DNA of 64,000 bases from Cyclobacteriaceae bacterium (GTDB lineage Bacteria > Bacteroidota > Bacteroidia > Cytophagales > Cyclobacteriaceae): assembly GCA_028284125.1 (NCBI GenBank), contig JANQSI010000018.1, positions 524,998 through 588,997 on the forward strand, read 5' to 3'. A model generated the notes under the pieces. That model was given only the letters and a program-made list of their open reading frames with translations, made no database searches and was not told the DNA's origin. Shown here piece by piece: positions 1-64,000 of the stretch. The position numbers were made by a program, and so were the translations under genes. Each line of letters starts with the position of its first letter. Positions within the stretch are counted from its first letter, which is position 1.

Positions 1-1656
1 AGCGTTGACTATTATTTAGCAAAGGGTAAGATCCTCAATAAGAAAAACGAAAATGATGAAGCATTGGAATTTTTCTACAAAGCGCTTGACAAAAACTCTG
101 AAGGTGGACTTGACTACTTGATCCCAGAAATTTATGCAGAGATCGCATCGGTTCTGAGAGAAAACAATGATCTGGAAAATTGTACGAAGTATTACCGATA
201 TGCTTTAGAAGAAGCTAGGAAAAAGGAGAACATTGACCTACAGATTAAGATCTGTGTTCAAATGTGTAAAGTCTATAATGGCTGGGTTACAGTCAATATT
301 GATTCCTCAGTTTACTACGGTGAAATGGCAATGCAAATAGCAACTCAAGCCAACGACGAGTACGGCTATGCGAATGCCATCTCTATTGCTGCAGCCCCGA
401 TCATAAGAGACGGGCAGTATCGACGAGGACTTGATTTATCTCGTGAAGCACTTGGTTTTGCAGATAAGTATAATTTTAGCTTGCAGACAAAATATTACCT
501 AACAGCTAACCAGGGATTCGCTTTCGAGGGACTTAAATTGTACGATTCCGCTCTTTACTTTATGAAACAAGCGGGAGAATTAAGGCCCTCCAGTTTGGAT
601 TATCCTCGATTAAAGTATCGCGTTTTCAAAGCTCAAGGAAAACACAAGGAAGCGCTTGAAGCATTCGAAATTTATTGGGCTAAATCTGATTCCACGTTGC
701 GAAATAGAAACCAGAATCGATTGTCCTCACTTCAAGCTAGATATGAAGCCAATCTTAAAGAGCAAGAACTGGCTTCTTTAACTCAAACAACAGAGCTTCA
801 GGAATTACAGCTATCACAACAACGATATCTTTTGTTTGGATTAGTTGTAGTGGTTGTGTTTTTAGCTATTGGCGGAGTGATGATTTATCGGCAGAGAAAA
901 CTTCGCCAAGCACAAGCGATTACTCAACTAGAATTGAAGGAAACGCAAAAACGGCTGGAACTTGAGCAACAATATCGAGCCTCGGAGTTGAAAGCCATCA
1001 GGTCTCAAATGAACCCTCATTTTGTTTTCAATGCTCTGAATTCCATTCAGGAATACATCATGACCAACGAGAAAAAGTTAGCTGGGAAATACCTAGGCAA
1101 GTTTGCAGATTTAATGAGAGTTTATCTTCAACATAGCCAGGTTAAGACGGTTGCTTTACGAGAAGAAATCGAAGCATTGAGTTTGTACCTTGAGTTGGAA
1201 AAATTACGCTTTGAGGAAACACTAGATTGCTCAATTCAAATTGAGGAAAACGTAGATACGGAACTATCCATTCCGTCCTTATTGATTCAGCCCTATGTTG
1301 AAAATGCAATCAAACATGGATTGTTACACAAACAAGGGAAAAGAGAACTGACAATTGTTGTGAAGCAAGACGATAGTAAGCAAGCACTTTTGTTTGAGGT
1401 AATTGATAATGGAATCGGGCGCAAGCGATCACAAGAAATAAATCAAATGCGTGATCCAGATCATAAATCATTCGCCACACATGCGTTGAAAAGCAGAATT
1501 GAATTGCTCAATCATGATCGATTGAATCCGATAATCGAGAAAGTAAACGATGTAGATGCGAATTCAGAAAATCCAGGCACAAAAGTTATGCTTGAACTGC
1601 CAATTGAGGAATTGGTTCCGGAAGCCCAGAAACGTCATTCGGAAATTGAGGCTTGA
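1..1656 (+). CDS. LytS-type sensor histidine kinase, 5' partial
   Basis: The reading frame is open to the first base of the window, so the gene starts outside; the TTG at 64 is not a convincing start because TPR-like sequence continues upstream of it. The visible part has TPR-like helices, one membrane helix at about nt 826-895, a coiled-coil linker, then a His_kinase domain (PF06580 type). The phospho-acceptor lies in MNPHFVFNAL (His codon 1018-1020), the N-box is ENAIKHG (about 1300-1320), and a DNGIG motif follows. This architecture is typical of Bacteroidota LytS/YehU-like kinases that phosphorylate a LytTR regulator. The regulator gene follows after 31 bp. The signal sensed cannot be read from the sequence. 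Confidence 0.9.
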   Translation, partial: SVDYYLAKGKILNKKNENDEALEFFYKALDKNSEGGLDYLIPEIYAEIASVLRENNDLENCTKYYRYALEEARKKENIDLQIKICVQMCKVYNGWVTVNIDSSVYYGEMAMQIATQANDEYGYANAISIAAAPIIRDGQYRRGLDLSREALGFADKYNFSLQTKYYLTANQGFAFEGLKLYDSALYFMKQAGELRPSSLDYPRLKYRVFKAQGKHKEALEAFEIYWAKSDSTLRNRNQNRLSSLQARYEANLKEQELASLTQTTELQELQLSQQRYLLFGLVVVVVFLAIGGVMIYRQRKLRQAQAITQLELKETQKRLELEQQYRASELKAIRSQMNPHFVFNALNSIQEYIMTNEKKLAGKYLGKFADLMRVYLQHSQVKTVALREEIEALSLYLELEKLRFEETLDCSIQIEENVDTELSIPSLLIQPYVENAIKHGLLHKQGKRELTIVVKQDDSKQALLFEVIDNGIGRKRSQEINQMRDPDHKSFATHALKSRIELLNHDRLNPIIEKVNDVDANSENPGTKVMLELPIEELVPEAQKRHSEIEA

Positions 1657-1687
1657 CCATAATTTGATTGAAAATATTTTTGAGTAA

Positions 1688-2437
1688 ATGAAAGCAGTAA
1701 TTATCGACGATGAGGAAAAAGCAAAACGCCTACTCAGGGTCTTGATCGAAGATAACTGCCCGCAGATAACTGAACTTCAAGAAGCAAGCGATCTTCCAGA
1801 AGGAGTAAGACTTATTAATGAATTCCAACCTGAAATTGTATTTCTCGATATCGAAATGCCCGGTTATTCAGGTATCCAACTGCTAGATTTTTTTGCGCCA
1901 AGTCAAATCACATTCGAAATCATATTCACAACTGCTTACAGTGAATACGCCATTAAGGCTTTCAAACTAAACGCAGTAGATTATTTATTGAAACCCCTTC
2001 GCGACGAACAAGTAGCGGAAGCAGTTGAAAAAGCGATTCAGCATCGAGGAAAATCGAAGATTAGCGAACGGTTAGAAGAATTAAAGAACACACTTAAAGC
2101 TTCTTCAGTAAGAAAAGTTGGGCTGCCAGTTTCCAATGGAGTACTGTTTGTCAAATTTGATGACATTATTATGCTAGAGGCAGATCGGATGTATACCAAA
2201 GTCTATTCTGAGGAAGATGGTGAAATCCTGGTTAGCAAACCACTAAAGTTCTTTATGGATCTTCTGGAGGATGCTCCAGAATTTTACAAACCCCACCGTT
2301 CTTACTTAATTAACCTCAAGCACATCAAACAATATGTGTCACAAGATGGCGGGTACATTGTTATGGACAACAATAGAAACGCCAGCATCTCAAGAGAAAA
2401 GAAAGAAGAATTTCTTGAGGTAATGCAAAGCGTCTGA
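1688..2437 (+). CDS. LytTR-family response regulator
   Basis: This 249-residue protein has an N-terminal receiver domain and a C-terminal LytTR DNA-binding domain. The acidic pair is near residues 7-9, the predicted phospho-acceptor is Asp54 in FLDIEMPG, and the conserved KP follows in YLLKPLRDEQ. The LytTR part runs from about residue 145 to the end and includes the typical LEADRMYTKVY stretch and HRSYLINL. It sits 31 bp behind the histidine kinase and is surely its partner. Known LytTR proteins bind pairs of about 9-bp direct repeats one or two helical turns apart; such a pair (ATTCGGAA, 21 bp apart) lies just downstream, in front of the next gene. Confidence 0.93.
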   Translation: MKAVIIDDEEKAKRLLRVLIEDNCPQITELQEASDLPEGVRLINEFQPEIVFLDIEMPGYSGIQLLDFFAPSQITFEIIFTTAYSEYAIKAFKLNAVDYLLKPLRDEQVAEAVEKAIQHRGKSKISERLEELKNTLKASSVRKVGLPVSNGVLFVKFDDIIMLEADRMYTKVYSEEDGEILVSKPLKFFMDLLEDAPEFYKPHRSYLINLKHIKQYVSQDGGYIVMDNNRNASISREKKEEFLEVMQSV

Positions 2438-2447
2438 GACCTTTACG

Positions 2448-2476
2448 ATTCGGAAACTCATATTCTCCATTCGGAA
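2448..2476 (+). promoter_or_regulatory. Direct repeat, candidate LytTR binding site
   Basis: ATTCGGAA occurs at 2448-2455 and again at 2469-2476, exactly 21 bp apart, in the 103-bp gap between the LytTR regulator and the lipoprotein gene. Two copies on one DNA face at this spacing fit the known binding mode of LytTR regulators. A third copy lies at 1637-1644, inside the kinase gene's 3' end, 44 bp upstream of the regulator's start. Binding is inferred. Confidence 0.45.
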
Positions 2477-2540
2477 GTTTTCATAAGTATAGAGCTTCTT
2501 TTCCAATCACATTTGACTAGAAGATTCTAAAAAAGTCACT

Positions 2541-4535
2541 ATGAAAACTAAACACAAAAACACTACAAGAATGTGTGTGCTATTTACCGTAATGGCAGCC
2601 ACTTTGATTTTCGCTGGTTGTGGGGAGGACGACCCAGAAATTCAAAACATACCACCAGAAATTCAAAATCAGTCTTTCAATGCTTCTGAAGCAATCAGCG
2701 AAACAGATGCCATTGGTACAGTTGTGGCGACCGATACGGATGGAGATGATCTTACATTTAGCATAACGACGAATGACAATAATCTTTTTTCAATCACTTC
2801 GCTTGGTGCTTTGAGTATCGCTGCAGGTCAGAGTCTTGACTTTGAGAGCGCAACTAGCCATAGTATTGTTGTGGAAGTGAGCGATGGAGAAGCCACGGCT
2901 TCCGCAACAGTCACAATTCAAGTCATTGATGTAGACGAAAACACTACTCCAACCATTGCTGATCAAACGTTCACAGTTGCTGAAAATATCAGTGATACCG
3001 ATGTAATCGGGAGAGTAGTTGCAACAGATGCAGAAGGTGATTTACTTTCATTTAATATTGGTGTGGTCAATGGTAAAGCTGCGTCACTATTTGAAATCAG
3101 TGATTCTGGAGACCTAAGTCTTACTACTGGACAAAGCTTAGACTATGAAACAACCATCAGTCATACTGTTTTAGTTGAAGTATCCGATGGTCAATTAAGT
3201 GCTTCCGCTACCATGACTATTAATGTGACGGATGTCGAAGAAGGAGATCCGCCAGTTGTTAGTAACGAAACATTCACAGTAAGAGAAGATGTTTCTGACA
3301 CCGATGTTATCGGAACGATTGATGCCACTGATCCAGAGGGAGGAACTTTATCATATTCCTTGAGTGATCCAAATGTCTTTGATGGTCTATATGAGATTAA
3401 TCAAGATGGTGAGCTTTCACTTTCGGCTGGAAAAAATCTGGACTATGAAAGTATTCAACAATACAGCTTTGGAGTCAAAGTAAGCGATGGAGATCATGAA
3501 GTAGAGGCAGCAATAAGTATAGTCGTAACAGATGTTATTGAAGATGTAGTTCAAGTCACAACTTGGGCTGGAAATGGCACTTCAGGTTTCCTTGATGGAA
3601 CAACCACTGGTGCCCGCTTTTTCGAGCCAAATGCAGTGGCCGTTGATGCTTCAGGAAATGTATATGTTTCGGATTCCAGAAATCATCGTATCAGAAAAAT
3701 TAATAACTCAGGAGCGGTAACAACTTTCGCAGGTTCAGGAACTCAAGGGTTACTGGATGGTACAGGAACAGCAGCTCAGTTCAATAATCCAGCTGGAATT
3801 GTGGTGGATGTTTCAGGGAATGTTTATGTCTCTGATCTTGGTAATCACAGTATCCGCAAAATCACACCGGCTGGAGTTGTCACCACTCTTGCTGGATCAG
3901 GAGCCTCTGGATTTGCTGATGGAACTGGCACGGCAGCTCAATTTAATGGTCCTTCCGGGCTGGCGATTGATGGATCTGGAAACATAGTAGTTGCAGATTA
4001 CAACAATCACCGAATACGGATAGTCACTGTTGCTGGAGTAGTCAGCACACTCGCTGGAGATGGAAATGCGGACGTGAGTAATGGAGCGATGGCGACCGCT
4101 CGCTTCAACAAGCCGGCAGATGTTGCAGTTGATGCTTCAGGAAATTTGTACGTGGCTGATAATAGCAACCACATGATCAGGAAGATTGATATTTCAACAA
4201 GTATGGTCAGCACGATTGCTGGAGCAGGATTTGTAGGTTATGAAGATGGGAGTGGTGCCGCAGCAAAATTTTCAGGTCCAGCGGCACTTGACATAGATGT
4301 ATCAGGGTACATCTGGGTTGCGGATATCAATAATGATGCTGTTCGCAGAATAGATCCCAATGGCAATGTTGTAACCACAGTCGTTGGTTTTGCTGGTGCA
4401 GGCTATGAGAATGGGGATTTATATGAAGCCAAAATGAATAATCCTTTAGGGTTAGCCGCAGATACTGGCAATGGATTCATTTACGTAGTTGAACAATCAA
4501 ATCATAGTGTTAGGAAAATCGTGATTTTCCAATAA
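2541..4535 (+). CDS. Lipoprotein with cadherin-like and NHL repeats
   Basis: This 664-residue protein begins with a lipoprotein signal peptide whose lipobox is IFAGC (Cys27). Three cadherin-like domains follow (about residues 38-335), each with the pattern IGTVVATDxDGDxLxFSI ... LDYE ... VxVSDG. The C-terminal half is six NHL repeats of about 55 residues (T-AG-G-GxxDG...F..P.GxAVDxSGNxYVxDxxNHxIRKI), which would close as a beta-propeller. The protein should sit on the outer membrane or cell surface and bind a ligand or partner; no catalytic motif is visible. It follows a LytS/LytTR pair and a candidate LytTR site, so it may be that system's target. A terminator follows directly. Confidence 0.9.
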   Translation: MKTKHKNTTRMCVLFTVMAATLIFAGCGEDDPEIQNIPPEIQNQSFNASEAISETDAIGTVVATDTDGDDLTFSITTNDNNLFSITSLGALSIAAGQSLDFESATSHSIVVEVSDGEATASATVTIQVIDVDENTTPTIADQTFTVAENISDTDVIGRVVATDAEGDLLSFNIGVVNGKAASLFEISDSGDLSLTTGQSLDYETTISHTVLVEVSDGQLSASATMTINVTDVEEGDPPVVSNETFTVREDVSDTDVIGTIDATDPEGGTLSYSLSDPNVFDGLYEINQDGELSLSAGKNLDYESIQQYSFGVKVSDGDHEVEAAISIVVTDVIEDVVQVTTWAGNGTSGFLDGTTTGARFFEPNAVAVDASGNVYVSDSRNHRIRKINNSGAVTTFAGSGTQGLLDGTGTAAQFNNPAGIVVDVSGNVYVSDLGNHSIRKITPAGVVTTLAGSGASGFADGTGTAAQFNGPSGLAIDGSGNIVVADYNNHRIRIVTVAGVVSTLAGDGNADVSNGAMATARFNKPADVAVDASGNLYVADNSNHMIRKIDISTSMVSTIAGAGFVGYEDGSGAAAKFSGPAALDIDVSGYIWVADINNDAVRRIDPNGNVVTTVVGFAGAGYENGDLYEAKMNNPLGLAADTGNGFIYVVEQSNHSVRKIVIFQ

Positions 4536-4553
4536 TTCAATCTACCGCCAATT

Positions 4554-4590
4554 AAAAGCGATCCATTTCATTTGGGTCGCTTTTTTATTT
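4554..4590 (+). terminator. Rho-independent terminator after NHL lipoprotein
   Basis: The stem AAAAGCGATCC pairs with GGGTCGCTTTT (one G-T pair) around a 9-nt loop and runs into a T-rich tract, 19 bp after the lipoprotein stop codon. Confidence 0.85.
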
Positions 4591-4665
4591 TTAACATTTA
4601 TAATAATTAATTATTTACATAAAAAAAATAAATTAAAATTTATGTATTAAAAATGCTCCTCCATC

Positions 4666-4673
4666 TAAGTTTG
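4666..4673 (+). promoter_or_regulatory. Bacteroidota -7 box for icd
   Basis: TAAGTTTG matches the Bacteroidota consensus TAnnTTTG. Transcription would begin near 4680, downstream of the ATG at 4653, so the ATG at 4692 must be the real start of icd. No clear -33 TTG is visible. Confidence 0.65.
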
Positions 4674-4691
4674 CACGTATATCTCAATATT

Positions 4692-6203
4692 ATGGAAGCA
4701 AACATTACACAATCCTCTTTCACAAAAGAACAAGCTGTTAAGAATAAAACTAAAGTAGCAGTTGCTGCTGGAGATGGAATTGGCCCAGAAATCATGAAGG
4801 CCACACTAGACATTATGGAAGCAGCTGGTGCTGCAATCGAGCCGGAATTTATTGATGTAGGCGAGCAAGTTTACCTTTCCGGCAACACTGCTGGGATCGA
4901 AGATAAATCCTGGGATGTAATCAATCGGAATAAGTTGTTGCTAAAGGCACCGATTACGACTCCTCAAGGAAGTGGTTATAAAAGTCTTAATGTAACCATT
5001 CGAAAATCACTCAACCTTTACGCAAATGTTCGTCCTTGCCGCTCTTTGCATCCATTCGTGAAGACGCTTCATCCGAATATGGATGTTGTCGTAGTGCGTG
5101 AGAACGAAGAAGATCTTTATGCTGGAATTGAACACCAGCAAACACCTGATGTGATACAGTGCCTCAAGTTAGTGACCAAATCTGGGAGTGAGCGAATCAT
5201 TCGGTATGCTTTTGAATATGCGAAGCAAAACAATCGCGAGAAAGTGACCTGTATGGTTAAGGACAATATAATGAAGCACACAGATGGAATGTTTCATAAG
5301 GTCTTCAACAAAGTTGGAGAGGAATATCCTGAGATAAAGAAAGAAATTCAAATCATAGATATCGGGGCTGCGCGACTTGCATCCAGACCCGAAGAATATG
5401 ATGTAGTAGTGACCTTGAATCTATACGGGGACATTATTTCTGACATTACAGCCGAAATTGCCGGAAGTGTCGGGTTGGCAGGTTCAGCTAATATTGGATC
5501 AAATTATGCGATGTTCGAAGCAATTCATGGCTCTGCGCCTGACATAGCAGGACAGGACCTTGCTAACCCTTCCGGTCTTATTAATGCGGCTGTAATGATG
5601 TTGCAACACATTGGTCAGACTGAAGTTTCCGAAAAAATTGCCAATGCGTTGCTGAAAACCCTTGAAGATGGGATTCATACGCAGGATGTTTTTAATCCTG
5701 ATTTTAGTAGAAAAAAGGCAACGACATCTGAGTTTGCGCAGGCGGTTATTGAACGAATAGGAAAACATCCTACTCGTCTAAAACCAGTTGCCATGGCTGA
5801 AGGAGAAATACGGTTGGATAAGTCAAATGAACCTGAAATTTTAGGGGAGAAGAAATTAGTTGGTGTGGATGTATTTGTTGATTGGCCTGGAAAAGACCCA
5901 GAAGAGTTGGGTAGAAAACTAAAATCAGCAGCTAAGACGCTTCAGTTGAAAATGATAACAAACAGAGGGGTAAAAGTTTATCCAAATGGAAACCCTGAAA
6001 CATTTTGCACAGATCACTGGAGGTGTCGCTTTATTAATAAAGACGTAGATCTTTCTAACGGTCCATCGTGTGAAAAAATCAGTCATAAAATGATAATCGC
6101 TTTGTTGAATGATTTAGTAAACATTGGAATTGATACTATCAAGACCGAGAATCTTTACTATTTCGGCGAGGAGCGAGGTTTTTCATTAGGCCAAGGCGAA
6201 TAA
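4692..6203 (+). CDS. icd: NADP-type isocitrate dehydrogenase
   Basis: Catalyses oxidative decarboxylation of isocitrate to 2-oxoglutarate in the TCA cycle. About 503 residues from the chosen start. Diagnostic motifs are GDGIGPEI near the N terminus, the substrate loop with NLYANVRP, the NLYGDIISD metal-binding segment and the EAIHGSAPDIAGQDLANPSG cofactor loop. A C-terminal extension of about 140 residues (starting near VGVDVFVDWPG) makes it the longer Thermus/Rickettsia-type enzyme rather than the 415-residue E. coli type. The start at 4692 (MEANITQ) is chosen over the ATG at 4653 because the -7 promoter element lies between them. Cofactor preference (NADP) is inferred from the family, not from a decisive residue. 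Confidence 0.93.
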   Translation: MEANITQSSFTKEQAVKNKTKVAVAAGDGIGPEIMKATLDIMEAAGAAIEPEFIDVGEQVYLSGNTAGIEDKSWDVINRNKLLLKAPITTPQGSGYKSLNVTIRKSLNLYANVRPCRSLHPFVKTLHPNMDVVVVRENEEDLYAGIEHQQTPDVIQCLKLVTKSGSERIIRYAFEYAKQNNREKVTCMVKDNIMKHTDGMFHKVFNKVGEEYPEIKKEIQIIDIGAARLASRPEEYDVVVTLNLYGDIISDITAEIAGSVGLAGSANIGSNYAMFEAIHGSAPDIAGQDLANPSGLINAAVMMLQHIGQTEVSEKIANALLKTLEDGIHTQDVFNPDFSRKKATTSEFAQAVIERIGKHPTRLKPVAMAEGEIRLDKSNEPEILGEKKLVGVDVFVDWPGKDPEELGRKLKSAAKTLQLKMITNRGVKVYPNGNPETFCTDHWRCRFINKDVDLSNGPSCEKISHKMIIALLNDLVNIGIDTIKTENLYYFGEERGFSLGQGE

Positions 6204-6227
6204 AACTTTTGCATCAAGTTTATTGGA

Positions 6228-6596
6228 ATGAAACAGAAAATCAAACTCAGCAAAATTCATTGCACACTTCCTGATGAAATTGATAAGGATGAGATGTATT
6301 TGAAAATGAATGGCGAGAAAATTTGGCCAAAAGGATCCATCTATTATCGTGTAGATACAGGAGATGTTGCTCCAGTTGATTTGACGCTTGAGGTACAGCA
6401 AGGATGGAACGAAGTTGAGTTGTGGGATTTCGATTACTTAAGTAGAAATGATTTTCTCGGAAAATTCAGATTTAAAGTAGACAACAATCCAGGAGTTTAT
6501 ACCAATACGATGGAGCTTGTCGAAAAGAATAGTACAGCGAGTTATGTTCTGGACTGGGAGATCTTGAATGAAGAAGGAGAATCTGTAGAAAGTTAA
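6228..6596 (+). CDS. Small hypothetical protein, C2-like
   Basis: This 122-residue soluble protein has no signal peptide or membrane helix. The sequence is rich in predicted beta strands, with acidic loops and the stretch VELWDFDYLSRNDFLGKFRF, which resembles the Asp-containing loops of C2-like beta-sandwich domains; that is a similarity by eye, not a proven assignment. It follows icd after 24 bp and could be co-transcribed. It ends convergently against dgt, sharing 4 bp. Confidence 0.7.
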   Translation: MKQKIKLSKIHCTLPDEIDKDEMYLKMNGEKIWPKGSIYYRVDTGDVAPVDLTLEVQQGWNEVELWDFDYLSRNDFLGKFRFKVDNNPGVYTNTMELVEKNSTASYVLDWEILNEEGESVES

Positions 6597-7930
6597 ACTG
6601 GTAGTCGAAACCCTTTGATGGTTTGATATAAGCGGACTGCATGGGAATCAGTCAGTCCGCTTATAAAATCAACGATAATTTGCACCGTTTCGTAAACCGA
6701 AATTTCGCCATCTAGTTGGACCAAATACTCTTCAGGTAATAACCTTAGTGTTGATGAATGTTTCGGTTTTGCTTCTTCAAATTTTGAGTAATAAGCAGCC
6801 ACTACAAAAGCTTCCATAAGGTGATCAATGACTTCATGACCACCTGCTTCTCTTTCAAGTACTTGTTTTGATTGGTAAATCTTGTCAATCGAAAGTTTGA
6901 TGATTAAGTCCAAAGTCTCAGCAGATGGAATCAGGCTGGTAAGTGCTGAATCAAATGAACCGTCCAACATTTTCTCCTCGTTTTCTTCAAAAACTGTTGA
7001 ACATTCGAAAATCAGTTGACTAATTGCCATCGCTCTCAATGTTCCCAGTTTTTGATTTATCGAAGGAATCTTTGCCAATTTTTCTTCTGAAAAGGCATCT
7101 CCAATGATAGATGCCAATAGCATTTTCACTTTTTCAAAGGGAACTAATCCCAATCTGCATCCATCTTCTAAGTCAATGATGTGATAGCAAATATCATCAG
7201 AAGCTTCAACCAGAAAAGCTAAGGGATGTCTACACCATTTATTATCTCCCAATTTAATGAGACCCATAGCATCAGCCATCTTTTCAAAAAGATGTGAATC
7301 GCATTGATAATAACCGTATTTTTTTTGACTCTTTCTTCCCGCCTCCTTCTCACAAGAAGAGGATAATGGATACTTAGTGAAAGCTCCGAGGCTGGCAAAT
7401 GTCAATCTCAGCCCACCATTCACATTGCTATTCAATAGTCGGAATCCTTGGGCATTTCCTTCAAAAGAAATCAGATCATTCCACTCTTTTCCTGAGACTC
7501 TTTCCTTAAATGCAATTCCAACTTCATTTGTTGTGAAAAAAGAGGATATGCTGTCTTCTCCTGAATGTCCGAATGGAGGATTTCCTAAATCATGCGCTAA
7601 GCATGCGGCTCCAACAATGCCGCCAAAGTCTCCGATACTATAATTCTCAGAAAGCTCTGGATATTTTTTGAGTAGGAAGGTTCCTGCGTTTTTTCCAAGA
7701 GAACGACCTACGCTTGAAACTTCAAGGCTATGTGTGAGTCGTGTATGAACGAAATCATCTTCCGGTAAAGGAAAAACTTGTGTCTTGTCCTGAAGTCGAC
7801 GGAAAGGATTCGAGAAGATAATTCTGTCATAGTCCTGCTCAAAAGGACTTCTCGTTGGTGCTGCATTTTGAGCGAGCGAATCGCCTGGACGCCTGGAAGA
7901 AAGAAGTTTGACCCAACTCATTTTAGCCAT
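6593..7930 (-). CDS. dgt: dGTP triphosphohydrolase
   Basis: Hydrolyses dGTP (or other dNTPs in the short-type family) to deoxynucleoside and triphosphate, controlling dNTP pools. The 445-residue protein carries the HD-domain signature: HTRLTHSLEV followed by AHDLGNPPFGHSGE, with the metal-binding HD pair and the flanking dGTPase residues. It opens with SSRRPGD and the FEQDYDRIIFSNPFRRLQDKTQVFP block shared by bacterial dGTPases. The start may be the Met at 7930 or the one at 7921. No clear -7 box is seen upstream. Confidence 0.93.
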   Translation of the reverse strand: MAKMSWVKLLSSRRPGDSLAQNAAPTRSPFEQDYDRIIFSNPFRRLQDKTQVFPLPEDDFVHTRLTHSLEVSSVGRSLGKNAGTFLLKKYPELSENYSIGDFGGIVGAACLAHDLGNPPFGHSGEDSISSFFTTNEVGIAFKERVSGKEWNDLISFEGNAQGFRLLNSNVNGGLRLTFASLGAFTKYPLSSSCEKEAGRKSQKKYGYYQCDSHLFEKMADAMGLIKLGDNKWCRHPLAFLVEASDDICYHIIDLEDGCRLGLVPFEKVKMLLASIIGDAFSEEKLAKIPSINQKLGTLRAMAISQLIFECSTVFEENEEKMLDGSFDSALTSLIPSAETLDLIIKLSIDKIYQSKQVLEREAGGHEVIDHLMEAFVVAAYYSKFEEAKPKHSSTLRLLPEEYLVQLDGEISVYETVQIIVDFISGLTDSHAVRLYQTIKGFRLPV

Positions 7931-7979
7931 GCCCGAAAATAGTCAATTCGGAAGACCCAGCTTGATGAAAATTAAATGA

Positions 7980-8687
7980 TTACGGATCGGAGTTCTTGTT
8001 GCTATCAAAAAAGTCGTTGTAGAAATCGAAGAGAACTGCAAGATCTCTTTTCTGGTCGAGTTTTAACTTGTTATCCTTAATGAAAACCTCTGCAGCAGAT
8101 TTTTGATCTTCCATTATAGAAAGAATTTCTTTTTTGCCTTTCAACTTATTGAAGCTACTAAAATCGGTGGTGTAGTAGAAGTCAGATTCGAGGATCATTT
8201 TTTCATCTACAACTACGCCGGAATAACCATCACTTTCAGTTTTAAAACCAATTTTAAATGCTTCAAGTAGCGTTACTTGTCCGTCGGAAAGTACCTGCAT
8301 ATATGAGCTGATTCGTCTATCCTCAATTCTGCTCGCTGGGATTCTCATTATTTTGTCGCCATCAAAAATCAAGGCTCTTACTCGACTTTCATTAAGTCTT
8401 CTGATGTGCTTCTCGACAAGAATTTCCACCAGCATTCTTACCAGGTTAATTCTGCCATTGGCATGTAAGATTTCGTCATCTCTTGTGATGATTACCATAT
8501 GGTTCCAATCTTCATCGAGATAAAATGATTTCTTAGTTAAAGAAAGTGGTGTCGAAATTGAATGAATTTTTTCAAGGTACTCCCCATTGATTGAGGTGAC
8601 TTTGTTTAGATCATCTTTCGTCTGAGTTAGTCCGTAGAAAGATATTAGTAGTGTTATTGCCGATAAAAAGGTCTTCATCGCTTTCAC
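7980..8687 (-). CDS. Secreted protein of unknown function, paralogue 1
   Basis: This 235-residue protein has a cleavable signal peptide (AITLLISFYGLTQ) and no recognised domain. It is clearly a paralogue of the next gene upstream (8761-9453): shared blocks include NGEYLEKIHSIS/NNEYVEKMNEIS, the GRINLVR...VEILV core, LLEAFKIGF/LLEAHKIGF, YSGVV, and a C-terminal KLDQKRDLAVLF-type stretch. A tandem duplication on one strand with 73 bp between them. The start could be Met1 at 8687 or Met4 at 8678. Location is probably periplasmic; the function is unknown. Confidence 0.75.
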   Translation of the reverse strand: MKAMKTFLSAITLLISFYGLTQTKDDLNKVTSINGEYLEKIHSISTPLSLTKKSFYLDEDWNHMVIITRDDEILHANGRINLVRMLVEILVEKHIRRLNESRVRALIFDGDKIMRIPASRIEDRRISSYMQVLSDGQVTLLEAFKIGFKTESDGYSGVVVDEKMILESDFYYTTDFSSFNKLKGKKEILSIMEDQKSAAEVFIKDNKLKLDQKRDLAVLFDFYNDFFDSNKNSDP

Positions 8688-8760
8688 TGTAACATATTAT
8701 AACATGTAAAAGATTGTTTTACCTAACTCTAATTTGTTCTAATTCACGCTATTGTTCATG

Positions 8761-9453
8761 TTAAGGGTTAACAGAACTGTCCAATGAATTGTAATAATTG
8801 AATAGGATCGACAGGCTCTTTTTCTGATGAAGCTTCAATTTGTTGATTTTGATGAAGCGCTCGACCTCCGTTCTTTTGTCTTCCATGAGGGATAGAATTT
8901 CCCTTTTCCCACTCAATAGATAATATGTTTTAAAGTCATCTGTGTAGTAAAAGTCGGAAAGTAAAATGGGCGTTTCGTCTCGTACCACTCCTGAATATGC
9001 ATGTTCTTCAACCCTAAACCCAATCTTATGCGCTTCAAGCAAATTCAATTTACCTGTACTAAGAATCCCCATGTAAGAAGAAGTGTTCATCCCCTCGATT
9101 TTACTTCCACTTACCTTTAGTATCCTACTTCCATTAACGATCAATGCCTTAACCTTAGCTTCATTAAGCTGTCTCACATGACGATCAACCAAGATTTCCA
9201 CTGCCTTCCTAACCAGGTTTATCCTTCCTGTCGAATGAAGAATCTCATTAGTCTTAGTCATAATCATGATATGATTCCATTGCTCATCTAGGTAGAGAGA
9301 TTTGTAATCCAGCCTCATTGGGCTGGATATTTCATTCATCTTCTCTACATATTCATTATTCAGTTTCGCAATTTGAAGAAGATCTTCGGTGCTTTGGCAA
9401 GTTCCATAGGTGATGGCGCCAGCCAAAAGAGTAATAGAAAGGAAGTACTTCAT
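8761..9453 (-). CDS. Secreted protein of unknown function, paralogue 2
   Basis: This 230-residue protein has a signal peptide (LSITLLAGAITYGTCQ) and is homologous over its full length to the neighbouring gene at 7980-8687. Both carry a regular series of aligned blocks (GRINLVR, SSYM, LLEAxKIGF, YSGVVxDE, DFYYTxDF, KKEILSxMED), so they form one family rather than sharing a motif. I do not recognise the family. The pair lies between dgt and an MtfA-like peptidase gene, but nothing ties them to either. Confidence 0.75.
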   Translation of the reverse strand: MKYFLSITLLAGAITYGTCQSTEDLLQIAKLNNEYVEKMNEISSPMRLDYKSLYLDEQWNHIMIMTKTNEILHSTGRINLVRKAVEILVDRHVRQLNEAKVKALIVNGSRILKVSGSKIEGMNTSSYMGILSTGKLNLLEAHKIGFRVEEHAYSGVVRDETPILLSDFYYTDDFKTYYLLSGKREILSLMEDKRTEVERFIKINKLKLHQKKSLSILFNYYNSLDSSVNP

Positions 9454-9605
9454 TTAATTGAATTGGTTATTGGGGTTTCAGATAGGGAATGTTGATTCTA
9501 GAAGCTCATTCCATTTTTAACAGCAATTTTGTGTCTTTACTTAACATCAGATTGTAAGAATTCCCATTTATAACGGATAATTGAGCATAAAGATAAGGCG
9601 CAATA

Positions 9606-10373
9606 CTAGGGTTTTTCCAACAAAAGGGGGTCTTGTTTTAGCAATTGTCGGAGTGTATTGTATGTGAGCGGATGTTTTTCGGAAAATTCGGTAGATCTTT
9701 CAAAGAAATTTTCAACAGCCACTGCAAAAAATTCCTCTCTATCGATTGCTCCATATTCCCGGAAAAAAGTTTCCCTCCCTTCTTCAATCTCTTTCATGGT
9801 GTGAGTAGCTCTAAGCTCCCAATCCTTAAGAAATCGCTGGTCAAGAAAATTGTATTCCTCGTTCATTATCTTATTCTCAAGTCGAAGTGCATGTGCCATT
9901 TCATGTAATCCCAGATTTCTCCCATCTTCATGAATGTATCCTTCCACAAAAGATTTCCAGGAGAGGACAATGGCGTTAAGTCTAGGGTTGACTTCCCCGT
10001 TATGATAAGTTTTATTGATGAGACTGTAATACGAATCGGGATACACCAATATATTTCTGAAATGACTTAGCTGAACTTTTGGGAAGCCAAAAGTCAATTG
10101 AACTGCTGATGCAGAAATTAGTACTTTCATTTCGTTAGTTACAACTTCAATATCTCTTGGAATGAATCTTTTACTAGTCATGAACTTTGCCACTCGCGTA
10201 GCAAAAATTTTCTTCGATTGTTGAGGTAGCTTGGTGTAGAAATTGAAATACTTTTCCAGGTAAGCGATATGTTTATTGCTCAAGTAAATTGCCTGGTAAG
10301 CGGAACCAGTCCGTTGGTATCTGTTGATGCCGTGAATAACGATAAAAACCGATACGATAAGAACGAAAATCAA
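9606..10373 (-). CDS. MtfA-like zinc peptidase (M90), membrane anchored
   Basis: This 255-residue protein has an N-terminal hydrophobic helix (residues 2-15) and the zinc-binding motif HEMAH near residues 156-160. A downstream glutamate region EEFFAVAVENFFE and the FSEKHP stretch are typical of MtfA/M90 peptidases. The only usable start is the TTG at 10373: no ATG or GTG exists between it and the upstream in-frame stop, and the first internal Met is at residue 64, past the membrane helix. The TTG overlaps the glyS stop codon as TTGA, so translation is probably coupled to glyS. In enterobacteria MtfA acts on the regulator Mlc; that role cannot be carried over here. Confidence 0.85.
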   Translation of the reverse strand: MIFVLIVSVFIVIHGINRYQRTGSAYQAIYLSNKHIAYLEKYFNFYTKLPQQSKKIFATRVAKFMTSKRFIPRDIEVVTNEMKVLISASAVQLTFGFPKVQLSHFRNILVYPDSYYSLINKTYHNGEVNPRLNAIVLSWKSFVEGYIHEDGRNLGLHEMAHALRLENKIMNEEYNFLDQRFLKDWELRATHTMKEIEEGRETFFREYGAIDREEFFAVAVENFFERSTEFSEKHPLTYNTLRQLLKQDPLLLEKP

Positions 10374-11920
10374 GCCAGTGATTTTAGCAAATGCTTCATG
10401 TCAACCTTCTCATGAAGCGTTGAGATCAAACGATCTATGGAGACGCGTTCTTGCTTCATGCTGTCTCGTTCTCGAATAGTAACAGTGTTATCTTCAAGTG
10501 TCTGATGATCAATAGTCACACAATATGGAGTGCCAATAGCGTCTTGTCTTCTATATCTTCTGCCAATGGCATCTTTCACATCGTATTGATACGCAAAATC
10601 AAATTTGATCTCGTTGAGTATTTCTTCTGCTTTTTCCGGTAATCCATCTTTATTAACTAGCGGGAGAATGGCTACTTTGTTTGGAGCGAGAGCTGGAGGG
10701 ATTCTCAATACGGTTCGCTCACTTCCATCTTCTAATTTTTCTTCCTCGTAAGCAGCTGACATAATTGCCAAAAACATTCGATCAAGTCCAATCGATGTTT
10801 CCACGACATAAGGCACGTAACTCTCGTTGGTGTTCTGATCGAAGAATTGTAGTTTTTTCCCCGAATGCTCTTCGTGTGCTTTCAAATCGAAATCGGTTCG
10901 AGAGTGAATGCCTTCAATCTCTTTAAAACCCATTGGAAAGTTAAACTCAATATCACTTGCGGCATTCGCGTAGTGAGCAAGGTTCACATGATCATGAAAT
11001 CTGTATTTTTCCTCTCCAAGCCCTAAGGACTTGTGCCATTTGATTCTCTTCTCCTTCCAATGCTCGTACCACTCCATTTCTGTACCTGGCTGAACAAAAA
11101 ATTGCATTTCCATCTGCTCAAATTCACGCATTCTAAAAATGAATTGACGTGCTATGATTTCATTACGAAATGCCTTACCAATTTGAGCAATACCGAATGG
11201 TGTTTTCAGTCGAGAAGTTTTTTGGACATTCAAGTAGTTCACAAAAATTCCCTGTGCTGTCTCTGGGCGCAAGTAGATTTTTTCAGCACCATCGGCAAGG
11301 GAACCAACTTCCGTAGAAAACATCAAGTTGAATTGTCGGACATCCGTCCAGTTTTTGGAACCGGAAACAGGATCGGCGATCTCCAGCTCTTCAATTAACA
11401 ATTTCAAATCGCTCAGGTCGCCAGTCTCTAGTGCCTGACCCATTCTATATTCTATCGACTGAATTTTTTCTTTATAGCCAACAACTCTTGGATTGGTTGA
11501 AACGAACTGCGCTTCATCGAATGAATCACCGAATCTCTTAGCTGCTTTTGTAACCTCCTTAGAAATCTTCCCTTCAATTTTCGCGATGTATTCCTCTATC
11601 AGAACATCCGCCCGATACCTTTTTTTGGAATCTTTGTTGTCAATCAAAGGGTCGTTAAATGCATCCACATGACCGGAAGCTTTCCAAGTAGTTGGGTGCA
11701 TGAAAATTGCCGCGTCGATTCCCACGATATTGGAATGCATACTGACCATAGCCTTCCACCAGTATTCTTTGATATTATTCTTAAGTTCAGATCCATTTGG
11801 ACCGTAATCGTAAGTGGCTCCAAGGCCATCATAAATATCGCTCGATGGGTAAATGAATCCGTACTCTTTGCAGTGAGAAACAATGTTTTTTAATGTTCCT
11901 CCATCCGGTGAATTGCTCAT
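10370..11920 (-). CDS. glyS: Glycyl-tRNA synthetase, single-chain type
   Basis: Charges tRNA-Gly. The 516-residue protein is the eukaryote/Thermus-like dimeric type, not the alpha2-beta2 type. It carries the N-terminal FIYPSSDIYDGLGATYDYGP block, class II motif 2 region (FRNEIIARQFIFRMREFEQMEMQFF) and motif 3 (GLDRMFLAIM), then an anticodon-binding domain (PNKVAILPL). A -7 box (TATCTTTG) lies just in front of the ATG, so the messenger may have almost no leader. The downstream peptidase gene overlaps the stop codon. A tRNA-Gly gene lies 31 kb away at 43018. Confidence 0.95.
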   Translation of the reverse strand: MSNSPDGGTLKNIVSHCKEYGFIYPSSDIYDGLGATYDYGPNGSELKNNIKEYWWKAMVSMHSNIVGIDAAIFMHPTTWKASGHVDAFNDPLIDNKDSKKRYRADVLIEEYIAKIEGKISKEVTKAAKRFGDSFDEAQFVSTNPRVVGYKEKIQSIEYRMGQALETGDLSDLKLLIEELEIADPVSGSKNWTDVRQFNLMFSTEVGSLADGAEKIYLRPETAQGIFVNYLNVQKTSRLKTPFGIAQIGKAFRNEIIARQFIFRMREFEQMEMQFFVQPGTEMEWYEHWKEKRIKWHKSLGLGEEKYRFHDHVNLAHYANAASDIEFNFPMGFKEIEGIHSRTDFDLKAHEEHSGKKLQFFDQNTNESYVPYVVETSIGLDRMFLAIMSAAYEEEKLEDGSERTVLRIPPALAPNKVAILPLVNKDGLPEKAEEILNEIKFDFAYQYDVKDAIGRRYRRQDAIGTPYCVTIDHQTLEDNTVTIRERDSMKQERVSIDRLISTLHEKVDMKHLLKSLA

Positions 11921-11925
11921 GGCCG

Positions 11926-11933
11926 CAAAGATA
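11926..11933 (-). promoter_or_regulatory. Bacteroidota -7 box for glyS
   Basis: On the minus strand this reads TATCTTTG (TAnnTTTG). Transcription would start near 11919-11920, which is the A of the glyS ATG, suggesting a leaderless messenger. Confidence 0.55.
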
Positions 11934-11959
11934 TGTTTAGGTTTTGGCTTTTACTTTTT

Positions 11960-13897
11960 CTATCGGTCAAATTTTAACTGGACCAGATTCAGGCTTTTGA
12001 TAGATCCAACGGCAGTGATAGTGTCTTTGATTCTTAGTCGAGTATAGCCATGAGTAATGATGGTTTGTCCACCGCGCACCACTGACAGAACGATAACATC
12101 TGCAGGAAGCCGGAGATCTCTCAAGGTAATGCCATGCAGATCCGGATTTTGAAGTTCGATATCCCTGGTGTCTTTCCCTTTTTCCATTCCCAGAAGTAAA
12201 GATGCAGCTTGTGGAGATCGTACAAACTGGTCAAGTAGACTTACCATGGCGGTTAATGGGTCTACTATTTTAACACCGATATCGAGGAATTTTTGAGAAT
12301 TGTTTCTTTGATTAAGACGAACTATAATATCTCTCGTGCCAAATTTTTCATAGGCGATCTCAGCAATTTGATAATTCTCTTCATCAGTGAGCATTGCAAC
12401 GATGGCTTCTGATTTATCAGCTTCTATTTTTTTCAATTCCTCGACGGAAAGTTCTTTGAGATAGACAATTTTCACTCCCTCTGGTTCTTGAAAACTACCT
12501 TCCTCTTTTATGGTGGCTAGTTGAACATCCCAATCATTTTCCTGAAGCTGTAAAGCAAGAGCAACTGCTTGACTTTCAAACCCAATGATGGTGGCATCTC
12601 TTATTCCATCAAATTCTGGGGTTGCTGCCTTAGTTCGATCTTCGCCAACTTTATGAATCGCCCATTTGAAAAGAGGTGGACCAATGAATTGATTTATCAC
12701 AATCAGCGCAATAATTACAGTCGAAAACTGTGTTCCCCAATCAGGAAATTCATTTGAAATCACCGTTGCGAGACCAAGGGCAACTCCGGCTTGAGTGATA
12801 TAAGGCATCCATCCTAAGTGGTTAAATTTCATAGGATCTCTGGCCAAAAGTCCTCCGGTATAACCTCCAATTATCATGGTGATAATCCGAATGAGGAACA
12901 GGATCATTGCTACTCCAATGACATCACCCATGACATTTACGGCAAACGTCGCTCCGGTCAAAGTGAAAAATGATACGTAGACTGGTATGCTGACGTCCTC
13001 AAGAATTTTTAAGAATTCAGGCCTGGATTTGGAAAAATTTGTCACGTAAAAACTCGCCAAGATGCACATGAGAAGTGGCTCCAGGAAAATCTTATGATTC
13101 AATTCCACTTCCGTGTAATAGCTTATTTGTGCAGACAGAACGTAGGCTGAGTAGCCTATTAATAGAATTAGGATGGTTTTAGGGATTTTCCTAATCCTAA
13201 GGCTTAGCGCAAACTTGAGAAGAAAACCGTATACATAGAAGCCAACAACAAACGAGGCGCCAAGCTCCAGTAACAAGATTAAGATTCGAATGAAATTAAA
13301 ATCCTGACCTGAAATCAAGACCTGAGAAAGTGACAGACAGATCGAGAAGAGGATGATCACCAAAAAGTCTTTCACTACGGTGACACCCATTACTGTCTGC
13401 ACGAACGGTCCTTTTGCACGTAGCTCATTAATTACAGCGATAGCTGATGCTGGAGATCTGGCTACAAAAATCGCCGCTGTAATCATGGCTATCGAAAGCT
13501 TGGCTGCTACTGTCATTTTTGACATGTAAGGAATGTAATCAGCCAAGAAGAATACAGCTACTGAACCTAAAACGAATGTGACCACCAGTTGGCCAAAGGT
13601 GTTCCACTTGATGGAATTCATCCGGCTTCTCAATTCCCTAACATATAATTCGGCACCAGCTGCGAATGCAATAAATGCCAGTGCCGTTTCATTGATAAAG
13701 TTCAGATTGGTTTTAGCAGATGCAGGGATTAGTCCAATAACATATGGACCAGCAACGATTCCAGTAAATATCAATCCGGTAATAAGAGGAAGCCTTATTC
13801 GCTGGAACGCTCTAGCGATTTGATTGGCGGAAATTGCTACCACAAAAAATCCAGCAATCAGTAAAATAATTTCTTTATGCGAAGCTGCTAATTCCAA
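11960..13897 (-). CDS. CPA2-family cation:proton antiporter with TrkA domains
   Basis: This 645-residue integral membrane protein has about 12 hydrophobic segments in residues 10-410, with the family opening FxRIRLPLITGLIFTGIVAGP and the conserved SPASAIAVINE segment. A cytoplasmic TrkA-N-like (RCK) domain starts near GFESQAVALALQL, and a TrkA-C-like domain ends the protein (LRLPADVIVLSVVRGG). This is the KefB/GerN-like arrangement: monovalent cation exchange for protons, gated through the RCK part. Substrate (Na+ or K+) cannot be told from sequence. The gene stands alone, 39 bp upstream of glyS on the same strand. Confidence 0.9.
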   Translation of the reverse strand: MELAASHKEIILLIAGFFVVAISANQIARAFQRIRLPLITGLIFTGIVAGPYVIGLIPASAKTNLNFINETALAFIAFAAGAELYVRELRSRMNSIKWNTFGQLVVTFVLGSVAVFFLADYIPYMSKMTVAAKLSIAMITAAIFVARSPASAIAVINELRAKGPFVQTVMGVTVVKDFLVIILFSICLSLSQVLISGQDFNFIRILILLLELGASFVVGFYVYGFLLKFALSLRIRKIPKTILILLIGYSAYVLSAQISYYTEVELNHKIFLEPLLMCILASFYVTNFSKSRPEFLKILEDVSIPVYVSFFTLTGATFAVNVMGDVIGVAMILFLIRIITMIIGGYTGGLLARDPMKFNHLGWMPYITQAGVALGLATVISNEFPDWGTQFSTVIIALIVINQFIGPPLFKWAIHKVGEDRTKAATPEFDGIRDATIIGFESQAVALALQLQENDWDVQLATIKEEGSFQEPEGVKIVYLKELSVEELKKIEADKSEAIVAMLTDEENYQIAEIAYEKFGTRDIIVRLNQRNNSQKFLDIGVKIVDPLTAMVSLLDQFVRSPQAASLLLGMEKGKDTRDIELQNPDLHGITLRDLRLPADVIVLSVVRGGQTIITHGYTRLRIKDTITAVGSIKSLNLVQLKFDR

Positions 13898-13994
13898 AAT
13901 TGTGTCTGTTGGCGTACCTTTTGCTGGTTAAATTGAATAGAGGACTGGAATTATTGAACCATTATGCCGAGGTAGCCCGTTGCTAGTTAGGTTT

Positions 13995-14002
13995 TAAGTT
14001 TG
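13995..14002 (+). promoter_or_regulatory. Bacteroidota -7 box for DUF547 gene
   Basis: TAAGTTTG matches TAnnTTTG; the TTG inside it (14000) is therefore not a start codon. It supports the ATG at 14021, about 12 nt after the expected transcription start. Confidence 0.65.
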
Positions 14003-14020
14003 ACAATTATACAAAAGAAT

Positions 14021-14764
14021 ATGAATCGAATCATTGTTTTAGCATTTGCTTTATTGTTCACAGCTGGTGCAATGGGTCAAAGTGGAGTTTCTCATAAATC
14101 CTTTGATGAATTACTTCAAAAGTATGTGGATAATGACGGCCTGGTTAACTACAAAGGGCTAGGCTCTGAAAGACCCAAATTGAAAGAATACCTCAAATTG
14201 TTGGAATCGAATGAGCCACAAAGTAGCTGGACAGACGATCAAAAATTAGCGTACTGGATAAACGCCTATAATGCATTTACGCTTGATCTTATTCTTGAAC
14301 ATTATCCAGTAAAAAGTATCAAGGATATTGGCGCCACGATTAAGATCCCTTTTGTAAACACCCCATGGGATATAAAATTTATCAACATTGGGGACGAGCC
14401 TAAGGATCTTAACAACATAGAACACGGAATCATAAGAAAAGAGTTTGAGGAACCTCGAATTCACTTTGCGTTGGTTTGTGCGGCAATTTCTTGCCCTAAA
14501 CTCCAAAACAGGGCTTACTTACCTGAAACACTAGATGCTCAATTGACGGATGCAGCAAAGGACTTTCTATCAGATCCTTCAAAGAATGAAATCAAGAGTT
14601 CATCAAAAGCTCAAGTTTCTAAATTATTTAGCTGGTATCGTGGAGATTTCACCAAGAAAACCACACTGGAAGAATACATCAATCAATATACTGAGGTGAA
14701 ACTCGAAAAAAGAGCAAGGCTGGATTATATGGACTATGATTGGGCGTTGAACGAACAGAAATAA
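14021..14764 (+). CDS. Secreted DUF547 protein
   Basis: This protein has a signal peptide (IIVLAFALLFTAGAMGQ) followed by a DUF547 domain. Family marks are KLAYWINAYNAFTLDLIL, IKDIG, the NIEHGIIR segment, HFALVCAAISCPKL with its Cys, and a late FSWYRGDF block. DUF547 proteins are common exported proteins of unknown activity in Proteobacteria and Bacteroidota. The start at 14021 is chosen from the promoter position and the signal peptide. The gene is monocistronic: a terminator begins at its stop codon. Confidence 0.88.
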   Translation: MNRIIVLAFALLFTAGAMGQSGVSHKSFDELLQKYVDNDGLVNYKGLGSERPKLKEYLKLLESNEPQSSWTDDQKLAYWINAYNAFTLDLILEHYPVKSIKDIGATIKIPFVNTPWDIKFINIGDEPKDLNNIEHGIIRKEFEEPRIHFALVCAAISCPKLQNRAYLPETLDAQLTDAAKDFLSDPSKNEIKSSSKAQVSKLFSWYRGDFTKKTTLEEYINQYTEVKLEKRARLDYMDYDWALNEQK

Positions 14765-14790
14765 AAAAGCCACCGGAAGGTGGCTTTTTT
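14763..14790. terminator. Bidirectional terminator between DUF547 gene and ugd
   Basis: A perfect stem AAAAAAGCCACC / GGTGGCTTTTTT closes on a GGAA loop. With A and T tracts on either side it can serve both converging genes. Confidence 0.92.
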
Positions 14791-14795
14791 GTTTT

Positions 14796-16109
14796 TTAAT
14801 CATTTACTGACCGACGACCTATACTGTGGTACTGAAAGTTTAATTCCTCCATTTGCTTGAGGTCATAAAGATTTCTACCGTCGAAGATGACCTTGTTTTT
14901 TAGTTCATCCGATATTCGGTCAAATTGCGGAGTTCTGAAAATTGGCCATTCAGTCATGATCATCAATGCATCAGCATCTTTAAGTGCATCATACTGATCT
15001 TTGGCAAAATAGATCTTATCTCCAAAAATCTCTTGGACGTTATCCATGGCTTCTGGATCGTATGTTTTGACGTTAGCGCCTTGCTCCAACAAAACGTTGA
15101 TGTTTTCTAAAGCAGGAGCCTCACGAATATCATCGGTATATGGTTTGAATGCCAGTCCCCAGATAGCTATAGTTTTACCCTTCAAATCCCCATTGAAATA
15201 TTTTTTTACCGGCTCAATCATTTTCTGTTTTTGAACCTGATTGACGGACATTACCGAGTTCAAGATCTTAAAGTCATAGTCGACTTCATTAGATGATTTG
15301 GCAAGTGCCTGAACATCTTTAGGAAAACAGCTTCCTCCATAACCAATTCCGGCAAACAAGAATCGATTTCCAATTCTACTATCTGTGCCTATCCCTTTTC
15401 TCACCTTATCTACATCCGCACCTAACAATTCGCACAGGTTTGCTACCTCATTCATGAAAGTGATTTTAGTCGCAAGAAAAGAGTTAGCAGCATATTTTGT
15501 TAATTCGGCAGATCGAACATCCATGAAAATTATTGGATTTCCTTGTCTTACGAACGGTGCATAAAGTGTCTCCATCAATTGGATAGATCTCTCACTTTCT
15601 GCACCAATAACAACACGGTCGGGTTTCATGAAATCTTCCACAGCAACACCTTCCCTTAAAAATTCGGGATTTGAAACTACCTCAAATTCAACCTTAGCTC
15701 CCTGTGCCACTTTTTCAGTCACCTTCTCTGCGGTGCCAACAGGAACCGTACTTTTGTCAACGATTACTGTGAAGTCATCCAGCATCGGACCTAAGTCCTC
15801 AGCCACTTTTAAAACGTATTGTAAATCTGCAGACCCATCCTCGCCAGGGGGAGTTGGTAGTGCGAGAAAGATAATTTGAGCACCTTTAATTCCTTCAGCT
15901 AAATCAGTTGTAAAATCCAATCTTCCCTGACGAATATTTCTTTCGAACAAGGCTTCAAGGCCTGGTTCATAGATTGTGATCTGTTTATTTTTTAATTTTT
16001 CAACCTTTTTCTGGTCAATATCTACGCATGTTACGTTGTTTCCAGTTTCGGCAAAACATGTCCCTGTTACCAACCCTACATATCCAGTTCCTACAACGGC
16101 TATTTTCAT
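14796..16109 (-). CDS. ugd: UDP-glucose 6-dehydrogenase
   Basis: Oxidises UDP-glucose twice with NAD+ to UDP-glucuronate, a precursor of surface polysaccharides. About 437 residues from the chosen start. The NAD-binding GTGYVG is at the N terminus, the central domain has LTKYAANSFLATKITFMNE, the catalytic Cys is in GGSCFPKD, and the C-terminal domain has WGLAFKPYTDDIREAPA. The start at 16109 (MKIAVVG) is preferred to 16151 because the -7 box TACTTTTG lies between them. No polysaccharide cluster is nearby; the gene stands alone. Confidence 0.95.
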   Translation of the reverse strand: MKIAVVGTGYVGLVTGTCFAETGNNVTCVDIDQKKVEKLKNKQITIYEPGLEALFERNIRQGRLDFTTDLAEGIKGAQIIFLALPTPPGEDGSADLQYVLKVAEDLGPMLDDFTVIVDKSTVPVGTAEKVTEKVAQGAKVEFEVVSNPEFLREGVAVEDFMKPDRVVIGAESERSIQLMETLYAPFVRQGNPIIFMDVRSAELTKYAANSFLATKITFMNEVANLCELLGADVDKVRKGIGTDSRIGNRFLFAGIGYGGSCFPKDVQALAKSSNEVDYDFKILNSVMSVNQVQKQKMIEPVKKYFNGDLKGKTIAIWGLAFKPYTDDIREAPALENINVLLEQGANVKTYDPEAMDNVQEIFGDKIYFAKDQYDALKDADALMIMTEWPIFRTPQFDRISDELKNKVIFDGRNLYDLKQMEELNFQYHSIGRRSVND

Positions 16110-16137
16110 GATTTTTATGTGAATTTTAATTCGAGCG

Positions 16138-16145
16138 CAAAAGTA
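16138..16145 (-). promoter_or_regulatory. Bacteroidota -7 box for ugd
   Basis: Reads TACTTTTG on the minus strand. It lies inside the longer upstream reading frame, so the ATG at 16151 would be upstream of the transcript; supports the start at 16109. Confidence 0.6.
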
Positions 16146-16201
16146 TATCATCAGACAAATAATGTGTCAGACTGAACCAATTTTTGATCGTTAAGATTTA
16201 A

Positions 16202-16209
16202 TAATTTTG
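16202..16209 (+). promoter_or_regulatory. Bacteroidota -7 box for acyl-CoA dehydrogenase
   Basis: TAATTTTG matches TAnnTTTG; a TTTG at 16183-16186 is 15 bp upstream, a little closer than usual for the -33 element. The ATG follows about 20 nt after the expected start site. Confidence 0.55.
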
Positions 16210-16235
16210 TAACACACATTGTAACGCATAAAAGT

Positions 16236-17399
16236 ATGTCAGAAGGAATCCTAATGATGGATGGAACCGTTGTTTCAGAAAATCAAGAGATGATCTCACA
16301 AATGATCAAAGATTTTAGTGAGAGAGAAATTGAACCACACAAAATGGAATGGGATGAGACCCAACATTTTCCAATTGATCTTTTTCAGAAGATGGGAGAA
16401 TTGGGGCTCATGGGAGTTTTAGTTCCCGAGGAGTATGGAGGATCAGGATTTGGGTATCACGAATACATCACAGCAATTATCGAACTGGCCAAAGTTGATG
16501 GCGCTTTAGGACTTTCTTTAGCTGCTCATAATTCACTTTGCACAGGACACATCTTGCAGCATGGTAATGAATCGCAGAAAGCTAAGTATTTACCAAAACT
16601 TGCCACGGGAGAATGGCTTGGTGCTTGGGGATTAACTGAACCAAACACTGGCTCAGATGCTGGAAATATGAAAACTACTGCTGTGAAAGATGGTGACGAA
16701 TGGGTCATAAATGGGGCTAAAAATTTCATAACACATGGGAATTCAGGGGATGTTGCTGTTGTGATAGCAAGAACCGGAGAGCCTGGTGAAAGAAAAAATG
16801 CAAGTGCATTTATTGTTGAGAGGGGAACTACAGGATTCAACAAAGGAAGAAAGGAAAACAAATTGGGAATGCGGGCCTCAGAAACTTCGGAGATGATTTT
16901 TGAAGATTGCAGGATTCCTGAAGAGAACCTCATTGGTGAAGTAGGCGATGGATTTATTCAATCACTAAAAGTTTTAGATGGTGGCCGGATTTCAATAGCA
17001 GCGCTTAGCTGTGGTATAGCAGAAGGCGCTTTGAATGCGGCTTTGAATTACTCAAAAGAGCGAGAGCAATTTGGCAAGCCAATTTCCAAATTTCAAGGTA
17101 TTTCTTTCAAGTTGGCGGATATGGCTTTGAAAGTAGAAGCTGCAAAGCTGCTCACCTATCGTGCTGGGGATCTTAAAAATCAAGGGAAGAACGTAACTAA
17201 AGAGTCAGCCATGGCAAAGCTTTATGCTTCTGATATTTCAGTAGAAGTGGCTAATGATGGAGTGCAGATTTTTGGAGGATATGGATACACCAAAGACTAC
17301 CCGGCTGAGAAGTATTATAGGGATGCAAAATTGTGCACCATTGGTGAGGGCACTTCTGAAATTCAGAAAATCGTAATTTCCAGAAGCTTGCTTGATTAA
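16236..17399 (+). CDS. Acyl-CoA dehydrogenase
   Basis: FAD enzyme that introduces the alpha-beta double bond of acyl-CoA in beta-oxidation. At 387 residues it has the usual length. Family marks: [29 protein letters not shown] (FAD and substrate binding), [35 protein letters not shown], and the C-terminal [10 protein letters not shown], whose first Glu (about residue 371) is the expected catalytic base of short- and medium-chain enzymes. It is encoded alone, without other beta-oxidation genes beside it, so chain-length preference cannot be inferred from context. Confidence 0.93.
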
Positions 17400-17402
17400 T
17401 GA

Positions 17403-17433
17403 TTGTTTTGAAGCATTATAAACTCTATATTTG
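17403..17433 (+). promoter_or_regulatory. Bacteroidota promoter for rpsU
   Basis: TTG at 17403-17405, 20 bp, then TATATTTG at 17426-17433: a full TTG-N20-TAnnTTTG promoter. It overlaps the TTG at 17431, ruling that codon out as the rpsU start. Confidence 0.7.
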
Positions 17434-17454
17434 CGGTCCTTTAAAAAATTCGAA

Positions 17455-17649
17455 ATGTTAATTATAAACGTTAAAGAAAACGAGTCTGTCGATAGAGCGC
17501 TGAAGCGGTTTAAGAAGAAGTTCGAAAAAACAGGAGTTTTGAGAGAACTTAGATCTCGAACTCACTTCACAAAACCTTCCGTTAAAAGACGCCACGAGAT
17601 CATCAAGGCTAAGTACATTCAAGGACTTAGAGACGCAGAAAATAAATAG
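17455..17649 (+). CDS. rpsU: Small ribosomal subunit protein bS21
   Basis: A 64-residue basic protein of the 30S subunit, involved in translation initiation. It has the bS21 pattern VKENESVDRALKRFKKKFEKTGVLRELR and the following basic KPSVKRRHE. The ATG at 17455 is chosen because upstream codons overlap the promoter. The order rpsU-xerC-hpf is a common Bacteroidota arrangement; the tRNA-tuf-secE-nusG genes that often come next are absent here. Confidence 0.95.
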   Translation: MLIINVKENESVDRALKRFKKKFEKTGVLRELRSRTHFTKPSVKRRHEIIKAKYIQGLRDAENK

Positions 17650-17724
17650 TCCGTCTCCCTTCTTCTTCACCTAAGATTTTTATAAGTTAGTATTAATCCC
17701 ATGTCGCATGGGGTTATGCTGCTT

Positions 17725-18600
17725 ATGATCGAATCCTTCCTTAAATACCTTTCTTTCGAAAAACGATATAGCCCTCACACCATAGAGGCTTACCAAAAGG
17801 ATTTGGATCAATTTCAGAAGTTTTTAGACTCTGAATTTGAGATTGATGATGTTACTGAGGCAAGTCATACCCACTTGAGAAGTTGGATTGTGTCTCTGAT
17901 GGAGTCCGATCTTTCCCCAAGATCTGCTAATCGAAAAATCGCTACCCTCAAATCATTGTATAAGTTTTTACTTTCAAGAGAATACGTGGAAGTGAATCCA
18001 GCTTCAAAATTGAAGCCTTTAAAAACTCCTAAGAACTTACCTTCATTTGTCAAAGAAGAAGAGATTTCGACCTTGCTTGACAAGGTTGAGTTTAGCGATG
18101 ATTTTTCCGGAAAACGAGATCAACTTTTGCTTGAACTTTTTTACGCTACAGGTATGCGTCTTTCGGAATTAACTGGCTTGAAAGACTCAGATCTTAGTGG
18201 TCATAATAACACGTTAAAAGTGTTGGGAAAAAGGAATAAAGAACGAATCATTCCGATCCCGAAGGCGTTAATATTACTAGCGGAAGATTATAAGAAATTA
18301 AAGAAGGAGGAAGGTATGAGCAGTGAGTTTTTGATACTGACAGATGCTGGGGAGAAAGCATATCCGATGTTCATACAACGAAAGGTGAAGAGTTATCTGC
18401 AAGCCGTTACGACACTTAGCAAAAAAAGTCCTCATATACTGAGGCATTCCTTTGCAACACATTTATTAAACAAAGGTGCAGACTTGAATGCTGTTAAAGA
18501 TTTATTGGGTCATACCAGCTTAGCGGCAACTCAAGTTTACACACATAATTCAATTGAAAAGCTGAAGACTGCCTTTGATCAGGCACATCCTAAAGCATAA
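17725..18600 (+). CDS. xerC: Tyrosine recombinase XerC/XerD family
   Basis: Site-specific recombinase that resolves chromosome dimers at dif. About 291 residues from the ATG at 17725, whose MIESFLKYLSFEKRYS opening matches the usual Xer N terminus; ATGs at 17701 and 17716 are alternatives. An N-terminal SAM-like core-binding domain (residues 1-85) is followed by the catalytic domain with Arg in TGMRLSEL, Lys in LGKRNKER, HxxR in SPHILRHSFATH, the His of LGHTSLAATQ and the nucleophile Tyr in VYTHNS. Housekeeping context (rpsU, hpf) argues for a chromosomal Xer protein rather than an island integrase. Confidence 0.9.
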   Translation: MIESFLKYLSFEKRYSPHTIEAYQKDLDQFQKFLDSEFEIDDVTEASHTHLRSWIVSLMESDLSPRSANRKIATLKSLYKFLLSREYVEVNPASKLKPLKTPKNLPSFVKEEEISTLLDKVEFSDDFSGKRDQLLLELFYATGMRLSELTGLKDSDLSGHNNTLKVLGKRNKERIIPIPKALILLAEDYKKLKKEEGMSSEFLILTDAGEKAYPMFIQRKVKSYLQAVTTLSKKSPHILRHSFATHLLNKGADLNAVKDLLGHTSLAATQVYTHNSIEKLKTAFDQAHPKA

Positions 18601-18625
18601 TGTTCAACCTATAAACCGTGACAAG

Positions 18626-18925
18626 ATGAAGTTACAAATGCATTCTATCCACTTTGACGCAGACCAAAAGCTGCTCGATTTTATACAGAGGAAAGTTGAC
18701 AAACTGGAGACTTATTATGACAGAATAATAGATGGAGAAGTTTATTTGAAAGTGGAAAATGATGGTAATCGTGAGAATAAAATAGTGGAGATAAAATTGA
18801 ACTCACCGGGGAATCAGTTTTTTGCCAAAGAGCAGGCTCGGTCTTTTGAGGCAGGAGTAGATGACGTAGTTGAGGGATTAAGAAGGCAACTTAAAAAGCA
18901 CAAAGAAAAACTATATGCTCATTGA
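18626..18925 (+). CDS. hpf: Ribosome hibernation factor, short HPF/RaiA type
   Basis: A 99-residue protein binding the 30S decoding region in slow-growing cells. Marks are MKLQMHSIHFDADQKLLDFI at the start, the two-strand pattern KVENDGNRENKIVEIKLNSPGNQFFAKEQARSFEAGVDD, and the basic RRQLKKHKEK helix. It lacks the long C-terminal dimerisation domain, so it is the short form. The ATG at 18626 lies 25 bp after xerC; the longer frame from 18575 would overlap xerC and adds no conserved sequence. A strong terminator ends the rpsU-xerC-hpf unit. Confidence 0.93.
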   Translation: MKLQMHSIHFDADQKLLDFIQRKVDKLETYYDRIIDGEVYLKVENDGNRENKIVEIKLNSPGNQFFAKEQARSFEAGVDDVVEGLRRQLKKHKEKLYAH

Positions 18926-18945
18926 GCATAGTATTGATTCAATAA

Positions 18946-18975
18946 AAAAGCCTCACATGGAAATGTGAGGCTTTT
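18946..18975. terminator. Bidirectional terminator after hpf
   Basis: A perfect stem AAAAGCCTCACAT / ATGTGAGGCTTTT with a GGAA loop separates hpf (+) from the converging thioredoxin-fold gene (-). Confidence 0.92.
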
Positions 18976-18993
18976 GTTTTACTATTTCTTGAA

Positions 18994-19629
18994 TCAGCTT
19001 TTCCACTTAATAGTACAGCCAATCGCTCGCTTTTCCGTAACACTTGGTTTCCCACCTTTCATCAAAGCATCAATTGCATCTTCCACATATCTTTCTGATA
19101 CATCACTTGCATCTCTCGGACTGTCATCAATTGCTCCAATGAATTCTACTTTATACTTGCTAGAAGCTTCTTTATTTAATAGATAGACATGCGGGGTTTT
19201 TGTAGCACCATAAGCTTTTGTTACCTCCTGGCTATCATCCCGTAGGTAAGGGAAAGTAAATCCTTTGTCAGCAGCGCGGGTCTTCATTTTTTCCATACTA
19301 TCGTCTGGCTGTTGAGATAGATCATTTGGGTTGATCGCAATCACTGGAAATCCTTTGCTTGCATATTTTTTGTCAAGTTCAACAATCCTTGACTCATAAG
19401 CTTGTGCATAGGGGCATGTGTTACAAGTAAAAATTACGATGAATCCTTTTGCATCAGTATAATCGGCAAGGGAAACATCTTTACCGTCGATGTTTGGAAG
19501 CTTGAAGTCAGTAGCATAATCTCCAACACCATATCCTGGTGCTGCTTCTTTTGCGTTTAGGAATAGCACCGCAACTACTACGAGCACTCCAGATAGAAGG
19601 ATAAAGGTTTTTTTCATGGTTTCAGACAT
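18994..19629 (-). CDS. Thioredoxin-fold (AhpC/TSA-like) exported protein
   Basis: This 211-residue protein has an N-terminal hydrophobic segment (ILLSGVLVVVAVLFL; signal peptide or anchor), then a redoxin domain with VGDYATDFKLPNIDGKDVSLADY and the active-site FTCNTCPYAQAYE (CxxC). The conserved cis-Pro is in TKTPHVYLL. It belongs to the AhpC/TSA-like thiol oxidoreductases often annotated as thioredoxin family proteins. Start is Met1 (19629) or Met5 (19617). It lies 7 bp downstream of a second TlpA-like gene, so both are probably one operon for envelope thiol chemistry. Confidence 0.87.
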   Translation of the reverse strand: MSETMKKTFILLSGVLVVVAVLFLNAKEAAPGYGVGDYATDFKLPNIDGKDVSLADYTDAKGFIVIFTCNTCPYAQAYESRIVELDKKYASKGFPVIAINPNDLSQQPDDSMEKMKTRAADKGFTFPYLRDDSQEVTKAYGATKTPHVYLLNKEASSKYKVEFIGAIDDSPRDASDVSERYVEDAIDALMKGGKPSVTEKRAIGCTIKWKS

Positions 19630-19636
19630 AAAGGTT

Positions 19637-20104
19637 TTAATTCAAATATTTTTCAACTGTTTTTTGCAGTTCTTCTTTTGTAAATGCTTTTTCGTGGAAA
19701 TAAGTTTTACCTAAATCAGTCACGAATAAGGTTGCAGGAATCGCCCCGCTCCAATCGTCACTCACTTTTCTCATGTAGCTATCTGGGTCCTTTTCATCTA
19801 AATAGAGAACCTCAGATTTCAATGGTCTTTTTTCAAGAAATTTTTCTACCCTGTCAAAATCTTGCTTGAAATCAAGACTAATAAAGTACACTTTAATATC
19901 TCCATTTTCAGAACTTAACTGATCAAAGTGTGGCATTTCCTTTACACATGGTCCGCACCATGTGGCCCAAAAGTTGAACACGGTCAGAGGCGCTTCTGCG
20001 TAAAGAATTTTTTCTTGCAATTGAGAAAAATTCACCGTCTCAACGCGTTGAGAATTTGCACTTAGGCAAGTAATAAACAAGAATAGGAATAAAAATTTCT
20101 TCAT
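19637..20104 (-). CDS. TlpA-like thiol:disulfide oxidoreductase
   Basis: A 155-residue protein with a signal peptide (FLFLFLFITCLSANSQ) and a thioredoxin domain whose active site is WATWCGPCVKEMP. The cis-Pro is in AIPATLFV. TlpA/ResA-type proteins reduce disulfides in the periplasm, often for cytochrome c maturation or as general thiol chaperones. It is the first gene of a two-gene unit with the AhpC/TSA-like gene behind it. A weak -7-like element (TAAATTCG, one mismatch) sits at 20119-20126 on the minus strand. Confidence 0.9.
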   Translation of the reverse strand: MKKFLFLFLFITCLSANSQRVETVNFSQLQEKILYAEAPLTVFNFWATWCGPCVKEMPHFDQLSSENGDIKVYFISLDFKQDFDRVEKFLEKRPLKSEVLYLDEKDPDSYMRKVSDDWSGAIPATLFVTDLGKTYFHEKAFTKEELQKTVEKYLN

Positions 20105-20502
20105 GAGAAAAAGAGGTACGAATTTAATGGAATTGAGTTACTTGAAGAAGATAAATAATGACGAACGGCAATTGTATTATTTCAAGTAGAGGGTGCGAAA
20201 TATAAGCGAATGGGTCGGTCGATGATAACATTTCCGTAATGTCACGTTGAGATTGGTATTATTAGAAGTCACATTAGTGATTTGGTAAAATCGTTTTCCA
20301 TACTTGCAGTGGCAAATCGTGGACTTTTTAGTCTTGAGCTCTTTTATCAACAATTCATGAAAGTTATCCACATTCTCTATTGATAATGACTTAATACATT
20401 GAATGTCAATAAGTTAGGGAATAAATCTTATTTTTAGGTTTTGTTGATAACTATAAATGAACCTATTTAAATTACTGAAAGTCAGTAGATTATAGAAAAA
20501 TT
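20105..20502. other. 398-bp intergenic region
   Basis: AT-rich region between the end of the CLC gene and the tlpA-like gene, both on the minus strand. The only reading frame of note is a 64-codon minus-strand ORF at 20177-20371. I see no tRNA, repeat or clear terminator in it. Confidence 0.5.
20177..20371 (-). CDS. Doubtful small ORF, 64 residues
   Basis: Begins MDNFHELLIKELKTKK and contains three Cys/His-rich spots (STICHCKYGK, RKCYHRPTHS). It has ATG and stop but no promoter match and no recognised family. It could be a small gene or chance in an AT-rich spacer; listed because nothing else explains the region. Confidence 0.25.
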   Translation of the reverse strand: MDNFHELLIKELKTKKSTICHCKYGKRFYQITNVTSNNTNLNVTLRKCYHRPTHSLIFRTLYLK

Positions 20503-22296
20503 CTATTCTGCAGTTTGCCTGATCAATTTGTTCCTATACGCATTGAAAATCCTCGATTTTGAGATAAATCCGATGTACTGATCATCATCTATTACCGGTA
20601 GGTTCCAAGCTTGTGTTACCTCAAATTTATTCATGACAGATTGCATTTTTTCTTGTGTAGACACACTTGCTGGTGGCTTTTGCATAATTGTCTGAATAAT
20701 TACATTTTGTCTCGATTCTTCATCAAACATCATTTCCCGGATATCATCAAGGGTTACAATTCCCTCCAACTGATTTTCTTCATTGACCACCGGGAATATA
20801 TTTCGCTTACTTTTTTTCACGAGTTTAACCAAATCATTGAGCGACTGGTCAGGACGAATAGTTAGTAGGTCTTTTTCAATGATTTTTTTCAAATCAATAA
20901 GGCTGAGAACAATCTGATCTTTGTCATACTGAATGAGGTCGCCAGTTTCTATAAGTCGCTTGGTATAGATGCTGTATTTCTCGAAATATGAAATAGTAGA
21001 ATAAGAAATTGCCGAGACGAGCATCAACGGAACAAAGAGCATGTAGCCACTGGTGATTTCTGCGATCAAGAATATGGCAGTCAAGGGAGCATGTAAGACT
21101 CCACTCATTACTCCGCACATTCCTACCAACGTAAAATTACTGGTACTAAGAGATGTCCCGAAGATCGTGTTGGATGAAGAACTGAAAATGTAACCTGCTA
21201 ATCCACCCATGAAAAGCGAAGGGGCAAATATTCCTCCGCTACCACCTGCACCAATCGTTAGTGCTGTGGCAATAGGTTTCACTAACATTACCAAAAACAT
21301 GAAGAGAATTATGGAAGCTTGGTTTTGAGACAGTGAACTTAGGAAGTTGCTAAAAAGGATATTTTCAGTTTCCCCACCGAGTAAGCTTTTAATTGTTTCA
21401 TAGCCTTCACCGTAAATTGGTGGAAAAAGAAGTATGATAAGTGCCAATGAGATGCCCCCAACAAATGCACGCCCAAAATCATTTTTTAGTTGCTGAATAG
21501 ATCCTTCGAAGAAGTAAATCATTCGGGTGAAGTACAGGGAGATAATTCCACATAATGCTCCAAACAGTAAATAATACCCTGTGTCGATTGCCACAAAAGG
21601 ATCAATCAGCTTAAATGAAAATAGGATGTCGTCACCTAGCAATACGATCGAAACCAATTGCCCACAAACAGAAGCCAATAGAAGAGGAATGAACCGATTG
21701 ATTTTAACTTCTGTCAGGATTACCTCCATCGCAAATATTACCCCTGTAACTGGAGAGTTAAAAATTGCAGAAATTGCTCCAGCAGCTCCACATCCCAACA
21801 ATAGCGTTCTTTTTTTATAGCTGAAATGAAACAGTCTCGCCATGTTCGAACCAATGGCAGATCCGGTTACTACGATCGGAGCCTCCAGGCCAACAGATCC
21901 GCCTAGTCCAACAGTGATCGCGCTTGTTACCATTCGAGAGTACATTCTTGTTCTCCTAATGATGCTGGAGTTTTTGGAGATCGCGTAAAGAATTTGGGTT
22001 ATGCCATGGCCCAGATTTTCTTTAAAAAGGTACCGAGCGACCATCGAGGTAAGCAAAATTCCCAAGAGTGGAAAAATGAGATATGTATAGTTAAATCCAA
22101 ATAGTGAGCGATTTACGTCGAGATAGTCAATGATAAAATGAACAACACTCTTTAGAAGAACAGCAGCCAATCCAGCGAACAGTCCAATAAATCCAGCAGC
22201 AATAAGCAAGAAGTTATTGTCGCTGATGTATTTCAATCGCCACACCAGGAATTTAATCATGATGCTGCTAGACTTGTTTTGACTCTGATTTGCCAT
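20503..22296 (-). CDS. CLC-family chloride channel/transporter with CBS pair
   Basis: This 597-residue protein has a CLC membrane domain (about residues 30-430) and two CBS domains (about 460-590). The gating glutamate is present (Glu138 in GLEAP). The inner 'proton glutamate' of CLC exchangers is replaced: FNSPVTGVIFAMEV gives Glu191-Val192 where E. coli ClcA has Glu202-Glu203. The usual GSGIP anion motif reads GHGIT. The ion-path motif GSGGIFAPSLFMGG is intact. From known CLC biology, loss of the inner glutamate is typical of channels or uncoupled proteins, so this may be a CBS-regulated anion channel rather than an H+/Cl- exchanger; that is inference. Confidence 0.92.
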   Translation of the reverse strand: MANQSQNKSSSIMIKFLVWRLKYISDNNFLLIAAGFIGLFAGLAAVLLKSVVHFIIDYLDVNRSLFGFNYTYLIFPLLGILLTSMVARYLFKENLGHGITQILYAISKNSSIIRRTRMYSRMVTSAITVGLGGSVGLEAPIVVTGSAIGSNMARLFHFSYKKRTLLLGCGAAGAISAIFNSPVTGVIFAMEVILTEVKINRFIPLLLASVCGQLVSIVLLGDDILFSFKLIDPFVAIDTGYYLLFGALCGIISLYFTRMIYFFEGSIQQLKNDFGRAFVGGISLALIILLFPPIYGEGYETIKSLLGGETENILFSNFLSSLSQNQASIILFMFLVMLVKPIATALTIGAGGSGGIFAPSLFMGGLAGYIFSSSSNTIFGTSLSTSNFTLVGMCGVMSGVLHAPLTAIFLIAEITSGYMLFVPLMLVSAISYSTISYFEKYSIYTKRLIETGDLIQYDKDQIVLSLIDLKKIIEKDLLTIRPDQSLNDLVKLVKKSKRNIFPVVNEENQLEGIVTLDDIREMMFDEESRQNVIIQTIMQKPPASVSTQEKMQSVMNKFEVTQAWNLPVIDDDQYIGFISKSRIFNAYRNKLIRQTAE

Positions 22297-22310
22297 TATC
22301 TGGGCAAAAG

Positions 22311-23102
22311 TTAAACCACTAAGGAATTCTGTTTTTGTAATTCCTCTTCAATGAATTTGAATGTGGAAAGGATTTCTGGCTTTCCATTTACCACAGCAAC
22401 ATCGTGCTCAAAATGAGCGGATGGTTGTTTGTCAGCTGTTACAATTGTCCATCCATCTTTTAACTGTAGCACTCGCCTTGTGCCCATGTTGATCATCGGC
22501 TCAATGGCTACCACAAGCCCTTCTTTGATCTTGCTCCCTCTTCCCCTTTTTCCAAAATTGGGTACTTCAGGGGATTCGTGCATTTTCCTTCCTAAGCCAT
22601 GTCCAACCAATTCTCTGACGACACCATAGCCATGGTTTTCAGCGTGTTGTTGAACCGCAAAGCTTACATCGCCGATTCTGTTTCCTTCGACCAATTGTTC
22701 AATTCCTAAATCAAGGCACTCTTTGGTCACTTTCAAAAGTTGAGCAACTTTGGCATCAATCTCTCCAACAGCGAACGTGTACGCATGATCACCGTAAAAT
22801 CCATTTTTAAGCACTCCAATATCGATCCCAACAATATCACCACTTTTCAATTCTCTATCTGTTGGGATGCCATGTACCACTTGTTCGTTTACCGAGGTGA
22901 TAATTGATTTTGGGTAATCATACAATCCAAGAAATCCAGGAACTGCACCATGATCCCGGATAAATTCATCCGCAAGCTTATCCAACTCCAGGAGATTAAC
23001 CCCTTCACCAATTTTAGAGGCCATCAGTCCTAAGGTCTTGGACACGATTTGTGCGCTTTCACGCATCAATTCAATTTCTTCTTTGGTTTTATACTGGATC
23101 AT
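22311..23102 (-). CDS. map: Type I methionine aminopeptidase
   Basis: Removes the N-terminal Met of nascent proteins. About 263 residues from the start at 23102. Metal ligands lie in GIDIGVLKNGFYGDHA (two Asp), GHGLGRKMHE (His), VAIEPMIN (Glu) and HFEHDVAVV (Glu). The start at 23102 (MIQYKTKEEIELMRES) is preferred over 23135, since the -7 box TACTTTTG sits between the two. The gene is separated from the upstream SPOR gene by a strong terminator. Confidence 0.94.
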   Translation of the reverse strand: MIQYKTKEEIELMRESAQIVSKTLGLMASKIGEGVNLLELDKLADEFIRDHGAVPGFLGLYDYPKSIITSVNEQVVHGIPTDRELKSGDIVGIDIGVLKNGFYGDHAYTFAVGEIDAKVAQLLKVTKECLDLGIEQLVEGNRIGDVSFAVQQHAENHGYGVVRELVGHGLGRKMHESPEVPNFGKRGRGSKIKEGLVVAIEPMINMGTRRVLQLKDGWTIVTADKQPSAHFEHDVAVVNGKPEILSTFKFIEEELQKQNSLVV

Positions 23103-23109
23103 GGAGGTG

Positions 23110-23117
23110 CAAAAGTA
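23110..23117 (-). promoter_or_regulatory. Bacteroidota -7 box for map
   Basis: Reads TACTTTTG on the minus strand; expected transcription start near 23103, immediately before the ATG at 23102, so the messenger is probably leaderless. Confidence 0.55.
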
Positions 23118-23120
23118 ATA

Positions 23121-23155
23121 AACAAAAAACCCCATCCCGAAGGTTCGGGATGGGG
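23121..23155 (-). terminator. Terminator after SPOR-domain gene
   Basis: A perfect 12-bp stem CCCCATCCCGAA / TTCGGGATGGGG (23130-23155) followed on the minus strand by a T tract. It ends 4 bp before the map -7 box. Confidence 0.9.
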
Positions 23156-23177
23156 CTTCAAAATTCTTAATTAAGTG

Positions 23178-23798
23178 CTACGACTTAGAAACGCCTTCTA
23201 AAACATCTTTAATAGGAACGCGTTGGCCGTCTCTGTAAGAAACTACCCAAGCATCCTTCACGCCCATTTCTCGAAGGTATTTTTTGAAAGTGTCAGCATC
23301 CCAATATTCTCTGAAAACTCCAATGGTGTATTTTCTAACACCACCTTCTTGCTCTTCTGAGAAGTTTCTGGTGTTGTCTTTGTATTTGCTCAAATCCTTT
23401 TGAGTAAATGCTCCAATTTGAACTTTAAATACCACGCCTCTTGCCTCATCAATGTTACCACTTGATTGAGTCGTGGGTTGCTGAGGTTGTTGAGCTGCGC
23501 TTTGCAGTCTTGTCAATTCATTTCTCAAGTCAGAAACCTGCGATTGATACGAAAGAATCTGCTCGTCTTTTTCAGAGATTCTGTCATCAACATTTCCTAA
23601 TTCAGTTCGCAAGCTGGTTACTTGACCTTTGAGTGATTTATTCTCGTCAAGTAATTGCTTGTACTGTTCTGGATTCTTTACCAAAGCTTTAGCTCTTTTT
23701 TTCCATTCTTTTGCTTCGGCCTTGCTCATTTGAGCAGAAACATCATAGGCAAATGTGAAGCAAAGTGCCAGAGCGGTGAGGGTAATTATTTTTTTCAT
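23178..23798 (-). CDS. SPOR-domain coiled-coil envelope protein
   Basis: About 206 residues from the ATG at 23798: a signal peptide (ITLTALALCFTFAYDVSAQ), a charged helical segment, a coiled coil (ENKSLKGQVTSLRTEL ... ISEKDEQILSYQSQV), a Gln/Pro-rich linker and a C-terminal SPOR-like domain (VFKVQIGAFTQKDL ... YTIGVFREYWDADTFKKYLREMG). SPOR domains bind denuded peptidoglycan, often at division sites. The start at 23798 (MKKIITLT) is chosen because it begins a standard signal peptide; the longer frame to 23849 would hide it. Confidence 0.85.
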   Translation of the reverse strand: MKKIITLTALALCFTFAYDVSAQMSKAEAKEWKKRAKALVKNPEQYKQLLDENKSLKGQVTSLRTELGNVDDRISEKDEQILSYQSQVSDLRNELTRLQSAAQQPQQPTTQSSGNIDEARGVVFKVQIGAFTQKDLSKYKDNTRNFSEEQEGGVRKYTIGVFREYWDADTFKKYLREMGVKDAWVVSYRDGQRVPIKDVLEGVSKS

Positions 23799-23874
23799 TT
23801 TCTTATGAAATTGATTTAAAAAGCAATTTTTAATACCACTAAAGTACAAAAAAGTCTAGAAATAAGCCTGAAAA

Positions 23875-25278
23875 TCATTTTTTCAAGGATCCGATCATGT
23901 CCTCTGGTTTCACCCATTCGGAGAATTGTTCACCCGTAACAAGTCCCAGTTCAATGGCAGCCGCCCGTAAGGTTGTTCCTTCTTTGTGTGCTTTTTTGGC
24001 GATTTTGGCTGCATTTTCATACCCTATGTGGGTATTTAGAGCAGTTACGAGCATCAAAGAGTTCTCCAATTTTTCTTTAATAACGGGGTGATTTGGTTCA
24101 ATTCCAATGGCACAATTATCATTGAAAGATTCGCACGCATCACCGATTAAACGGGCGGAATTGAGCAAATTAAACACCATCATAGGCTTAAAAACATTCA
24201 ATTCGAAGTGGCCCGTCATACCTCCTGCAGAGACTGCTACGTCATTTCCGATCACTTGAGCGCACACCATTGTTAATGCTTCACATTGTGTTGGATTCAC
24301 TTTGCCGGGCATGATCGAAGATCCTGGCTCATTCTCCGGAATGATGATTTCTCCAATTCCACTTCGTGGACCAGAACAAAGCATTCGAATGTCATTACCG
24401 ATTTTCATCAGGCTGACTGCTAACTGCTTCAAGGCACCATGCGATTCTACAATTGCGTCATGAGCCGCCAATGCTTCGAACTTGTTTTCTGCTGAACGCA
24501 TCGGCATACCTGAATACTTGGCAATTTTTTCAGCTACCAAATCCGCATAACCTTCTGGAGTATTCAATCCTGTTCCAACAGCTGTTCCGCCAAGCGCCAA
24601 CTCTGAGAGATGGTCGAGTGTATTGTTTAATGCTTTCAATCCATGATCAAGTTGGGAGACATAACCTGAAAACTCCTGACCTAGACTCAAAGGAGTGGCA
24701 TCCATGAAATGGGTTCGACCAATTTTCACGCAATCCTGGAAGGCATCAGATTTTTGTTTCAACGTGTCCCTAAGTTTGGTCACTTTCGGGATTGTATTTT
24801 CTACGATGATCTTGTACCCGGCAATGTGCATCGCTGTTGGAAAAGTGTCATTGGAACTTTGACTTTTGTTCACATCATCGTTCGGGTGGATGGTTTTGGT
24901 GTCGTCTTCAAGTGAACCGCCATTGATTACGTGGGCTCGATTGGCAATGACTTCATTTGAATTCATATTGGACTGAGTTCCCGAACCTGTTTGCCAAACG
25001 ACTAAAGGAAATTGATCATCGAGTTTTCCATCGGTTATTTCGTCACAAACTTTAGCGATCAGGTCAGCCTTTTCTTTTGGTAAAACCCCTAACTCAGCGT
25101 TTGCTTCTGCAGCTGATTTTTTCAGAATCGCAAATGCCTTGGTGATTTCATTGGGCATTTGATTTTTTTCGCCACCTATTTTGAAATTATTCCGGGATCG
25201 CTCGGTTTGTGCTCCCCAATATTTGTCAGCGGGCACTTTCACCTCGCCCATGGTGTCGTGTTCGATGCGGTATTCCAT
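23875..25278 (-). CDS. fumC: Fumarate hydratase, class II
   Basis: Interconverts fumarate and L-malate in the TCA cycle without an iron-sulfur cluster. At 467 residues it has the usual length. Marks are [15 protein letters not shown], the [13 protein letters not shown] region, [10 protein letters not shown], and the superfamily signature [16 protein letters not shown]. Using an iron-free fumarase fits a genome with strong iron control, though class II enzymes are common anyway. A -7 box lies 19 nt upstream of the ATG. The gene diverges from the LuxR-type regulator of the iron regulon. Confidence 0.96.
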
Positions 25279-25296
25279 GAATTGAAAATTTGTCTA

Positions 25297-25304
25297 CAAA
25301 TCTA
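25297..25304 (-). promoter_or_regulatory. Bacteroidota -7 box for fumC
   Basis: Reads TAGATTTG on the minus strand; expected start near 25290, 12 nt before the fumC ATG. Confidence 0.55.
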
Positions 25305-25342
25305 ACAATCTGGATGCCTTTTAGATTTCATGCAAAGGCTTT

Positions 25343-25374
25343 TTTGTTAAATCAAAGGAGTCGTTCTATTTTTG
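25343..25374 (+). promoter_or_regulatory. Full Bacteroidota promoter of the LuxR-type regulator
   Basis: TTTG (25343-25346), 20 bp, TATTTTTG (25367-25374). The -7 box abuts the iron-box operator, so the transcription start lies inside the operator. Confidence 0.75.
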
Positions 25375-25392
25375 TTTAGAATCATTCTAAAT
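25375..25392. promoter_or_regulatory. Iron-box operator 1
   Basis: TTTAGAATCATTCTAAAT, a perfect dyad with a 7-1-7 core. It fills the space between the -7 box and the ATG at 25394, a position that would block transcription when bound. Confidence 0.75.
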
Positions 25393-25393
25393 A

Positions 25394-26032
25394 ATGACTG
25401 CAGCCACAAGGTCAGTTCTGCTGGCAGATTTTCAGTTTCTAACCAGGCAAGGGATCGCTTCTCTTATCAATGATTTAGATGATTTCAATGTCATAGACCA
25501 GATTGAAGATCCGAAAGAACTGGTGGCATCCGTAAGTAAATTGAAACCTGACATTGTGGTGCTTGATGTTTCTGATAACGACACTTTTCTTATCAGAGAA
25601 ATTGAGCAAATTAAATCAAATGAGACATCAAGCTTCCTGATTATTTCTAATAGTCAAAACAGGCAGTCAGTCCAACGTTTGCTGTCGATGGGAATCAAGG
25701 GAATCGTTACCAAGAACTGCAGTGAGGAAGAAATCACCAACGCAATTAAATCAGTTGCTGTTGGGAATCGATTCTTTTGCAATAATGTGCTTGAACTTGT
25801 GGTTGGAAAGGATGATGCAGATGACTGTGAGCCTACCAATTTATCTCCACGTGAGTTTGATGTGTTGAAATTGATAACCAAAGGGTATAAGACACATCAA
25901 ATTGCAGATGAATTGCATGTCAGTGTACACACGATTAATTCTCATCGAAAAAACATACTCAAGAAACTAAACCTGAAGTCACCAGCCGAGTTGATCGTCT
26001 ATGCCTTGGAATCGGGACTAGTCAGATCTTAA
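25394..26032 (+). CDS. NarL/LuxR-type response regulator, orphan
   Basis: This 212-residue protein has a receiver domain (residues 5-120) with predicted phospho-acceptor Asp58 in IVVLDVSDND, and a LuxR-type HTH at about 148-205 (LSPREFDVLKLITKGYKTHQIADELHVSVHTINSHRKNILKKL). The N-terminal acidic pair is reduced to one Asp (Asp12 in LLADFQF), which may weaken Mg2+ binding and phosphorylation. No kinase gene is adjacent. Its promoter carries a perfect iron box, so it is probably made under iron limitation and may act as a second-tier regulator. The 3' end overlaps the converging thioesterase gene by 4 bp. Confidence 0.9.
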   Translation: MTAATRSVLLADFQFLTRQGIASLINDLDDFNVIDQIEDPKELVASVSKLKPDIVVLDVSDNDTFLIREIEQIKSNETSSFLIISNSQNRQSVQRLLSMGIKGIVTKNCSEEEITNAIKSVAVGNRFFCNNVLELVVGKDDADDCEPTNLSPREFDVLKLITKGYKTHQIADELHVSVHTINSHRKNILKKLNLKSPAELIVYALESGLVRS

Positions 26033-26421
26033 TCGAAAATTGGAAGTGGGGTAGGTTTTCGGTCTTCATTGATGGCAACAAATGAAAATTCACCTGCTAT
26101 TGCTTTGTCTCTTCCATCGGAATACATTTCTTCAATATAGATTTCTACAGAAACCTTTAAGCTCGTTCTTCCAGTATCTGTTACTCGACCCACCAACTCG
26201 ATGATCGTACCGTGTGGAATAGGTTTTTTAAAATCAATCTTACTGCTGCTGACAGTGACCATTCGCATTCGGCTAAATCGTGTGGCAGTAATAAAAGCAA
26301 CTTCATCCATCGCATGCATGGCTGTTCCACCAAAGAGCGTATCGTAATGATTGGTGGTATTTGGAAATACGGCCTTGAAAATTCTTGTCTCGGATTGATC
26401 GATTCGTTCTTGTAGTGTCAT
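26029..26421 (-). CDS. Acyl-CoA thioesterase, hotdog fold
   Basis: A 130-residue single-hotdog protein of the YciA/BFIT-like group that hydrolyses acyl-CoA. Marks are NHYDTLFGGTAMHAMDEVAFITATRFSR (with the catalytic Asp/Glu region) and VSSSKIDFKKPIPHGTIIELVGRV. It converges with the LuxR-type regulator and has no iron box of its own. Substrate range cannot be read. Confidence 0.9.
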   Translation of the reverse strand: MTLQERIDQSETRIFKAVFPNTTNHYDTLFGGTAMHAMDEVAFITATRFSRMRMVTVSSSKIDFKKPIPHGTIIELVGRVTDTGRTSLKVSVEIYIEEMYSDGRDKAIAGEFSFVAINEDRKPTPLPIFD

Positions 26422-26502
26422 TGAGTTTAAAACAATTCCTAAAAATGAAAGGTTTCCAATCTCACTACTACTAGCTATTGGAATGGCTATACATAGCTAC
26501 GT

Positions 26503-26547
26503 AATCGCTAACATTAGCGATTAAAAAATTGACCAGAACTAGCGATT
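26503..26547. promoter_or_regulatory. AATCRCTA module upstream of DUF6686-like gene
   Basis: AATCGCTA occurs at 26503-26510, inverted at 26515-26522 (perfect 8-bp arms, 4-nt loop) and inverted again at 26540-26547 within AGAACTAGCGATTGT. The same order and spacing recurs at 31804-31848 upstream of the ankyrin operon. Looks like an activator or repressor site independent of the iron box. Confidence 0.6.
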
Positions 26548-26581
26548 GTCCATACTTCGAATCATGGACAATTTTACATTG

Positions 26582-26599
26582 TTTAGAATGATTCTAAAT
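26582..26599. promoter_or_regulatory. Iron-box operator 2
   Basis: TTTAGAATGATTCTAAAT, perfect dyad, 40 bp upstream of the chosen ATG at 26639. A TTG (26546-26548) and a weak -7-like CAATTTTA (26569-26576), 20 bp apart, precede it, placing the operator at the transcription start. Confidence 0.72.
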
Positions 26600-26638
26600 A
26601 AGTTCACTTATCATTTAAGTTTTCCTTCTGACAAGAAT

Positions 26639-26965
26639 ATGTGTATCAATAACAATCAATTATCACTCATTGAGCAGGATCAGTGCCAGATAACCTATTG
26701 TAAAGGCTGCAAGACCTTTTCTTTAGTTTTCAACAGTTGTTGTGCTTCTTTTACTAAAAAAGAGCTAAAGCAATTTCGTGAAACGCTTGAAGGATTGCGG
26801 GATTCTGATTATCAATTTAACTATATGGATAACCAAAATGCGATTGTTGTTAAACCTAATCTCTACATAGGTTTTTGTCTTTCAAGAGAAGAGACTCAGC
26901 TACTTCATCAATCAATTATGGAAGCGGAAACTTTGTTCGAAGCTTTTGGAGTCATCTACAATTAA
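26639..26965 (+). CDS. Small Cys-rich protein, DUF6686-like
   Basis: A 108-residue soluble protein. The N-terminal third carries CQITYCKGCKTFSLVFNSCCASF (five cysteines within 20 residues), followed by FRETLEGL and a C-terminal helix LSREETQLLHQSIMEAETL. The pattern matches by eye the DUF6686 family of Bacteroidota; I could not verify this. The gene at 38742 encodes a protein with the same layout. The ATG at 26639 is chosen because upstream ATG/TTG codons precede or overlap the iron box and promoter. With an iron box in front, a role in iron handling or sensing is likely, but unproven. A strong terminator follows. Confidence 0.75.
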   Translation: MCINNNQLSLIEQDQCQITYCKGCKTFSLVFNSCCASFTKKELKQFRETLEGLRDSDYQFNYMDNQNAIVVKPNLYIGFCLSREETQLLHQSIMEAETLFEAFGVIYN

Positions 26966-26981
26966 ATCCTTTCCAAAAACA

Positions 26982-27012
26982 AAAAACCGTCTGATATCAT
27001 CAGACGGTTTTT
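26982..27012. terminator. Bidirectional terminator
   Basis: A perfect 14-bp stem AAAAACCGTCTGAT / ATCAGACGGTTTTT with a 3-nt loop between the DUF6686-like gene (+) and the DUF6607-like gene (-). Confidence 0.92.
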
Positions 27013-27033
27013 ACTGCTAAAATGAATACGTGC

Positions 27034-27978
27034 TTAATTTAAAGCTATTTTGATTTCATCCGTATTTATGTGTTTCTGAATCGCTTCTCTAATTTTTGTT
27101 TTACTAGCTTCACTGTCATAAGAATCTCCTACTAATTCACTTCCCAATGCGAACATTCGCATCATCAATATCTGATCTCCAGATCTCATTTTTAGCTTGA
27201 GTGTTTTTTGGCTTGCAAAAACCTCATCCCAAACGGATCGCACATCCGCCCAATAGGCTTGATTCTTTTCCCACCAATCTTTAGCTACCTGACACTTGCT
27301 TTCATCCGTTTTTGTATACTCGTTCCAGCCTTTTTCCTGGGCGATCAATTTATCTCCTTCACTGTTTCTTTTGACCTTAAGGTTGTCTTGCTCATGCACC
27401 CAACCATTGTTCGTAAGCTCTTGACGGTTACGTCTGACCATTACATTATAGTCATTTCTTTTGGTTTTCTCTCTTCTTGGAAGTGGTGCATCTGCCGTAG
27501 TTTCCCAGTAGCGTCTTTCATCCACGTGTACCCACGATCCACTTGCCTCATATCTTGGGCTGTCATCGACTTGAAAAACTTTTTGGGTCCATTGACCTTT
27601 TACTTTGGCTGCATCCAACTTGTTATAATTCCAGGCATCTCTGACATCATATTCATATAGGTCAGTGTTCTCGTAAACCCAGTCTTGCCTCCAGTGTTTG
27701 ACAATCATCGTGTCTCCCACAACTAATAGGTGTTGGATGACGATCTTGTCGTCTTCTTGGCTAACTGGGAAAATCCACTCAAGCCCGCCTGCCGTATAAT
27801 TTTTGTGAAACTCGTAAGCCGTATCTGCGGCAAAAGTCTCAGCGAAATTGAAGGTGATTTCATGACAGCCACACATAGATAGAATTGCTTCTATGTCTTC
27901 TTTCTGTTTCTTTTTTTGAGCGGTAGTGACACCTACCACCAGAGATAAGAGAATGGTAAAAAATAATTTGGTATTCAT
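27034..27978 (-). CDS. Secreted DUF6607-like protein
   Basis: This 314-residue protein has a signal peptide (LFFTILLSLVVGVTTAQ) and a mature part rich in aromatic residues: MCGCHEITFNFAETFA, HWRQDWVYENTDLYEYD, GQWTQKVFQVDDSPRYE and CQVAKDWWEKNQAYWADVR. It resembles DUF6607, which in other genomes occurs with TonB receptors and HmuY proteins; this assignment is from memory of the family. It is the last gene of the receptor-HmuY operon, 73 bp behind hmuY, with a hairpin in between that may lower its expression. Probable role: periplasmic or surface partner in haem or iron uptake. Confidence 0.75.
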   Translation of the reverse strand: MNTKLFFTILLSLVVGVTTAQKKKQKEDIEAILSMCGCHEITFNFAETFAADTAYEFHKNYTAGGLEWIFPVSQEDDKIVIQHLLVVGDTMIVKHWRQDWVYENTDLYEYDVRDAWNYNKLDAAKVKGQWTQKVFQVDDSPRYEASGSWVHVDERRYWETTADAPLPRREKTKRNDYNVMVRRNRQELTNNGWVHEQDNLKVKRNSEGDKLIAQEKGWNEYTKTDESKCQVAKDWWEKNQAYWADVRSVWDEVFASQKTLKLKMRSGDQILMMRMFALGSELVGDSYDSEASKTKIREAIQKHINTDEIKIALN

Positions 27979-28007
27979 TTTAGTGATAATTTAATGTTTT
28001 TCATAAA

Positions 28008-28035
28008 TCAAGGCCTCTACTTGTAGAGACCTTGA
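28008..28035 (-). terminator. Intra-operon hairpin between hmuY and DUF6607-like gene
   Basis: TCAAGG-c-CTCTAC pairs with GTAGAG-a-CCTTGA around a 2-nt loop (12 pairs, one mismatch). The downstream T tract is short, so it may be a weak terminator, attenuator or RNA-stability element rather than a full stop. Confidence 0.6.
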
Positions 28036-28051
28036 ATTTAGTTTTGTCAAT

Positions 28052-29473
28052 TTATTGAATGAGTTCGTATGCCACCTCAGGATATCCTCGTTCTCCCTGG
28101 TCACTATACATTTTTGTAAATCTAAACTTGTAGAAGTTCCCTTCACTGTCTTCCAATACATAGAATACGGAAGTATTGATTGTGAATCCAAAGGTTGCAA
28201 AGTCGAAAATCCTCCAGTTGCTACCGATGATGTTTCCTGCTTCAGAAAATGTCATAGAGGTCAGATCTGAACTGCCGAAATTGTCAAACTCGGAGTGATC
28301 CATATCTACGGCGGCTATTTGCACACCCCCTTGTCGGTTAGATAGAATGAAATCTGAAAACCCATAAGCACCATCTCCAGCACCGAAATCAATGATGTTT
28401 GAGGAAATAGCGAAAACGATATCCCATCGATCTTTTGCAGGCTCTACAGTAATATCAGAACCATCCTCGAAGTTGAAAAAGACAAAATTTGTTGTTGGGT
28501 CCTTAGTAACAGTTACTTCTTCAAAAGTAGTAGCAGCAATATCCGCGTGTTGGATAACATAATCATTCCCGCTTTTTAGTATTCGGATTTTTTTCCATCC
28601 ACGCTCTGTTCCATCCACGTTTACAGATCCTACGGTAACATCTCCTGTGCCCGGCCCAAATCCTCTGTTAATGATGTACACATTGTTTTCGGAATCGGTA
28701 GCCGAGATGTCTGCTATGGCAAGTTTATCTAAATCTCTGTCCGGGTTATCTATGTAGATATGAGCACCGGCGGTACCAATCGTTTGAATAGCAGCAAATC
28801 CAACAGTATCGGCTGCTGTGACACTGTTCATATCGGTTTTATCCAATGCTTGTGCCATTCCATATGTCGCAAAATTCACTATGACTTTGTCTTCAGTACC
28901 GGTGTAAAAGCCTAGATCCCAGCTTGTTCTCGCAGCGGCAGTTTCTGCATTCAAACTAAAGTCTACAAAAACCATGTTAGGTTGAGTAGGACCACCAACA
29001 CTTGCTTCGATTGTAGATCCTGCTGAAACAATGGCTTCAAAGCTCACTTCAAGTTCCGTATTTCCGGAAATCTCAACATTCGTTTCTCCGTCTACAGATT
29101 GCAAAGCGAAGGAAACCGAGCTCCCTGGTGCGATTACATCAGCTGTACGATTAATTGTGAAAGAAGCTGATTCAGAACCAGCCGGTATGTTGATTGTTAA
29201 CGTTCCTGCTGCGATCGCTGGAGTTGTCGAGTAATCAGTGCCTGCTATCACACCAGTTTCAGTTACAGCAATCGTAACATCAATATCTTCTATGGTAGCA
29301 CGACTAAATGAGATCGCCACATCCAGGCTTCCCATGTCACTCGTAAGACCCAAAGCGGTGGTTTGAAATGCAACGCCTAAGGTTGCAATCTCACCATCAT
29401 CATCTGAACACGAGCTTACGACTAATAGTATGGCTAAGCTCGAAATTGTTAATAGTTGTTTAACACTTTTCAT
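28052..29473 (-). CDS. hmuY: HmuY-family haem-binding lipoprotein
   Basis: This 473-residue lipoprotein has the lipobox LLVVSSC. Residues about 30-150 form a Calx-beta-like domain (TSDMGSLDVAISFSRATIEDIDVTIAVTETG...). The rest is HmuY-like with two WD-containing blocks, SWDLGFYTGTEDKVIVN and RWDIVFAISSNIIDFG, separated by a region with strongly acidic loops. In Porphyromonas HmuY takes haem and passes it to the TonB receptor HmuR. Here the gene lies 17 bp behind a TonB receptor gene in the same order of function. The haem ligands (two His in P. gingivalis HmuY) cannot be assigned by eye; other HmuY homologues use Met. Confidence 0.85.
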   Translation of the reverse strand: MKSVKQLLTISSLAILLVVSSCSDDDGEIATLGVAFQTTALGLTSDMGSLDVAISFSRATIEDIDVTIAVTETGVIAGTDYSTTPAIAAGTLTINIPAGSESASFTINRTADVIAPGSSVSFALQSVDGETNVEISGNTELEVSFEAIVSAGSTIEASVGGPTQPNMVFVDFSLNAETAAARTSWDLGFYTGTEDKVIVNFATYGMAQALDKTDMNSVTAADTVGFAAIQTIGTAGAHIYIDNPDRDLDKLAIADISATDSENNVYIINRGFGPGTGDVTVGSVNVDGTERGWKKIRILKSGNDYVIQHADIAATTFEEVTVTKDPTTNFVFFNFEDGSDITVEPAKDRWDIVFAISSNIIDFGAGDGAYGFSDFILSNRQGGVQIAAVDMDHSEFDNFGSSDLTSMTFSEAGNIIGSNWRIFDFATFGFTINTSVFYVLEDSEGNFYKFRFTKMYSDQGERGYPEVAYELIQ

Positions 29474-29490
29474 TGTTATATTAAGTAATT

Positions 29491-31749
29491 CTAAAATTTA
29501 TATGTTGCCCTTAAAAAATAAGATCTTCCGTATGCCAGTGCTGTGGTGGTAGCAGCAGCAGAGTGAACGCCAGCTTGCCCTGTAGTCGTTTGGACATCTG
29601 TGATATTCATTAAGTTTTTAACTCCGCCCCGAAACTCAAAATGGTTATTGAATCGCCATGTAGAGGTGAGGTCCAGCCAATTGAATGATTCTGTCACCCC
29701 TTTTCTAAACTCTTCATCTTCCTGAATGTATTGCTCAACTCTCCCGGTATGTTTATAGTACAAAGCCAGGCTAAGATTTGGCTTGAGTTTGTAAATCGTA
29801 TTGAAGTTTAACTCGGGAGAAAAAAGGAAGTCATCAAGGCTATTGTCGTCTTCAAAAAACTGGTTAAATCTTCCGATGTAGGAGGCGCCTACGTTAATGG
29901 CAATTTTAGGCCATTCGAGTTGATTGTTGAAGCTGAGTCCTTTCGACTTAAATCTTTCAATGTTGATGTATTGAAACTGAAGTGGTGCTTCGTTAACTAC
30001 TGCCAACATGATTTGATCACTCAGGTTGTTATAAAAAAGTTTGAGTGAACTTGATGCAAGGAGATTTCCCGTCTTGATTCTTTTCTTTATATCAAGTGAA
30101 AGACCGTAACCATCTTCAGGTCTTAACTCAGGATTTCCTCTCACATCATGGTTTGCGTCCACGAACCAGAAATACAATTCGGTGATGTTTGGTGTTCGAT
30201 AGGATCGTCCGGCCGAAAACCTGATATCAAAATTTGCTGGGGCATTGTATTTGGCATTAATCGAATAGATCAAAGGGGAGGCATACAATGAGTTATAAAA
30301 TGTTCTAAAACCAGGTCTTAAAGTCAGCTTGGAAATGGGAGTCCACTCCAGGTTTGCAAACCCAGCGATGTTATCAATGCTTTGTTGACCTTCATCAATT
30401 TGAGCACCATCTACACTTTCATGAGTATATTCATACCCTAGCTCAAGGTCGAATGGTTGCGAGCCTAGAATATTGGTCACATTTCCTCGGCTTGTAAATG
30501 ATTCAAGGAAACTTATTTCTTCATTTGTGATTTCCTCTTCTTGTTCCGTTTGAATTCGGTATCTGTAGTTGTATTGTCGGGCCCTTACTTTAGTAAATGC
30601 TGAAACTACGCTATAGCCAATTGGATTGTCATGACCTAACTGACCCGAGAAATCAAGGTAGTGACCGTAGCGCCTTGTTTCGTTGCGAAGATCAAGAGCA
30701 AATGGATTTTCAATTCCCGAAGAAATATGCTCGTCAGGAAAGACAACACGTGAATGTCTGTCCAGTTTTTGACCAAAGTAATTAACTCTATATCTGCCTC
30801 TGAATCTTTTTCCTTTATAGGTGGCAAAAGCACTTGTCGCGTATTGTAATTTGGGAAGCCAGTCGTGTCCTCTCAGATCATCATTTTCGGTATGATCCTT
30901 ACCTTCAAATCCATTGAAAAATCCTCGAAAATCATTTCGCTGAAATTCGCCCTGAATGCTCCACTTTTCACCAAGATCTTTACCAAGGTTTATTGTTTGA
31001 ATGTGGCGCCCTTTATCCCATCCATATTCTGGTCCAACTGTTTCTTCCTGTATGGATACAGAATTGTACGTAGATTGCTTAGTGATCAAATTCACTACAC
31101 CTGCTAATGCATTGGCACCATAACTCACCGCCATTGGGCCCTCCACAATTTCAACGCGCTCAATGGAGTTCATATTTATCTGGGATATATCAACATTGTT
31201 TCCATTCCCGTTGATACTTGGCACAGGAATCCCGTCAATAAGCACTTTGACATATTGTCCATCCAAACCAAGCATGCTTATGGAGGTCCGGCCTTCCGAT
31301 TTGCTAGGAGTTAGCGTGATGTTGAGGTTGTTGCTTAGAACATCGGCCAGATCAATAGCACCCTGGGCTTCAATTTGTTCTCTGTGAATGGCCTTTACGG
31401 TGTGAACCGACTGGTCAATGGATTGAGGCTCGAACTGCCCAGTGACAACAACATCATTCAAGTAGGTAGCTTCCGGAGCAAGAGAAATTACCGATTCTGT
31501 GGTTAAAAGTTTTCCATTGAGATTTGAGTAGGAGACATGGCTGACCTGGTATTGAACCGGTAGATTTAGTGAAAAATTGAAATGGCCGCTTTCATCCGTA
31601 ACACCAAATTCTTCACCCTGGTTATTTCTTACAACTACAAGTACACTAGATACTGGCTCTTTTGTTTCCTGATCGAGGACTTTCAATACACTTTGTGAAA
31701 AACTTCGTGCAACTGTGAATATGAGTGTTATTGCTATGATTAATTTCAT
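29491..31749 (-). CDS. TonB-dependent outer-membrane receptor, haem type likely
   Basis: This 752-residue receptor has a signal peptide, a CarboxypepD_reg-like domain (residues 20-90), a plug with DVVVTGQ and the VERVEIVEGPMAVSYGANALAGVVNLIT-type segment, and a barrel ending in Phe. Near residues 515-545 it has SYRTPNI and GNPELRPE, similar to the FRAP and NPNL boxes of haem receptors, with a His (ANHDV) between them, the place where haem receptors carry a ligand His. It is followed by hmuY and the DUF6607-like gene. A perfect iron box ends 2 bp before the ATG. Substrate haem is inferred from these facts together. Confidence 0.9.
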   Translation of the reverse strand: MKLIIAITLIFTVARSFSQSVLKVLDQETKEPVSSVLVVVRNNQGEEFGVTDESGHFNFSLNLPVQYQVSHVSYSNLNGKLLTTESVISLAPEATYLNDVVVTGQFEPQSIDQSVHTVKAIHREQIEAQGAIDLADVLSNNLNITLTPSKSEGRTSISMLGLDGQYVKVLIDGIPVPSINGNGNNVDISQINMNSIERVEIVEGPMAVSYGANALAGVVNLITKQSTYNSVSIQEETVGPEYGWDKGRHIQTINLGKDLGEKWSIQGEFQRNDFRGFFNGFEGKDHTENDDLRGHDWLPKLQYATSAFATYKGKRFRGRYRVNYFGQKLDRHSRVVFPDEHISSGIENPFALDLRNETRRYGHYLDFSGQLGHDNPIGYSVVSAFTKVRARQYNYRYRIQTEQEEEITNEEISFLESFTSRGNVTNILGSQPFDLELGYEYTHESVDGAQIDEGQQSIDNIAGFANLEWTPISKLTLRPGFRTFYNSLYASPLIYSINAKYNAPANFDIRFSAGRSYRTPNITELYFWFVDANHDVRGNPELRPEDGYGLSLDIKKRIKTGNLLASSSLKLFYNNLSDQIMLAVVNEAPLQFQYINIERFKSKGLSFNNQLEWPKIAINVGASYIGRFNQFFEDDNSLDDFLFSPELNFNTIYKLKPNLSLALYYKHTGRVEQYIQEDEEFRKGVTESFNWLDLTSTWRFNNHFEFRGGVKNLMNITDVQTTTGQAGVHSAAATTTALAYGRSYFLRATYKF

Positions 31750-31751
31750 TA

Positions 31752-31769
31752 TTTAGAATGATTCTAAAC
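31752..31769. promoter_or_regulatory. Iron-box operator 3 (TonB receptor operon)
   Basis: Reads GTTTAGAATCATTCTAAA on the minus strand, lacking only the last symmetric base. It lies 2 bp before the receptor ATG, the same geometry as operator 1. A weak -7-like GATATTTG is just upstream. Confidence 0.75.
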
Positions 31770-31803
31770 AAATGCAAATATCAAAGCGTTGGATAATCCA
31801 CAC

Positions 31804-31848
31804 AATCGCCAATCTTAGTGAATTTCGAATTAGCTAGAACTAGTGATT
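31804..31848. promoter_or_regulatory. AATCRCTA module in haem-locus divergent region
   Basis: AATCGCCA (31804), an inverted partner TAGTGAATT (about 31816-31824) and inverted TAGTGATT within AGAACTAGTGATTGT (31836-31850). Distances match the module at 26503-26547 exactly (32 bp between AATCGC and AGAACTAG). The whole forms an imperfect dyad of about 49 bp between the two divergent operons. The TTG at 31847-31849 can act as -33 element of the ankyrin promoter. Confidence 0.6.
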
Positions 31849-31877
31849 GTGAGAGTGAGAGATACTGTTCAACTTTG
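31847..31877 (+). promoter_or_regulatory. Promoter of ankyrin operon
   Basis: TTG (31847-31849), 20 bp, CAACTTTG (31870-31877), which departs from TAnnTTTG only in the first base. The -33 TTG lies inside the conserved AGAACTAGYGATTGT element. Confidence 0.5.
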
Positions 31878-31881
31878 CTTA

Positions 31882-31899
31882 TTTGGAAGCATTCTAAAC
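31882..31899. promoter_or_regulatory. Iron-box operator 4, degenerate left half
   Basis: TTTGGAAGCATTCTAAAC: the right half ATTCTAAA is intact, the left half has three changes. It covers the expected transcription start of the ankyrin operon, at the same place as operator 2 in its promoter. Confidence 0.55.
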
Positions 31900-31909
31900 A
31901 ACAACACAA

Positions 31910-33412
31910 ATGAAATTCTCAAACAGCTACTTTCTACTTATCATTTTGGTGGTTTTAGGTAATGTGACTTATGGCCAGAACAAGAACATTTTGATTGACC
32001 GGTCATTTTGGAAGCAACAACCTTCTGTAGAAGAGGTTGAGAAAAAAATCAAAGAAGGTCACTCCCCAACAGCAATGACCTCTTCCAATTTTGATGCAAC
32101 AGTCTATGCCATCTTAGAGAACAATTCTCTTGAAACGATAAAGTATCTACTTACGCAGGGTAATGCGGTTGACAAAATCACTCATGATGGGAGAACCTAT
32201 TTGATGTGGGCAGCTTTAAGAGGAAATATTGAGGTAATGAAGTACCTGGTGGATGAAGGAGCGAAATTGGACATAGTCGACCAACATGGTTATTCATTGT
32301 TAATGTTTCCTGCATCAAATGGGCAGCCGAACACGATGATGTATGATTATATGCAAAATGAATTGGGCATTGACATTCTTGAAGAAAAAGACAGAAATGG
32401 AAGGAATGCTTTGCTTGCTTGTGCATCGCGAATAAAAGATTTTGAGTTGGTGGATTACTTCATTTCCAAAGGATTGGATATCAATAGTGTGGATGCCAAC
32501 GGAAATGGGATGTTTCACTATGCAGCTCAAACGGGCGATAAAAAAGTGATCAAGAAGCTTGTTGCTGATTACAAAGTCAATGCTGGATTGAATGAAAACA
32601 CGAATGAGAACGCTATTCTGTTTGCGACAAGGAGAAATGGACCTAGTCTTTCTTTCTTTCAATACTTAGAAAAAGAGTTTGATCTGGACCCGGCCATCGT
32701 TTCTAAAAAAGGACAAAATGCACTTCATAGTTTGGTGACTCGAACGAAAGACCTGGAAACGATTCGCTATTTTGTTGAGAAGGGAGCAGATCCAAATCAG
32801 CAGGATGATAAAGGAAATAGTGCACTCATCAATGCATCGGCGAGAGGTTCTAAGGAAGTAATCGAATACTTGATCAGTAAAACGTCCGATATCAATGTGA
32901 CCAATAAAGATGGATTGTCCGGTCTGACAAGAGCGGTAAAGTACAACTCGCTTGAGGTTGCAAAACTTCTAAAGGACAGTGGAGCAGATATCGAAGTTGT
33001 TGATCGAAAAGGAAATAATCTGGGCTATCATTTGGTTGATGCATTTAACAGAGATGTTGATGCCTTCAAGCAAAAAAGCGAATACCTGGTTGGTCTTGGA
33101 CTTGACATGAACTCCAAACAATCGGAAGGCACCACATTGGTACACAATGCAATCAAAAAGAGTGATATCGAGCTGTTGAAGGTGTTACTGTCTTACGGAA
33201 TTGACATTAATGCCAAGGATGAAAATGGTGATACAGCCCTTCATAAAGCAGCGCTCCAATCACAGGATGAAAAAATGTTGAAGTACCTGGTGAAAGCTGG
33301 AGCAGATCTTGGAATCAACACTGCATTTGATGAGTCGGCATATGATTTAGCAAAAAGCAATGAAATGTTAGCTGACACAAACATTGAATTCTTAAAAGCA
33401 GAAGGGAAATGA
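31910..33412 (+). CDS. Exported ankyrin-repeat protein
   Basis: A 500-residue protein with a signal peptide (LLIILVVLGNVTYGQ) followed by ankyrin repeats over nearly the whole length, for example DGRTYLMWAALRGNIEVMKYLVDEGA, KGNSALINASARGSKEVIEYL and NGDTALHKAALQSQDEKMLKYLVKAGA. Ankyrin stacks bind proteins, so it is probably a periplasmic scaffold. It is the first gene of an operon with a DUF2271 protein and a membrane flavoreductase; the stop overlaps the next start (ATGA). Some bacterial ankyrin proteins work beside catalase or haem proteins in the periplasm, but no such partner is proven here. Confidence 0.88.
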   Translation: MKFSNSYFLLIILVVLGNVTYGQNKNILIDRSFWKQQPSVEEVEKKIKEGHSPTAMTSSNFDATVYAILENNSLETIKYLLTQGNAVDKITHDGRTYLMWAALRGNIEVMKYLVDEGAKLDIVDQHGYSLLMFPASNGQPNTMMYDYMQNELGIDILEEKDRNGRNALLACASRIKDFELVDYFISKGLDINSVDANGNGMFHYAAQTGDKKVIKKLVADYKVNAGLNENTNENAILFATRRNGPSLSFFQYLEKEFDLDPAIVSKKGQNALHSLVTRTKDLETIRYFVEKGADPNQQDDKGNSALINASARGSKEVIEYLISKTSDINVTNKDGLSGLTRAVKYNSLEVAKLLKDSGADIEVVDRKGNNLGYHLVDAFNRDVDAFKQKSEYLVGLGLDMNSKQSEGTTLVHNAIKKSDIELLKVLLSYGIDINAKDENGDTALHKAALQSQDEKMLKYLVKAGADLGINTAFDESAYDLAKSNEMLADTNIEFLKAEGK

Positions 33413-33894
33413 AAAGATTGGTTTTTCTGGTTGCATTGTTCCTTTTTGCTTTTGTAGGTACCTCGTGGAAATATAGCAATGGAACCAAAAATGTGAAGTG
33501 TCTCATCCAGTTGACCAATTATGGCGGTGAAGGAGCCTACATCGCCGTTTCTCTTTTGGACTCTACGGGCGCTTATAAACAAACCTTATATGTTGGTGGC
33601 TTTGAAGAGGAATGGTATCCGGACCTTCCTGAATGGTATGCTTTTTATAACGATGATTTTGAATCGATCGATGGTATCACTGGTGCTTCCATTCAAAGCG
33701 GAGGAAGAAAAATTACCTCATTAGTGATAGCTGCTGACAAACTCGATGCGGGTTACAAATTGCGGTTTGAGACATCAGTAGAAGATGAATCTTACTTCAG
33801 CAAAGATGTGGAGGTTGATCTGACGAGTGAAAACATCAATCAAACGGTAGAAGGATCAGGCTACATTCGCCTTGTAAAAATGATGGCAAACTAA
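33409..33894 (+). CDS. Secreted DUF2271-like protein
   Basis: A 161-residue protein with a signal peptide (VFLVALFLFAFVGTSW). The mature part shows GAYIAVSLLDSTGAYKQTLYVGG and WYPDLPEWYAF, the pattern of DUF2271, whose members usually lie beside PepSY-domain membrane proteins, as here. It overlaps the ankyrin gene by 4 bp and precedes the PepSY reductase gene by 7 bp, so the three are translated from one messenger. Likely a periplasmic partner of the reductase; no binding residues can be named. Confidence 0.8.
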   Translation: MKRLVFLVALFLFAFVGTSWKYSNGTKNVKCLIQLTNYGGEGAYIAVSLLDSTGAYKQTLYVGGFEEEWYPDLPEWYAFYNDDFESIDGITGASIQSGGRKITSLVIAADKLDAGYKLRFETSVEDESYFSKDVEVDLTSENINQTVEGSGYIRLVKMMAN

Positions 33895-33901
33895 CTTGTC
33901 G

Positions 33902-36100
33902 ATGAAGGTTTCTCCCTGGAGACTTCTACATTTATGGCTGGCCATTGTTTCTTCAGTTTTCATCCTGATTGCATCAATCACGGGAGTGATTCTGGCGATT
34001 GAGCCGGTTTATCAACAATCATATGGATACGAAAGACCTGAAGCAGATGAACTTTCAGTGACTGATCTCATTGAAAATACGTCTGTTGCTTACCCAGAAA
34101 TTTCAAGCATTCGAAAAGATCATAATGACTATTATCAAATCACCATTTTTGATGAAGAAGGCGAAAGCACTTTTTATGTAGATCCCATTACAGGTGAGCG
34201 GTTGGGTGAACTTATCAAAACTCCGGAACTATTTGATTTTGCGCGTGTCCTTCATCGCTCACTTTACTTGAAACAGACTGGGCGCTTTATAATAGGAGTT
34301 ACTTCGTTGCTTTTGGTTTTTATATGCATCGCAGGTTTTGTTCTGGTAGTGAGAAAACAGGGCGGAATAGTTTTATACTTCAATAAGGTAGTCAAGGAAA
34401 ATTTCTATCAGGATTACCATACCAAATTGGGGAAAATTTTCATTTGGCTGATCCTATTCGTCAGCATCACAGGCACCATTTTGTTTCTTGAGCGCTTTGA
34501 TCTATTAGGAGAACAAACGATCAGTCACTCTTTTGATTCACCACAAAGTGATCAACCGGCAACTTCGGATTTTGATGTCTTCGAGTCAACCCCACTTAGC
34601 GATTTCAAAGAATTGGTATTTCCGTTTTCAGATTTCGATGATGATTACTTTGAGCTCAAGCTGGAGGATAAGGAGTATTTAATTAACCAAAAGACAGGAG
34701 CTGTAGCTAGCGAGATTGATTATAGCAACGGAATCTTAATTTCAAATTTTGCTTTTAAATGGCATACGGGAGAAGGCCAAACCTGGTGGGCCATCACGCT
34801 CGGAATTTCTTCCGTTGGACTGCTATTTTTCATCTATTCAGGCTTTGCTATTTATTTCAAACGAATTTCTTCGAAATCAAAATGGAAAAACACATTTCCA
34901 AAGGAACAATGTGAGTTGGTAGTTGCAGTTGGGTCAGAAACTGGGTCAACCGCAGAAAAAGCTAGCGCGCTTCACAAAGCACTTGTCAAAGAAGGTGTCA
35001 AAGCTTTTACGGTCACGCTGAATGATTTTGAATACTTCCCATCAATGAAGCATTTAGTGGTGATGACCTCTACCTATGGAAAGGGAGATGCTCCATCTAA
35101 TGCTAGCCAATTCGTCAAAAATTTTAATTCTGTTAAAGACCAATATGCTCCTTTTCAATACAGTGTCATAGGATTTGGGTCCAGATCCTATCCGGATTTT
35201 TGCCAATATGCTGTTGAATTAGATCAGTTCCTTGAGCAGCATACTTCAGCCTCACGTCTGCTTCCTCTTCACAAAGTAGAAGATGGTTCACTCAATGGAT
35301 TTGAAGGATGGGTGCAGGCGGTTGCGAATAAATTGAACCATGAGCTTAGAGTGAACGACTTTCTCAAAAAGCCGACGCTTGTCAATCTTCAGGTTGCTAA
35401 AAATACGGTTTCACAAAATCTGGAAGATCAAACGTTCCTGATGGAATTGACTGCTAGTAATGAGAACCTAAAGGACATCCAATCCGGAGATTTATTAGCA
35501 ATTTCTGGTGAAGATGGTATCCTCAGGTACTATTCCATGTCTGTAGATAAATCAAGGAAAGCAATTCTCCTCAGTATTAAAAAGCACAAAGAGGGAAAGG
35601 TATCTAATCACCTATCTCGATTGGCAGTAGGCAGCCACGTTGAAGCATCTTTCAAGAAAAATCCAATTTTTCATTTTCCAAAAAAAGCTTCCGGTGTTTT
35701 ACTTATCGCAAATGGAACAGGTATAGCTCCTTTCTTGGGCATGCTAGCATCCAATGCGCGAAAAATTCCTACCATGCTATTCTGGGGAGGAAAAAATGAA
35801 ACTTCTCTATGTTTATATAAACCCTATTCGGATGAACTCAAAGAAGATGGAAAACTGGAGCATTTTCAGACGGCTTATTCAAGGATTGAAAATGGAGCTA
35901 AATATGTCCAGGAACTTTTGCTACAGAACGAAAGTCTAGTCACCAGTATTCTGAAGAATCAAGGTGTCATTATGATTTGTGGATCACTCAAAATGCAGGA
36001 AGGTGTGGAGAAAATCTTAAATGGGATTGCAGAGAAAAACCTAAACCAGCCAATTGGTTTCTTTAAAGACAAGAAGATGGTTAGAGCAGATTGTTATTGA
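33902..36100 (+). CDS. PepSY membrane protein fused to flavodoxin and FAD reductase
   Basis: About 732 residues from the ATG at 33902 (the TTG at 33896 is less likely). The N-terminal half is a PepSY-associated membrane domain with four hydrophobic helices and conserved His in VLHRSLYL, DYHTKLGK and FKWHTGEG, possible haem b ligands as in FoxB/PiuB-type ferric reductases. Then come a flavodoxin-like domain (VGSETGSTAEKASALHKAL, FMN; from about residue 340) and a CysJ-like FAD/NADPH domain (YYSMSVDKSRK; NGTGIAPFLGML; CGSLKMQEGVEKIL). Electrons would run NADPH-FAD-FMN-haem to the periplasm to reduce ferric iron, a siderophore or haem. Substrate is inferred from the iron-box operon. Confidence 0.88.
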   Translation: MKVSPWRLLHLWLAIVSSVFILIASITGVILAIEPVYQQSYGYERPEADELSVTDLIENTSVAYPEISSIRKDHNDYYQITIFDEEGESTFYVDPITGERLGELIKTPELFDFARVLHRSLYLKQTGRFIIGVTSLLLVFICIAGFVLVVRKQGGIVLYFNKVVKENFYQDYHTKLGKIFIWLILFVSITGTILFLERFDLLGEQTISHSFDSPQSDQPATSDFDVFESTPLSDFKELVFPFSDFDDDYFELKLEDKEYLINQKTGAVASEIDYSNGILISNFAFKWHTGEGQTWWAITLGISSVGLLFFIYSGFAIYFKRISSKSKWKNTFPKEQCELVVAVGSETGSTAEKASALHKALVKEGVKAFTVTLNDFEYFPSMKHLVVMTSTYGKGDAPSNASQFVKNFNSVKDQYAPFQYSVIGFGSRSYPDFCQYAVELDQFLEQHTSASRLLPLHKVEDGSLNGFEGWVQAVANKLNHELRVNDFLKKPTLVNLQVAKNTVSQNLEDQTFLMELTASNENLKDIQSGDLLAISGEDGILRYYSMSVDKSRKAILLSIKKHKEGKVSNHLSRLAVGSHVEASFKKNPIFHFPKKASGVLLIANGTGIAPFLGMLASNARKIPTMLFWGGKNETSLCLYKPYSDELKEDGKLEHFQTAYSRIENGAKYVQELLLQNESLVTSILKNQGVIMICGSLKMQEGVEKILNGIAEKNLNQPIGFFKDKKMVRADCY

Positions 36101-36146
36101 TCACTTCGACTACCCACAATTATCACATTTTCCATCCTTCTTTTTT

Positions 36147-36173
36147 GGTGCAAATGATCGCACCATAAAAAAA
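36147..36173. terminator. Possible bidirectional terminator
   Basis: GGTGC / GCACC around an 8-nt loop, flanked by a T6 tract on the left and an A-rich tract on the right, between the reductase gene (+) and feoB (-). Short stem, so moderate confidence. Confidence 0.5.
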
Positions 36174-36213
36174 CACGCATAAAGGAAAAGTAAACCGACA
36201 ATGGATAATTGAA

Positions 36214-38100
36214 TCATGCGATTAATTGATAAGCGATCAATGAACTAACATATGCAAGAACAGTCATATAGCCTAATTGGACCAACGGCCATTTCCAGCT
36301 TTTTGTTTCTCTTTTGGTGATGGCGAGCGTACTCATGCATTGCATGGCGAATGCATAAAATATCATCAACGAAATTCCAGTTGCAAGTCCATAGAGTTTT
36401 TCACCAGTTGCTGGATTGATCTCTTGGTTCATTCTTTCTAACAATGAGGCTTCCATATCCGATTCGTCAATACTGTATATGGTGGCCATCGTTCCAACAA
36501 AAACTTCACGCGCCGCAAACGAGGTAATTAAGGAAATCCCAATTTTCCAGTCGTATCCTAATGGTGCAATCGCTGGTTCAATTTGTTTACCAAGAATCCC
36601 GATGAACGAAGTTTCCAGAGAAGTTTGTGGTATGACTGATTCGCTTTCGTCTGCATTGGATCCAAAAGAATCAGGGCCATAAGAACCTAGTACCCACAAT
36701 ATGATTGAGATCGCCAGAATAATCCGACCTGCTCCCCATACAAAAGCCTTGCTTTTTTCATACACATTAAAAGCAACAGTACTTAATCTCGGCATTTGAT
36801 ACCTTGGCATTTCCATGATCAAGAAGCTTTTGGACTTGGTCATGAGAATTGCTTTGAATATCATCGCGAAAATCAGTGCTGCAATAACACCGAGTAAGTA
36901 CATTCCGAAAAGTACCAATCCTTGAAGGTTGGCAAATCCTCCTACCAATTGATCAGGTACGGTCAACGCAATGAGAAGAATGTAAACAGGTAATCGAGCT
37001 GAGCAACTCATGAGAGGAGTGACAAGAATGGTGATGAGCCTTTCTTTTGGCTGGTCTATGGAACGGCTCGACATGATCGCAGGAATAGCACAAGCAACAC
37101 CCGACATTAATGGGACCACACTTTTGCCATGAAGTCCAAATGGGCGCATGATTTTATCCATCAGGAAAACGACTCGAGTCATATAGCCTGTTTCTTCCAA
37201 AATGGAAAGAAATAGAAACAGGAACGCGATCTGTGGAATGAAAATCACTACTCCACCAATTCCCGGAATAATTCCTTCGATGAATAATGAAGAAAGAGGT
37301 CCGGGCGGTAACTGAGTGGACAAGAAAGAACTAGAGCTTACAAAAAATGCATCAATCAAATCCATTGGGACATTCGCGAAAACATATATGAACTGAAAGA
37401 TTACGAATAGAATGGCAATGAAAATCGCGTAACCCCAAACTCTATGAATAAGAATTCTGTCAAGTTGACTGGTTAATTTATGAAGTTGAGGTTTCTTTTC
37501 CTTGTGAAGGAATTTCAACAGCTTATCAATTTTTTGATATCGATCTTCCGTTTCTTTTAGGTAGTCGGTTCCATTGTCGCTTTGATAGAATTGTTGCCAG
37601 TTATCATTTTTCTCAAAAGACCCAATGGCAGATTTCAAATCATCAATACCTCCAGCTCTTGCATTCAAGGCAACAACCGGAACTCCGCCAAGAAGCGAAC
37701 TCAATTTTTCTTCAGAAATATCCTGGTTGTCTTTTTGACTGAGATCTATTCGATTTAATGCGATGAGAACCGGGATCTTTAAATCGTACACCTGGGAAAA
37801 CAAAAGAAGATTCCTTCTAAGATTGGTGGCATCTACTACTACCACAACTAAATCCGGCGGATTATCATCCGTTAAATAGTTCAGAACAACTTTCTCGTCT
37901 TCTGTTTTTGGGTTGATGCTATAGGTACCTGGTAAGTCAACTACATCAATTTTATTGTCCTGAAGTTTGAATGATCCATATTTCTTGTCAACTGTGACAC
38001 CAGGATAATTTCCGACCTTTTGGTTGAGTCCAGTCAATAAATTGAAAATGGTACTTTTACCTACATTCGGATTCCCAACTAGTGCTATTTTATTGATCAA
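36214..38100 (-). CDS. feoB: Ferrous iron transporter FeoB
   Basis: A 628-residue GTP-dependent Fe2+ transporter of the inner membrane. The N-terminal G domain has GNPNVGKS (residues 9-16), DLPGTYS and NRID (NKxD-type), then a helical spacer and the membrane part with two Gate segments and LMSCSARLPVY, which contains the conserved pore Cys. It is shorter than the roughly 770-residue E. coli protein, mainly at the C terminus, as in other compact FeoB proteins. FeoA is encoded 5 bp upstream. No FeoC-like gene follows. Confidence 0.96.
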   Translation of the reverse strand: MINKIALVGNPNVGKSTIFNLLTGLNQKVGNYPGVTVDKKYGSFKLQDNKIDVVDLPGTYSINPKTEDEKVVLNYLTDDNPPDLVVVVVDATNLRRNLLLFSQVYDLKIPVLIALNRIDLSQKDNQDISEEKLSSLLGGVPVVALNARAGGIDDLKSAIGSFEKNDNWQQFYQSDNGTDYLKETEDRYQKIDKLLKFLHKEKKPQLHKLTSQLDRILIHRVWGYAIFIAILFVIFQFIYVFANVPMDLIDAFFVSSSSFLSTQLPPGPLSSLFIEGIIPGIGGVVIFIPQIAFLFLFLSILEETGYMTRVVFLMDKIMRPFGLHGKSVVPLMSGVACAIPAIMSSRSIDQPKERLITILVTPLMSCSARLPVYILLIALTVPDQLVGGFANLQGLVLFGMYLLGVIAALIFAMIFKAILMTKSKSFLIMEMPRYQMPRLSTVAFNVYEKSKAFVWGAGRIILAISIILWVLGSYGPDSFGSNADESESVIPQTSLETSFIGILGKQIEPAIAPLGYDWKIGISLITSFAAREVFVGTMATIYSIDESDMEASLLERMNQEINPATGEKLYGLATGISLMIFYAFAMQCMSTLAITKRETKSWKWPLVQLGYMTVLAYVSSLIAYQLIA

Positions 38101-38105
38101 CGCCT

Positions 38106-38327
38106 CTACTTTTCTTCAATTGAAATTAATTCAGCTTCATTACGTCTAAGCATGACGAGATGTCCATCTACCTCGAACATTAATGGATCTCCAAACGGAG
38201 CTTTGTTAACCATTAGCACGGTCTGATTAGGGTAGATTCCCATCTCATACAACCGATTTTTTAAATCACTTTCTTCAATGTGAGTAATTGAATGAGGTTG
38301 GTTTGGACGAATGGATGAAAGCTTCAT
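38106..38327 (-). CDS. feoA: FeoA, SH3-like partner of FeoB
   Basis: A 73-residue cytoplasmic protein with the FeoA pattern: LKNRLYEMGIYPNQTVLMVNKAPFGDPLMFEVDGHLVMLRRNEAELI. It is required for Fe2+ uptake by FeoB. First gene of feoAB; its promoter overlaps an iron box and has two FNR/CRP-type boxes upstream. Confidence 0.94.
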   Translation of the reverse strand: MKLSSIRPNQPHSITHIEESDLKNRLYEMGIYPNQTVLMVNKAPFGDPLMFEVDGHLVMLRRNEAELISIEEK

Positions 38328-38348
38328 TCAGGTTTTAATGAGTAATCG

Positions 38349-38356
38349 CAAATGTA
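38349..38356 (-). promoter_or_regulatory. Bacteroidota -7 box for feoAB
   Basis: Reads TACATTTG on the minus strand; expected start near 38342. A TTTG 16 bp upstream lies within the iron box and may serve as -33 element. Confidence 0.65.
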
Positions 38357-38359
38357 CTA

Positions 38360-38377
38360 TTTAGAATTATTCCAAAT
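38360..38377. promoter_or_regulatory. Iron-box operator 5 (feoAB)
   Basis: TTTAGAATTATTCCAAAT, one base off perfect symmetry. The change (CTAAA to CCAAA) creates the TTTG used as the -33 element on the minus strand, so operator and promoter overlap. Confidence 0.72.
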
Positions 38378-38400
38378 AATTTATTGTTAATCTTTTTTCA

Positions 38401-38433
38401 TGATATAAATCAGTCATTCTATGATTTAAATCA
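38401..38433. promoter_or_regulatory. Two FNR/CRP-type boxes, 21 bp apart
   Basis: TGATATAAATCA (38401-38412) and TGATTTAAATCA (38422-38433) are perfect TGAT-N4-ATCA dyads with identical flanks, exactly two helical turns apart. The first is centred about 64 bp upstream of the expected feoA start, the usual place of class I FNR/CRP activation. Factor identity is inferred. Confidence 0.6.
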
Positions 38434-38491
38434 GCTAAATACTATTCCGCTGTGTGGATCTTCGTTTATGGAAATATCGGTCAGAATTTCA

Positions 38492-38509
38492 TTTAGAATA
38501 ATTCTAAAT
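38492..38509. promoter_or_regulatory. Iron-box operator 6
   Basis: TTTAGAATAATTCTAAAT, perfect dyad, just upstream of the -33 element of the FhuF-like/ferritin operon. Confidence 0.75.
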
Positions 38510-38513
38510 AAGC

Positions 38514-38544
38514 TTGTTGAATTAAATGATCGAAGTTAGGTTTG
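38514..38544 (+). promoter_or_regulatory. Promoter of FhuF-like/ferritin operon
   Basis: TTG (38514-38516), 20 bp, TAGGTTTG (38537-38544). It is enclosed by iron boxes on both sides. Confidence 0.72.
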
Positions 38545-38551
38545 CAATCTA

Positions 38552-38569
38552 TTTAGAATGTATCTAAAT
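38552..38569. promoter_or_regulatory. Iron-box operator 7
   Basis: TTTAGAATGTATCTAAAT, two central bases changed in the right half. It covers the expected transcription start near 38551. Confidence 0.65.
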
Positions 38570-38581
38570 AATGAAATTTTG

Positions 38582-38764
38582 ATGGACAGTACCACTGGAA
38601 AGAGGCGTGTTTCGAAGCTCTATGAAGAGTATTCATTGAAGAAGAGGAAAAAGAAAAAAGTTAAAGATGAGTGTTGCTTCAAATACATGAAAAAGAAAGG
38701 AAAGTACTGTAAATCCTGTCCAACATTACATGCTATCTGCAATGACGCAAGAAGAAATTTTTAG
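38582..38764 (+). CDS. Stand-alone FhuF-type [2Fe-2S] mini-protein
   Basis: A 60-residue, very basic protein (SLKKRKKKKVKDE) whose second half has CCFKYMKKKGKYCKSCP: exactly CC-X10-C-X2-C. This is the iron-sulfur motif at the C terminus of the siderophore-iron reductase FhuF, here without the reductase domain. The ATG at 38582 is chosen because the ATGs at 38558 and 38571 lie in or beside the iron box and the latter is followed by a stop after three codons. It begins the operon with a DUF6686-like gene (23-bp overlap) and ferritin, so it may reduce ferric iron leaving or entering the ferritin core; this is inference. Confidence 0.75.
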   Translation: MDSTTGKRRVSKLYEEYSLKKRKKKKVKDECCFKYMKKKGKYCKSCPTLHAICNDARRNF

Positions 38765-39080
38765 TACAAAGAGCGCTGCTATCCTTCAGTGCGAATCCAA
38801 TGAATCGTTTTTGCTTCGATTCGAGCGTGACGAGATCCCATTCAAATTATGTGACCTTTTCACTTTCAGAAAGCGGATTATGGAGCTTGATGTGGTGGAG
38901 CTTCTGGATAGCCAATCTCCTGATATGGAGATCATCCACTTGCCGCATTGTGATCGATTTTTGGCCTTAAGTATTTTGGAGGTTTTGGAATTTAGAGAGC
39001 TTCTAAACGGAACCTTTGATACTTTAGCATTAAATAGCGCAATTCAGAAAATTTTGAGAAAAAGCGTTTTTAACTTCTAA
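38742..39080 (+). CDS. DUF6686-like protein, paralogue of 26639 gene
   Basis: A 112-residue soluble protein (an ATG at 38730 would add 4 residues). Its layout follows the protein at 26639: a strand region with Cys and Phe (AAILQCESNESFLLRFERDEIPFKL), FRKRIMELD where the other has FRETLEGL, a polar strand region, and a C-terminal helical LSILEVLEFRELL where the other has LSREETQLLHQSI. The N-terminal CxxC/CC cluster of the other protein is mostly missing here. It overlaps the FhuF-like gene by 23 bp, so translation is coupled, and ferritin follows after 11 bp. Function unknown; iron context is clear. Confidence 0.78.
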   Translation: MTQEEIFSTKSAAILQCESNESFLLRFERDEIPFKLCDLFTFRKRIMELDVVELLDSQSPDMEIIHLPHCDRFLALSILEVLEFRELLNGTFDTLALNSAIQKILRKSVFNF

Positions 39081-39091
39081 CGTATTTACAG

Positions 39092-39619
39092 ATGAAAGAT
39101 ATTCTAAGAAGGCACCATGTATTAAAAGATGAAATTGTTGATATTCTCAACAAGCAGATAAAGATTGAAGCGCATTCTTCTGCAGCTTACCTGGCAATGG
39201 CCGCCTGGTGCGATGTGAGGGGCTATGATAACTGTGCGGAGTTTTTCTTCAAACAATCGGACGAGGAAAGAAAACATCAACTCAAATTATTTCACTATGT
39301 AGTGGATATGGAATGCGACGCAGTTTCCCCATCAATTGGTGACAGTCAGCACGACTTTGGAACTCTTCGTGAGGTTTTTGAAAAAGCATTAGAAATGGAA
39401 ATTGCAGTTTCAGATGCTATTCATGAAATAATGGCGGACTGTAGGAAATACAATGATTTCGCTACCGAAGAATTCATGCGTTGGTTCGTTCAAGAGCAGA
39501 TTGAGGAAGAGTATGTTGCAAGACGCGCTCTCGAATTGTTCGATGTATTGGGAGAAGATAAGATCGCATTGGGAATGATTGAGGAGAGAATTCTTGACAT
39601 TTCCTATGATGAGGATTAA
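39092..39619 (+). CDS. ftnA: Non-haem ferritin
   Basis: A 175-residue iron-storage protein that oxidises Fe2+ and stores ferric mineral. Ferroxidase ligands are visible as Glu in IKIEAHSSAAYLAMA, the pair in SDEERKHQLKLF (ExxH), the Glu of EMEIAVSDAIHE and Gln/Glu in WFVQEQIEEEY. No haem-binding Met of bacterioferritin is evident. It ends the operon of the FhuF-like and DUF6686-like genes under two iron boxes. Placing storage behind iron boxes similar to those of uptake genes is unusual if the regulator is a simple repressor. Confidence 0.94.
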   Translation: MKDILRRHHVLKDEIVDILNKQIKIEAHSSAAYLAMAAWCDVRGYDNCAEFFFKQSDEERKHQLKLFHYVVDMECDAVSPSIGDSQHDFGTLREVFEKALEMEIAVSDAIHEIMADCRKYNDFATEEFMRWFVQEQIEEEYVARRALELFDVLGEDKIALGMIEERILDISYDED

Positions 39620-39642
39620 CAAATCAAACTGATTACGATATC

Positions 39643-39672
39643 AAAAGGCTCTCTATTTGGAGGGCCTTTTTT
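39643..39672. terminator. Bidirectional terminator after ferritin operon
   Basis: AAAAGGCTCTC pairs with GAGGGCCTTTT (one T-G) around TATTTG, followed by T8; the facing gene (TrmH-like, -) ends beside it. Confidence 0.88.
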
Positions 39673-40189
39673 TTGCTAGAAAATCCCATAGCACCACACC
39701 AATGCTGACCGAGATGTTCAGCGAATGCTTGGTGCCAAATTGTGGTATTTCAATAACAAGATCAGCGTTTTCAACAATCTCATCCTTCACACCAAAAACC
39801 TCATTACCGAAAACAAAAGCATATTTTTCATTGGTACTTGGATAGAAATTGAGAAGAGAAGTGCTCTCATCAGCCTGTTCGATGGCAGCAATTTTATATC
39901 CGGAGTTTCTTAACTCTGTAATTAGTTCTGTTATGTCATCCACATGTTCCCAATCAACTGAATCTTGAGCTCCCAGAGCAGTCTTATTAATCTCTCGGTG
40001 AGGTGGCTGAGCTGTGATTCCACAGAGATATACTTTTTCGATGGCAAACGCATCACCAGTACGAAAGGCAGACCCAACATTCATGGCGCTTCGCACATCA
40101 TCGAGTACAATAACCGCCTCCAGTCGATTTGAATTTTTGAATTCTTCAACCGAAAGACGGTTCAATTCTTCGTTTTTTATTTTTCTCAT
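39653..40189 (-). CDS. TrmH/SpoU-family RNA 2'-O-methyltransferase
   Basis: About 178 residues from the ATG at 40189 (the TTG at 40198 adds three). SPOUT knot motifs: motif 1 in LDDVRSAMNVGSAFRTGDAF, motif 2 in YAFVFGNEVFGV, motif 3 in IPQFGTKHSLNISVSIGVVLWDF. It methylates a ribose in tRNA or rRNA using SAM; the substrate is not readable. It overlaps the ferritin terminator at its 3' end and diverges from mutS. Confidence 0.92.
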   Translation of the reverse strand: MRKIKNEELNRLSVEEFKNSNRLEAVIVLDDVRSAMNVGSAFRTGDAFAIEKVYLCGITAQPPHREINKTALGAQDSVDWEHVDDITELITELRNSGYKIAAIEQADESTSLLNFYPSTNEKYAFVFGNEVFGVKDEIVENADLVIEIPQFGTKHSLNISVSIGVVLWDFLAKKRPSK

Positions 40190-40295
40190 GCGTGTCAAAT
40201 AAGAATGTGGACAAATTCTTATTTCCCAATAATTATCTCAGCAAATATTCGGGTAATATTGCTTACCCATCATAAAATTAGTTCTATCATTCTAC

Positions 40296-42899
40296 ATGGC
40301 AGGAAGCAAAGCAGGTAAGGAAACGTCACTGATGAAGCAATACAATGCAATCAAGAGCAAGTATCCTGGCGCCCTATTGCTTTTTCGAGTCGGTGATTTC
40401 TACGAAACGTTTGGCGAGGATGCAGTAAAAGCAAGCAAGACGCTTGACATTGTCTTGACCAAGCGAGCTAATGGTGCTGCCTCGGAAATGGAATTGGCTG
40501 GATTTCCGCACCACGCTATGGATACGTACTTACCGAAGCTGGTTCGGGCGGGATATAGAGTGGCGATTTGTGATCAGTTAGAAGATCCGAAAAGTGTTAA
40601 AGGGATTGTAAAGCGTGGTGTGACTGAATTGGTTACGCCGGGCTTGTCTTTGAATGATAATGTCCTTGATCAAAAGAAAAACAATTACCTCGCTTCTGTT
40701 TTTAAGACTAAAGAGGCAAATGGGATTGCGTTTCTCGACCTTTCCACTGGAGAGTTTATGGTTTCCTCGGGATCCGATGAATATGTTGATAAACTAATCC
40801 AGGGATTTCAGCCTTCAGAAATTGTTTATGCCAAAAGCACCCGAGAGTGGTTCCAGGAGCAGTACAATGATTATTCATCTTTTGCCTTGGAGGATTGGAT
40901 ATTTAGCATGGATTATGGCTATGAAAAACTAACCAACCAACTGAATGTCAAAAATCTAAAAGGCTATGGAATAGAAGACTTGACTTCCGGAGTTATCGCC
41001 GCTGGAGCTGTACTTTTTTACCTGGATGAAACTGAACACAAGCAGACTGGTCACATCAATTCCATTTCCAGAATTGATGAGAACAAATACGTTTGGTTGG
41101 ATCGATTTACCATTCGAAATCTTGAATTGGTAGTTTCTACCCAACCAGATGGAGTTTCCTTGTTGGATACTGTCAATGCCACCTTGACTCCAATGGGTGG
41201 ACGGTTGCTTCGCAAATGGATGGTGTTGCCGCTGAAAAGCAAGTCGGAAATTGACGAACGTTTGGATATTGTTGAGTCGCTCATCGAAAATGAAGAACTC
41301 AGTGAGCTTGTCCAAGAGCAGTTGGAGCAGATCAGCGACCTGGAAAGATTAGTAGGGAAGGTCGCCACTGGCAGAGTAAATCCTAGAGAGTTAATTCAAC
41401 TGAAGAAGAGCCTAGCGAACATTTTACCGATTAGAGAAGCGATTAAATCCATCAAGACATTCAAGGGATTCTACGATCAACTGGATACCTGCGAAGCACT
41501 CATAGAGCGATTGGAAAAAGAGATCAATGATGATGCGCCATTGCTCCTTCATTTGGGAAATGCGATTGCTGATGGCGTAGATAAAGGGCTTGATGAGCTT
41601 CGTCAAATCTCTACTTCTGGGAAAGACTACCTGGAAGGAATTAGAAATCGGGAGATTGAACGAACAGGAATTTCATCACTCAAAATTTCTTACAATAAAG
41701 TCTTTGGTTATTACCTGGAAGTTTCCAATGCCCACAAAGACAAAGTCCCGGAAGAGTGGATTCGGAAGCAGACACTGGTAAACGCGGAACGATACATTAC
41801 AGAAGAACTTAAATCTTACGAGGAAAAGATTCTGAATGCAGAATCTCAGATTCAAATATTGGAGCAAAAGCTTTTTGATGAAGTGGTCGCTTTCGCTAAA
41901 ACTTTCATGGATGCCATTCAGCAAAATGCCCGAGTAGTCGCAAAGTTGGATTGCCTCTCTTGTTTCGCACACCAGGCGAAAAAGTACAACTATTCAAAGC
42001 CAACCATTTCTGAGGATAAAGTCATTGACATAAAAGAAGGACGTCATCCGGTGATTGAGCAGACGCTGGCATCAGGAGAAGAATACATTCCAAATGATAT
42101 TTATCTGGACAATGAGTCGCAACAAGTCATGATCATTACGGGGCCTAACATGGCTGGTAAGTCTGCACTTCTTCGACAGACTGCTTTGATCACATTAATG
42201 GCGCAGATGGGAAGTTTTGTCTCTGCAGGTTATGCCAAGATTGGATTAGTCGACAAAGTATTCACAAGAGTTGGTGCATCGGATAATCTTTCCAGGGGAG
42301 AATCCACTTTCATGGTGGAGATGACTGAGACAGCAAGCATCCTGAACAACCTGAGCGATCGATCATTGGTGCTGATGGACGAGATAGGGAGAGGAACTAG
42401 CACTTATGACGGAATTTCCATCGCCTGGTCGATTGTAGAGCACTTACACAATCATCCGAAATTCAAGGCGAAGACTTTGTTTGCGACGCATTACCATGAA
42501 CTGAATGAATTGGCAAAAGACCTTCCTCGGGTAAAAAATTTTAATGTCTCTGTCAAGGAGCTACAGGACAAAGTCATTTTCATGCGAAAGCTGGTGGAAG
42601 GAGGTAGCGAACATAGCTTTGGAATTCACGTCGCGCAGATGGCAGGTATGCCCAATGAAATAGTGATCCGTGCCAACGATGTTTTAAAGCACCTGGAAAA
42701 GGAAAAACTGGCAGAAGCAGACAAAAAGAAATTAAGTGATATGCCTGTTGAGCAATTTCAGATGAATCTGTTTGAAGCAGACCCACGATTTGAAAAAGTG
42801 ATGGAGATCATCCGCAATGTGGACATCAATTCAATTTCTCCTGTGGAGGCGCTACTTAAGTTGAATGAAATGAAGGAGTTATTGAAAAATAAAACTTGA
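40296..42899 (+). CDS. mutS: DNA mismatch repair protein MutS
   Basis: Recognises mismatches and small loops. At 867 residues it has all parts: mismatch-binding domain with the FYE wedge (LLFRVGDFYETFGEDA, residues 29-44), core and clamp domains, and the ABC ATPase with Walker A GPNMAGKS (about 616-623), SRGESTFMVEM, Walker B LVLMDEIGRGTSTYDG and the ATHYHEL switch. MutL is not in the window. A hairpin follows the stop, then tRNA genes. Confidence 0.97.
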   Translation: MAGSKAGKETSLMKQYNAIKSKYPGALLLFRVGDFYETFGEDAVKASKTLDIVLTKRANGAASEMELAGFPHHAMDTYLPKLVRAGYRVAICDQLEDPKSVKGIVKRGVTELVTPGLSLNDNVLDQKKNNYLASVFKTKEANGIAFLDLSTGEFMVSSGSDEYVDKLIQGFQPSEIVYAKSTREWFQEQYNDYSSFALEDWIFSMDYGYEKLTNQLNVKNLKGYGIEDLTSGVIAAGAVLFYLDETEHKQTGHINSISRIDENKYVWLDRFTIRNLELVVSTQPDGVSLLDTVNATLTPMGGRLLRKWMVLPLKSKSEIDERLDIVESLIENEELSELVQEQLEQISDLERLVGKVATGRVNPRELIQLKKSLANILPIREAIKSIKTFKGFYDQLDTCEALIERLEKEINDDAPLLLHLGNAIADGVDKGLDELRQISTSGKDYLEGIRNREIERTGISSLKISYNKVFGYYLEVSNAHKDKVPEEWIRKQTLVNAERYITEELKSYEEKILNAESQIQILEQKLFDEVVAFAKTFMDAIQQNARVVAKLDCLSCFAHQAKKYNYSKPTISEDKVIDIKEGRHPVIEQTLASGEEYIPNDIYLDNESQQVMIITGPNMAGKSALLRQTALITLMAQMGSFVSAGYAKIGLVDKVFTRVGASDNLSRGESTFMVEMTETASILNNLSDRSLVLMDEIGRGTSTYDGISIAWSIVEHLHNHPKFKAKTLFATHYHELNELAKDLPRVKNFNVSVKELQDKVIFMRKLVEGGSEHSFGIHVAQMAGMPNEIVIRANDVLKHLEKEKLAEADKKKLSDMPVEQFQMNLFEADPRFEKVMEIIRNVDINSISPVEALLKLNEMKELLKNKT

Positions 42900-42930
42900 T
42901 TCCTCCTTTGTCGGAATGACATATAATAAT

Positions 42931-42952
42931 CCGATGCTCCGCATCGGAATTC
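42931..42952 (+). terminator. Hairpin after mutS
   Basis: CCGATGC / GCATCGG with a TCC loop, then AATTCTTTT. T tract is weak, so termination is likely but not certain. Confidence 0.55.
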
Positions 42953-42967
42953 TTTTAAATAAAAACA

Positions 42968-42997
42968 TTGTGAATTTGTGGGCAAGTGATAAATTTG
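42968..42997 (+). promoter_or_regulatory. Promoter of tRNA-Gly
   Basis: TTG (42968-42970), 19 bp, TAAATTTG (42990-42997): a full Bacteroidota promoter about 20 bp before the tRNA. Confidence 0.72.
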
Positions 42998-43017
42998 CAG
43001 TCCTTTTCGAAGGAAAA

Positions 43018-43090
<73 letters not shown>

Positions 43091-43130
43091 CATAGATTGT
43101 AGATTTTGATATTTGCGATTTTAAGATTTT

Positions 43131-43154
43131 GGCCCGAGAGGGCCGTTTTCTTTT
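43131..43154 (+). terminator. Terminator after tRNA-Gly
   Basis: GGCCC / GGGCC with a GAGA loop followed by GTTTTCTTTT. Confidence 0.75.
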
Positions 43155-43199
43155 AGGAATTCGAGAAATCAAAAAATCAATCAATCTTAAGTCCAACTT

Positions 43200-43284
43200 G
43201 CCTCGGTGGTGGAATTGGTAGACACGCAGGACTTAAAATCCTGTGGGCATTGCGCCCGTGCGGGTTCAAGTCCCGCCCGAGGTA
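43200..43284 (+). tRNA. tRNA-Leu(UAA)
   Basis: 85 nt class II tRNA: acceptor GCCTCGG / CCGAGGT (G1-T72 wobble), anticodon arm CAGGA-CTTAAAA-TCCTG with anticodon TAA, long variable arm (TGGGCATTGCGCCCG region), T arm with TTCAAGT. CCA is not encoded; discriminator A. A terminator follows. Confidence 0.93.
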
Positions 43285-43289
43285 CTTCG

Positions 43290-43315
43290 AAAGCCTGATT
43301 TTCATCGGGCTTTTT
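43290..43315 (+). terminator. Terminator after tRNA-Leu
   Basis: AAAGCCTGAT / ATCGGGCTTT (one T-G) with a TTTC loop and T5. Confidence 0.82.
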
Positions 43316-43454
43316 CTTTCCTAATATCTGGGGTACAACATAGGTACAACAAATAATTAATCATTGCTTGTTCTTGCAGCCTAACTCAATAAGCAAAGAT
43401 TTGATAGGCCTCTCCTAAGCACGTTAAGAATCAAGGGGATTGGTTGGTTAGCAA

Positions 43455-44078
43455 TCATTCTATTCTGCGAATTTTCCAACTTCCATATCTAAATATGTCT
43501 TTTTTCTCTTTGGAAAGTTTATCAGAGGTTCCAATCCAATTTCCCTTAGCTTTCTCAAAATCGTAATCAAATTTCAGCATCACGGTTCCCATATGAGAAT
43601 CATATTTATTGATCCAAAACCCCATCAGGATACGATTGGTGAATAAGTAACCATATAGCTCATAGTCTACTTCCCCCTTCTTGACTGTACCCGTGACTAT
43701 TGAACCTAAACATCTCAAAACTAAAGTTTCTGGATTTGGGTTATTCTCATATTCCCAGATACTAGTGTAAACTCCATTGATATCAATTTTGGTCTCTAGA
43801 TCTCCAAATTGGGTGATAAACTTGGTAAACTGATCAATAGTCCCATTACTGGGATTATCTAAAATATCCACTAGAGCTTTTAAATTGTAAACATTGGCAT
43901 TTATCGGAGAGTCACCCATTCTTTCCCACTTGCTTACCGCATCACCAGATAATGGAAGCTCTGTCCTAGCAGAGATCATTAAAGCAAGGTTCGCCTGAGT
44001 TAGACCTTTTGCCTTCCTTTTTTCTTTAAGAATTCGACCAGTCCAATTCTTTCCATTTTGTTCCTGTTCAGTCGACAT
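43455..44078 (-). CDS. XRE-family HTH regulator with C-terminal beta domain
   Basis: A 207-residue protein. Residues about 14-75 form an XRE-type helix-turn-helix (LKEKRKAKGLTQANLALMI ... LSGDAVSKWERM). The C-terminal half (about 100-207) is strand-rich with the spaced pattern YELYGYLF - ILMGFWIN - GTVMLKFDYD - GNWIGTSDK - GSWKIRR, resembling a small beta-barrel sensor domain; I do not recognise its name. It lies just downstream of tRNA-Leu among tiny unknown genes, a setting common for accessory DNA, but no integrase is visible. Confidence 0.8.
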   Translation of the reverse strand: MSTEQEQNGKNWTGRILKEKRKAKGLTQANLALMISARTELPLSGDAVSKWERMGDSPINANVYNLKALVDILDNPSNGTIDQFTKFITQFGDLETKIDINGVYTSIWEYENNPNPETLVLRCLGSIVTGTVKKGEVDYELYGYLFTNRILMGFWINKYDSHMGTVMLKFDYDFEKAKGNWIGTSDKLSKEKKDIFRYGSWKIRRIE

Positions 44079-44141
44079 ACTTACGCTAGGTGATTTCGTT
44101 TCTTTGAGTAAATAATTGTTTAACTTCTAAATTTTGTAGTA

Positions 44142-44354
44142 ATGGCAGAGATTCAAACTCAATTCTTAACCACAATTTCTCCTGCACATCACGGTCATCA
44201 GGAGTTTTTGCATCAAGACGTACATGTACATCTTGCAGATCAAGCGGGTAACATTGTCTCGAATTCACCCATAGTTCAAGACAATCATCGTCCACTTTCA
44301 GGCCAAACAACTTTGAACGATTTTACTGTCCAGAGAAAGTTTGGAATTCATTAA
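44142..44354 (+). CDS. Small His-rich protein of unknown function
   Basis: A 70-residue soluble protein with six His in residues 16-30 (HHGHQEFLHQDVHVH), suggesting metal binding. Support for a real gene: a near-consensus promoter upstream (TTTG, 21 bp, TAAATTTTG ending at 44136, one base longer than usual) and a perfect terminator 7 bp behind the stop. If that promoter is used the messenger is almost leaderless. A 74-codon ORF on the other strand (44086-44310) covers the same DNA and is judged less likely. Confidence 0.5.
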   Translation: MAEIQTQFLTTISPAHHGHQEFLHQDVHVHLADQAGNIVSNSPIVQDNHRPLSGQTTLNDFTVQRKFGIH

Positions 44355-44361
44355 CAACGAT

Positions 44362-44385
44362 AAGGGGCTACATAGCCCCTTTTTT
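44362..44385 (+). terminator. Terminator after His-rich gene
   Basis: AAGGGGCTA / TAGCCCCTT with a 2-nt loop and T-rich tail, 7 bp after the stop codon at 44354. Confidence 0.88.
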
Positions 44386-44405
44386 ATTGACTAAAATGTA
44401 AAATA

Positions 44406-44594
44406 ATGGATTCTAATGTATTTTCTAAACAACCGTTTGATACTTCAGTGAGTGACCGAATACTAGAGGAAGGTCGAAGAATTTACGAAAGAGCAAGTAG
44501 ACCTATTATTCCAAATGAGCATTATTACCATGGTCGTTGTCCGGATGGTTGGATAAAACTTCCTGACGGAAATGGTATTATGAGGCTTGCTTAA
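44406..44594 (+). CDS. Small unknown protein, 62 residues
   Basis: Starts MDSNVFSKQPFDTSVSDRIL, with a helical charged middle (EEGRRIYERASRP) and an aromatic, glycine-rich end (CPDGWIKLPDGNG). No signal peptide, membrane helix or known family. It follows the terminator of the His-rich gene and would need its own promoter, which I cannot point to. ATG start and protein-like composition support it moderately. Confidence 0.45.
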   Translation: MDSNVFSKQPFDTSVSDRILEEGRRIYERASRPIIPNEHYYHGRCPDGWIKLPDGNGIMRLA

Positions 44595-44621
44595 AATCAA
44601 TTTGTTTTAAGTAATTCTAGT

Positions 44622-44792
44622 CTATAATTTTTTGATGATTAGGAGAATCCACTGAACATCCAACAAATATTGATTCAGGTTGGCATTTTCGAAGATGAGG
44701 GACTTGTTCATGTCGCTATCAGCAGATTGGCTGAATCCCTGAGTAGTTGAGAATAACATCAGAGTGACCAAGAAGAATTTAGTCTTTTTCAT
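44622..44792 (-). CDS. Small exported protein, 56 residues
   Basis: From the ATG at 44792 it has a clear signal peptide (KTKFFLVTLMLFSTTQGFSQ) and a mature part of only about 35 residues (SADSDMNKSLIFENANLNQY...). It lies 41 bp behind the Ser/Thr kinase gene on the same strand, so it may be the last gene of the sigma factor-kinase operon. The short mature part ends with a hydrophobic stretch (VQWILLIIKKL) and could be a truncated remnant. Confidence 0.5.
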   Translation of the reverse strand: MKKTKFFLVTLMLFSTTQGFSQSADSDMNKSLIFENANLNQYLLDVQWILLIIKKL

Positions 44793-44833
44793 TATAGGGC
44801 TTTTTAACGATTTAGGAACTGGAGTGTTTCTAA

Positions 44834-47257
44834 TCAATTCAAAGCTTCCTCGTTCATGGAAATCAGCTCGGAATCTGCTCCCAATCGTGCTGTTATCATC
44901 GCTTGATTGGCCTCAACTGTCTCTTTGGCTTTTTCTACTAATCCCATTTTTCGGTATAGCTTCACTAATTCTATTGATGCTCTTAAATCCATATTTCCAA
45001 CATCACCCAATTGCTCCATATGGGTTGTTTTTACTTGAAAGAGAAGCTGCTCAGCATCATCGTAATCTTTCATACCCATGCAAGATCTAGCTAGCTCAAT
45101 TCGTGCCAGATTAAGCCTAAGCAAATCCTGAGTAGGTAATTTTTCTCTTAGCGTAACAAGACTGTCAAACCTAGGGCGTGCATCATCATATTGCTCCAAT
45201 AAATTAAATGTTGAGGCATAGTTGTGAAAGTAAACCAGTGAACTACCCAATGGTATGTTTATTTCTTTGGCAGCATTCCAACAGGTCAAGAACTTTTCCT
45301 GTGCTTCTGAATATCTTTCTTGGAGAAGCATGATTTGACCAAGGTTGTTGAGGTTGTCTAGTGTGGCGAGATTATTCATTCCAAAAATCTTTCGATTGAT
45401 GTCATAAGCCTCTTGAAATCTGTTCTCAGCGGAATCGTAGGATTTAATATCCAGATTGAAAAGCCCGACGAAGTTCACAAGACGGGCATAGTCGTTTATC
45501 CTCGTTGAGTCTAAACCTGTTTCAACAAAAATTTTTGTCGCTGCAGTATAGAGTGAATCAATTTGATCTTTTCTTCCGGGCGTATCATAATAGTTGAGAT
45601 ATCGACCATAATAAGCCATCTGGTTGGCCAGTCCCAATGGGCTTTCAACTTTCGCCCAGAGCTTTACTGCTTTTCTGTACAAAGAATCAGCGCGCAGATG
45701 GTTTCCGCGGTTGACTTCCAACCAAGCCATTCGTCCGTACAAGCCGGGCCGATATAAGTGCTCGCGCTTGTTTAAAGCAGCATACTTATTTGATTCGTTA
45801 AGATAAAAAACTGCTGAATCGAGCTGTCCAAGATTGGTAAAAACATCGACCATTGAAGCTTGTGCTGCAAACAGCATATTCCTGGAATCATCAAGTAAAA
45901 TGCTGTCTTTCTTAAGTAGGTTAACAGCTTTTCTATAGTAAGGAAGTGCCTCTGCATTTCTATTGTAACCGGCGTAGATTTCACCGATTAGTTGTGAAAA
46001 TCTTCCACTCAATAAATCGTTACTGGAGTATTGGAGTAGGCTGTCACCAATATCTAACAACTGAAAAACATTGAGCGTATCGCCTTGTGCATAAGAAGGA
46101 TATGCATTTGAGAAAATTCTCAGAAAAAGGTTAACTGTCCCTTCTGCAAGATTTTTCTCGAACCGGATTTGCTCATTCGCACGGTTGATTCGCACTACAT
46201 ATACGGTTGTGGAGATCAATAAAAGGAGAGCTACAATGGACCCTGAAATCACACCAACTTTGTGTCGCTGAACATATTTTCCAACTCTGTACCCCCAACC
46301 ACCACGAATAGATAGTGGTCTTTTTTCTAGAAAATTCTGAATGTCTGCTATGAAATCATGAACAGATTGATACCGTTCTTCTTTTGCTTTCCGAATGGCA
46401 TGAAGCACGACAAGTTTAAGGTCTGCTGGTGCATTTAGTTCTCCAATCAAAAGTTTAAGAACTTTCCCCAGTTGATAAATATCAGTGCGAGTATCGATAT
46501 CCTGTCTTTCTACCTGTTCCGGACTGGCAAATCCTGGTGTAAAAATGGGTTCGTACTTTTCTCTGCTCGTTTCTTCAACTTCTTCATCCATCAGGTGAGC
46601 GATCCCAAAATCGGTTAGTTTGATTTGTCCACGGTTATTCACCAAGATATTGGAAGGCTTAATGTCCTGGTGAATTACCAGGTTTTGATGCGCAAAACGA
46701 ATGGCTTTACAAGCATCCAGGAAAAGATTTAAGCGCTTTTGAAGGGACAGCTTGTTTTCTTCGGCATGCTCAATCAGATTTTTTCCAGAGACCAGCTCCA
46801 TTACGAAGTATGGTCTCCCATCGGTTGTTACGCCACCGTCATAAATCTGAGCTATGTTCTCAAATTTTAGTTTTCCTAAGACGTTTCGTTCTTGATTGAA
46901 TCTCTGAACGAAACTGTCAGTCGAACGCTCCAGTCGTAAAACTTTAACCGCTACTTCATGATCAAACACTCCATCAATGCGCTCGCCTCGATAAACTACG
47001 GCCATACCCCCACGGCCAATTTCTTCGTGAAGTTGATACCTATCAATTTCAGGTTTTATTTCCGTGTCCGGTTCTGCAGATAATTCATTCTTTAACTGAG
47101 TGAGCAACCCTTCATCTTTGGTTTGTACCAATTCCAAAACCTCCTTTAACAAATCCGTTTGGCCATGAAGTTGTGTTTCCAAAAAAGCTCTTCTTTCTTT
47201 TTCTGGAATATCAAGCGCCTTTAGGTACCAGGTCTCGATATCTTTGATCTTTGCCAT
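44834..47257 (-). CDS. Membrane Ser/Thr protein kinase with TPR sensor
   Basis: About 807 residues from the ATG at 47257. A helical N-terminal segment precedes the kinase domain (about residues 70-330) with Gly-loop GRGGMAVVYRG, Lys in VAVKVL, DFG (DFGIAHL) and APE-like SPEQ. The catalytic loop reads VIHQDIKPSN, so the HRD Arg is Gln (about residue 196) while the catalytic Asp is kept. One membrane helix (about 343-363) is followed by about 440 residues of TPR-like repeats. Paired with an ECF sigma factor gene whose stop is 1 bp from this start, it fits the known ECF-kinase modules in which phosphorylation activates the sigma factor. Confidence 0.92.
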   Translation of the reverse strand: MAKIKDIETWYLKALDIPEKERRAFLETQLHGQTDLLKEVLELVQTKDEGLLTQLKNELSAEPDTEIKPEIDRYQLHEEIGRGGMAVVYRGERIDGVFDHEVAVKVLRLERSTDSFVQRFNQERNVLGKLKFENIAQIYDGGVTTDGRPYFVMELVSGKNLIEHAEENKLSLQKRLNLFLDACKAIRFAHQNLVIHQDIKPSNILVNNRGQIKLTDFGIAHLMDEEVEETSREKYEPIFTPGFASPEQVERQDIDTRTDIYQLGKVLKLLIGELNAPADLKLVVLHAIRKAKEERYQSVHDFIADIQNFLEKRPLSIRGGWGYRVGKYVQRHKVGVISGSIVALLLLISTTVYVVRINRANEQIRFEKNLAEGTVNLFLRIFSNAYPSYAQGDTLNVFQLLDIGDSLLQYSSNDLLSGRFSQLIGEIYAGYNRNAEALPYYRKAVNLLKKDSILLDDSRNMLFAAQASMVDVFTNLGQLDSAVFYLNESNKYAALNKREHLYRPGLYGRMAWLEVNRGNHLRADSLYRKAVKLWAKVESPLGLANQMAYYGRYLNYYDTPGRKDQIDSLYTAATKIFVETGLDSTRINDYARLVNFVGLFNLDIKSYDSAENRFQEAYDINRKIFGMNNLATLDNLNNLGQIMLLQERYSEAQEKFLTCWNAAKEINIPLGSSLVYFHNYASTFNLLEQYDDARPRFDSLVTLREKLPTQDLLRLNLARIELARSCMGMKDYDDAEQLLFQVKTTHMEQLGDVGNMDLRASIELVKLYRKMGLVEKAKETVEANQAMITARLGADSELISMNEEALN

Positions 47258-47258
47258 T

Positions 47259-47834
47259 TCAAGCAGATTTGCTGATAGAATTCGATAGGTAGCTGCGCGC
47301 AAACGTCCATTTGCGTTTTACGGTAGCTGGTGATATGTCTAAAACTTTAGCCGTTTCATCAATGGTGAGGTCTGAAAAAAACCTACATTCGACCACCTTA
47401 GAAATTAATTCATCTTCAGTTTCTAATTTTTTAAGTATTGATAGAAGCGAAAATAGCTCTTCTTCTGTTTCGTTGCTGATTATCAGGGCATCAGGATGAT
47501 TAAGTTCGACACGTACTTCTCCGGCTCCTCTTTTCTGAGCATTTTTCTTTTCTAGGTAATCTTGAAGGCGGTATCTCATAGCTCTTCCACACAAGCGAAA
47601 AAAATGGAGCCTATTAAGAGGAGTAAGTTGATCGTTGGCTAAGACTTTCAAATATGCTTCATGAACCAGCGCCGTTGTATTCATTGTCTCAGCTACTCGC
47701 CAATTGAAACGAACCCTATGCGCAAGTTTTTTTAAATCATCATACAGAAGCCCGTATAATCGATCATTTGCCTCCTTATTGCCTTCTGATGTTTCTTGGA
47801 TAAGGTCAATTATTTCTACATCCGATGCAATCAT
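47259..47834 (-). CDS. ECF sigma factor of the kinase-linked type
   Basis: A 191-residue sigma factor of the PF07638 (ECF) group. Region 2 shows ETMNTTALVHEAYLKVL and FFRLCGRAMRYRLQDYLEKKNAQKRG; region 4 shows ECRFFSDLTIDETAKVLDISPATVKRKWTFARSYL. No anti-sigma gene is present; instead a Ser/Thr kinase is directly downstream, the usual partner in this group. It diverges across 87 bp from two secreted-protein genes that may be its targets. Confidence 0.92.
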   Translation of the reverse strand: MIASDVEIIDLIQETSEGNKEANDRLYGLLYDDLKKLAHRVRFNWRVAETMNTTALVHEAYLKVLANDQLTPLNRLHFFRLCGRAMRYRLQDYLEKKNAQKRGAGEVRVELNHPDALIISNETEEELFSLLSILKKLETEDELISKVVECRFFSDLTIDETAKVLDISPATVKRKWTFARSYLSNSISKSA

Positions 47835-47921
47835 AGGATGAAATTAAAAAATTTTTTTGAGTGGTGAGCCAATTCGTCTTCCAAATCGGAAGGTATAGTA
47901 GAATCAAAATCCTCATCTACT

Positions 47922-49142
47922 ATGAAATACTTTAGCCACTTGAAATACATTAAACATGTATTGTTCGTTTTTGCGCTTTTCGCGATTCTTTTCAGCCAGG
48001 CGCAAGCCATTGCGATTTTCGTTCCAACAGTTCGAATTGCTGACAACAATTTCAATGCACCAACCGGAGATCATATTTATCCGACCATTCAGGAAGCGAT
48101 AGATGCCTCAGGAGCCGGAGATATTGTTTACATCCAGCCGAGCCCAACCACTTATGGAAGTGCGACCATTGAAAAAGAGATCCATCTGGTTGGAATTGGA
48201 TTCGACCTAGATAAAGATTCCCCACTACAGTCGACCATGCTGGATATTGTTTTTCGAAACAATATTGATAACACTAGCAATGCTTCTAACAGTACTATAA
48301 CTGGTTTAACTATTCGAGATATCTATACGATAGCTTATCCGGGGGCGCCTTCATTCACTTTGCAAAATGTCACGATTTCTAATTGCTTGATTCAAGAGCT
48401 TCAGTATTTGTGCTGTGGAACCACCTATGTTCCTGTTGACAATTTTGAACTAAGTGGTAACTCCTTCACACAGGAAGTGGATTTCCATAACCAGGCGACT
48501 AATGTTTTGCTTAGGAATAATTTCTTCGCAGGTCGGGTTTTCTTCAACTCAGGCAACCCCAATTCTGGAATTGTTAGCAATAATATTTTCTACACAGGTA
48601 TAGGTAAAAATTCAGTAGGAGATAATCTGATTATCCAGAATAACAATTTTATGGGAGCTACTGGCTCGAACAACGCTTTCAGCACCACCATGATCGATGC
48701 TATAATAGCTAATAACATTTTCTATGGTCGGACGCCAAGTGTAGCTGCTGCCGGAGGTTCCGTTTCTACAAATTTCCAAAGGAACACATTTACGAATAAC
48801 CTCTCTTTTGGGACTGGAAATGACCAACTACCGCCATCGGGTGGGGGAGCTAACAACACAGGAAGTGGAAATCTCGAAGGAATCACTCCAATGTTCACAG
48901 ATGTTCCGCTGTTGAACACCTGGGCTGATACCTATGATTTCACCTTGCAAGTCGGATCTCAGGCAATAGGAGGCGGAAGTGATATGTCTGATATCGGGAT
49001 TTCCGGTGGCCCTTATCCTATGACGGAAGCAAACTTTGTTCTTAGAACGACTGCATTACCTACCATTCAGACATTTAATACTAGCAGTGTAATCAATCCA
49101 GGAGATGACCTGGATGTAAGAGTAAAAGCCAAGGCTAACTGA
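47922..49142 (+). CDS. Secreted right-handed beta-helix protein
   Basis: A 406-residue protein with a long signal peptide (HVLFVFALFAILFSQAQA). The mature part begins like DUF1565/pectate-lyase folds (YPTIQEAIDASGAGDIVYIQPSPTTYG) and continues with Asn-rich coils (ISNCLIQEL, LSGNSFTQEV, NNIFYTGIG, ANNIFYGR) typical of a parallel beta-helix. No catalytic residues are recognisable. It precedes the PKD/T9SS gene by 7 bp, so they form one unit opposite the ECF sigma-kinase genes. Confidence 0.85.
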   Translation: MKYFSHLKYIKHVLFVFALFAILFSQAQAIAIFVPTVRIADNNFNAPTGDHIYPTIQEAIDASGAGDIVYIQPSPTTYGSATIEKEIHLVGIGFDLDKDSPLQSTMLDIVFRNNIDNTSNASNSTITGLTIRDIYTIAYPGAPSFTLQNVTISNCLIQELQYLCCGTTYVPVDNFELSGNSFTQEVDFHNQATNVLLRNNFFAGRVFFNSGNPNSGIVSNNIFYTGIGKNSVGDNLIIQNNNFMGATGSNNAFSTTMIDAIIANNIFYGRTPSVAAAGGSVSTNFQRNTFTNNLSFGTGNDQLPPSGGGANNTGSGNLEGITPMFTDVPLLNTWADTYDFTLQVGSQAIGGGSDMSDIGISGGPYPMTEANFVLRTTALPTIQTFNTSSVINPGDDLDVRVKAKAN

Positions 49143-49149
49143 TAGTACA

Positions 49150-52100
49150 ATGAGAAGGCTTCTACTTGCGGCTATAACCTTTCTGTCTGGGTCTTTGGCT
49201 TTTTCCCAATCAGAAGTTAATGCCCTGGAGTACTATATAGACGAAGATCCTGGAGTCGGGAACGCAACTTCTGTGACTATTACTCCAGGCACTGAGTTAG
49301 ATATCAATTTCACGGTTCCGATATCTGGGTTGGGTCTAAGTCCTGGATTTCACCTGATGGGAGTCCGGACGCAAGACGCAACGGGAAATTGGAGCTTTCA
49401 TGAAAAAAGAACTTTTTACATTCAGGAAAATGCGGGGGCACCACCCTCCACTCCACTGGATGTCTCCGCCTTGGAGTATTTCTTAGATGAGGATCCCGGA
49501 GTAGGGTCGGCCACTTTGGTGGCCGTTACTCCGGGACAAGAAATTGATATCAATGATCTAATTGATGTGAGCTCACTTTCTGATGGATTTCACATTATTG
49601 GCACACGGGCCCGGGACGCTGGTGGAACCTGGGGGTTTACGGAATCAAGAATCTTCTATGTACAAAATGTAGTAAGTACAAATCCTACACCTGTTGATGT
49701 TACGGAACTGGAATACTTCTATGATGAGGATCCGGGAGTAGGTTCCGCAACATCTATTGGTGTTACCACCGGACAAATGATAGATATCAATCAGCTGTTA
49801 CCTGCAAGTACCTTGTCACCAGGTTTTCATACGGTTCATGTCCGAGCGAAAAATGCAGACGGAAATTGGGGTCTGTCGGAATCCAGAATTTTATACATCC
49901 AAGTTATTGAAACAGGCAGCGTTGGCCTTGTTCCTATTTCAGCCCTGGAATACTTCATTGATGTCGATCCGGGGCTGGGACAGGCCACTCAGGTACCTGT
50001 GTCACCATCACAACCGGTGGTGGATATTATGAATATAGCTTTGTCGACGGGAGGCCCGTTGACTATTGGATCACATTTGTTAACGATAAGAGCTCAAGAT
50101 GAAAATGGAAATTGGGGGCATAGTGAAACCATTTCATTTGATGTGGATGGTGATTGTCCTATAGCTAGTTTTTCGGTACAAAATGCGTGTGTTGGAGAAG
50201 ATATTCAACTCGTCGACGAAAGTACGGGGATAATCGGGATGGGAGATTATGCCTGGTATGCCGATGGAGAACTTATCAGCAATACTGCTGGAGACATTAC
50301 TCACTCATTTAATAATCCTGGGATGCATACTTTGTCTCTAGCAATAAGAAATGGATCTATATGTACCGACAGTACAGGAGTAGAAATAGAAGTGAAAGCT
50401 AAGCCCTTCGTCACCTTTAGTGCAGAAAGTGGGACGTTGGGCTTACCTACAAACTTCCAGGTAGATGATTTCCAAGTAGACGGAAGTTATACCTGGGAAT
50501 GGGACTTTGATTCAGATGGAAATATTGATGACAACACCGTAGGTGATGTTGATTTCACATTTGGTTCTTCAGGAACTTTCCAAACGACACTCACAATAAC
50601 AGATGGTTCAGGTTGTGGGGCTTCCTATATGCGCGATGTAATCGTTTTAGCAGACGCGGTTCCGACCGTGCTTTTTGAAGCTTCCATTGAGTGCGAAGGC
50701 ACTGCAACTGTTTTCACGGATCTTTCAACCAGCGTTCCTGCTGGATCGACGTATTCATGGGATTTTGATGACGATGGAGTTACCGATGATTCTTCGGTTG
50801 GTAGTGTTCAATTCTCTTACGGTGCATCGGGTACCTACACAGCAAGTCTTACGATCGAAACGCCAACCAGCGATGTGTATACAACAACAGAAGTGATTTT
50901 AGTGGAAGCTTTGCCTCAAGCTGAATTTACCAATATGCATACAATCTCAGGGTCATCTGCAAATGTTCAATTTGAAAATTTATCTGCAAATGGCGACAGT
51001 TTTCTTTGGGATTTTGGAGACGGAAATAGTTCTTCGGATGAAAACCCTATGCATGAGTTTCAAAACTTTGCCGGGCAGTCTTTTGAAATCTGCCTGACAA
51101 CAACCAATGGATGTAGTCAAGATCAAATCTGCCAGTCCATTGTTTTTCCAGATAACAGCCCTGTTGCGAACTTTGAAAGTTCAATTGAATGTGAAGGTGG
51201 TTCAACAGCTTTCACTGATCTTTCTGAGAACGTTCCAGCTGGTTCGACTTATTCTTGGGACTTTGATGATGATGGAGTTATTGATGACACTTCAGTTGGA
51301 AGTGTGGAACATATTTATGCCACACCAGGTGACTATACAGCTAGACTGACGATCGAAACTCCTACCAGTGAATTGTTTGCTGTGACAAACACAGTCTCAG
51401 TTGTGGCTGAACCAACCGTTGACTTTACAGTAGGTCCTACTTGTGAAGGACAGCCGGTTTCATTTACCGATGAAAGCTCCGACGTAGGATCCGGATCCTA
51501 CTATTGGGATTTCGACGGAGACGGAACTGTCGATAGTGAGACGGCCGGAGATGTCGAGTTTACTTATTCATCTCCTGGAACGTACGTGGCTTCTCTTTTA
51601 ATTGATAATGGGGGTGAGTGTTTTGGTTTTAAGGCAGTGAATGTTCAGGTGACTCTTTCACCAGTGGCCGCTTTTAGCTTTTCGCATGCTACCTCAGGTT
51701 CATCAGCGATTGCACAATTCGAAAATCAATCAACGGACGGGGTTGATTACTTATGGGATTTTGGAGATGGAAACAGCTCCACTGAGTCCAGCCCTGAACA
51801 TGAGTTTGCGAATTTCCTTGGTGAAACCTTTGAGATTTGTCTAACTACGACCAATGGTTGTAGTCAAGATCAAGTTTGCCAATCCATCTCTTTTGAAGTA
51901 ACTGGTATCCAAACGTTAACTGAAGCGGGAATCAAAGCTTACCCAAATCCTAGTTATGGAGATCTTTTCTTGAGTTTTGCTGATGTGCAAAGGGATGAAT
52001 ACAAAATTCAAGTTCATGATTTAAGTGGGAGGTTAGTTCTAGAAGAGTTTGTCAATACTTCGATGAATACGACCTTCCGTTCAAGAATTAGTGTGAAAGG

Positions 52101-52164
52101 AAGCTACTTGTTGAGTGTTACTTCACCTAAACTTAAGGCACAACAAAAGATTGTAATTAGATAG
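49150..52164 (+). CDS. Large secreted PKD-repeat protein with T9SS signal
   Basis: A 1004-residue protein: signal peptide (LLAAITFLSGSLAFSQ), four copies of an about 80-residue domain (residues 25-340) built around ALEYFIDEDPGVGSAT ... GFHxxGxRxxDAxGxWGxxExRxFYI, about six PKD-like domains (345-890) with YxWDFDxDGxxDD and FLWDFGDGNSS, and a type A T9SS C-terminal domain (YPNPSYGDLFLSF ... YLLSVTSPKLKAQQKIVIR). Two PKD types are repeated nearly word for word (IECEG...VPAGSTYSWDFDDDG and TNGCSQDQxCQSI), a sign of recent internal duplication. Probably anchored on or released from the surface, as adhesin or matrix protein. Confidence 0.9.
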   Translation: MRRLLLAAITFLSGSLAFSQSEVNALEYYIDEDPGVGNATSVTITPGTELDINFTVPISGLGLSPGFHLMGVRTQDATGNWSFHEKRTFYIQENAGAPPSTPLDVSALEYFLDEDPGVGSATLVAVTPGQEIDINDLIDVSSLSDGFHIIGTRARDAGGTWGFTESRIFYVQNVVSTNPTPVDVTELEYFYDEDPGVGSATSIGVTTGQMIDINQLLPASTLSPGFHTVHVRAKNADGNWGLSESRILYIQVIETGSVGLVPISALEYFIDVDPGLGQATQVPVSPSQPVVDIMNIALSTGGPLTIGSHLLTIRAQDENGNWGHSETISFDVDGDCPIASFSVQNACVGEDIQLVDESTGIIGMGDYAWYADGELISNTAGDITHSFNNPGMHTLSLAIRNGSICTDSTGVEIEVKAKPFVTFSAESGTLGLPTNFQVDDFQVDGSYTWEWDFDSDGNIDDNTVGDVDFTFGSSGTFQTTLTITDGSGCGASYMRDVIVLADAVPTVLFEASIECEGTATVFTDLSTSVPAGSTYSWDFDDDGVTDDSSVGSVQFSYGASGTYTASLTIETPTSDVYTTTEVILVEALPQAEFTNMHTISGSSANVQFENLSANGDSFLWDFGDGNSSSDENPMHEFQNFAGQSFEICLTTTNGCSQDQICQSIVFPDNSPVANFESSIECEGGSTAFTDLSENVPAGSTYSWDFDDDGVIDDTSVGSVEHIYATPGDYTARLTIETPTSELFAVTNTVSVVAEPTVDFTVGPTCEGQPVSFTDESSDVGSGSYYWDFDGDGTVDSETAGDVEFTYSSPGTYVASLLIDNGGECFGFKAVNVQVTLSPVAAFSFSHATSGSSAIAQFENQSTDGVDYLWDFGDGNSSTESSPEHEFANFLGETFEICLTTTNGCSQDQVCQSISFEVTGIQTLTEAGIKAYPNPSYGDLFLSFADVQRDEYKIQVHDLSGRLVLEEFVNTSMNTTFRSRISVKGSYLLSVTSPKLKAQQKIVIR

Positions 52165-52202
52165 GCTCTGAAAACGTTTAGAGTCGACATAAAAGGGAGT
52201 AA

Positions 52203-52565
52203 TTATTTATTCTCTTTCCTTCGTTTTCGTTTTTTCCCTGTCAGATACTGGAAGGCATCAACCATTTTGTAGGTCCCTATTGTTCCGGTAACTCCTCCAA
52301 CGACCAAAAGACCTTGTCCTAATTCATCGTTTTTACGGCCCAGCATCAAGCCACCAGCTATTGTCGTCGCGTATCCTAGGGAAGCGATCAAGATCGAGGT
52401 TTTGAACTTGTTTTTGGAAGTTTCCAAGTTGAGCTGTATCTCATCTACTTCTGTCTCTAGAGCGGTTAATTGCTTTACTAAGGAGTCGTAAGATTGTGTT
52501 TGAGCGAGCGATGAAAAACTGAGTGAAAGTAGTAGAGTGGAAACGAGTGCTAACTTATAAACCAT
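52203..52565 (-). CDS. Small membrane protein, unknown
   Basis: A 120-residue protein: signal peptide (ALVSTLLLSLSFSSLAQ), coiled coil (LVKQLTALETEVDEIQLNLETSKNKF), two glycine-rich hydrophobic segments (ILIASLGYATTIAGGLMLG and GLLVVGGVTGTIGTYKMV) and a very basic tail (KKRKRRKENK). Its start overlaps the LytTR regulator gene by 16 bp, so it is translated with the two-component genes. Function unknown. Confidence 0.75.
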   Translation of the reverse strand: MVYKLALVSTLLLSLSFSSLAQTQSYDSLVKQLTALETEVDEIQLNLETSKNKFKTSILIASLGYATTIAGGLMLGRKNDELGQGLLVVGGVTGTIGTYKMVDAFQYLTGKKRKRRKENK

Positions 52566-53311
52566 TTTTTGAATTCATTGACTTTTTCCCGGCTTACGAT
52601 CAATTCCTGATCTACCGGAATTTTCAATTCCAAAGATAATCGTTGATTGTAATGTGGCTTAATAGATTCAATGAATTCCTTCCCTACGATTTGTTTTCGA
52701 TTGATTCGAAAGAACAGCGTTGGATCCAGTTCAATATTGATAAGTTCCTCCAGAGTCTTTTCAATCAGATAAACTTTTTGATTATTTCCGTCGATCAGAT
52801 GAGAAATTTTGTTATTGACAAATATCAAAGCAAGATCAGATTCTTTTTTCGGCACCAACTTGATTCCTGATTTCACTAAAAACCTTTTTTCACCTCTTTG
52901 GGAATTTGAAATTAGGTTTTCGAGATTTTTCAGCGTTTCTACATCTACGGCAGGCTTACTTATTTTCTGGTGTTTTTCCAATGCTTCTGCAACCGCCTTT
53001 TCGTTGATTGGCTTCAACAAATAATCAATGCTGTTCACCTTGAATGCTTTAATTGAGTATTCATCATAAGCAGTAACAAAGATGATAGGAATAGTCACTT
53101 CGACCTGCTCGAAGATTTCAAAACTGATTCCATCTGCCAGATGTATATCACAAAAGATGAGATCAATTTTTTGGTTTTTAGATAGGAAATCAACTGATTC
53201 TCTGACCGTATCAATTTCTCCAATCACTTCAATTTCCTGATCTATCTTTTCCAAGATGCTCTTAAGTCTTGCGGCGGCAAGTTTCTCATCCTCGATGATC
53301 AGTACTTTCAT
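52550..53311 (-). CDS. LytTR-family response regulator 2
   Basis: A 253-residue protein with a receiver (IIEDEKLAAARL; phospho-acceptor in IDLIFCDIHLADG; YLLKPINE) and a LytTR domain at the C terminus (FLVKSGIKLVPKKESDLALIFVNNK ... FFRINRKQIVG ... VSREKVNEFKKW). The ATG follows the kinase stop directly (TAAATG), showing translational coupling. Partner of the LytS-like kinase encoded upstream. Confidence 0.93.
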   Translation of the reverse strand: MKVLIIEDEKLAAARLKSILEKIDQEIEVIGEIDTVRESVDFLSKNQKIDLIFCDIHLADGISFEIFEQVEVTIPIIFVTAYDEYSIKAFKVNSIDYLLKPINEKAVAEALEKHQKISKPAVDVETLKNLENLISNSQRGEKRFLVKSGIKLVPKKESDLALIFVNNKISHLIDGNNQKVYLIEKTLEELINIELDPTLFFRINRKQIVGKEFIESIKPHYNQRLSLELKIPVDQELIVSREKVNEFKKWFIS

Positions 53312-54316
53312 TTATTCTTTAAATAGCGGAATAGTCACCGCGAATTTTTCTTCTGTAGATGAAATGGTTGGAGGCTCGCTTCCAAGTAGAATATACCTAT
53401 TTCTAATGTTTTCAAGGCCGATGAGTGAAGATTCTTCTTTCACGTTCTTTGGGTTGACATTGTTGCTGACCTCAATGTTTTCGCCATTCATTTTTATTTC
53501 AATGCGAAGCGGATGACTCTTAGAAATTTCATTGTGCTTGATGGCATTTTCAATCAACATCTGAATAGTGGCCGGAGGCAGAAAATAATCTTTTGTATTC
53601 TCAACTGACACATCTATCGAAAGGTTTTCCCAAAAACGTGTTCTAAGCAAGAATAAATAAGCGTCAATGAACGCCATTTCATCTTGCAAGGAGGTGATTT
53701 TCTCTCCTCTTGATTTCAATAAATAGCGATAGACATAAGAAAGTTGATCAAGAAAATTGCTAGCAACTTTTGGATCTGTTTCGATCAATGTTCCAAGCGC
53801 ATTAAAGCTGTTGAATAAGAAATGTGGATTGATTTGGTTCTTGAGCGCTTCAAATTGAGCTTCTGAGGTTTCTTTTTTGAGTTTTTCTGATTCCAACCTG
53901 CTTTTATGAAGTGCTTGATTGAAAGAAACGATCGCATTGATGCAATGCAAGAACAAATTTATCCTAAATGTGAAGCCGAGAATGATTCTAATGAGTGTAG
54001 AGAATTCGGAGCCTGGGAAAAGCGATACAAGTATGTATGCCGCTGGAATGGAGATTAACCCAACAATGATCAGGCTAATTCCAAATTGGTAGATGAGTTT
54101 TCTTCCGAGAGTTGTTTCTATATTTCTTAAAATGAAAAACTCAAATAATCGGTTTCCTTCCCAGATAAATAGAACGAAGAATATAAGTAAGCCAAGAAAG
54201 GCTATTTCAGTTACGGGAACTGTAACGAGCGTATCTCCTTCTGTGAACTTGATGTTCAAATAAGAGTAGGTCCCAAGGAGGGCGATGAAGAGATATCTGT
54301 ATTTTGTAGAAAACAT
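53312..54316 (-). CDS. LytS-like histidine kinase 2
   Basis: A 334-residue membrane kinase with three or four hydrophobic segments in residues 5-125 and a His_kinase domain: phospho-acceptor His in NQINPHFLFNSFNALG, N-box in MLIENAIKHNEIS. A compact ATPase part ends the protein (SSLIGLENIRNRYILLG). It has no large sensor domain, so the membrane region must do the sensing. Together with the LytTR gene it lies downstream of the fasciclin lipoprotein gene on the same strand, separated by a hairpin. Confidence 0.92.
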   Translation of the reverse strand: MFSTKYRYLFIALLGTYSYLNIKFTEGDTLVTVPVTEIAFLGLLIFFVLFIWEGNRLFEFFILRNIETTLGRKLIYQFGISLIIVGLISIPAAYILVSLFPGSEFSTLIRIILGFTFRINLFLHCINAIVSFNQALHKSRLESEKLKKETSEAQFEALKNQINPHFLFNSFNALGTLIETDPKVASNFLDQLSYVYRYLLKSRGEKITSLQDEMAFIDAYLFLLRTRFWENLSIDVSVENTKDYFLPPATIQMLIENAIKHNEISKSHPLRIEIKMNGENIEVSNNVNPKNVKEESSLIGLENIRNRYILLGSEPPTISSTEEKFAVTIPLFKE

Positions 54317-54328
54317 TTTTCAGAACTA

Positions 54329-54366
54329 ACAAACCCACTCCAGAAAAATTTCCAGAGCAGGTTTGT
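54329..54366 (-). terminator. Long interrupted hairpin after fasciclin gene
   Basis: Arms ACAAACC-CA-CTC-CA-GAAA and TTTC-CA-GAG-CA-GGTTTGT pair with two symmetrical CA/CA bulges and an AA loop. It lies 18 bp after the fasciclin stop codon and 12 bp before the kinase start, so it probably ends or attenuates the upstream transcript. Confidence 0.7.
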
Positions 54367-54384
54367 AAAGAGTCAACGTTAAAA

Positions 54385-56298
54385 TTATGGTAAAATCACT
54401 TGGTCAATCACATGGATTACACCGTTTGTACCAAGGATGTTTGTATCAACAATAGATGCGTCACTAGTGCTTAAAGTAAGTGCACCATCTGTATCTGTAA
54501 TTGTCAAATCTGAGTTCAACGTCCAAGTACCGCCTGCAAGAGGAGTAATGGTCGCATTCATTCCGCCATTCAAAACATTAGGAATGTCGGACGAGAAAAC
54601 GCGAGAGTCAAGAACGTGATATTGAAGTACTGTTGCAATAGTTGATAAATCTGTTGCCAATACAAGGTCAGTAATATCATTGTCACCATCATTGTCCTGA
54701 TCTCCAACAAGATCATACAATGCCTGGAATGCAGCATCAGTCGGTGCAAAAACTGTGAAACTTCCATTCTCATCACTTAGTGCTGTAATCAAGTTTGGTG
54801 CTGTTTCATCATTTTCAACGGCAGTAAGTGCAGCGACTAATTGTCCAAATTCTGCATCTGTTGAAGCCATAGAAGCATCTACTGCAATTTGTACAACATC
54901 ATCAGAAGCTGGCTCCAATGTACGGTTGATAAGATGAACAACACCATTACCATAATCAAGGTCAGTTGTTGTTACCTGAGAGTTACCGTTTATAAACACT
55001 CCATCAGTGTTAATGCTTAGATAGAAATCACCACCCAGTGTTGTTACTGCACTTCCGGTAGCAGGTAGCCCAGCTTCCATTACTTTGCTTCCCAACACGT
55101 GATAAAGAAGAATTGGCTCTAGATCCGCTTTAGTCAAGCCTTCCAAAGATGTAATTCCGATTTCTTCAAACGCATCGTTATCTGGTGCGAAAACTGTAAG
55201 ACTAGCAGATTCATCTGTAAGTGTAGTCAACAATTCTGCAGTAACGACAGCTTCTGTCAAAATGGTAAAATTCTTGCTGAAATAGGCAGGTTGAACTACC
55301 GTGTTAAGAATACTTACTTCCAATTCAGGAACAAGAACAGCGTCTATGATATGAACCACACCATTTGCAGTGACAACATCTGCAGTAGTTACATTCGATG
55401 AGTTAATTGTTACTGCAGATCCGGCAACTCCAACCGTAATATCATCTCCTAAAACTGTTGCAGCTGTTGCTCCATTGCTAAGACCTGAAGAAAGTAATTC
55501 AGCACCTGATACTACGTGGTACTCAAGAATTCTTCTCAATACGCTTTCAGGAACATCATCAATGCTAGTTTGTCCGATGGCAGCAAGTAGGTTTGTAAAT
55601 GCCTCGTTTGTTGGTGCAAACACGGTGAAGCTACCATTTTGATTGGCCAATGTTTCAACCAAATCATCAAACTTAGTAAGCGCTGAAACTAAAGAAGATA
55701 AATCAGAAGTTGCTGCAGCAATGTCAACGATATCTTGTGCTATAACTTCTACTCCGGAAGGAACAAGTACCGCGTCCACAATGTGAATGATTCCATTAAC
55801 CGCTTCAATATCAGCAGTAGAAACAGTAGCATTATCAATGCTGATTGTTGAACCTGAAATGCTCACTGTGACAGAACTTCCTTGAACAGTCGCTGCTGTA
55901 GCACCATCAGATAGATCTGTTGATAGCAATGCTGATCCAGAAATCACATGGTACTCAAGAACTGTTCTCAAGTCATCATCAGCGATATCATCCAGGCTAG
56001 AAGCATCAAGCGCCGTTAGAAGAGCAGAAAATGCTGCATCAGTCGGAGCAAAAACAGTGAAAGTTCCATTTTCATCTGTAAGCGTAGCTACTAGATCTGG
56101 AAACTTCGAAAGCACCGTTACCAAAGTGGTAAGGTTATCTGTAGCACCGGCAATATCTACTATACTATCAGTGACTACCATTTCCGCACTATCATCGTCT
56201 CCACAACTAGAAAGGAAGACAAGTGATAGGAAACTCACCAAACCAATTATTAGTTTGGTTCCGTTAAAAATTTTAAGTGATCGATTTTTCATCATCAT
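54385..56298 (-). CDS. Lipoprotein with four fasciclin (FAS1) domains
   Basis: A 637-residue lipoprotein with lipobox LVFLSSC followed by four FAS1 domains (about residues 42-180, 190-325, 330-465, 470-637). Each shows the FAS1 boxes, for example LTDENGTFTVFAPTDAAFSAL ... LEYHVISGSALLSTDL ... VNGIIHIVDAVLVP. FAS1 domains mediate adhesion to proteins or polysaccharides. It should sit on the cell surface (acidic DDDSAE after the Cys is compatible with surface export in Bacteroidota). Domains 1 and 2 are most alike, suggesting duplication. Confidence 0.93.
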   Translation of the reverse strand: MMMKNRSLKIFNGTKLIIGLVSFLSLVFLSSCGDDDSAEMVVTDSIVDIAGATDNLTTLVTVLSKFPDLVATLTDENGTFTVFAPTDAAFSALLTALDASSLDDIADDDLRTVLEYHVISGSALLSTDLSDGATAATVQGSSVTVSISGSTISIDNATVSTADIEAVNGIIHIVDAVLVPSGVEVIAQDIVDIAAATSDLSSLVSALTKFDDLVETLANQNGSFTVFAPTNEAFTNLLAAIGQTSIDDVPESVLRRILEYHVVSGAELLSSGLSNGATAATVLGDDITVGVAGSAVTINSSNVTTADVVTANGVVHIIDAVLVPELEVSILNTVVQPAYFSKNFTILTEAVVTAELLTTLTDESASLTVFAPDNDAFEEIGITSLEGLTKADLEPILLYHVLGSKVMEAGLPATGSAVTTLGGDFYLSINTDGVFINGNSQVTTTDLDYGNGVVHLINRTLEPASDDVVQIAVDASMASTDAEFGQLVAALTAVENDETAPNLITALSDENGSFTVFAPTDAAFQALYDLVGDQDNDGDNDITDLVLATDLSTIATVLQYHVLDSRVFSSDIPNVLNGGMNATITPLAGGTWTLNSDLTITDTDGALTLSTSDASIVDTNILGTNGVIHVIDQVILP

Positions 56299-56538
56299 TA
56301 ATTGTTTGGGGCATCAACCTCACTGAGGATGAAAATGTGAGTAAGCAAAATCCAGTTTTGCTGAAATAGCAGACTGAACCATCTAAATTCCAGACTGAAC
56401 TGAAAAATGTTTAAAGATTGATGGGGTTTGGCTCAACAAAAAATTGAGTCGTTTTGAAGGGATTATTTCTCTTTTGACCCAAGAAGTTGAGTGCCCAAAA
56501 AAAGTGAACGATGATGTATGAGATGATCTTTTGAGACC

Positions 56539-57627
56539 TTACCTCTTAATCAAGGTTAGTTTTCGACTTTCTTCTGGATTTTGTAGCACCAGCAAATACA
56601 TTCCGGCTCCTTGTCTTGATAGCGCTGTATTAACCACTTGTTCCATGGAGCTAAGCGAACCAGTTGATTTCACCAGAGATTTTCCATTTGCGTTGGTCAA
56701 AATAACGGAGTATTCGTCATTGCCGGAGGAAAGAAAACTAACGCGCTCCGAAAATGGATTTGGATAAACCTTAATGTCCAGGATATCATTGACCTGAACA
56801 TAAATGGTAGGACTGTATTCAAATGCACCATCGTAATCCACTTGATGTAATCGATAATAACAATTGATTGGAGAGGTGTCAGAGAAGTTATAGGAGATTT
56901 CTTCATCTGAATTACCTGCTCCTTGAACAAATCCAATTGACTCGAAATCTAATCCGTTGGTGCTTTTCTCGACCCAAAAACCTTGATTGTTTATTTCTGT
57001 AGCTGTGGTCCAAGCTAAGTCTATTTGATTTCCCGATACAAACCCTTCAAAGCGAGTCAATTCCACAGGTAGTGGCGTATCACAAGATGTACAATCACAA
57101 GTACCACCACTGCAGCTCATATCACTTGAGCCACCATTGTTTTCGTTAATTGTTCCACCATACGAAATTGCACCTGTTCCGGTCAATTCACTACTTCCGC
57201 TGTTTACATTGATGGTTCCGGAATTGACTGTTAAGGTTCCATCTATAATTAAACCTCCGTTAGCAGTTCCGCTAGGCCTACCGATGTTAATGTCTCCGCC
57301 AACATTCATTATCACTGTGCCTCCGGTTCGAACCACTAAAGCACCATCATTTGTTGCTGCAAAATTTCCTGAAGTAGTGATTGTGAGTGTCGCTCCATTT
57401 TCTACAAAAACCGTATCTCCATCAATTCGCCACCTTCCGTAGTTAACTGTTAAAGAAGCTCCACTTTGAAGTGTAATCTTTTCGCTTGTGATGTTCAGAC
57501 CACCTGCGGTGAATGAACATGTATTGGATGAAGTATCATCTGCGCCATCCACTGGACTCGTAATATCACATTGTGCTAATGAATGGTAAGCAGAGATCAG
57601 TATAAGTAGGGTGACAATTGCTTTCAT
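56539..57627 (-). CDS. Secreted T9SS cargo protein
   Basis: About 362 residues from the ATG at 57627. Signal peptide (IVTLLILISAYHSLAQ), then a repetitive strand-rich region (residues 30-180: VENGATLTITTSGNFAA, GGTVIMNVGGDINIG) like a beta-solenoid, a Cys-rich bridge (CSGGTCDCTSC), a fibronectin-like LPVELTRFEGFVSGNQIDLAWTTATEINNQGF domain common in T9SS cargo, and a C-terminal sorting signal (VYPNPFSERVSF ... GMYLLVLQNPEESRKLTLIKR). The start at 57627 begins a standard signal peptide; the TTG at 57648 is less likely. No enzymatic motif. Confidence 0.88.
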   Translation of the reverse strand: MKAIVTLLILISAYHSLAQCDITSPVDGADDTSSNTCSFTAGGLNITSEKITLQSGASLTVNYGRWRIDGDTVFVENGATLTITTSGNFAATNDGALVVRTGGTVIMNVGGDINIGRPSGTANGGLIIDGTLTVNSGTINVNSGSSELTGTGAISYGGTINENNGGSSDMSCSGGTCDCTSCDTPLPVELTRFEGFVSGNQIDLAWTTATEINNQGFWVEKSTNGLDFESIGFVQGAGNSDEEISYNFSDTSPINCYYRLHQVDYDGAFEYSPTIYVQVNDILDIKVYPNPFSERVSFLSSGNDEYSVILTNANGKSLVKSTGSLSSMEQVVNTALSRQGAGMYLLVLQNPEESRKLTLIKR

Positions 57628-57883
57628 TTGGTAAGTATTACGAAGCAATAGTATGTAACCGTTTGACTATTAATAAATTATTACGATGAACGTAAATGAA
57701 TACTTGATAAATCTTGGCTTGTTATCGATATTGATCTTTTGGGTATTACTCGTAGAATCCCAGTATTCGATGTAGAAGATATGAGGTATTGTGAAAGTTA
57801 TTTAGGAGTATTTACATCCTTTCTTAGATTTAATGCTACAAGTATGACTGGGGTAGTAAAGTTGAACTATTAGCAAAAACTTA

Positions 57884-59287
57884 ATGAATTTAAAAGAAAC
57901 CAAAGTCCATCTGGATCAAACGTGGGAAGTGTTAGAAAGAGCAGTCGGGGGGTCTGATAAAAGTCCTATTTTGAGATCAAATGATCCGGACTTTATAAAG
58001 AAAGCGCTTCAAACAGATTTTCCATCAATGGAAGATTCATTTGAGAAAGTTCTGAATGAGTTTGAATCTCAGATTCTACCATTTCTCAACTTGAACACGG
58101 ATACCAGGTTTGGAGCTTATATCACTGGAAGTGGCAACAAAATCTCTGCATTGGCGGAGTTTGTTAAGGCATTTTTCAATCAAAACGGACTTAAATGGAA
58201 CAACTCTCCGATTGCTTCGGAGCTTGAACAATTAGTCATTCAATGGATTGCTGAGTTTGTTCAATTACCGGAATTCAACAAAGGAATTCTAACCTCCGGC
58301 GGGTCCATGTCGAATTTGATGGGAATACATTTTGCATTGGCTTCAAGGTTTCCCAATAGAGAAATGAATGGATTTTATGGAGAGAAACCTTTCATCATTT
58401 ACTGTTCCAATCAAACACATTCCAGTGTGGATCGTGCGATGGTGTTTTTGGGGCTAGGCCGAAGTTATCTAAGAAAAATTGACGTCAATGATCAATTCGA
58501 AATCAAAACCGATAAGCTTAAAGAGGCAATTCGAAAAGACATTTCAGATGGATTACAGCCCTTAATGATTATTGGAAATGCCGGAACAACAAACACAGGA
58601 AGCATAGACGATCTCCAGACCTTAGCAGAAATAGCCAAGGAGTTCAATCTCTGGTATCATGTGGATGGTGCCTATGGACTTCCTGCAAAAAGACTTGCTC
58701 ATTTAAAAACCGAATTCTCTGGGATCGAACATGCGGATTCAATCATTATCAACCCACACAAATGGATGTATGTGACTTTTGAAGCCAGTTGTGTTTTACT
58801 TAAAGAAATACCACAAGCCATTCATTTTTCTCCGGATTATCTCTTCACGGAAGATCCTGGCTTACGATGGGAATCTTCTGAGCATACCATAGAGCTATCC
58901 AAAGAATTCAGAGCTTTGAAGATTTGGTTTACAATGAAATATTATGGTGCCAAGCAACTCACAGATTTCGTTGAGCTCGACATTGAAATGATCAATTATT
59001 TGGCTGAACTATTGGAAAACGAGGAAAACGTAGTAGTTGAGCCGCATCATCCGCTCTCTATTCTTTGTTTCCGGTGGTCAGATCCAAATTTGAGTGAAGA
59101 AGAAAATGAATCGATTAATATTGCTGCAGTGAGATCCATAGAAACCAGAGGCAACATTTTTATTACCGGAACAAAACTCCATGGAAAGACTTATTTGAGA
59201 GTTTATTATGGAAATCCTGAGCGAACCAAGCAAGATGTTGAGTTTATGGTAGAAGAAATAAACACTGTGTTTGCTAAGCTTATCTGA
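57884..59287 (+). CDS. PLP-dependent group II decarboxylase
   Basis: A 467-residue protein of the pyridoxal-phosphate decarboxylase family that includes aromatic L-amino-acid, glutamate and diaminobutyrate decarboxylases. Marks are LTSGGSMSNLMGI, QTHSSVDRAMVFLG, the PLP-holding Asp in HVDGAYGLPAKR, and the Schiff-base Lys293 in NPHKWMYVTF. Substrate cannot be told. A -7-like TAAAGTTG (one mismatch) lies about 25 bp upstream. Neighbours give no pathway hint. Confidence 0.88.
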   Translation: MNLKETKVHLDQTWEVLERAVGGSDKSPILRSNDPDFIKKALQTDFPSMEDSFEKVLNEFESQILPFLNLNTDTRFGAYITGSGNKISALAEFVKAFFNQNGLKWNNSPIASELEQLVIQWIAEFVQLPEFNKGILTSGGSMSNLMGIHFALASRFPNREMNGFYGEKPFIIYCSNQTHSSVDRAMVFLGLGRSYLRKIDVNDQFEIKTDKLKEAIRKDISDGLQPLMIIGNAGTTNTGSIDDLQTLAEIAKEFNLWYHVDGAYGLPAKRLAHLKTEFSGIEHADSIIINPHKWMYVTFEASCVLLKEIPQAIHFSPDYLFTEDPGLRWESSEHTIELSKEFRALKIWFTMKYYGAKQLTDFVELDIEMINYLAELLENEENVVVEPHHPLSILCFRWSDPNLSEEENESINIAAVRSIETRGNIFITGTKLHGKTYLRVYYGNPERTKQDVEFMVEEINTVFAKLI

Positions 59288-59347
59288 TTTTAATTATCTC
59301 GTCATTAATTTCTTTTTCAAAGAAAACTATTCCCGTTTTATGTAGTT

Positions 59348-59355
59348 TAAGTTTG
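59348..59355 (+). promoter_or_regulatory. Bacteroidota -7 box for STAS-like gene
   Basis: TAAGTTTG; expected start near 59362, ATG at 59381. Confidence 0.6.
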
Positions 59356-59380
59356 TGGTCACACCACAGATTTACCGCTA

Positions 59381-59758
59381 ATGACAACAGAAGAGCCACT
59401 AAAAAAAGTTGTTGAAATCAAATGGGTTCAACAAGCCAATAAATCACTGTTAAAATTTGAATTCTTAGGACCGCTTGACGAGAACCAAGCCAATGACGCA
59501 ATAGACACTTGGAGAAAAGAGTTTGAAAAGGTTGGGAATAGTGAAAAAGTGGACTTGATATGGAATTGTCTGGCAATGGAAAGGTATAGTGCGAAATCTG
59601 CTGGACTTTGGAAAGATGCAATGGCTGAATTTAAGGAGAAAATCGACACCATTTGGCTTGTGACAACTAACACCTTCATTAAGATGGGAGCAAAAACAAT
59701 TACGTTCCTATTACCAGTTAATTTGAGAGTTATTAGCTCCGAACAACTCATTAAATAA
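59381..59758 (+). CDS. STAS-like (SpoIIAA-type) small protein
   Basis: A 125-residue cytoplasmic protein with alternating strands and helices: LLKFEFLGPLDENQANDAIDTWRKEF, KVDLIWNCLAMERYSAKSAGLWKDAMAEF, DTIWLVTTNTFIKMGAKTITFLL. This layout is that of SpoIIAA/STAS-like domains; the Ser phosphorylation site of true anti-anti-sigma factors is not evident. Its own promoter is present; function unknown. Confidence 0.72.
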   Translation: MTTEEPLKKVVEIKWVQQANKSLLKFEFLGPLDENQANDAIDTWRKEFEKVGNSEKVDLIWNCLAMERYSAKSAGLWKDAMAEFKEKIDTIWLVTTNTFIKMGAKTITFLLPVNLRVISSEQLIK

Positions 59759-59816
59759 GAATTTCAGGTGGTTTTGAAAAAAAAATCAACCAAACGGGTA
59801 ACATATAATTCCTTTC

Positions 59817-59834
59817 ATCGTAATATTGCAATAT
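59817..59834. promoter_or_regulatory. ArsR operator 1
   Basis: ATCGTAATATTGCAATAT, an imperfect dyad (ATYGYAATATTRCRAT) overlapping the arsR start codon at 59833. Confidence 0.6.
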
Positions 59835-60162
59835 GGGAATAACAAAGTCAAATTTATTTACTGAAGAACAAAATGAATTAGCGTTGCTTGCTAAGGCATT
59901 TGCTCATCCCGCACGAATTGCAATTCTGGAATATCTACTAAAAGCGAATCAGTGTATCAATAGCGATCTAGTGAATGAATTGGGTTTGGCTCAAGCTACG
60001 ATTTCTCAACACCTAAAAGAATTAAAACAAATTGGATTGATTCAGGGAACCGTTGAAGGAACCTCAATGTGCTATTGCATCAATACTGAAGTATGGAATG
60101 TGGTAAAAGAACGAATGGAAAAACTCTTTGACAAACATGATCCAGCAGCTGGTTGTTGTTGA
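59833..60162 (+). CDS. arsR: ArsR-family metalloregulator
   Basis: A 109-residue winged-helix repressor: LAKAFAHPARIAILEYLL, recognition helix LVNELGLAQATISQHLKELKQIGLI and the wing GTVEGTSMCYCIN. It ends in AAGCC; C-terminal cysteine pairs bind As(III) in some ArsR groups. The classic ELCVCDL metal box in the recognition helix is absent, so sensing would rely on the terminal and other cysteines. Autoregulation is likely, as an operator overlaps its own start; a second copy precedes the next gene. Confidence 0.9.
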   Translation: MGITKSNLFTEEQNELALLAKAFAHPARIAILEYLLKANQCINSDLVNELGLAQATISQHLKELKQIGLIQGTVEGTSMCYCINTEVWNVVKERMEKLFDKHDPAAGCC

Positions 60163-60180
60163 ATTTTTTTGAATTGAATC

Positions 60181-60198
60181 ATCGTAATATAGCAATAA
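60181..60198. promoter_or_regulatory. ArsR operator 2
   Basis: ATCGTAATATAGCAATAA, 15 of 17 bases equal to operator 1, between arsR and the arsI-like gene. Suggests a second, separately regulated promoter. Confidence 0.55.
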
Positions 60199-60237
60199 AC
60201 AAATTAATATATATTTTTAATCATTAATTGTACTAAA

Positions 60238-60708
60238 ATGGAACAGAAAACAATATTTCCTAGAACTCATATTTCACTCTACGTGAAATCCATTGAGGAA
60301 ACAGTCAATTTTTACAGCAAATTTTTCAATACATCAGCTGCTAAGGTAGAAGCTGGCTATGCAAAATTTGAACTGGACGCACCGGCTTTAACTATTTCAT
60401 TTGTTGAAAGTGAAAAAGTTCCAAAACCGCCGCATTTTGGGCATTTTGGCATTCAGGTAAAAACAAAAGAAGAGCTCAATGAAAAATTGAACCTAGCCAG
60501 AGGTCAGAAAATTGTTGAGCTCGAAGAAATGGAAACGGCTTGTTGTTATGCAATCCAGGATAAATTTTGGGTAGCAGATCCAGATGGATATGAATGGGAA
60601 GTTTACCATTTCATTTCAGATGATGACAGGATGGGAAGCAAAGGGGACTCCAACGAAGAAGTTTGCTGTTCGCCCACAGATAAAAAAGAAGCAGCTGCCT
60701 GCTGCTAA
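60238..60708 (+). CDS. arsI: ArsI/CadI-family metalloenzyme (VOC fold)
   Basis: A 156-residue vicinal-oxygen-chelate protein. ArsI lyases cleave the C-As bond of trivalent organoarsenicals with Fe(II). Visible: metal-ligand candidates His11, His69 (FGHFGIQV) and Glu121 (YEWEVYHF), and the substrate-thiol pair Cys102-Cys103 in ETACCYAIQDKFWVADPDG, matching the ArsI signature. A Cys-rich tail (VCCSPTDKKEAAACC) is an extra arsenic- or metal-binding candidate. Lies between arsR and an arsenate reductase-like gene. Confidence 0.87.
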   Translation: MEQKTIFPRTHISLYVKSIEETVNFYSKFFNTSAAKVEAGYAKFELDAPALTISFVESEKVPKPPHFGHFGIQVKTKEELNEKLNLARGQKIVELEEMETACCYAIQDKFWVADPDGYEWEVYHFISDDDRMGSKGDSNEEVCCSPTDKKEAAACC

Positions 60709-60726
60709 TCCTTAACACAAAGACTG

Positions 60727-60769
60727 CAAAGAATTCATGAAGCGACCTGTGTCCTTTATGAAATCTTTG
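60727..60769. repeat. Hairpin with CTTTGTGTCC-type repeat
   Basis: A 16-nt arm (60727-60742) pairs with 60754-60769 in 15 of 16 positions (one G-T), loop 11 nt. It contains repeated GTGTCCTTT units. Resembles small extragenic repeats scattered in Bacteroidota genomes; it fills the arsI-arsC gap. Confidence 0.5.
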
Positions 60770-60795
60770 TGTCCTTTGTTAGCCAATTTGCAACT

Positions 60796-61395
60796 ATGAA
60801 ATTCAATCCGGAACTTGAACGATACATCGATTCTCTTCAAGAGGATATAGACTCGATCGCTGAAACAAGAAAGGAAGTACTTCTTTCTGTTGCGGATTAC
60901 ATTAAAAATTCATCCAATCCGAAGCTTAACTTCATTTGCACGCATAATTCAAGGAGAAGTCACCTAAGTCAAATTTGGGCTTCAGTTGCTGCTCATCAAT
61001 TCGGTGTTCAAGTCAAAACCTTTTCCGGAGGCACCGAGGCGACCGCATTTCATCCGAATGCAATCAAAGCATTGGAAAGAGCTGGATTTGAGATTAAAAA
61101 TCCAGGTGGGAAGAATCCGCATTATGAGGTTTTTTTCTCTGAAAATGCAGATCCAATGATTTGCTTTTCAAAAAAATTCGATGATGAAGTGAACCCACAA
61201 ACGGACTTTGCGGCAATCATGACCTGTTCAGAGGCGGACCAAGAATGTCCAGTTGTTTTTGGCGCATCAGCTCGAATTAAACTTTTATATGAAGACCCCA
61301 AAATAGCTGATGGAACAGCAGAGGAAGAAGAAAAATACAATGAGCGAACCCGCCAAATCGCTAGCGAAATGTTCTTTGCTTTTTCCAATGTATGA
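60796..61395 (+). CDS. Arsenate reductase-like LMW phosphatase
   Basis: About 199 residues from the ATG at 60796. The active-site loop is FICTHNSRRSHLSQIW (CX5R), followed by FSGGTEATAFHPNAIKAL, as in thioredoxin-type ArsC proteins. The downstream Cys residues in IMTCSEADQECP fit the redox relay of such reductases. It would turn arsenate into arsenite; yet no arsenite exporter (Acr3/ArsB) follows, only a repeat element and NDH-2. Confidence 0.88.
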   Translation: MKFNPELERYIDSLQEDIDSIAETRKEVLLSVADYIKNSSNPKLNFICTHNSRRSHLSQIWASVAAHQFGVQVKTFSGGTEATAFHPNAIKALERAGFEIKNPGGKNPHYEVFFSENADPMICFSKKFDDEVNPQTDFAAIMTCSEADQECPVVFGASARIKLLYEDPKIADGTAEEEEKYNERTRQIASEMFFAFSNV

Positions 61396-61410
61396 AATGT
61401 CCTCGAATTT

Positions 61411-61476
61411 GTCATGCTGAATTTATTTCAGCATATTCCTAAATGCTCGAAGATTCTGAAACAAGTTCAGAATGAC
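61411..61476. repeat. REP-like palindromic extragenic element
   Basis: GTCATGCTGAATTTATTTCAGCAT (written as two halves: GTCATGCTGAAT and TTATTTCAGCAT) at 61411-61434 and its inverted relative at 61453-61476 agree at 20 of 24 bases. Each arm also holds a small CTGAA/TTCAG dyad. The layout and wording match extragenic palindromes common in Bacteroidota. Lies 16 bp behind the arsC-like stop. Confidence 0.75.
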
Positions 61477-61547
61477 CAGATCGGCTTAAAAATCGCGAGG
61501 TAGTCAGAAGGATAAAAAGATTCCATTTAGAAGAATCTTATACTCCA

Positions 61548-61555
61548 TAACTTTG
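61548..61555 (+). promoter_or_regulatory. Bacteroidota -7 box for ndh
   Basis: TAACTTTG; expected start near 61562, only a few bases before the ATG at 61566. Confidence 0.55.
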
Positions 61556-61565
61556 TTCTAACCGC

Positions 61566-62873
61566 ATGGCAATACCTGAACATTTATCCCTTACCATTCC
61601 CAAATCCGATCTCCCAAGAATTGTAATTGTTGGTGGAGGTTTTGGTGGATTGAAACTCGCTAGAGGTCTGAGAAAAACAAAAGCCCAAGTGGTCCTTCTA
61701 GATCGAAACAACTTCCATACGTTTCAGCCCCTTTTGTATCAAGTAGCAACCGCCGGTTTAGAGGCAGATTCAATCGTGGGCCCATTAAGAAAGAATTTTG
61801 AAGGGAATCCTAATTACTTCTTTCGTATGGTAAAAGTCACAGGGATTGATCAAGACAAAAATGAAATAGAAACTACGGTCGGAAATTTATCCTACGACTA
61901 TCTGGTCATTGCCAGTGGCTCCATCACAAACTATTTTGGGAATGATGAAATCAGAAAAAGGGTATTACCACTAAAAAGAATTGTTCATGCATTGGATCTA
62001 AGACATCACATTCTCCAAAATTTTGAACAAGCAGTTCTTACTCAGGATAAAAAGAAGCTACAGCAAATGATGAATATTGTTGTGGTTGGTGGAGGTCCGA
62101 CCGGTGTCGAAGTTTGTGGAGCACTCTCAGAACTAAAAAAACATATTTTGCCAAGAGATTATCCCGACCTGGATTTCTCGGGCATGAACATTCATCTTAT
62201 TGAAGGCACTGATCGACTTTTAAATGGAATGAGTGAATCATCTGGCAAGGATTCTTTACACTACATGCAAAATCTCGGGATCAATGTTCAATTGAATACT
62301 CGAGTTGAGGGATATGAAAATGAAGTCGTTCAATTGAGTAATGGTACGATTGAAAGTTCAACAGTAGTATGGTCGGCAGGGGTTAAAGGAAATGTGTTAG
62401 GAGGAATTGATGCCAGCGCAATAGAAAGAAGCCGACTGATTGTCAATGAATATAATCGTGTTGTTGGCACAGATAACATATTCGCTATAGGGGATGTCGC
62501 GATGATGAGATGCGAAGAATTACCAAATGGTCATCCAATGCTCGCACCTGTCGCGATGCAGCAGGGAATACACCTAGCCAATAATTTCAAGAAGCTTTTT
62601 GCCGGGAAAGAAATGCTTCCATTTAAGTATTTTGACAAAGGATCAATGGCAACAATTGGACGCAACAAAGCAGTTGTTGACATGCCTGGTGGTTTTCATG
62701 TAAAAGGCTTGATTGCGTGGCTAATATGGATGTTCGTTCACATCATGTATTTAATAGGTTTTAGAAACAAGCTTATCGCGTTAAATAATTGGGTTTGGAG
62801 TTACTTGACCTATGATAAAGGAACACGATTGATTATCAGGACCTTTAATAGAATTAAGGTGAGAGGTGCCTGA
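61566..62873 (+). CDS. ndh: Type II NADH dehydrogenase
   Basis: A 435-residue membrane-associated flavoprotein passing electrons from NADH to quinone without pumping protons. Two dinucleotide folds are visible: FAD (IVIVGGGFGGLKLARGL) and NADH (IVVVGGGPTGVEVCGAL), plus the FQPLLYQVATAGL and FAIGDVA blocks. A hydrophobic C-terminal segment (GLIAWLIWMFVHIMYLIGF) anchors it. Single gene with its own -7 box; not part of the ars cluster. Confidence 0.93.
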   Translation: MAIPEHLSLTIPKSDLPRIVIVGGGFGGLKLARGLRKTKAQVVLLDRNNFHTFQPLLYQVATAGLEADSIVGPLRKNFEGNPNYFFRMVKVTGIDQDKNEIETTVGNLSYDYLVIASGSITNYFGNDEIRKRVLPLKRIVHALDLRHHILQNFEQAVLTQDKKKLQQMMNIVVVGGGPTGVEVCGALSELKKHILPRDYPDLDFSGMNIHLIEGTDRLLNGMSESSGKDSLHYMQNLGINVQLNTRVEGYENEVVQLSNGTIESSTVVWSAGVKGNVLGGIDASAIERSRLIVNEYNRVVGTDNIFAIGDVAMMRCEELPNGHPMLAPVAMQQGIHLANNFKKLFAGKEMLPFKYFDKGSMATIGRNKAVVDMPGGFHVKGLIAWLIWMFVHIMYLIGFRNKLIALNNWVWSYLTYDKGTRLIIRTFNRIKVRGA

Positions 62874-62974
62874 GCTATTTGGAAGGGAGATTCACTAGTT
62901 AACAATTCTTAACGCCGTAAATCATTACTTTTTTCCTTACTTCAAATCATTCTTCGCAAATTGCGCTCTTCTAA

Positions 62975-62982
62975 TATTTTTG
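62975..62982 (+). promoter_or_regulatory. Bacteroidota -7 box for moxR
   Basis: TATTTTTG; expected start near 62989, ATG at 63004. Confidence 0.55.
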
Positions 62983-63003
62983 CACCGTTAAAAATTTCAG
63001 TGA

Positions 63004-63996
63004 ATGGAAGCGCAACCGATTGATAAAGACCTTCAAAAAGAGCACCAGGAAAAAATTAGCCAGGTAGTAACCGAAGTGGGCAAGGTGGTAATTGGGCAAG
63101 ACTTTATGGTTACCCGACTCTTAGTCGGGCTTTTCACTCAAGGTCATATCTTGCTGGAAGGAGTACCAGGAATTGCAAAAACCTTGACGGTAAATACATT
63201 GGCTGATGTTTTGCATTTGGATTTCCAACGGCTCCAATTCACTCCGGACCTTTTGCCTGCTGATTTGGTTGGGACCATGATCTACAACCAGCAAAAAGCA
63301 GAATTTGAAGTCAAGAAAGGACCGATCTTCGCTAATTTGATATTAGCAGATGAAATCAACCGGTCTCCAGCCAAAGTTCAGTCTGCACTGCTAGAAGCGA
63401 TGCAGGAAAAAACGGTTTCTATTGGCGATACCACGTATCAGTTGGATCGTCCATTTTTGGTGATGGCGACTCAAAATCCAATCGACCAAGAAGGAACTTA
63501 TCCGTTACCCGAAGCACAAGTAGATAGATTCATGCTAAAAGTGCATGTGGGATATTTAGATAAAAATGGAGAATTGGAAGTGATGCGTAGAATCGCAGAC
63601 CTTTCTTTTAAACCTGACCCTCAGCCTATTCTAAGCAAAGAAGACATTTTTTCAATTCGAAATGAGATCAATCAAGTAGCAGTCTCTGAGTCGATTGAAA
63701 AATACATTATTGAACTAGTGTTCGCTACTCGAAATCCAAAAGAGTATAAACTGGATCACGAAGCTCAATACATCCAGTTTGGAGCTTCTCCTCGAGCATC
63801 AATCAACTTAAATCTGGCATCTAAAGCCATCGCTTTCTTCAATCAAAGAGATTATGTTCTTCCAGAAGATGTGAAGGAAATAGCGATGGATGTTTTGAAT
63901 CACAGGATCCTTTTAAACTATGAAGCGGAGGCTGATGGAGTGTCCACACACGATATAATTGGATCGATTCTGTCGAAGGTTCAAATTAGCAAGTAA
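63004..63996 (+). CDS. MoxR-family AAA+ ATPase
   Basis: A 330-residue AAA+ chaperone-like ATPase. Walker A reads GVPGIAKT (the MoxR form of GxxGxGKT), Walker B LILADEINRSP, sensor 1 MATQNP, and the arginine finger region follows in LPEAQVDRFMLKV. A C-terminal lid ends with FGASPRASINLNLASKAIAFF. MoxR proteins usually work with DUF58 and von Willebrand-A proteins encoded downstream, which would lie beyond the window. The gene is complete: its stop is at 63994-63996. Confidence 0.95.
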   Translation: MEAQPIDKDLQKEHQEKISQVVTEVGKVVIGQDFMVTRLLVGLFTQGHILLEGVPGIAKTLTVNTLADVLHLDFQRLQFTPDLLPADLVGTMIYNQQKAEFEVKKGPIFANLILADEINRSPAKVQSALLEAMQEKTVSIGDTTYQLDRPFLVMATQNPIDQEGTYPLPEAQVDRFMLKVHVGYLDKNGELEVMRRIADLSFKPDPQPILSKEDIFSIRNEINQVAVSESIEKYIIELVFATRNPKEYKLDHEAQYIQFGASPRASINLNLASKAIAFFNQRDYVLPEDVKEIAMDVLNHRILLNYEAEADGVSTHDIIGSILSKVQISK

Positions 63997-64000
63997 AAGA

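Follow-up and report, generated by a model that had tools for sequence, protein, structure and literature searches.

The window, by which we mean the whole stretch of 64,000 nucleotides analysed here, carries seven copies of one dyad, ATTTAGAATnATTCTAAAT, and at part of the same promoters a second operator made of two tandem dyads. The genes and sites are as follows.

25374..25392: predicted Fur box of the luxR-type gene, at its start, GTTTAGAATCATTCTAAAT; -7 element TATTTTTG, TTG 20 nt upstream
25394..26032, + strand: LuxR/NarL-type regulator, candidate relay activator (Pfam GerE 2.8e-19, Response_reg 2e-11)
26504..26521: second operator of the DUF6686 promoter, upstream dyad, ATCGCTAACATTAGCGAT, a perfect inverted repeat
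26527..26548, + strand: second operator of the DUF6686 promoter, proximal dyad over the -33 (2 mismatches; 54 nt upstream of the box)
26581..26599: predicted Fur box of the DUF6686 gene
26639..26965, + strand: DUF6686 protein (Pfam 2.9e-8)
27034..27978, - strand: DUF6607 protein, third gene of the receptor-hmuY operon (Pfam 1.1e-112)
28052..29473, - strand: HmuY-domain protein (Pfam HmuY 8.3e-20)
29491..31749, - strand: TonB-dependent receptor (nearest NCBIfam model TonB-hemin, below cut-off)
31751..31769: predicted Fur box of the receptor operon
31803..31824, - strand: second operator of the receptor operon, proximal dyad, AATTCACTAAGATTGGCGATTG on the minus strand (1 mismatch)
31828..31849, + strand: second operator of the ankyrin operon, proximal dyad, AATTAGCTAGAACTAGTGATTG (1 mismatch), which doubles as the upstream dyad for the receptor operon
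31881..31899: predicted Fur box of the ankyrin operon (3 mismatches)
31910..33412, + strand: ankyrin-repeat protein (Pfam Ank_2 2.6e-55)
33409..33894, + strand: DUF2271 protein (Pfam 3.6e-33)
33896..36100, + strand: PepSY_TM-flavodoxin-reductase fusion (Pfam PepSY_TM 8.2e-33, Flavodoxin_1 7.3e-19)
36214..38100, - strand: FeoB (Pfam FeoB_N 3.1e-54)
38106..38327, - strand: FeoA (Pfam 7.1e-16)
38359..38377: predicted Fur box of feoAB, directly upstream of its -7 element TACATTTG
38491..38509: predicted Fur box of the ferritin operon, distal (perfect)
38551..38569: predicted Fur box of the ferritin operon, proximal (60 bp from the distal box)
38582..38764, + strand: 60-aa protein with CC-x10-C-x2-C in its translation (no Pfam match up to E = 1)
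38742..39080, + strand: uncharacterised protein, weakly DUF6686-like (no Pfam match up to E = 1)
39092..39619, + strand: ferritin (Pfam Ferritin 2.9e-33)

A sequence-only reading of the window had noted the seven copies of the dyad, and all were found at the starts it gave. Four of the seven 15-bp cores are perfect, one has one mismatch and two have two; the window scan gave an additional core with two mismatches at 53977, inside a 334-aa open reading frame. The 19-bp form occurs 7 times in the window at up to three mismatches, compared to a mean of 0.148 and a maximum of 7 for permuted half-site palindromes (n = 500), a control in which permutation can give back the original half-site. The excess of the loose 15-mer (up to three mismatches) in the window was modest, with 18 matches against a shuffle mean of 9.09, and 18 was reached by 1 of 100 shuffles. 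A box-like stretch at 38992, in the coding region of the ferritin operon, is found again in the same gene of relatives and was taken as coding conservation. Of the gene names in that reading, one is weakly supported, the assignment of the middle gene of the ferritin operon to DUF6686 (hhalign probability 90, E 1.5e-6 against the DUF6686 profile).

The copies had also been described as lying at promoters, usually over the transcription start, which is mostly correct: a -7-like element precedes the box at the luxR, TonB receptor and ankyrin genes, and likewise box 38551. Three boxes deviate. At feoA the box precedes the gene's own -7, box 38491 sits ahead of the -33, and for the DUF6686 promoter we found no good -7 match. 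The two boxes of the ferritin operon are spaced by 60 bp because they flank one promoter with fixed -33/-7 spacing; this simpler explanation replaced our first idea of a looping device.

The whole genome (4.5 Mb) contains five perfect cores, four of them inside the window. Searching it with the 19-mer, we found 11 sites with at most two mismatches (1 for the reversed pattern) and 18 with at most three (7 for the reversed pattern). In the stretches read, the 11 sites lie outside long open frames, with the exception of 26581. The frame into which this box falls has a TTG start and was taken as spurious. Site C6:376981 falls within a long coding frame and was regarded as a chance match. Beyond the window, boxes stand in front of hemA, a cytochrome/Fe-S operon, an ECF sigma gene and a further TonB receptor gene. 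Most links between box and gene recur at orthologous promoters in nine sister genomes (ten genomes of the genus were compared), where sufB, a solute-binding protein and DUF4856-imelysin genes join the targets. The ten genomes hold 83 sites with at most two mismatches, all read apart from G002 C230 and two of G009; site C7:244144 was read, yet is absent from the promoter clusters of the comparison. We also noticed one box in front of the gene of a His-rich receptor, which could carry another metal. The iron/haem regulon proposed in the earlier reading is supported by the genome-wide scan that it suggested: the other boxes of this genome, and those of sister species, again stand at iron, haem, Fe-S and respiratory genes.

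The dyad has a 7-1-7 geometry, correctly read before as Fur-like, which is also that of Irr/ICE and PerR boxes. A search for Fur-, PerR- and DtxR-like genes, likewise suggested by that reading, gave two Fur-family genes (PF01475 4.7e-29 and 4.7e-10), both on other contigs, so that the factor is indeed not encoded in the window. The protein scoring 4.7e-29 is closest to solved Fur proteins; its gene lies at G000:C5:2058-2417 in the order relA-fur-STAS-purA. It scores 1.6e-24 with Fur models, 1.2e-21 with PerR, 3.8e-10 with IrrA and 4.2e-9 with Irr. None of the curated equivalog cut-offs of the Fur-family subfamilies is reached (86.2 bits versus 146 for Fur), but the models come from other phyla and the missed cut-off therefore does not decide. 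Residues H42, E90, H98, D99, H100, E111, H135, C103 and C143 are invariant in 13 aligned sequences, and these His/Asp/Glu and Cys positions may correspond to metal sites.

Binding of the boxes by another metalloregulator appears very improbable. A PerR-like protein would fit the shared geometry and a PerR score not far below the Fur score, but no PerR-type gene was found in the genome (a draft, 96.9% complete) and neither Fur-family gene is peroxiredoxin-linked, whereas some relatives have PerR-like genes adjoining peroxiredoxin. The box at the His-rich receptor might also speak for another metalloregulator. The second Fur-family protein, L017, is closest to Zur, and the targets are iron genes. 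Two DtxR/MntR-type genes are present in a metal ABC transporter cluster, two stretches of which contained no box better than 5 mismatches. Zur, PerR and DtxR were all judged less likely than Fur, and so was Irr, with scores far below cut-off. Moreover, in the accessible part of the literature the corresponding Riemerella box was assigned to Fur by means of a mutant and gel shifts. We thus consider it very likely from these sequence comparisons that the dyads of the window are Fur boxes and that the factor is the Fur of relA-fur-STAS-purA. The claim that the dyad differs in sequence from Fur boxes and is nearer to Irr-type boxes did not hold: the dyad is identical to the predicted Fur box of Riemerella anatipestifer, and the Irr models score far worse. 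Genome G015 has the same Fur and no box with at most two mismatches; no PF01475 match was obtained for G023 and G027, in which we counted 2 and 3 boxes (controls 0 and 1).

Given its identity with the published Riemerella box, the box itself is not new. The new part is the second operator, which is common to part of these promoters and had been overlooked before. We found no description of it in the open-access literature searched, a scope outside which the primary papers on the CdhR regulator (see below) lie. The nearer of its two dyads overlaps the -33, about 41 nt upstream of the Fur box. It precedes the receptor-hmuY, ankyrin/PepSY and DUF6686 genes and, in relatives, the DUF4856-imelysin genes, and was absent from the other Fur-box promoters tested. 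The upstream dyad alone showed no genome-wide enrichment (77 versus 58) and was dropped as a marker, therefore only the composite of fixed spacing was used. With at most two mismatches, this pattern has 9 matches in ten genomes, all within the luxR cluster; the control gave 2, both in G003, at a mismatch level that is not given. Half-site mismatches are 0-1 in all 17 promoters taken as targets and 2-5 in all 30 others, where 13 of the 17 supplied the consensus, four lie outside the genus and many promoters are orthologous; given this source of the consensus and this orthology, we do not rely on the Mann-Whitney values of the comparison. In these four the full proximal dyad is poor (3-5 mismatches) and the half-site fits. 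Neither set includes the hemA, helix-hairpin-helix, cytochrome-operon, sdhC and hydrogenase promoters or the luxR promoters of G012, G014, G018, G425 and G478. The second-operator promoters also have poor -7 elements: a perfect -7 precedes the box in 2 of 17 targets compared to 26 of 26 others (the 30 non-targets minus four ECF-sigma promoters; the ECF promoter of this genome has a -7 with 1 mismatch only).

These data suggest that the second operator probably belongs to the LuxR/NarL-type regulator, itself predicted to be Fur-controlled. Alternatively, Fur alone could control the promoters, the second dyads being those of an unrelated regulator or a relic of duplicated promoters. The LuxR-type protein is proposed as their binder from sequence, in G002 a Fur box is accompanied by a perfect proximal dyad but by no luxR orthologue that we could find, and the C6 receptor has a proximal dyad far from luxR. 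On the other hand, the composite matches cluster at luxR, and the genes downstream of the second operators share no homology. Across 7 regulator groups, in a few other genera too, the kind of operator goes with the recognition helix: 4 groups combine Asn with the half-site, and 3 have neither. G008 has lost the luxR gene; its proximal dyad has decayed to 7 mismatches, and the Fur box is retained. We therefore regard control by Fur alone as rather unlikely. Fur boxes are also found at luxR homologues of some other genera. A survey of distant homologues covered 30 loci, 9 of them without a picked reading frame; of the 21 examined, 3, counting that of the window itself, have a Fur box with at most one mismatch. 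The Fur-boxed homologues of G425 and G478 (30% identity) are outscored by others (33%), upstream of which the best box matches have 7 and 6 mismatches.

We propose the following circuit. When iron is plentiful, iron-loaded Fur would occupy the boxes and block promoters at or just upstream of the start, including that of the LuxR/NarL-type gene 25394-26032, which would give a two-tiered regulon. Under iron shortage this regulator would be made and, on the tandem dyads, would activate the receptor-hmuY-DUF6607, ankyrin-DUF2271-PepSY and DUF6686 promoters, whose weak -7 elements would need such an activator. For feoAB, luxR and the ferritin operon, Fur would be the sole regulator of the two. Fur boxes together with a two-tiered Fur/LuxR regulon are, in our judgement, likely the best explanation as a whole; the feed-forward relay, with Fur repressing luxR and its targets and LuxR activating the latter, we hold to be somewhat probable. 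We lean slightly towards a wider pattern, in which Cytophagales would have a family of Fur-repressed orphan NarL-type regulators forming feed-forward loops for haem/iron uptake, activating weak target promoters via tandem dyads fused to the -33; operator and recognition helix would change together, and loss of the regulator would be followed by decay of the operator.

Counted from the first base of the box, the -7 of hemA begins 65 nt and that of the cytochrome/Fe-S operon 74 nt downstream in this genome, so iron-loaded Fur bound upstream of the -33 might raise transcription there; for R. anatipestifer, several respiratory genes are reported as lower when iron is restricted. However, in 8 of 8 genomes only 1 nt separates the end of the hemA box from the start of a divergent helix-hairpin-helix gene, and the box may therefore serve that gene, and the box distance of the cytochrome operon differs between genomes. 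We mention such activation by Fur as a tentative and somewhat doubtful option.

The analysis ties an unexplained repeat to the known sensor Fur and, for a group of environmental Bacteroidota, maps the Fur boxes and their conserved targets. The relay, if true, would also give a CdhR-like haem activator a named operator and place it under Fur, and the separation of general iron control from haem-uptake control would become directly testable.

In R. anatipestifer, which belongs to a different class of the phylum and whose likeness is known from box sequence and targets, the accessible text reports an identical, predicted 19-bp consensus and gel shifts with purified Fur; the sprT promoter was shifted although its box is poor (PMC5609570). 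That text mentions no luxR relay. A haem receptor gene is under control of this Fur (PMC5609570, PMC7976709), and the second paper describes Mn-dependent binding and quotes the E. coli consensus instead (PMC7976709). The Fur homologue of Porphyromonas gingivalis, PgFur, binds the hmu promoter and was reported, in the part of the article available, to have no His-rich regulatory-metal motifs and to bind no iron (PMC6613475); the Fur described here, unlike PgFur, keeps its invariant His/Asp/Glu positions in 13 aligned relatives. In P. gingivalis, the available text describes CdhR (PG1237), a DNA-binding response regulator, as an activator of the hmu (HmuY) operon whose genes rise under iron limitation, and shows neither its operator nor a Fur box ahead of its gene (PMC10101095, PMC10434189). 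CdhR adjoins a hemerythrin-domain gene, whereas the luxR-type gene of the window has fumC and a thioesterase gene and no hemerythrin gene as neighbours. With its receiver and LuxR-type helix-turn-helix, the window protein resembles the CdhR-type hmu activator and may, by analogy, play a similar role.

All seven dyads that the sequence-only reading had described in the window were recovered at the same positions in a 19-bp frame (consensus ATTTAGAATnATTCTAAAT; 25374, 26581, 31751, 31881, 38359, 38491 and 38551). With up to three mismatches, the 64 kb contain these seven boxes, compared to a mean of 0.148 and a maximum of 7 for palindromes from 500 half-site permutations. In the complete 4.5-Mb genome, we found 11 boxes with at most two mismatches versus one for the reversed pattern, and 18 versus 7 at three mismatches. 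Matches in 29 genomes, this one included, summed to 179 versus 21 for the reversed pattern, with at least one match in 28 of the 29. Among 395 genomes of the phylum, 85 harbour a box with at most one mismatch, whereas a control match was read in four. Because many of the sampled families show no box, it is not common to all Bacteroidota.

Pfam searches confirmed a LuxR/NarL-type regulator (receiver-HTH; luxR), DUF6686, DUF6607, HmuY, a TonB receptor, ankyrin repeats, DUF2271, a PepSY-flavodoxin-reductase fusion, FeoB, FeoA and ferritin in the window. Two genes are referred to repeatedly below:

25394-26032, + strand: luxR, preceded by a box
38582-38764: gene 1 of the ferritin operon, encoding a small basic 60-aa protein with CC-x10-C-x2-C

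The 60-aa protein had no match in Pfam or NCBIfam, and it is kept ahead of ferritin in the genus. We take its cysteine pattern to resemble the C-terminal cluster motif of FhuF. Gene 2 of this operon had no Pfam match and is weakly DUF6686-like in a profile match (probability 90, E 1.5e-6) based on small alignments.

The genome-wide scan proposed by the sequence-only reading placed boxes outside the window upstream of hemA (GlutR domains), of a multihaem cytochrome gene followed by one for a 4Fe-4S protein (alternative-complex-III type by inspection), of an ECF sigma gene and of a TonB receptor gene. Another box, C7:244144, lies near a gene that is subtilisin-like by inspection. Most of these sites recur in the genus.

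Recurrence of the box in ten genus genomes, own genome included (three counted sites, one in G002 and two in G009, were unread; Pfam was run on single representatives)
Ferritin operon: 9 of 10
Intergenic region of hemA and the helix-hairpin-helix gene: 8 of 10
Cytochrome operon: 8 of 10
luxR: 8 of 10
DUF4856-imelysin: 8 of 10, absent from the own genome
Solute-binding protein (Fbp-like by inspection): 6 of 10
ECF sigma gene: 4 of 10 (L021 5877, L107, L113, L237)
sufB: 3 of 10

The box at the ECF sigma gene hints at a further regulatory layer. In all eight genomes with the hemA box, a divergent helix-hairpin-helix (HHH_3) gene starts 1 nt past the box end (L020 7799 and orthologous regions); its product is ComEA-like. 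A Fur box also precedes a NiFe-hydrogenase small-subunit gene (L117 3531, G002:C578), and in G022, a genome from another family, a PepSY-type gene lies behind two boxes 60 bp apart (L072 7457/7517).

The position of the box within the promoter differs between targets. At luxR, the receptor, the ankyrin gene and the proximal site of the ferritin operon, it lies over the expected start, behind a -7-like element. In front of feoA, the solute-binding protein gene and sufB, the -7 starts 21-25 nt past the box start and the box therefore occupies the -33/-7 spacer. In the own genome, the distance from box start to -7 is 65 nt for hemA and 74 nt for the cytochrome operon. In 8 of 10 genus genomes, the ferritin operon is preceded by a pair of boxes at a distance of exactly 60 bp, with one -33/-7 pair between them. 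The stretch between the feo and ferritin-operon boxes, upstream of feoA, contains two TGATnnnnATCA dyads (TGATATAAATCA at 38401-38412 and TGATTTAAATCA at 38422-38433), a pattern that we take to be of FNR/CRP type and that occurs 8 times in the window versus 3.3 expected. In several sister genomes (L105, L112, L119, L234), a TGATTTTTATCA-like dyad between the Fur box and hemA suggests that hemA may be under oxygen control too.

A search for Fur-, PerR- and DtxR-like genes, also proposed by the sequence-only reading, yielded two Fur-family genes in the own genome. L016, flanked by a relA-type gene and STAS-purA, is nearest to solved Fur proteins (1e-19, versus 1.1e-16 for PerR) and to the NCBIfam Fur model, with a score below the cut-off of that model; the closest named Fur proteins found are Algoriphagus, Marinoscillum and other Cyclobacteriaceae-type records (about 82%), which makes the organism probably one of the Cytophagales. 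L017 is nearest to Zur. A third Fur-family type, PerR by inspection and located beside a peroxiredoxin, was found in relatives and not in the own genome. Two DtxR-type genes sit in a metal ABC transporter cluster. In the parts of the literature on Riemerella anatipestifer that we consulted, the predicted Fur box is 5'-ATTTAGAATTATTCTAAAT-3', purified Fur shifted four promoters including hmuR, and eleven boxes are tabulated, some of them poor, among these that of the gel-shifted sprT (PMC5609570). A second group, in the portion consulted, reported that binding depends on Mn and that two receptor genes are derepressed when fur is mutated, but the box that they cite is the E. coli consensus (PMC7976709). 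The fur gene of this species, as far as described there, has 486 bp with a Fur domain at 28-151, and the size of L016 is compatible. From these comparisons we conclude that the factor acting on the boxes is probably Fur. The earlier interpretation as an iron/haem regulon was right in kind. A Fur box of this sequence had been published before, for a different class of this phylum. Against a one-to-one link, however, G015 has a Fur of the L016 type yet no box with at most two mismatches, and no PF01475 match was obtained for G023 or G027, which have 2 and 3 boxes, respectively (controls 0 and 1). No PF01475 match was found in the incomplete G001 and G017 either.

The promoters of the receptor, ankyrin, DUF6686 and DUF4856 genes are preceded by two tandem dyads: an upstream dyad (~ATCRCTAGnnCTAGYGAT) and, 25 bp on, a proximal dyad (~AATTCRCTAnnnnTAGYGATTG) ending in the TTG that serves as -33. 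With at most two mismatches, the composite pattern has 9 matches in the ten genus genomes, all within the luxR cluster; three mismatches add 14, two of them in the cluster, and the control gave 2 in all. All 17 promoters regarded as targets have the half-site TAGYGATTG at -39 to -44 with 0-1 mismatch, compared with 2-5 mismatches at each of the 30 other Fur promoters. The consensus had been derived from 13 of the 17, which belong to the genus. The four independent ones (two in G016, one each in G012 and G018) have 3-5 mismatches to the full proximal dyad. Of the 17 targets, 2 have a perfect -7 ahead of the box and another three have one downstream of it; a perfect -7 ahead of the box was found in 26 of 26 other Fur promoters, four ECF promoters being excluded. 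With the half-site and a poor -7, the targets look like activator-dependent promoters. The half-site is also found at the ferritin-operon promoter of G016, unlike those of the genus.

Several observations connect this operator with the luxR gene. Fur boxes with 1-3 mismatches precede the luxR homologues of G016, G012 and G014 and the two paralogues of G018. In G425 and G478, one homologue has such a box and it is not the best-scoring one; this homologue has two boxes 58 bp apart (L333 8315/8373, L334 8725/8783), near the 60-bp spacing of the ferritin operon. A box with at most one mismatch was found for only 3 of the 21 distant homologues examined, own included. Neighbours of the Fur-boxed homologues include genes for TonB receptors, HmuY-domain proteins and a FecCD-type ABC transporter. 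Where Asn follows T[IV] in the recognition helix (four regulators), the targets carry the half-site, whereas it is missing for three regulators with Tyr, Arg or Ala at this place (3, 2 and 4 mismatches). In G008, where no luxR homologue was found, an intact Fur box adjoins fumC with only nine codons of open frame after it, to which luxR is reduced (L229, G008:C337, 674-720), and the DUF4856 promoter keeps its Fur box with a proximal dyad at 7 mismatches. Two findings count against the link, however: a perfect proximal dyad exists in G002, a 930-contig draft in which no luxR orthologue was found, and the proximal dyad also occurs at the TonB receptor on contig C6, far from luxR.

Among the open papers searched, this putative LuxR-linked second operator was not found. 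A precedent for the proposed LuxR activator is CdhR (PG1237) of P. gingivalis, a DNA-binding response regulator described as an hmu activator in the part of the source consulted (PMC10101095). The CdhR operon, which includes a hemerythrin-domain gene, is raised by iron limitation, as is the B. thetaiotaomicron operon, according to the section consulted (PMC10434189).
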